Source: a virus. From it: a stretch of DNA of 20,434 bases. The position numbers and the translations under genes are program-made. The stretch spans positions 1 to 20,434 of the IMG/VR virus record IMGVR_UViG_3300040808_003240. One strand, written 5' to 3'. A model generated the notes under the pieces. That model searched no databases. It saw only the letters and a list, made by a program, of their open reading frames with translations, and was not told the origin of the DNA. Positions 1-20,434 of the stretch are shown piece after piece (the first letter of the stretch is position 1; each line of letters begins with the position of its first letter).

Positions 1-243
1 CTTGGCTATCTCAGCAAGAGGCTGTTTCCTTTCGAACCAGATGATATACAGTACGAAATTGATTCTTTCTATGAAAATAGACCCGATCTGTTAGCATATG
101 ACCTTTATGGATCAGCCAAACTTTGGTGGGTCTTTATGCATAGGAATATGAACGCAATCACTGATCCTATTTGGGGGTTCACAGCAGGATCTATAATTTA
201 CATACCAAAAAAACCTACACTAGAAAAATACTTAGGAATATAA
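1..243 (+). CDS. 53: Baseplate wedge protein, gp53-like (C-terminal part only)
   Basis: The frame is open from base 1 and gives the last 80 residues of a protein whose start lies left of the window. The visible part contains YENRPDLLAYDLYGSAKLWW followed by a segment ending GFTAGSIIYIPKK. This is a LysM-like pattern: a 'low-numbered step, then W-W' helix followed by a terminal strand with the I-Y-I-P signature. T4-like gp53 wedge proteins and LysM-type baseplate proteins have this arrangement; gp53 helps close the wedge around gp6/gp25 in the T4 baseplate. The position just upstream of the hub/spike genes matches T4 gene order (53 then 5). T4 gp53 is about 196 aa, so a little under half may be visible. 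The next gene starts five bases after the stop. The family call rests on motif and position; another LysM-type tail protein is the main alternative. Confidence 0.72.
   Translation, partial: LGYLSKRLFPFEPDDIQYEIDSFYENRPDLLAYDLYGSAKLWWVFMHRNMNAITDPIWGFTAGSIIYIPKKPTLEKYLGI
234..237 (+). promoter_or_regulatory. Likely ribosome binding site (AGGA) for the 889-aa hub-like gene
   Basis: AGGA lies inside the last codons of the gp53-like gene, 10 bases before the ATG at 248. It supports that ATG as the start of the 889-codon frame. Confidence 0.45.
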
Positions 244-247
244 ACCA

Positions 248-2917
248 ATGGGTCAACAAGGCAAAAGGAATATTTTTGATGACTTGACCAACAAACTGTC
301 CAATGTGTCGATTCCAGACACTGGCACAGGCATTGACCTAGATGCATACAAAAATGAAGCTCTCGGCAAACTGAAAGGTTCTGACTTAGGCAATCTGTTC
401 AAAGGGGATAGTGGGTTAACATCAAATATGACATCTGCTGATGCCTTTAATATCTTTGCCAACAAGATTGCAGGATCGACGGGTGTAGATTTCAAAGCTC
501 TCGGAGACGAGTTTGGAGCAAAAGCACTGCCGTCGGAATCTTCCTTGGATGCCGATTTTTTCAAACAAGCAGTGGACAAAATGAAATCAGTGTCCATCAA
601 GGAAGGAATGGTTTTTGATGACCAGGAAGCCATACAAAAATTCAATGAGATGAGTGATAAGATCGGTGAGATCAGTGCATCCAATGATTTTGGTGCATTC
701 AATAATATGATCAATGAGAACGAAGGCACTATCGGTGTTGACTATGTCGGCGATGCATTTGGCAAACTTCAGAATTTTACCAGCCAGCTGGCGTCAGAGT
801 CCAGTAATGTTGGCATAGACAGTTCGGATAAATTTCCTCGAACAAATGTGCTTCACAACTACGAACCATACAATTATCTGCTTTCATTGTCTTGCCTCAA
901 TGTTGATCAATTCCATAACAACGACCACGATGGTGTTTTAATCGCTAAATCCGGCGGCGGTGGAGGAGCAACGGCAGACGGCCTAGATTACTACATTGAA
1001 AATCTTGTAATAAGGAACACGGTGGCACCCACTGAAATATCAGGCACTGCAACAGCATATCAAATTTTGTTTGATGTCGTGGAACCCTATGGAGTCAAGT
1101 TCATTGATACGCTTATAGCCACAGCGGCACAGCAAGGTTATCTGAATCAATTCAATGCAATATACAATCTAAAAATTGATTTCAAAGGATACAACGATAA
1201 AAATATTGCAACCAACAATATTCCTAATTCTACAAGGAACATACCCATCCATATCTACAATGTTGATATGCAGGTCGATGCAGGAGTCACTACATACAGG
1301 ATTCAGGCGGCACCAGCCCAATATGCGGCATTGAACAATGTCTATAATTTCGTCAGCGAAGATATTAACTGTTACGGCAACACAGTGGGAGAAATCGTCA
1401 ACAGTTTTTTTGAACGATATACAGATGTTCAACTAAGAAAGCAAAAAGATGGTATAGTAATCACTCCGGATGAATACGAATTGATTGCCCCTGGCAGTGA
1501 GGATGTACTGACATCACCTGTTGGGTATGATAAAAATGCATCATCTAATAGGGTAAAAAATATTTCGATACTAAGGTCCGATGGTCCTCCCGGCCAAACT
1601 GGAAGAAAAGTCACCATAGCCAAAGGTTCTAGCATAATAGACTTCATCAACAAAGTAGTGGTTGAAAGTGAATACTATAGAAACAAATTTGATGACAGCA
1701 ACAATTTGGTAGATTTTGACGGCGATGGTTTCACCACAAGTTTGAGACTTTTTACAAAACTGGAAATAAAAAATGTAGACAATGGATCCGGTAGGCCAGC
1801 ATACAAATTAAAATACATCGTGCGGACACAAAGAGTTTCCAAACAACACTTTAATTACAAGAGCAATGAAGATTTGATATCAAACGTCAAAGCATCTAGG
1901 ACCTACGATTACCTTTACACAGGACAGAACAAAGATGTGCTTGATTTTGATATCAATTACAAGTTTGCATATTTCCAACCCATTCCTTATTTCGATGCTT
2001 CGGGCAATGATCCCGACAATGAAAAGTTATCAGGAGAATCTGATGCCAGTAACAGTGACAAATCAAAATCTGCCAGTGGCGCAAGTGGAGGAGTTACAGA
2101 CACCAATGTGATACCGATCAACAACACAATAGGCAAGCTGTTGCCAGATCAACAGGCCAAAGGTTTGGGGATGGCCACAGTGTTTGATCAAATACTGCAA
2201 AATCCAAATGCTGACTTGTTGGTAGCCAACCTCAACATTCTTGGGGATCCATATTGGATAGAACAAAAGTCTGTGTTGGCCAATGATATGTCGGGCAAGT
2301 CGGAGGGTGGATCCAATGTCTACAGCGACAATTCTGTACTGCCAGACGACACAGAAATTTTTATCAGACTGAATTTCAGGGTGCCGTCGGACATCAATGA
2401 TGCAAAGGGACTGTTCAATATTGATAATGCGGCGTTTTTCAAGGGCATATATAAAGTATTCTTGTGCGAATCAAGGTTTGAGGGTGGAATTTTTATGCAG
2501 AATCTACAAATGATACGGATGAAAGCACAAGGCATAGACTATGAAAAATACAAACCCTATTCAAAAGCAGGAATGAGCAACAAGAAAGCACTAGACGGTC
2601 CAACCGTGCCTAATGTTTGGCCTGAATTTTCGGTAGAGTTTGGCGACACGGAAGGTCCGGTCAAAGATGTGTCGGAAAAAACTTTAAACCAGGCCCCTGA
2701 TAAACATCCACTGTTGAAAAACAATGAAAACTACAACATTTCAGTTAAAAAGAATATTGAAGCACCAACAAAGAAATTCAATGGTCATCCAGTGTTTAGA
2801 GAGAAAAACATCAGCACCACAGACAATGTCGAGGTCCACCCATTCTCCAACAGCAACACCACCAATTCTTCCCCGAGGAACGATAGTAGATTGCCTTTCC
2901 TGAGAGGTAATAGATAA
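248..2917 (+). CDS. Large putative baseplate hub structural protein (889 aa)
   Basis: I do not recognise this protein with certainty. Residues 1-195 are polar and probably helical or repetitive, with many Asp-Leu/Phe-Asn-Lys segments and no signal peptide. A structured core begins near residue 201 (LHNYEPYNYLLSLSCLN) and runs to about 575, with a short poly-Gly loop near residue 235. It includes ASRTYDYLYTGQNKDVLDF near residue 550, a type of motif I associate with tail-hub proteins. At residues 489-494 there is a D-F-D-G-D-G calcium-loop-like motif. A Ser/Lys/Gly-rich linker follows near 590-620, then a second domain, and the last 100 residues are Pro/Asn-rich and probably extended. Its place directly before the gp5-like spike gene, with a TAATG overlap, suggests a hub partner of the spike, as gp27 is in T4. 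It is more than twice the length of T4 gp27 (391 aa), so extra domains or a fusion are likely. The hub role is inference. Confidence 0.6.
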   Translation: MGQQGKRNIFDDLTNKLSNVSIPDTGTGIDLDAYKNEALGKLKGSDLGNLFKGDSGLTSNMTSADAFNIFANKIAGSTGVDFKALGDEFGAKALPSESSLDADFFKQAVDKMKSVSIKEGMVFDDQEAIQKFNEMSDKIGEISASNDFGAFNNMINENEGTIGVDYVGDAFGKLQNFTSQLASESSNVGIDSSDKFPRTNVLHNYEPYNYLLSLSCLNVDQFHNNDHDGVLIAKSGGGGGATADGLDYYIENLVIRNTVAPTEISGTATAYQILFDVVEPYGVKFIDTLIATAAQQGYLNQFNAIYNLKIDFKGYNDKNIATNNIPNSTRNIPIHIYNVDMQVDAGVTTYRIQAAPAQYAALNNVYNFVSEDINCYGNTVGEIVNSFFERYTDVQLRKQKDGIVITPDEYELIAPGSEDVLTSPVGYDKNASSNRVKNISILRSDGPPGQTGRKVTIAKGSSIIDFINKVVVESEYYRNKFDDSNNLVDFDGDGFTTSLRLFTKLEIKNVDNGSGRPAYKLKYIVRTQRVSKQHFNYKSNEDLISNVKASRTYDYLYTGQNKDVLDFDINYKFAYFQPIPYFDASGNDPDNEKLSGESDASNSDKSKSASGASGGVTDTNVIPINNTIGKLLPDQQAKGLGMATVFDQILQNPNADLLVANLNILGDPYWIEQKSVLANDMSGKSEGGSNVYSDNSVLPDDTEIFIRLNFRVPSDINDAKGLFNIDNAAFFKGIYKVFLCESRFEGGIFMQNLQMIRMKAQGIDYEKYKPYSKAGMSNKKALDGPTVPNVWPEFSVEFGDTEGPVKDVSEKTLNQAPDKHPLLKNNENYNISVKKNIEAPTKKFNGHPVFREKNISTTDNVEVHPFSNSNTTNSSPRNDSRLPFLRGNR
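1712..1747 (+). other. EF-hand-like calcium loop in the hub-like protein
   Basis: Residues 489-494 read D-F-D-G-D-G, matching positions 1, 3, 5 and 6 of an EF-hand/dockerin-type loop (DxDxDG). The twelfth position is Arg rather than Asp/Glu, so this is an incomplete or divergent loop. It could bind Ca2+ or simply be an acidic turn. Confidence 0.35.
2904..2907 (+). promoter_or_regulatory. Ribosome binding site (GAGG) for the spike gene
   Basis: GAGG sits 9 bases upstream of the ATG at 2917, inside the last codons of the hub-like gene. It gives the overlapping TAATG start its own initiation signal, alongside likely coupling to upstream translation. Confidence 0.55.
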
Positions 2918-4524
2918 TGGCCGAAGTGAGAAGAGGTGGAGGTGCACCAGGTGACCAAAGCTTTGAGCAAAGAATAAAACAGTTTCCCGGACCATACATA
3001 GCATACATAAAAAATTCAGCCGACGTGCTTAGGATGGGCAGATTGGATGTATGGATTCCTGAACTGCATGGACCATTTGACGAGTCTGCTCTGTCTCCAT
3101 TGGCACAGACAGTGACCGTGAGATACTGTTCGCCATTCGCTGGCCAGACTCCGCTGTCAGACACCAACAAAAAAGTTGGATATGCAAACACACAAAAATC
3201 ATACGGTTTTTGGATGGTACCACCGGACATTGACACAGCCGTTTTAGTGATATTTGCTAATGGTGATAGGAATAATGGATTTTGGATAGGATGTGTTCCT
3301 GAACCATATATGAACCATATGACTCCGGGCAAAGCTGTTAATCCCATTGATGAAAGATATGTAGGTGACAACGATCATAATGCCAAATACAAGAATGAAT
3401 TAAATCTCAAAAGAGTTCCGGTTGCTGAAGGCAATAGAAAGGCATTGGCAGACAATGACAGACCGGTGCAACAAAACACCAACTATGACGATGACATAGC
3501 CATATTCACAAGACCGGTAAATCCATATGACGCAGATTCATTGATTGCCCAAGGATTGGAATCTGATGACATCAGAGGATTAACATCAGCATCCGCAAGG
3601 AGAGAAACACCGTCACAGGTGTTTGGTATATCAACACCAGGACCGATAGACTTTGAAGGGCAACAGACATCTGCCAGAGAATCCATCAATAGACACGGAA
3701 GAATCATTAGCGGCGGCGGACCAGCGCCGGGTAATACAATAGCTAAAGTGGCCCATTCTCGATTGGGAGGACACACATTTGTGATGGATGACGGAACGCC
3801 GGCCAAAAAAGTAAACAACACCATAACGGAAGCCATTAAAGATGAACTCATAAGATTGAGAACTAGGAGTGGTGCACAACTGCTGTTGCACAACACAGAA
3901 GGATTAGTGTACATCACAAACACAGATGGAACTTCATGGATAGAATTTTCAAAAGACGGCAAGATTGATATCTATGCCAAAGACAGTGTGTCTGTGAGAA
4001 CAGAAGCAGATTTTAATTTTGTAGCAGACAGAGATGTCAACATCGAAGCAGGAAGAAACATCAATTTGACTGCACTCGGAACCAACAACGACGAAGCAGG
4101 GTTAGTAAACAGTTTTCCAAACGCCGACACAGGTAGGGTATCTGTGCAGGGTAAAAACATTGATATTTTTGCTTTAGTGAATCTTGATCAAAAAGCAAAT
4201 AGTGATTTTAGATTGTACGCAAACAACGGATTGATCGAAGTAAACACTGATGTGAAAACTTATGCCGGCAACGACTTTCTGGTAAACACAGGCAACGAAA
4301 TACATATGAACACTTCAGGAAAAGTTGCATCAGGTGTGGTCGGTTCAGACGTAATTACGGAAAAAACTTATTTCACAAACAAAGGTGCACACAGGAATTT
4401 ATCAACAACCAAAAGGGTGCCTACTGCCGAACCTTATGCAGAACACGAAAACAAAAGACGTGATAGGACCACAGCACAAAAAACTGATGTTGAGACCTAT
4501 CTGGATGAAAGAGAGATCACTTAA
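2917..4524 (+). CDS. 5: gp5-like baseplate central spike protein, without lysozyme domain
   Basis: This 535-aa protein has the plan of the gp5/VgrG-type spike. Residues about 20-135 form an OB-fold-type segment (PGPYIAYIKNSADVLRMGRL, then later FWMVPPDIDTAVLVIF and GFWIGCVPEPY). A polar linker covers about 140-270. From about residue 281 (SRLGGHTFVMDDG) there is the usual entry to a triple-stranded beta-helix, followed by short alternating strands such as GKIDIYAKDSVSVRTEAD and DVNIEAGRNINLTA. Near residue 501 there is RVPTAEPYAEHEN, a Pro-rich box I recall from T4-like spikes, then a charged tail. T4 gp5 (575 aa) carries a lysozyme domain between OB-fold and helix; here the linker is too short and shows no such domain. 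The protein should trimerise as the membrane-piercing spike below the tail tube and carry the PAAR protein on its tip. It overlaps both neighbours by one base. Confidence 0.86.
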   Translation: MAEVRRGGGAPGDQSFEQRIKQFPGPYIAYIKNSADVLRMGRLDVWIPELHGPFDESALSPLAQTVTVRYCSPFAGQTPLSDTNKKVGYANTQKSYGFWMVPPDIDTAVLVIFANGDRNNGFWIGCVPEPYMNHMTPGKAVNPIDERYVGDNDHNAKYKNELNLKRVPVAEGNRKALADNDRPVQQNTNYDDDIAIFTRPVNPYDADSLIAQGLESDDIRGLTSASARRETPSQVFGISTPGPIDFEGQQTSARESINRHGRIISGGGPAPGNTIAKVAHSRLGGHTFVMDDGTPAKKVNNTITEAIKDELIRLRTRSGAQLLLHNTEGLVYITNTDGTSWIEFSKDGKIDIYAKDSVSVRTEADFNFVADRDVNIEAGRNINLTALGTNNDEAGLVNSFPNADTGRVSVQGKNIDIFALVNLDQKANSDFRLYANNGLIEVNTDVKTYAGNDFLVNTGNEIHMNTSGKVASGVVGSDVITEKTYFTNKGAHRNLSTTKRVPTAEPYAEHENKRRDRTTAQKTDVETYLDEREIT

Positions 4525-4826
4525 TGCCTGCTGTGGTTAGGATAGGAGATTCGTTGAGCACTGGTCATACCTGTGCGGCAACCACAACTCTAGGTGGTGC
4601 CAACCAATCATCAGTGTATGCTAACGGAATACTTGTGGCAGTAGTAGGTGCACCCACAGTGTCACACCCATTTCCACCTGCGCCGGCCTGTGCTCCGCAC
4701 GTTGCTTATCTTAATGTTGGATCCACCACGGTATATGTTGAGGGAATAGCATTGGGAAGAATAGGTGACTCGGCTGATGCAGGAGCAATGACAAGTGGAT
4801 CTCCCACGGTTTTTGCAGGAGGTTAA
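4524..4826 (+). CDS. PAAR-domain spike tip protein (gp5.4-like)
   Basis: This 100-aa protein is a complete PAAR domain: an N-terminal MPAVVRIGDSLSTGHTC, a central hydrophobic strand (YANGILVAVVGAPTVSH), a Pro-rich loop with Cys and His, and a closing GIALGRIGDSADAG repeat of the opening motif. Candidate metal ligands are His15, Cys17, His48, Cys56 and His59; PAAR tips usually hold one metal ion through three His and one Cys, and which four are used here cannot be read from sequence. The family caps the beta-helix of gp5/VgrG spikes with a sharp cone. T4 gp5.4 has about the same size and sits just after gene 5, as here. The ATG overlaps the stop of the spike gene (TAATG), which fits one tip per spike trimer being made from the same message. 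Confidence 0.92.
   Translation: MPAVVRIGDSLSTGHTCAATTTLGGANQSSVYANGILVAVVGAPTVSHPFPPAPACAPHVAYLNVGSTTVYVEGIALGRIGDSADAGAMTSGSPTVFAGG
4817..4822 (+). promoter_or_regulatory. AGGAGG element upstream of gene 25
   Basis: A perfect AGGAGG lies in the last codons of the PAAR gene. The space to the gene 25 ATG is 13 bases, longer than usual for a Shine-Dalgarno site, so it may work less well than its sequence suggests. It also encodes the C-terminal Ala-Gly-Gly of the PAAR protein. Confidence 0.45.
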
Positions 4827-4835
4827 ATATAGAAA

Positions 4836-5264
4836 ATGGCAATAATAACAAACAACACTACACAGAGTCAAATATTCAAAGGATTCACCACGCAGAATGG
4901 AGAATTTTCGTCGACCAAAATTTATGATATAGCACTGGTCAAACAGGATTTACTCAATCATTTCAACATCCGCAAAGGTGAAAAGTTAGAAAATCCGGAG
5001 TTTGGCACCAATATATGGCAGTATCTGTTTGATCCGTTGGATGTAGACACAAAAAATGCCATTATCAGCGATGTCGAAGCAGTGGGTAATTATGATCCCC
5101 GTGTGCAAATAGATCAAATAGAAGTGCAGGAATATGAACACGGTGTCCAGGTTACTATGACACTAATTTACATAGGATATGGTATATCAGAACAAGTCAA
5201 TCTTTTGTTTGATCAAAACCAAGGATTGCTCTCAGGAGCATCAACATTAACACCAACCGGATAA
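4836..5264 (+). CDS. 25: Baseplate wedge protein gp25 (sheath-initiator type)
   Basis: The 142-aa protein fits the gp25/TssE family in length (T4 gp25 is 132 aa) and motifs: an amphipathic IYDIALVKQDLLNHFNIRKG, the turn ENPEFGTNIWQYLFDPL, and NYDPRV at residues 85-90. The last corresponds to the family's EPR core motif, with Glu replaced by Asp (Asp87-Pro88-Arg89). In T4 and in type VI secretion this protein joins the gp6/TssF-type wedge core to the first ring of sheath subunits, so it templates sheath assembly. In T4, gene 25 lies in another cluster; here it sits between the spike tip and gp6, next to the protein it binds. A short tail of Ser/Thr/Pro ends the protein. The ATG at 4836 follows the PAAR stop by nine bases. 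Confidence 0.92.
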   Translation: MAIITNNTTQSQIFKGFTTQNGEFSSTKIYDIALVKQDLLNHFNIRKGEKLENPEFGTNIWQYLFDPLDVDTKNAIISDVEAVGNYDPRVQIDQIEVQEYEHGVQVTMTLIYIGYGISEQVNLLFDQNQGLLSGASTLTPTG

Positions 5265-5303
5265 AATTAAGTGCGTACTTTTTTTTATCTATAAATATTA
5301 ACG
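5265..5303 (+). other. Longest intergenic gap, between genes 25 and 6
   Basis: This 39-base A+T-rich gap holds a T run (5279-5286) and the late-promoter octamer. AAGT and ACTT around GCGT could pair as a four-base stem just before the T run, which is too weak to call a terminator. No recognisable Shine-Dalgarno sequence precedes the gp6 ATG. Confidence 0.6.
5290..5297 (+). promoter_or_regulatory. T4-type late promoter (TATAAATA)
   Basis: The octamer TATAAATA is identical to the T4 late-promoter consensus recognised by RNA polymerase carrying gp55, and it lies in the only sizeable intergenic gap of the window. I noticed no other exact copy on either strand. T4 late transcripts begin a few bases downstream of the octamer, so transcription should start at about 5302-5304, directly at the gp6 ATG (5304). 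That would give a nearly leaderless gp6 message. It would supply extra mRNA for gp6 and the giant gene downstream. Confidence 0.65.
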
Positions 5304-8300
5304 ATGGCTGTAGACAATAGACAAAATACACTTTTAGCAACAACAGTTTGGCAAAAACTGTACAGAACTTTTAGCCAAACCAATTTCAAAGCTTATGATT
5401 TCGACACGATTAGAAGAACGTTAATTGACTATCTTCAAGTAAACTATGCAGAGTCTTTTAATGATTTTATTGATTCTTCAGAGTTCGTTGCACTCATTGA
5501 TTTGATTGCATATGTTGGTCAATCCATTTCTTACAGAGTAGATCTTAATGCTAGAGAGAACTTTATTGATCTTGCTGAAAGAAAAGAATCTGTGCTAAGA
5601 TTGGCAAGATTGATATCCTTTCAGCCAAAAAGAAATATTCCAGCATCTGGTTATCTTAAAATCAATTCAATCTCAACCACAGAGACAGTGTTTGATGCAA
5701 ACGGTCAAAATCTTGCCAACACACCAATTTTATGGAATGACCTTACAAATGATAACTGGCAAGAGCAATTCACAGCTGTATTGAATGCATCTTTGCCCAA
5801 AGAACAATTTATTGGAAAGCCACAAGCTAAAGACACCATAGGAGGCACTCCTACCGAACTATATAGATTTAATTCTACAAACTTAGACACACCCATCTAT
5901 CAATTCACAAGGAACATTAATGGAGTGAATATGCCTTTTGAAATTGCTCCAGTCAGTTTTTTAAACGAAAAGTTCTTGTATGAGGAAGCACCAGTACCTG
6001 GAAACGCTCTTTCATTCATATATAAAAATGACTCACAAGGATTTGGATCTAGAAACACAGGATACTTTTTAAAGTTTGTTCAAGGTGCAATTTCACAACA
6101 AAATTTTACAGTCACTCAACCAGCACCTAACACAAAAGTTACTATTACATCCAACAACATTAACAACAATGATGTCTGGTTGTTCAAATTAGATTCGAGC
6201 GGAGTAATCACAGAGCGTTGGACAAAAGTTCCTGCTATTACAGGTAACAATGTAATTTACAATTCATTGGCAAACAATGTTAACAATCAGTTTTCAGTTG
6301 TAACAAAAACCAATGATCAAATTGATCTAGTTTTCAGTGATGGCGTGTATGGCACTTTACCAAAAGGCACTTTTCAATGTGTGTTTAGAAAAAGTAATGG
6401 ACTTACATATCAGATTCAGCCTAGCGACTTAACAAATGTTTCGATTGAGGTGGAATATTTAGGAAGATCGGGTCAGGTCAACACACTTACATTGAATGCG
6501 TCATTGCAAAATACTGTGACAAATGCACAGGCGTCACAATCTTTGAATCAAATTAAAACTTTAGCACCACAATCATATTACACTAACAATAGAATGATTA
6601 CTGCTGAAGATTATCAAATTACTCCATTGATTGAAAATCCATCTATCGCAAAAGCAAAATCCCAATTAAGGATTAGTTCAGGTATCTCAAGATTTTTAGA
6701 TATTGTTGATCCTACAGGAGTGTATTCACAAACAGATATTTTTGCGGATGACGGTATATTATACAGAGATGAAAAAGATCAAACATTTGATTTTCAATTT
6801 ACAACCAGAGATGATGTTCAACAGGTTATCAATACCACTTTGAGCAATGTGTTTGTAAATGATGATTTCAGACAATTTTATTATAGAAAATTTCCAAGAC
6901 AATCTGGTGGAACAGACAGAACTTGGAACCAAAGCACACAAGCTACAAACAACTGCACAGGTTACTTTAAGGACACCGACCCGCTAAGTGTTGGAACACA
7001 GACAACATCCAACTTAAGATATATCACAAAAGACTCTTTAGTAAAATTTACTGCTCCAAGTGGTTACCACTTTATGGATAATGGCACACTTATGGCAGGC
7101 GCGGCAGGACATCCAGGATCCAAAGATTCAATTTGGTGTAAAGTAGTTTCGATTGAAGGTGATGGTTCAAATGGAGGTCAAGGTAATCTTGGCGACGGCA
7201 CAGGTCCTGTGGTACTTAATGATTTAGTGCCAAGCACTGCAATACTAAGCGAAATTATTCCTGAGTTTGTTGATAGTATCAGCACCACACTTGCAACCAC
7301 TATCATAGACAATGTGGTAGCTTACAAAAACTTTGGATTAACATATGATCCTGCTGAGAGAACTTGGTCAGTGATTGCAGAAGACAATCTAAGTAGTGGC
7401 GATTTTAGTCTTGAAAACCAAGGCGATACTAGTAACTCTCAATTGGATGCATCATGGTTGGTTAAATTTTCAACCAACGGTGTTAGCTACACAGTAACAT
7501 ACAGATCAACCAAATATATTTTCCACTCATACAATAGAAATAAATTTTATTTTGATGAATCTGTGAAAATATTTGATCCTGAAACAGGTAAAACTATTAA
7601 AGATAAAATTAGGATTCTCAAAACAAATACCGGACCGGATCTATCAGCAATTTTGAATTATAACTATGATTGGCAAATTTACAAAAACGTGCCAGGCGAA
7701 GATGGATATAATGATACTAGAAAAGTTCAGGTTGGATTCTTTGACAGCGACGACGATGGAGTTGTTGACAACCCAGACTTATTCGAACTAGTTGTAGATC
7801 CATTGCAACAGGTAGGATACAAATATGTGTTTTTCAAAGACGTTACAAGAAATGGCATTACAGACAAAGATCCAGTGTTGAACTCAGAATTTGTGGTAAC
7901 TGATTTAGAGTCAAGCATATCTGATTACACCATTTACAGCGATTCGCAAAAATTCTATTTTTACAGCACAAACACTTTTAAACAGTACAGTACCACAACT
8001 GGTGTGCTTACGACAGTTACAGGATATTCAGCATACCGTGGTAGAGATAATCTTCTTTATCAATACAAACACGGAGCACCTAGAACTAGACGAATAGATC
8101 CAGCGGTGTCTAACATCGTGGACATTTATGTAATGACTAAAAGTTATGACAATGAATTAAGAAATTGGTTAAGGAAAAATCAATCAGGAACTAAACCAAG
8201 TGCTCCAACCATAAATGATCTCAACAATCAATATGGTATTTCATTGGATAATGTAAAAAGTATATCAGACCAAGTGATATTCAATCCTGGTCAATATAAA

Positions 8301-8792
8301 CTGCTGTTTGGTCCTGGCGCAGAAGCAAATCTACAGGCCACATTCAAAGTAGTCAAAAATCCAAACACTAATGCTAGTGATAATCAATTGAAATCCAACC
8401 TAATTCAGGCAATTAACAATTATTTTTCATTAGGACTTTGGGATTTTGGCGACACTTTTTATTTTACAGAACTAGCGGCATACTTACACAACCAACTTGC
8501 TCCTGATGTATTGAGCGTGGTAATTGTTCCTGCGGAATCTTCAAGCGGATTTGGATCATTGTTCCAAGTTAGATCTGAAGACAACGAAATATTAATTTCT
8601 TCTGCAACTGTTGATAATGTTGAAGTAATAACATCGATCACAGCAGAAAAACTTAAAGCCACAGGTAATGTTGTATCATCTACAGATACAGTTGATATAA
8701 CAACTACTTCAAACAGCACTGTTTCTTCTACTAATACAAGTGGATTAACATCGTCTGGAACATCCAGTGGCAATGTTGGGGGTTACTATTAA
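5304..8792 (+). CDS. 6: Baseplate wedge protein gp6, enlarged (1162 aa)
   Basis: The N-terminal part has the gp6/baseplate-J pattern: SSEFVALIDLIAYVGQSISY, then ENFIDLAERKESVLRLARL and FQPKRNIPASGYLKI (about residues 55-120). IKTLAPQSYYTNNR then ITAEDYQ at about 417-436 is the typical core 'AP..Y...R.I...DY' box. The C-terminal part, about 940-1090, contains DIYVMTKSYDNELRNWL and GLWDFGDTFYFTELAAYL followed by PDVLSVVIVP, as expected for the gp6 C-terminal region. In T4, gp6 dimers link the wedges into a continuous ring around the hub. T4 gp6 has about 660 residues; here about 450-500 extra residues lie between the core box and the C-terminal part, including an EF-hand-like loop at 814-825. 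Residues about 1125-1162 are a Ser/Thr-rich tail. The start has no clear ribosome binding site but is the first ATG after the late promoter. Its stop overlaps the start of the giant gene. Confidence 0.9.
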   Translation: MAVDNRQNTLLATTVWQKLYRTFSQTNFKAYDFDTIRRTLIDYLQVNYAESFNDFIDSSEFVALIDLIAYVGQSISYRVDLNARENFIDLAERKESVLRLARLISFQPKRNIPASGYLKINSISTTETVFDANGQNLANTPILWNDLTNDNWQEQFTAVLNASLPKEQFIGKPQAKDTIGGTPTELYRFNSTNLDTPIYQFTRNINGVNMPFEIAPVSFLNEKFLYEEAPVPGNALSFIYKNDSQGFGSRNTGYFLKFVQGAISQQNFTVTQPAPNTKVTITSNNINNNDVWLFKLDSSGVITERWTKVPAITGNNVIYNSLANNVNNQFSVVTKTNDQIDLVFSDGVYGTLPKGTFQCVFRKSNGLTYQIQPSDLTNVSIEVEYLGRSGQVNTLTLNASLQNTVTNAQASQSLNQIKTLAPQSYYTNNRMITAEDYQITPLIENPSIAKAKSQLRISSGISRFLDIVDPTGVYSQTDIFADDGILYRDEKDQTFDFQFTTRDDVQQVINTTLSNVFVNDDFRQFYYRKFPRQSGGTDRTWNQSTQATNNCTGYFKDTDPLSVGTQTTSNLRYITKDSLVKFTAPSGYHFMDNGTLMAGAAGHPGSKDSIWCKVVSIEGDGSNGGQGNLGDGTGPVVLNDLVPSTAILSEIIPEFVDSISTTLATTIIDNVVAYKNFGLTYDPAERTWSVIAEDNLSSGDFSLENQGDTSNSQLDASWLVKFSTNGVSYTVTYRSTKYIFHSYNRNKFYFDESVKIFDPETGKTIKDKIRILKTNTGPDLSAILNYNYDWQIYKNVPGEDGYNDTRKVQVGFFDSDDDGVVDNPDLFELVVDPLQQVGYKYVFFKDVTRNGITDKDPVLNSEFVVTDLESSISDYTIYSDSQKFYFYSTNTFKQYSTTTGVLTTVTGYSAYRGRDNLLYQYKHGAPRTRRIDPAVSNIVDIYVMTKSYDNELRNWLRKNQSGTKPSAPTINDLNNQYGISLDNVKSISDQVIFNPGQYKLLFGPGAEANLQATFKVVKNPNTNASDNQLKSNLIQAINNYFSLGLWDFGDTFYFTELAAYLHNQLAPDVLSVVIVPAESSSGFGSLFQVRSEDNEILISSATVDNVEVITSITAEKLKATGNVVSSTDTVDITTTSNSTVSSTNTSGLTSSGTSSGNVGGYY
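7743..7778 (+). other. EF-hand/dockerin-type calcium loop in the gp6 insert
   Basis: Residues 814-825 read D-S-D-D-D-G-V-V-D-N-P-D. This is a full match to the twelve-residue EF-hand-type loop, with acidic residues at positions 1, 3, 5, 9 and 12 and Gly at 6. A weaker loop-like stretch, DVTRNGITDKDP, follows about 32 residues later and could be its partner. Calcium binding is inferred from the pattern only. Confidence 0.55.
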
Positions 8793-11700
8793 TGTCATCT
8801 TCAACAAGGTCTACAAGTAAATTATTACCGCAAATATTTCAAACAGACACAAACAAAAAGTTCCTATCAGCAACACTAGATCAATTAGTAGAACCTTCTG
8901 CTTTGGTAAAACTTTCTTCCTTTATAGGAAAGAGACATAAACCAACATACAGATCTAAAGACAACTATGTTGCTGAACTTACAGCAGAGAGGCAAAACTA
9001 TCAATTAGAACCTGCTGTATCCTATGCATCGGATGGAGGGAACACAGATTTCATTGCACCTTACATTGATGTAGTCAATGAGATTGATGCTCAGGGCGGG
9101 CAAAAGAAAAATCACGAGAAGTTGTGGAATGAAGATTTTTATTCATACGCACCCCCCATTGATGCAGATAAGTTTGTAAACTATCGACAATACTATTGGT
9201 TAAAAGACGGTCCATCGTCTGTCACAACATTGCCTGGTAGTCCCGGTTGTGAAATAACAATCAATGTAACCAACAATAAATTATCTGCCTGGAAGTTCAA
9301 TAACAAAACAACCGACAATCCAGACATTGTTGTCTACAAAGGCAACACCTACAACTTTGTCATAGATTCTCCAGGTTTCAATTTTTATATCAAAACACAA
9401 TATGGTACAGGTACTGGTGACCAGTTCGATGACTCATATGTTACAAATAATGGCACTGACAAAGGAACCGTAACGCTCAAAGTTCCTGCATCTGATTCTT
9501 CCACAACAAATGAAACAGTGATTTTTTATCAGTGTGAACATCACCAGGATATGCAGGGAAGATTAATTGTAAAAGATCTCAATATAGAAAAGTTTGATCC
9601 AGCAGAGAATATTGTGGGAGTAAACAAATTTGTTGACAGCACTGGATTAGAATACACCACTGGTATGAAATTAAGGTTTACTAATGATGTCACTGCAACT
9701 TACAGTTCTAAAAAAATGTACTGTGAGATGGTGGGCACTGGCATTAGGTTGGTGGATATCAATGACTTGAATGTTTTTGAATCCTATGGTGTTGACACAG
9801 GAGAAGTTTTTGACGAAAAGGGCATTGTGGGATTTGACACAGTGGGATTTGATAATTCTGAAGGTGTGTCAGTCAACAAGGATTATTGGACCATAGGCAA
9901 ATCGGCCATTAATAAAAATGCTTGGTCTAGAGCAAATAGATGGTTTCACATAGATGTTATCAACAAGAGCAACGAAAAGAATCCTTTATCACCAACACAA
10001 ACAACGGAAGCTCTAAGAGCCAAACGTCCGATTATAGAATTCGATCCAGACTTGCAGTTGTTCAATCACGGCACCAAGTTCAAAAAGGTCACGTACATTG
10101 ATACCTTGGTCACTGATGCGTTGTCAAAAGTGCAAGGCACAACAGGTTTTAGGGTAGATCAGACAAGTTTGAAAGCCAATGATACAGTTGTGTTTATCAA
10201 CGACCCTGAACAGAGAAATAAAATTTTTACAGTGCATTTCGATGCACTACCTAATGGAACTCAAGTAATTCACTTAGATGATGATTCAACGACAGTGGAA
10301 GAAAATACAAGCATCGTAGCTACAGATGGTGAATCATTCAAAGGAAAAACTTATCATTACACCAATGGCACCTGGAAATTATCACAGGCAAAAACTGGAG
10401 TACAACAGAAACCATTATTTGATATTGTAAATGGAAATGGTGTTTCTCTCAGTGATTCCACGGTGTTCAACAGCACAAATTTTACTGGTTCGACATTGTT
10501 TGAAATTGCAACATCAACCCAAGGCACTCCGGACACAGAGTACGGCACAAATGTAATCTATAAAAGATTTGGATTGTTGACGGACTTACAAGTAAATGAG
10601 AAATTTAACAGTGAAGTTTTCAATTACATTAATTCTTTAGGCAATCTTGTTAAAGACCCTGTGAGAAAATATTTTTTGAAAGTGAATTCTGACAGTTCAT
10701 ATGTATTGAAAAACAATTTTGCTAAGACAAAAATAAGCAATCAACAATACAAGATTGAGAATTATGAATCAACTGATCAACAAACAAAATTTGAAATCAG
10801 ATCTTGGAATGATGTGACTGCGTTGACAGACCTTGATGTCAAAGTAAGTGTCAATGGGGTTAAGACAACAAAATATACATTGCAAAATCAAAATCAATCC
10901 CGGTTTGTGGTATTCACTGACAAGCAAACCGAAGGCAGTTTGATTAGCATAAAAACCTTCAGTCCAACAGCAACTTCGAGCAATTTTGGATTCTGGGACG
11001 TGCCTATTTCTACAACTAGCAATCCTTATAATAAAAATTTTACTAATTTTACCTTTGGTGACATAATACAACACTATGTGACAGGTATTGAAAACCATCC
11101 AGACGCAGTTGGATCGAGTCAGGGCGAAAATAATTCGAGAAACATCGACAACACATTCTACTACGGTACGCAGATAGTACAGCACAGTGGATCTTTGCCT
11201 CTATCTTCTGTTATTATCAGAGATGATGTGATTAACATCACAAAATCCCTACGTTTTGCTTCCAAGGAGTATGAAAAATTTAAGAACAGCATTGTAACAG
11301 TGGCAAACAGGATTGCACTCAACGGCACAGTCGCCCAACAACTTGATGACATCATCAACGAGATCAACAAAAACAAGAACAGCACATTTGCTTTTGCAAA
11401 AACAGATATGCTTGGGTATGGCAGTGACAAAAAAGTTTTGTCTTACACAGTCAATGATGTCAACATAACAAATTATCCTATCACCAGTGAGTTCGGGTTG
11501 GATAGTCTATCTCAAAAGAGTGTGTATGTCTATAAAAACGATGTACAATTGGTGCACGGCCTAGATTATGAATTTACCAACTTGGAAGACTCTTCCAACA
11601 TAATTGGTGTAGTAATCAAATCATCTCTGGCAGTTAATGACGTGTTAGAGATTCACGAATACGCATCCACCAATAACAACTTTGTTCCTTCTACTCCGGC

Positions 11701-14700
11701 CAAACTAGGATTGGCACCTTGTTATAGACCAAGAATATTTGAGGATGACACATATCAAACAGCAATTGATGTAATAGAAGGCCACGATGGTTCGATCACA
11801 GTTGCGTATGGTGATTTCAGAGACAATATTTTACTTGAGTTTGAAAAAAGAATATTCAACAACATCAAAACTAAACACAGTGCAGATGTATTCGATTTGA
11901 AACAATCTTACAACACACAGGAAATTGAAAATCTATTTGCAAGAGATTTTTACACCTGGACAGGAAGCAATGGAATAGATTACGCAACAAATAGTTCGTA
12001 TGATTCCGCAAATGAGTTCACATACAATTACTCCGGAGACGTTGATACTATCGATGGTAGTGCTCTGAAAGGTTTTTGGAGAGGAATTTACAAACAATTG
12101 TTTGGCACAGATAGGCCACACACTGCACCATGGGAAATGTTTGGCTTCAGCATCAAGCCAAGTTGGTGGGACAGCAGGTACGGTCCAGCTCCTTACACCA
12201 AAGGCAACACAATTTTATGGAATGATGTCAAAGAAGGATTCATTGCAGAAGGTGACAGGAAAGGTTATCATAAAAAGTACGAAAGAAATTATATAACATC
12301 TGTGATTCCTGTCACAGAAAACGGCAAACTCAATTCACCTATCAACAGCGGTATCACAACAGGCACAGCAAGTAATTCCTCATACCAATCTAAATGGGAA
12401 TACGGCGATGTTGCTCCGGCAGAAGCGGCTTGGTACAAAAGTTCATCTTACAGATTTGCAGAACAAATAGCATTATTCCTTGCATTTCCTAACAAATATA
12501 GTGGTATAATGTTTGACACTTCGAGGATCGCCAAGTCGACCATCGGCCAATACATTTACGACAATGACTATAGAAAAATTATAAGTGATTATGTTGTGCC
12601 AAACTCAACTTCGCTGACAGCTGGATATATCAACTACATTGTTGACTATGTGATGCACCTAGGATATGACATTTCTTATGTATCAAATAGATTAGCAAAT
12701 CTCGAATCCAAGTTGATATACAAATTGGGTGGCTTCAGCAACAAAAATAATATGAGGGCAGTGATCAGTTCTTACAATCCTGAGTCGACAAATAGAAGTG
12801 TCTACCTCCCCAATGAAAATTTGAACTTCTTACTGTTCAAGAGTGCCCCCACAGATTACGTCAATTATTCAGGAGTCATTGTTGAAAAGGATTCGGGTGG
12901 TTACAAAGTTAGTGGATACAATAATTTTGACAGATCATTCAAATATTATCAGCCAAGAAAAAATAATGATTTTGTCACCATAATAGTTGGAGGCACAACA
13001 CCTGCATACTATGACTGGAAACCAGGAGGCTTTTACAATTCTGGATCTATTGTAAAATACGAGTCGAGTTTTTACAGAGCATCAAAGAACATACAGTCGG
13101 GAGAAACTTTCGACGAAACCAACTACACAGTAATTGGCAGGGTGCTTCCTTTACAAGGTGATACAAGAGTAAAAAAATACAACAAACATTTACAGAATGT
13201 TTCCACACTGCCATACGGCACAGTGTTAGCAAATATACAGGAAGTGGCAGATTTCTTGTATGGTTATTCTCAATATCTAGAATCCAAAGGTTTTGTGTTT
13301 GATGATTTTTCGGAAGAACTTCAAGTACCAGTAGATTGGGATCTATCAGTAAAAGAATTTTTGTTCTGGACCACGCAGGGATGGCAAGACCAAGCGGTGA
13401 TAACACTATCTCCGGCTAGTGCAAAAATAAAATACATCAAGGATTTTGCAACAGGCGACGATCTGGTGACAGGATCTCAATATTATACTGTGTTACAACA
13501 GGATGGATTTCCAATTGATAAATCTAATTTGCAAACATCTCGAATTGACGGTGAATTTGTTATTTCAACTAATCCCAACGAAGATGGAATCTACAATGTT
13601 GATATAAGAGCAATCCAGAAAGAACACGTTGTTATTTTTGATAACATTACTTCTTTCAAAGACGTTATATTCGATGACACACTGGGAGTTAGACAGGATA
13701 GAATAAAACTTGTAGGGTGGAAAACAGATCTATGGAACGGCGACATATTTGCACCTGGTTATATTGTTGATCAGGCCAAGGTATCTGAATGGCAAACCAA
13801 CAATGATTACAAAAAAGGCGATGTGGTACAACACCAAAATTTAACGTATGTCAGTCTAACTACTCACAATTCCGGAGAAGAATTTGATCCTCAAAAATAC
13901 AGTTTAAAATTTTCTACTCCAGAAAGAGATTTACTGCCAAACTTTGATTCGAAAGCAGAAAGTTTTAGAGACTTTTACTCACTGGATACTGACAACTTTG
14001 ACAGTGAACAACAAAAGTATGCACAACACTTAATTGGTTTTGAAACAAGAAATTATTTTGAAAATCTTGGCCTAGATGAATTAACACAATATAAATTTTA
14101 CCAAGGAATGTTGCGTGACAAAGGAACGAAGAAACCTGTAGAAAAATTTAAGAGTCCTACACAAACACAGACATCGGTTAATTATTCTTTCTTTGAAGAA
14201 CAAGCATTTAGAGTAGGTGAATATGGCGGACATAGAACTCTTGATGAGTTTGAATGGCAGTTGAGTGATAAGAGTCACAGGCAACAGAGACAAATTTACA
14301 ATTTCACTCAAGCGTCACAAGACGACACGCAAAATATCATTAATGTAGGCTACAATGATTTTACTAAGAGACCAATGGAGACAAGTTATCCTATATTTTC
14401 TAATTATGAATACAGCACAAGATATACTCCTGAATTTATTTTCCAATATCCACAGGCGGGATATGTACAACCAAGACACGTCACAGCAAGTGTATGGGAC
14501 GAAAATGAATTATTAAATCTAAATTCAAGCAACTTGATTGAAGGAAATACCATATGGATGGCAAACACATCTAATGGTGATTGGAACATCTACAGAGTAT
14601 CTTCTATCAATAATAACATTCAATACTATGATGCCCACGACGGAATAATGCAGTTCACAACAGAAACTCCGCACGGTTTAGAATCTAACGATTATGTTGT

Positions 14701-17700
14701 TGTTAAAGGTTATGAAAATGCAATCGACGGAATTTATAAGGTTACAGAATCACCTGATAGCACTGACAATCTTTATACATTTAGTGTCGCCTTTGATCAG
14801 ACGTTTGATAGCACTAATCAAAATGCAACAATATTTAAATTACAAAGTATCAGGATCAATGACATAGACGATTTAGATACTATAAGACCTGCAGGAGATT
14901 TCATCAATGGTGACAAAGTGTATGTTGACAACAATTATTGGAGATCGAACGGTAGATGGAACATATATGCGTTAGATGATGCCTCATATTTTTCTGTACA
15001 CAAAAATTTTTACAATGCGACCAACAATGTAGACAACACAGAGTTTGCATCTAGCATTGATATAGCAGACCAAGATGGTAAAACAATGGTGGTTGGATCA
15101 CCTGGTGATAATGTAATCAACATCTATATTAGAAATACATCAAATGGCATATTTGCACTTACTAGAGATTTATCACAGGATTACAAGAACAGTGATTCCA
15201 CAGATAGATTTGGACACAGCGTTGCAGTCAGCGGAGATGGCAGTAAGATATTTGTTGGGTCACCTTATTCTAACAATATTATAAAGTTGACATTAAGTTC
15301 AACTGATTTATCCTACAATAGAGGCAAATTAATTACAGGATCAGTTTCTGGGGCAACAGGTAGGGTATTGTTCAATGATGCTGTAAATGATGTTATGTGG
15401 GTCAAAGTGGTGAGTGGAACATTTACTACTGAACCTTTGGATATTGGTGATTCGTCATCTGTCGTAACAATAACAAGTGTTGGAGGAACCGATCTAGAAA
15501 ACCAAGGTGCTGTGCATTATATTGGTAAAGATAGCAATGGTGCATATCTGATCGACCACACTCAGGCTTCGCCTAATGTAGAAAATAATGAATATTTTGG
15601 ATGGAGTATCGATACAACAAAGACTGGAGATTTTTTAATAGTTGGTGCGCCTGGCAAGACACAGGTCAACTCAGATTCAACTTCTAATTTAGGTAGGGTG
15701 TACATTTACAAGTTGAATGCAAATGGCAGTTATGTTCATAACCAAACTCTTACTGGATCAGACAGTCAAGAAGGAGATAGTTTTGGATTTAGTGTATCTA
15801 TTTCAGAAAACGGTGACACTCTGGTAGTAGGAGCACCGACTTATGGAAGAACCGACACTAATGATTCATCTACAGAACTGTCTGGCAGAGCATATGTGTA
15901 TAGGAAAAGTGAAAATGGAACTTTTACAGCCAATGAAATTTTAGAACACGGAATAGATGAGTACAATTCACAGTTTGGATATAAAATTCAAGTATCAAAT
16001 GACGGCAATGATTTATTGATTGGCAGTCCTAATGAAACAAATGTACTAACAAATCAAGGATTAATTTATTACTATAAACTATCAACTCAAACTTATGCTG
16101 GAGATGGTTCAACAACTTCATTCACTAGCAATTTTGATATAGATACCAGCCACACAATCGGAGTCACTCAGAACGGCAATGTTACAACAAGTTGGTCAAA
16201 TGTGGGCAATGTAATAACATTGGCAGTGGCGCCTTCCGATGGCGATGTAATCACAGTGAATCAATACCAGCAATCTCAAACCATATCACAGTTTGTGCCT
16301 GTGATCAACAGTGGCTTTGGATCTAATTTTAAATTGAGAGGTAATCGATTAGTTGTGTATGCACCAAATGATAATACAGATCTACAAACTACTTTCGATA
16401 AACTTAGTGAAGATGGTAGCACAAAAATAACAGCAGTTACATCATTTGATGGTGGCAATACAAATTTTTATGACAGAGTATCAGGCACAGGATCAGTTTA
16501 CAATTACAATAAAATTAATACAAAATTTATATACGAAAATAAAATCACATCAAATGATGTAGGCGCCAATGATAAATTTGGTTATGCAATAGATTCGCAT
16601 AACAGTCAATTGTTTATTGGATCACCATACAAAGAAGTTTTTAGTACAGTCACAGACACCACATTAAACAATGCAGGAACCCTATTTAATTTTAAAAAAA
16701 CATCCACGGAATCGGCTAGTTGGCAAGTTTTAAGTTCACAACCTGTTTTGACAGATCCAAGCAGAATCACAAAATCTTTCATATATGATAACAAAACAGA
16801 CACGTTAGTTAACCGTTTACCTGTACTTGACACAGCAAAAGGTAAACTTTTTGGACCTGTTGAACAAAATATTTCATACAAAACATTTTACGATCCAGCA
16901 GATTATGATTCCTGGGGTGCCGAACACATTGGCGAAGTTTGGTTTGATCTAAATAAATTTAAGACAGTCTGGTACGAGCAAGGTGATTTAAATTATAGAC
17001 TTTTGAATTGGAACACAATACATCCGAGTGCAACAGTGGAGTTTAAAGAATGGGTAGAAAGTGAATATACGCCAACAGACTATAATGCACTAGCAGACAC
17101 TAATGAGGGTGTTGCACAGAATATTACTGGTACAGCAGAAACTGTGTCATTTGTGACCAAGCAGATATTTGATGACAACAAGCAACAATTTGTGAATAGA
17201 TATTTTTATTGGGTTACAAATCCAACGGTGTTACCTAGCAGTACGTATAGAACAGTCACCTGTTTACAGATGGCAAATTCTGTAAAGAATCCAAGGAGTT
17301 TTGATGAAAAATTTGCAGGATTAGTGAGAGAAGATGCATTGCTTATATCATTGAATTCGGATGAGATTGGGTCATCAACTTCATACAAGATAGAACAAAC
17401 AGTTGAAAATGCGGTGCAACAACACTCAGAGTATGCATTGATACCAAAAGGTGATCGAGATGCAGAAATTCCATCTCAAATACTTGGTAAAATGATGGAT
17501 TCTTTGATTGGTACCGATGCATTGGGCAGATCTGTACCTGATCTTGATGTTCCATATGCAATGAGATATGGCATTGGCAACAGACCAAGGCAAACTGTGT
17601 ACAAGGATAGAATACAGGCACTAAAAACGGTGATACAATCCATCAACGAATTTTTAGAAACTAAGCCATTTGCAAGTTTGAAAAATCTGCAATATTGGAA

Positions 17701-20434
17701 TTTGGTAGATGAAGAACCTAAGCAGGAAGTCGAAGGATGGACATTAAGTGTTGATACTGACACTGACTTACGTTATATAAACACGGAAACATATTTAACA
17801 GGCGACAAAGTTCTAGTCAAAAATGATGCAAGAGCAGAAAATAGATGGACAATCAATACATTCAATAGTAATAGAGAGTTTGATCTAACAAAAGTCCAAT
17901 CATACAATACTAAAAACTATTGGACCTACAAAAATTATTATGCTCCTGGATATGACGAAAATATAGTTACAAATTACACAGTAGAAAACGAAGCGTCTAT
18001 GAGATCAACATCTTATGTAATAGGAGATGTGATTAAAGTTAAATCGAGTTATGATGGAAAGTTTAGAATTTACTTAAAGACGTATAATGATTTCCAGTCA
18101 ATTGCAATCGAACAAGGTACATTTGAATTAAGTTCTGCGATATACGATTTTGAAAACAATGCAATAGGATACGGTGGTGATGCTTATGCGTTTAATGTTT
18201 TTGACAAAGAAGCAACTACTGAACTTAGGAACATATTTTTAGGCTTACAAAAAGATATTTTCATTGATGATGACAGACTGCTGTTTGTTGACTTATTTTT
18301 CCTAATGGTTGAAATAGCTAATCAACAAATTAAGTCAAATGATTGGACGTTTAAATCCTCGTTTATCAAATTGATTGCAACACATTCACAATTCGACCAA
18401 CCGCCAGAATTCAAATTCAACACAACTGATTCTGTAGAAGATTTTTTGAATGAAGTCTTACCTTTCAAAACAAAGATCAGAGAAAATGTTGCAAAATATA
18501 ACAATCTAATCACATTCGAAGGTGATGTCACTGATTTTGACAATCCTACATATTATGACAAGGATCAAAAACAGTATGTAAATCCTCAAATGTTCAATGA
18601 TGACAGTTCTTATTTTAACGTCTATAACAAATATCCTCACAAATTTTACAGTGAAAATTACAAATTTTATGTAGAATCTATAGACATAGGAACACCTGGA
18701 TCAGGATACACTGTGGCACCAGAAGTGTTAATTACTGGAGGAGGTGGATCTGGAGCCAAAGCAACAGCATTTATTTCCAATGGATCTATATCTAAAATCA
18801 CAATGACAGCATCAGGCAGTGGATACATCACAACACCTACAGTGACAATTAACGGCGGCGGAGGTACTGTAACACAGACAGCAGTGTGTTCTGCTAGATT
18901 AAACAATGATAAAGTCAGAACATTTGACAACATAGTTAAATTTGATCGGGTCAATTCTAACAAACAAATTACAAACGCCACAATAGTTGAATGGGAACCT
19001 TTCACCAAATACACAGTTGGCAAAAATATTAGATATGTGAACAAAATTTATAGGGTGATAGAAGAATTCACATCTGGAAGAACATTCGAAGACTATATTA
19101 GACTGGCAGACTCGTCTTCAGTGCTTCCATCTGCCAACGATGTCATAACAGAATGGACTGCCACAGATAGAATTCACGCTTATTATCAACCAACAACCGG
19201 AATGCCTGGACTGTTAGGTGATGGATCCACGGCTGTTAATGTATATTCTCAGTTAATGACAGGATTGGAATATGCTGGAACACGATTACAATCACTCAAA
19301 TTTGAGGAAGGTGATGGTTATGATGTGGACAGTTATGATATGACCAACTACGATTCGCAGGAAAGCCAGATAGTTGATCCTGAGCAACTGCTAAATCTTG
19401 ATCAAATAGTAGATTCCAAAACATTTACCACCACACTGGGCACAAAAGCGGAAGACATCAACATAGTAGGTGACGCATTTTTGTCAGAATATTCTGCACA
19501 GGCTCCTGAAGAAGTGCTTCCAGGCGGTGTCTACGACACAATGGATATGAAAATTTACACACAGCCTTCAAATGGTAGTGGAATAATCAATACAACCAAA
19601 TATCAAGGTGACGGTTCTACCACAACATTTGCTGTACAAGGGCAGGTTATCAATAATAGTTCGATCAGAGTGTTTAAAAATAATCAATATCAAAGCAGTG
19701 GTGGCACACATTACAGTTTTGACCACACAGCAAAAACAATTACTTTTAATACAGCACCACAAAGCGGCGACATAATTGTCATACAGGCTTTTGACTTTGG
19801 AGTTGACTCGTTGATTTCGGAATATGAGTTTGATGGTGATGGATCAACAACATCTTTCACAGTGCCGTTGAGCAGAGATTTGGTCAAACAAACCTACGTG
19901 AGTGTTGATGGAATAAAAACTTCGATAACTGTGACGTCTGTGGGAGATTCGGCTTCGACGAGATTTACATTTTCTTCTGCGCCAGCCGACAACAGCAAAA
20001 TATTTGTGTATGTATTCAACAAAGACACTTCTACAAAAGCATATGCCGAAATGACAACAACAGAATACACAGTTTCGACAACTAATCCAATTGTTGCGTT
20101 GACATCTGTGCCTGGAGTGCTTGGACCACATCATCACAAAGTTTTGGTTGAAGGTACAAGCGGAACTGATTCGACAAATAGATATAAATTGTCACCACCA
20201 CAGATAGCATATTACACGGGTGACGGAACATCAGTGGATTTTGCTATTCCTAATTCTCCGGAAAGCAGATATCTTGCAAGTAATTCGAATGTTGAAGTGT
20301 GGAAAAACGGAATAGTACAAACGGTTGCTACACACTACACAGTGATCAATGATTCAAGTTCGGTTGCATCTGTGAGATTTGGAACAACACCAGCAGAAGG
20401 TGACACCATTGCAGTCATACTCAAAGAAGGACAC
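8792..20434 (+). CDS. Giant modular baseplate/tail structural protein (at least 3881 aa, partial)
   Basis: The ATG at 8792 lies inside the gp6 stop (TAATG). I read its frame to base 20434 without finding a stop, giving 3881 codons and a protein that continues past the window. No signal peptide or membrane segment is visible. The N-terminus (MSSSTRSTSKLLPQIFQTDT) leads to NHEKLWNEDFYSYAPPIDAD and then to a chain of beta-rich modules, each listed separately: a cupredoxin-like segment, CBM5/12-like modules, an FG-GAP propeller, a Gly-rich tandem repeat and GDGST modules. Between them are stretches I recall from very large proteins found after gp6 in marine T4-like phages, such as RPHTAPWEMFGFSIKPSWW (about 1108-1126) and YGIGNRPRQTVYKDR (about 2926-2940). 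Position and coupling to gp6 match T4 gene 7 (gp7, 1032 aa), so a wedge role with added host-contact modules is plausible but unproven. A long fibre-type protein is the alternative. Confidence 0.85.
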   Translation, partial: MSSSTRSTSKLLPQIFQTDTNKKFLSATLDQLVEPSALVKLSSFIGKRHKPTYRSKDNYVAELTAERQNYQLEPAVSYASDGGNTDFIAPYIDVVNEIDAQGGQKKNHEKLWNEDFYSYAPPIDADKFVNYRQYYWLKDGPSSVTTLPGSPGCEITINVTNNKLSAWKFNNKTTDNPDIVVYKGNTYNFVIDSPGFNFYIKTQYGTGTGDQFDDSYVTNNGTDKGTVTLKVPASDSSTTNETVIFYQCEHHQDMQGRLIVKDLNIEKFDPAENIVGVNKFVDSTGLEYTTGMKLRFTNDVTATYSSKKMYCEMVGTGIRLVDINDLNVFESYGVDTGEVFDEKGIVGFDTVGFDNSEGVSVNKDYWTIGKSAINKNAWSRANRWFHIDVINKSNEKNPLSPTQTTEALRAKRPIIEFDPDLQLFNHGTKFKKVTYIDTLVTDALSKVQGTTGFRVDQTSLKANDTVVFINDPEQRNKIFTVHFDALPNGTQVIHLDDDSTTVEENTSIVATDGESFKGKTYHYTNGTWKLSQAKTGVQQKPLFDIVNGNGVSLSDSTVFNSTNFTGSTLFEIATSTQGTPDTEYGTNVIYKRFGLLTDLQVNEKFNSEVFNYINSLGNLVKDPVRKYFLKVNSDSSYVLKNNFAKTKISNQQYKIENYESTDQQTKFEIRSWNDVTALTDLDVKVSVNGVKTTKYTLQNQNQSRFVVFTDKQTEGSLISIKTFSPTATSSNFGFWDVPISTTSNPYNKNFTNFTFGDIIQHYVTGIENHPDAVGSSQGENNSRNIDNTFYYGTQIVQHSGSLPLSSVIIRDDVINITKSLRFASKEYEKFKNSIVTVANRIALNGTVAQQLDDIINEINKNKNSTFAFAKTDMLGYGSDKKVLSYTVNDVNITNYPITSEFGLDSLSQKSVYVYKNDVQLVHGLDYEFTNLEDSSNIIGVVIKSSLAVNDVLEIHEYASTNNNFVPSTPAKLGLAPCYRPRIFEDDTYQTAIDVIEGHDGSITVAYGDFRDNILLEFEKRIFNNIKTKHSADVFDLKQSYNTQEIENLFARDFYTWTGSNGIDYATNSSYDSANEFTYNYSGDVDTIDGSALKGFWRGIYKQLFGTDRPHTAPWEMFGFSIKPSWWDSRYGPAPYTKGNTILWNDVKEGFIAEGDRKGYHKKYERNYITSVIPVTENGKLNSPINSGITTGTASNSSYQSKWEYGDVAPAEAAWYKSSSYRFAEQIALFLAFPNKYSGIMFDTSRIAKSTIGQYIYDNDYRKIISDYVVPNSTSLTAGYINYIVDYVMHLGYDISYVSNRLANLESKLIYKLGGFSNKNNMRAVISSYNPESTNRSVYLPNENLNFLLFKSAPTDYVNYSGVIVEKDSGGYKVSGYNNFDRSFKYYQPRKNNDFVTIIVGGTTPAYYDWKPGGFYNSGSIVKYESSFYRASKNIQSGETFDETNYTVIGRVLPLQGDTRVKKYNKHLQNVSTLPYGTVLANIQEVADFLYGYSQYLESKGFVFDDFSEELQVPVDWDLSVKEFLFWTTQGWQDQAVITLSPASAKIKYIKDFATGDDLVTGSQYYTVLQQDGFPIDKSNLQTSRIDGEFVISTNPNEDGIYNVDIRAIQKEHVVIFDNITSFKDVIFDDTLGVRQDRIKLVGWKTDLWNGDIFAPGYIVDQAKVSEWQTNNDYKKGDVVQHQNLTYVSLTTHNSGEEFDPQKYSLKFSTPERDLLPNFDSKAESFRDFYSLDTDNFDSEQQKYAQHLIGFETRNYFENLGLDELTQYKFYQGMLRDKGTKKPVEKFKSPTQTQTSVNYSFFEEQAFRVGEYGGHRTLDEFEWQLSDKSHRQQRQIYNFTQASQDDTQNIINVGYNDFTKRPMETSYPIFSNYEYSTRYTPEFIFQYPQAGYVQPRHVTASVWDENELLNLNSSNLIEGNTIWMANTSNGDWNIYRVSSINNNIQYYDAHDGIMQFTTETPHGLESNDYVVVKGYENAIDGIYKVTESPDSTDNLYTFSVAFDQTFDSTNQNATIFKLQSIRINDIDDLDTIRPAGDFINGDKVYVDNNYWRSNGRWNIYALDDASYFSVHKNFYNATNNVDNTEFASSIDIADQDGKTMVVGSPGDNVINIYIRNTSNGIFALTRDLSQDYKNSDSTDRFGHSVAVSGDGSKIFVGSPYSNNIIKLTLSSTDLSYNRGKLITGSVSGATGRVLFNDAVNDVMWVKVVSGTFTTEPLDIGDSSSVVTITSVGGTDLENQGAVHYIGKDSNGAYLIDHTQASPNVENNEYFGWSIDTTKTGDFLIVGAPGKTQVNSDSTSNLGRVYIYKLNANGSYVHNQTLTGSDSQEGDSFGFSVSISENGDTLVVGAPTYGRTDTNDSSTELSGRAYVYRKSENGTFTANEILEHGIDEYNSQFGYKIQVSNDGNDLLIGSPNETNVLTNQGLIYYYKLSTQTYAGDGSTTSFTSNFDIDTSHTIGVTQNGNVTTSWSNVGNVITLAVAPSDGDVITVNQYQQSQTISQFVPVINSGFGSNFKLRGNRLVVYAPNDNTDLQTTFDKLSEDGSTKITAVTSFDGGNTNFYDRVSGTGSVYNYNKINTKFIYENKITSNDVGANDKFGYAIDSHNSQLFIGSPYKEVFSTVTDTTLNNAGTLFNFKKTSTESASWQVLSSQPVLTDPSRITKSFIYDNKTDTLVNRLPVLDTAKGKLFGPVEQNISYKTFYDPADYDSWGAEHIGEVWFDLNKFKTVWYEQGDLNYRLLNWNTIHPSATVEFKEWVESEYTPTDYNALADTNEGVAQNITGTAETVSFVTKQIFDDNKQQFVNRYFYWVTNPTVLPSSTYRTVTCLQMANSVKNPRSFDEKFAGLVREDALLISLNSDEIGSSTSYKIEQTVENAVQQHSEYALIPKGDRDAEIPSQILGKMMDSLIGTDALGRSVPDLDVPYAMRYGIGNRPRQTVYKDRIQALKTVIQSINEFLETKPFASLKNLQYWNLVDEEPKQEVEGWTLSVDTDTDLRYINTETYLTGDKVLVKNDARAENRWTINTFNSNREFDLTKVQSYNTKNYWTYKNYYAPGYDENIVTNYTVENEASMRSTSYVIGDVIKVKSSYDGKFRIYLKTYNDFQSIAIEQGTFELSSAIYDFENNAIGYGGDAYAFNVFDKEATTELRNIFLGLQKDIFIDDDRLLFVDLFFLMVEIANQQIKSNDWTFKSSFIKLIATHSQFDQPPEFKFNTTDSVEDFLNEVLPFKTKIRENVAKYNNLITFEGDVTDFDNPTYYDKDQKQYVNPQMFNDDSSYFNVYNKYPHKFYSENYKFYVESIDIGTPGSGYTVAPEVLITGGGGSGAKATAFISNGSISKITMTASGSGYITTPTVTINGGGGTVTQTAVCSARLNNDKVRTFDNIVKFDRVNSNKQITNATIVEWEPFTKYTVGKNIRYVNKIYRVIEEFTSGRTFEDYIRLADSSSVLPSANDVITEWTATDRIHAYYQPTTGMPGLLGDGSTAVNVYSQLMTGLEYAGTRLQSLKFEEGDGYDVDSYDMTNYDSQESQIVDPEQLLNLDQIVDSKTFTTTLGTKAEDINIVGDAFLSEYSAQAPEEVLPGGVYDTMDMKIYTQPSNGSGIINTTKYQGDGSTTTFAVQGQVINNSSIRVFKNNQYQSSGGTHYSFDHTAKTITFNTAPQSGDIIVIQAFDFGVDSLISEYEFDGDGSTTSFTVPLSRDLVKQTYVSVDGIKTSITVTSVGDSASTRFTFSSAPADNSKIFVYVFNKDTSTKAYAEMTTTEYTVSTTNPIVALTSVPGVLGPHHHKVLVEGTSGTDSTNRYKLSPPQIAYYTGDGTSVDFAIPNSPESRYLASNSNVEVWKNGIVQTVATHYTVINDSSSVASVRFGTTPAEGDTIAVILKEGH
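9284..9580 (+). other. Cupredoxin/plastocyanin-like module in the giant protein
   Basis: Residues about 165-263 read like a short cupredoxin-type beta sandwich: VVYKGNTYNFVIDSPGFNFY, then GTVTLKVP, then IFYQCEHHQDMQGRLIVKD. The last strand carries Cys248, His250/His251 and Met254, in the place of the C..H...M copper ligands of plastocyanin-type proteins. The first expected His, usually in the strand after DSPG, is not present, so a complete copper site is doubtful. Similar 'GHP..F ... YC..H.GM.G' segments occur, as I recall, in marine phage structural proteins. Confidence 0.55.
12113..12244 (+). other. Conserved Trp/Pro-rich box of the giant protein
   Basis: Residues about 1108-1151 contain RPHTAPWEMFGFSIKPSWW, then YGPAPYTKGNTILWNDVKEG. 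The dense Trp, Pro, Gly and Tyr content in an otherwise Asn/Ser/Thr-rich protein marks a conserved structural core. I recall very similar boxes in giant proteins of T4-like marine phages, which makes it a useful family marker. Its function is unknown. Confidence 0.5.
13016..13141 (+). other. CBM5/12-like module 1
   Basis: From Trp1409 the pattern is W-K-P-G-G-F-Y-N-S-G-S-I-V-K-Y, then SFYRAS and finally GETFDETNYTVIG. This fits the chitin-binding-type fold of CBM5/12 ('W....Y..G..V.y.g..Y.a......P......W'), although the last aromatic residue is Tyr. Binding of a sugar is inferred. Confidence 0.5.
13790..13900 (+). other. CBM5/12-like module 2
   Basis: Trp1667 begins W-Q-T-N-N-D-Y-K-K-G-D-V-V-Q-H, followed by LTYVSLTTHNSGEEFDPQKY. 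The Y-K-K-G-D-V-V core is the clearest CBM5/12-type match of the set, and the spacing equals that of module 1. Confidence 0.55.
14642..14800 (+). other. PHGL-type beta module
   Basis: Residues about 1951-2000 contain MQFTTETPHGLESNDYVVVK then DGIYKVTE. The 'T...PHGL..gD.V.V.g....dG.Y.Vt' pattern recurs, as I recall, in phage tail and virion proteins as a small beta domain. The role is unknown. Confidence 0.4.
15300..15480 (+). other. SGATG-type module inserted between propeller blades 2 and 3
   Basis: The stretch contains GKLITGSVSGATGRVLFND, then WVKVVSGTFTTEPLDIGDSS. This 'G.tSGAtG.V ... sGtF..ge.i' arrangement is a small beta module I recall from marine phage virion proteins. It accounts for much of the extra length between the second and third blades. 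Confidence 0.45.
16091..16266 (+). repeat. GDGST module A, inserted between propeller blades 5 and 6
   Basis: TYAGDGSTTSFTSNFDID, then GVTQNGNVTTSW and ITLAVAPSDGDVITVNQY. The frame 'GDGSTT.F ... V..nG ... i.....P..GD.I.V' is shared with modules B, C and D near the right end. This plan resembles small N-terminal beta domains of phage tail fibres such as T7 gp17. Confidence 0.7.
18002..18081 (+). other. Possible CBM5/12-like module 4 (degenerate)
   Basis: TSYVIGDVIKVKSSYDGKFRIYL has the Y..GD.I...S....G.fr.Y order of the other CBM5/12-like modules but lacks the leading Trp. The assignment is weak. Confidence 0.25.
18671..18901 (+). repeat. Tandem Gly-rich GSGY repeat (two units)
   Basis: Two adjacent units of about 37-39 residues share one plan: I.....GSGY...P.V.I.GGGG...... 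A. Unit 1 has IDIGTPGSGYTVAPEVLITG, then GGGSGAKATAFISNG; unit 2 has ITMTASGSGYITTPTVTING, then GGGTVTQTAVCSA. This repeat type is, as I recall, common in marine phage structural proteins and probably makes a regular beta structure. Confidence 0.75.
18992..19096 (+). other. CBM5/12-like module 3
   Basis: Trp3401 begins W-E-P-F-T-K-Y-T-V-G-K-N-I-R-Y, then KIYRVIEEFTSGRTFEDY. The W, Y, G and second Y positions match modules 1 and 2, and all three end with a 'SG..F....Y'-type segment. Confidence 0.5.
19598..19800 (+). repeat. GDGST module B
   Basis: TKYQGDGSTTTFAVQGQVIN, then IRVFKNNQYQ and ITFNTAPQSGDIIVIQAFDF. It follows the same frame as module A, with an added HYSF strand. It is the first of three modules set close together at the right end of the window. 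Confidence 0.75.
19820..20020 (+). repeat. GDGST module C
   Basis: EYEFDGDGSTTSFTVPLSRD, then YVSVDGIKTSITVTSVG and FTFSSAPADNSKIFVYVFNK. It is the copy most like module A in its opening motif (GDGSTTSFT) and follows module B almost directly, so a local duplication is likely. Confidence 0.75.
20201..20434 (+). repeat. GDGST module D (runs to the window edge)
   Basis: IAYYTGDGTSVDFAIPNSPE, then VEVWKNGIVQTVATHYTV and VRFGTTPAEGDTIAVILKEG. It has the same frame as modules A-C with a slightly changed opening (GDGTSVDF). The series may continue beyond the window. Confidence 0.7.

Follow-up and report, generated by a model that had tools for sequence, protein, structure and literature searches.

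We found that the giant virion protein encoded next to the baseplate wedge gene gp6 in an uncultured jumbo phage contains an FG-GAP_2 beta-propeller. Modelling gives strong grounds for predicting that residues 2085-2649 of this protein form a complete, seven-bladed propeller resembling the head of the integrin alpha chain. The propeller is fixed in one slot across a large branch of uncultured jumbo phages related to RaK2, and the length of one of its loops varies from none to about 950 aa. Its role is less certain, and we tentatively favour an adhesion platform on the baseplate.

A giant virion protein is encoded next to gp6

The window analysed here is a stretch of 20,434 nucleotides (IMG/VR record IMGVR_UViG_3300040808_003240, positions 1 to 20,434), and its genes and domains are given in Table 1. 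The gp6-like protein matched phrog_10646 (E 6.4e-298) and phrog_219 (E 1.8e-23), both of which are annotated 'baseplate wedge subunit'. The 3881-aa ORF that follows it matched phrog_10938 ('virion structural protein') with 1049.7 bits, in four stretches over conserved blocks; in a near relative (L093) the giant protein is complete, at 4261 aa. The stop codon of gp6 and the start codon of the giant ORF overlap (TAATG at 8790-8794). The overlap fits translational coupling of the two genes without demonstrating it, and the statement in the initial annotation that the protein is translated with gp6 can be taken that far.

The members of phrog_10938 include RaK2 ORF070w, PA5oct gp355, Atu_ph07 gp180 and Phosso 294, as well as proteins of PBECO4 and CBB. 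Nine relatives from cultured jumbo phages were 3326-4555 aa long, and a gp6-like protein was encoded directly upstream in eight of them (the exception was Salicola phage SCTP-2, where the gp6 match was located elsewhere). The PA5oct member is annotated 'ESI-MS/MS'. For phAPEC6, the accessible part of the report lists gp245 (382 kDa) after the wedge protein gp244, with 17 unique peptides (PMC7247149); by its size and gene order, gp245 would be a homologue of this family. As gp6 adjoins, the wedge is the simplest location, and from synteny and the proteomics of the family we consider it likely that the giant protein sits at the baseplate wedge.

As with T4 gp7, the giant ORF directly follows gp6. 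Homology to T4 gp7 was not detected, however: comparison of 40 family rows with six T4-like gp7 proteins using hhalign gave best E-values of 0.11 for the N part and 0.14 for the C part, where the reversed controls gave 0.58 and 0.054. No Gp7 Pfam domain was found in the ORF, and Gp7_helical was found in T4 alone among eight records that included that of the window. We also modelled residues 1470-2084 (pTM 0.42); T4 gp7 was absent among the matches listed, which excludes nothing. Since kinship with T4 gp7 was not detected by sequence, the best name for the giant protein would be gp6-adjacent rather than gp7. The earlier description of a baseplate-linked protein is thus supported by the synteny with gp6 and by the detection of family members in virions, but not by homology to gp7.

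Several further domains surround the propeller. Pfam placed three CBM_5_12 stretches in the ORF (37.4 bits over the whole ORF, cut-off 26.2). One of these, at residues 1409-1432, was weak (16.6 bits), and residues 1666-1696 alone scored 33.1 bits; a third site, sought at residues 3280-3360 taken alone, gave no match. A model of the CBM_5_12 module matched 8fqc_P1 from the Milano baseplate (Z 7.2, rmsd 1.3, 45 residues) and 3wx7_A (Z 7.1, rmsd 1.2, 45 residues). The small beta domain 5' of the propeller gave a middling match to 7pvn_A (Z 9.4, rmsd 2.1, 76 residues) and to 4hiz_B (Z 8.0), and so resembles an E1-enzyme domain (which we take to be FCCH) as well as beta domains found in endosialidases and tail proteins of phages. 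The block after the propeller is common to phages without a propeller, as seen by blastp to the nine cultured relatives. A genome scan for the host returned three matches (two titled MAG and one uncultured binned genome), and no host was inferred.

Table 1. Features of the window, with residues numbered in the giant ORF
Feature	Position	Strand	Basis
Virion structural protein	248-2917	+	
Hub-type protein	2917-4524	+	
PAAR-type protein, then gp25-like wedge protein	between the hub-type and gp6-like genes	+	
gp6-like baseplate wedge protein, 1162 aa	5304-8792	+	phrog_10646, phrog_219
Giant virion protein adjacent to gp6, 3881 aa, running past the 3' end of the window	8792-20434	+	phrog_10938
CBM_5_12 (chitin-binding type) module, residues 1666-1696	13787-13879	+	Pfam, model matches
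Small beta domain 5' of the propeller, residues 1931-2020	14582-14851	+	structural matches
N-terminal strand, candidate ring-closing strand, residues 2065-2075	14984-15016	+	DSSP strand 38-46 of the model
Propeller blade 1	15044-15175	+	repeats, AlphaFold2 model
Propeller blade 2, insert-bearing	15209-15565	+	repeats, AlphaFold2 model
Blade-2 B-C loop, 81 aa, small beta module, residues 2158-2238	15263-15505	+	
Propeller blade 3	15596-15751	+	repeats, AlphaFold2 model
Propeller blade 4	15782-15946	+	repeats, AlphaFold2 model
Propeller blade 5, insert-bearing	15974-16285	+	repeats, AlphaFold2 model
Blade-5 C-D insert, 49 aa, tail-fibre-type beta module, residues 2437-2485	16100-16246	+	
Propeller blade 6, degenerate motif, 43-aa B-C loop	16316-16546	+	
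Propeller blade 7	16577-16738	+	repeats, AlphaFold2 model
Conserved block 3' of the propeller, residues about 2650-3250	16739-18541	+	blastp to nine cultured relatives
Second module of the blade-5 insert type, residues 3600-3668	19589-19795	+	Phage_T7_tail E 0.00074, under cut-off

Seven FG-GAP repeats occur in order

The initial annotation had placed seven FG-GAP repeats in order at 15044-16740, and both the repeats and the coordinates were borne out (the final strand of blade 7 ends near 16738). The repeats, of the form FG..(G/S/Y)xP, start at residues 2085, 2140, 2269, 2331, 2395, 2509 and 2596 of the ORF at 8792-20434. The pattern matched seven times in the 3881-aa ORF, always within 15044-16740 and nowhere else, and when residues 2085-2649 were shuffled 2000 times, 1992 shuffles had no match and eight had one. 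As this pattern was composed by eye after the repeats were already known, we place the weight on Pfam FG-GAP_2 and on an iterated repeat profile. FG-GAP_2 (PF14312) matched the segment 15044-16740 with an E-value of 5.7e-30 (103.7 bits, cut-off 23), and four of the seven repeat stretches passed individually. It was also found, at E 0.01 or better, in 56 of 59 slot segments. The profile iterated on the repeats of Sinorhizobium phage Phosso, which is not wholly independent since its first round was seeded with the repeats of the window, recovered each of the seven, with scores between 2.6 bits (blade 1) and 23.7 bits; elsewhere it gave just two matches, below 0 bits. The motif of blade 6 is degenerate (VVYAP).

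We also evaluated the integrin-type class, Pfam FG-GAP (PF01839). It reached 14.2 bits, under the cut-off of 22.1, and a record-wide search was also negative. Of the two profiles that the initial annotation had named, it was therefore FG-GAP_2 that matched and not FG-GAP. A pattern search of residues 2030-2690 for a DxDxDG-type calcium motif found none, and no integrin leg domains followed the propeller in the Pfam scan of the ORF, where the next block is conserved phage sequence. Sequence searches of solved structures returned three antibody chains and one DNA-binding protein with the propeller (best E 0.013), a chitin deacetylase (E 0.027) and an antibody with the whole protein, and two chitinases with the core alignment (best E 0.08).

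The repeats are predicted to fold into a seven-bladed propeller

Residues 2030-2690 were modelled with AlphaFold2 using 58 relatives (a 90% filter on 71 with a slot of 550-960 aa). The model had a mean pLDDT of 88.0 and a pTM of 0.88, and its strand list (DSSP) gave seven blades of four strands each. In a Foldseek search of the PDB, integrin alpha chains made up 50 of the 50 matches listed; the best TM-scores were 0.45 by query length and 0.64 by target length, with an rmsd of about 7 or more, and these low scores are due to the inserts. With VIA-align, the best integrin alpha head aligned over 356 residues (Z 38.3, rmsd 3.0, model residues 36-616, from integrin residue 1 onwards). Nearly all the VIA alignments among the matches listed began at model residue 36, and the N-terminal strand at residues 2065-2075 was aligned to the first residues of the integrin alpha chains. 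Because the integrin match spans the whole ring, the model would be of a closed ring.

The complete seven-blade propeller proposed in the initial annotation is therefore backed by the model, with integrin alpha heads as the closest solved fold over the whole ring. Fewer blades or an open array, the outcomes named there as speaking against it, did not occur. The term 'integrin-type' holds for the predicted fold, whereas neither the Pfam class nor the calcium motif bears it out.

The model goes beyond the initial annotation in that extra beta modules lie inside two blades, in the B-C loop of blade 2 and between strands C and D of blade 5. The blade-5 insert matched Phage_T7_tail with an E-value of 0.002, under the cut-off, and the slot profile matched residues 2431-2493 again near the C-terminus, at 3600-3668 (19.8 bits). 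The B-C loops of blades 1-7 are 4, 81, 14, 16, 11, 43 and 18 aa long, and the A-B loops 6, 5, 5, 5, 5, 2 and 2 aa. In integrins, the ligand face is the face carrying the B-C loops.

The propeller is fixed in one slot across a large branch

In pairwise comparisons, conserved blocks flank the slot, extending up to about residue 1934 at most and resuming from about 2640. The gap between the aligned blocks was roughly 100 to 1530 aa in the nine cultured relatives (about 120 aa in RaK2, 340 in PA5oct and about 1500 in Phosso and Atu_ph07). A profile search found no propeller in the slot of any of these nine, and the slots of Phosso, Atu_ph07, SCTP-2, PA5oct, RaK2 and Vibrio 2.275.O had no Pfam family over the cut-off, this being true also of the whole ~1500-aa filling in Phosso and Atu_ph07 (L003, L004). 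In the whole records of the nine, FG-GAP_2 occurred solely in Phosso and Atu_ph07, in other frames.

Uncultured relatives were collected in three IMG/VR scans (the best 80 of 543, the best 80 of 435 and the best 80 of 543 relatives). The ranking followed similarity to the window in the first and second scans and similarity to RaK2 in the third. Searching with a back-translated pattern of the propeller by itself gave no relatives, and these were found through the core. RaK2 and Atu_ph07 as queries alone returned one 100% identical record each, and PA5oct alone returned none. The window-ranked scans yielded 121 loci with both blocks, the window included, and all 121 had the propeller. Since these lists are biased by likeness, the RaK2-ranked loci were added. 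In the resulting 198 loci with both blocks (from the best-80 lists, the cultured phages and the window, a few contigs being counted twice), the propeller was present in 157 and absent in 41. Presence meant 352 or more profile positions and absence 17 or fewer, and there were no intermediates.

We built an unrooted FastTree tree from the core and the C-flank only, with 145 rows thinned at 80%. Presence (109 rows) and absence (36 rows) of the propeller were separated by a single change with support 100 (shuffled mean 32.4), and there was no later loss in the 109 propeller rows. On an unrooted tree, this change is either one gain or one loss. Fourteen rows, several of them without the propeller, were flagged for odd letter make-up, and some grouping of the propeller-less rows could be an artefact of this.

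Rapid divergence of the slot and size changes of the blade-2 loop

Divergence was compared in 6555 pairs from 115 of the 121 loci, and in 6496 of the 6520 pairs with core identity below 0.97, conservation was lower in the slot than in the C-flank. The blade-2 B-C loop could be measured in 148 of the 157 propeller loci (it was missing in 9) and fell into three size classes: 0-38 aa in 27 loci, 71-91 in 63 and 153-952 in 58. These lengths are interpolated and rough, and two came out negative. On the tree (102 of the 109 thinned propeller rows), the size class changed 18 times, with a shuffled mean of 44. Taken one against the rest, the big class changed 9 times, the mid class 12 times and the small class 14 times, and well-supported branches forced 7, 9 and 11 of these changes, respectively. 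The small class was near chance scatter (16.9 changes on average after shuffling, with 12 of 500 shuffles giving a count as low), and with the rough lengths this means that noise may account for some of the 18 changes.

Where alignable, the loop residues were not less conserved than the strands, and the variation is in length. Mean pair identity among the nine nearest was 0.42 for B-C loops and 0.34-0.44 for other loops, and 0.29, 0.48, 0.45 and 0.37 for strands A, B, C and D.

Large inserts were excised from 42 of the 49 loci with a slot above 1000 aa. These 42 form a single linked family with lengths of about 465-925 aa, which points to change by descent rather than free swapping. The first member of this family matched no Pfam family and no PHROG, and over 29 members there were weak matches in single members. 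A subset (A4) holds 29 of the 42 inserts (e.g. L114:13631-15058). Further insertion points in relatives were found in blade 3 (C-D) and blade 4 (B-C). In L066, L222 and other loci the slot reached about 1700-2100 aa, and additional blades also contained stretches that did not align. CBM_5_12 modules occurred in 17 of the 59 slot segments.

The role of the propeller

The reading that we prefer, though with less than even confidence, is that the inserted propeller is a fixed adhesion platform on the baseplate, with loops that contact the host or hold a fibre. If the giant protein is part of the baseplate wedge, copies of the propeller would ring the baseplate, each being a rigid platform with its B-C-loop face outward. 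The loops and inserted beta modules would touch the host surface, or hold a receptor-binding fibre, during attachment; the target would probably be glycans, given the nearby carbohydrate-binding modules. Evolution would have kept the platform and changed the cargo of the blade-2 loop. The faster divergence of the slot relative to its flank and the frequent change in blade-2 loop size favour such an exposed platform, and the long loops, most of which would lie on one side of the ring, agree with it. Against it, the loops are no less conserved than the strands, the large blade-2 inserts belong to a single family in which Pfam revealed no binding domain, and the nine cultured relatives manage without a propeller. 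Host binding by the propeller is putative, and for the receptor-binding or partner-docking surface suggested in the initial annotation the indirect evidence is divided.

A structural role is nearly as likely. Inside an enlarged wedge, the propeller might act as a spacer or as a ring for docking, making no direct contact with the host, and its partners might be adjacent wedges, gp10-like pins or the base of the tail fibres. The single change on the tree and the absence of later loss fit either an adhesion or a structural role. The fixed slot and the conservation of the aligned loops agree with a structural part, as does the second gene downstream in a relative (L100), which weakly matches families of the baseplate wedge and of fibre connectors (phrog_18186, E 2.4e-6; phrog_677, E 0.0027) and whose top matches are to an unspecific virion protein. 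However, 36 of the 145 thinned rows, RaK2-like phages included, build the protein without a propeller; divergence is faster in the slot than in its flank; and a tight interface on that face would not usually accommodate a loop ranging from none to about 950 aa.

The adhesion platform could be taken further, to an integrin-like adhesion head that was acquired once and kept, with the blade-2 loop as an I-domain-like socket for modules that set the target of adhesion; we regard this fuller version as doubtful. Cleavage of a host surface polymer is a very unlikely function. Phage endosialidases have propellers, as stated in the accessible part of PMC4901313, and the giant protein also contains a carbohydrate-binding module, but family scans of the window's propeller gave no enzyme family over cut-off and the solved matches listed were integrin heads, not sialidases. 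It is more improbable still that the propeller is repeat-rich filler of no specific function, carried in an over-long protein. Other repeated beta modules in the protein and the low identity between slots would agree with filler, but at least 352 profile positions are covered in all 157 propeller loci and the tree shows no loss.

If the propeller is indeed an adhesion platform, the attachment machinery of this branch would differ from that of its cultured cousins in a single well-defined part that has a visible site of variation. How these uncultured jumbo phages recognise their hosts could then be tested on a single domain and a single loop, and the phage baseplate would be a further setting in which the integrin-head fold perhaps provides a platform for adhesion.

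Comparison with known systems

FG-GAP proteins are found in other viruses: Phosso XYS97267.1, the Atu_ph07 'hemagglutinin' A0A2L0UZX4, S-TIM5 H6WG31, A0A6J5S3H5 of an uncultured phage and giant-virus proteins. The partial text of PMC11953307, on haptophyte viruses, places one FG-GAP protein among those for virus entry. The FG-GAP proteins of Phosso and of the uncultured phage LR797314.1 are separate genes, outside the gp6-adjacent protein. No phage record met in the search had such a propeller inside its gp6-adjacent protein. XYS97267.1 (L001:11740-22818) has 3692 aa and about 40 FG-GAP-like repeats (25 Pfam stretches, E 1.7e-172), and its C-terminus carries a laminin-G-type domain; in Phosso FG-GAP_2 also occurs in the giant ORF adjoining it and in two ORFs of about 400 aa. 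In Atu_ph07, a 409-aa frame (NC_042013.1 243045-243311; L161, L163) has two FG-GAP_2 matches and is perhaps the 'hemagglutinin'.

Propellers of the baseplate are already on record. According to the available portion of PMC4901313, gp131C of PhiKZ (4GBF) is a seven-bladed propeller at the periphery of a jumbo-phage baseplate, for which a receptor-binding or cell-degrading role was speculated, and Gp45 of Staphylococcus phage phi11 is a baseplate beta-propeller thought to hold the receptor site. The PhiKZ propeller is a C-terminal domain, whereas the one described here is an insert in a gp6-adjacent giant protein. Gp45 has five blades and is a separate trimeric protein, in contrast to seven blades inside a giant protein. 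Beta-propeller lectins also occur in the fibres of extracellular contractile injection systems, as the accessible text of PMC12923769 states. The portion of the RaK2 adsorption paper at hand (PMC10253068) contains neither 'propeller' nor 'wedge', and in the titles and abstract openings returned by searches of an open-access library we found no description of FG-GAP propellers in phage tails, nor of an integrin-head-like one inside a gp6-adjacent protein. The cultured phrog_10938 proteins share the family and the adjacency to gp6 (eight of nine) and differ by their propeller-less slot.

The integrin alpha propeller (7usm_A, 5e6s_C, 1jv2_A) has the same seven-bladed FG-GAP fold as predicted here, with Z about 36-38 and rmsd about 3 among the matches listed. 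The phage propeller is unlike it in being FG-GAP_2 rather than FG-GAP, in having no DxDxDG-type motif, in its identity of 15-20% and in being embedded in a phage protein. In I-domain integrins, the I domain lies between blades 2 and 3; the phage propeller has its added module after strand B of blade 2, a placement comparable to that of the I domain.
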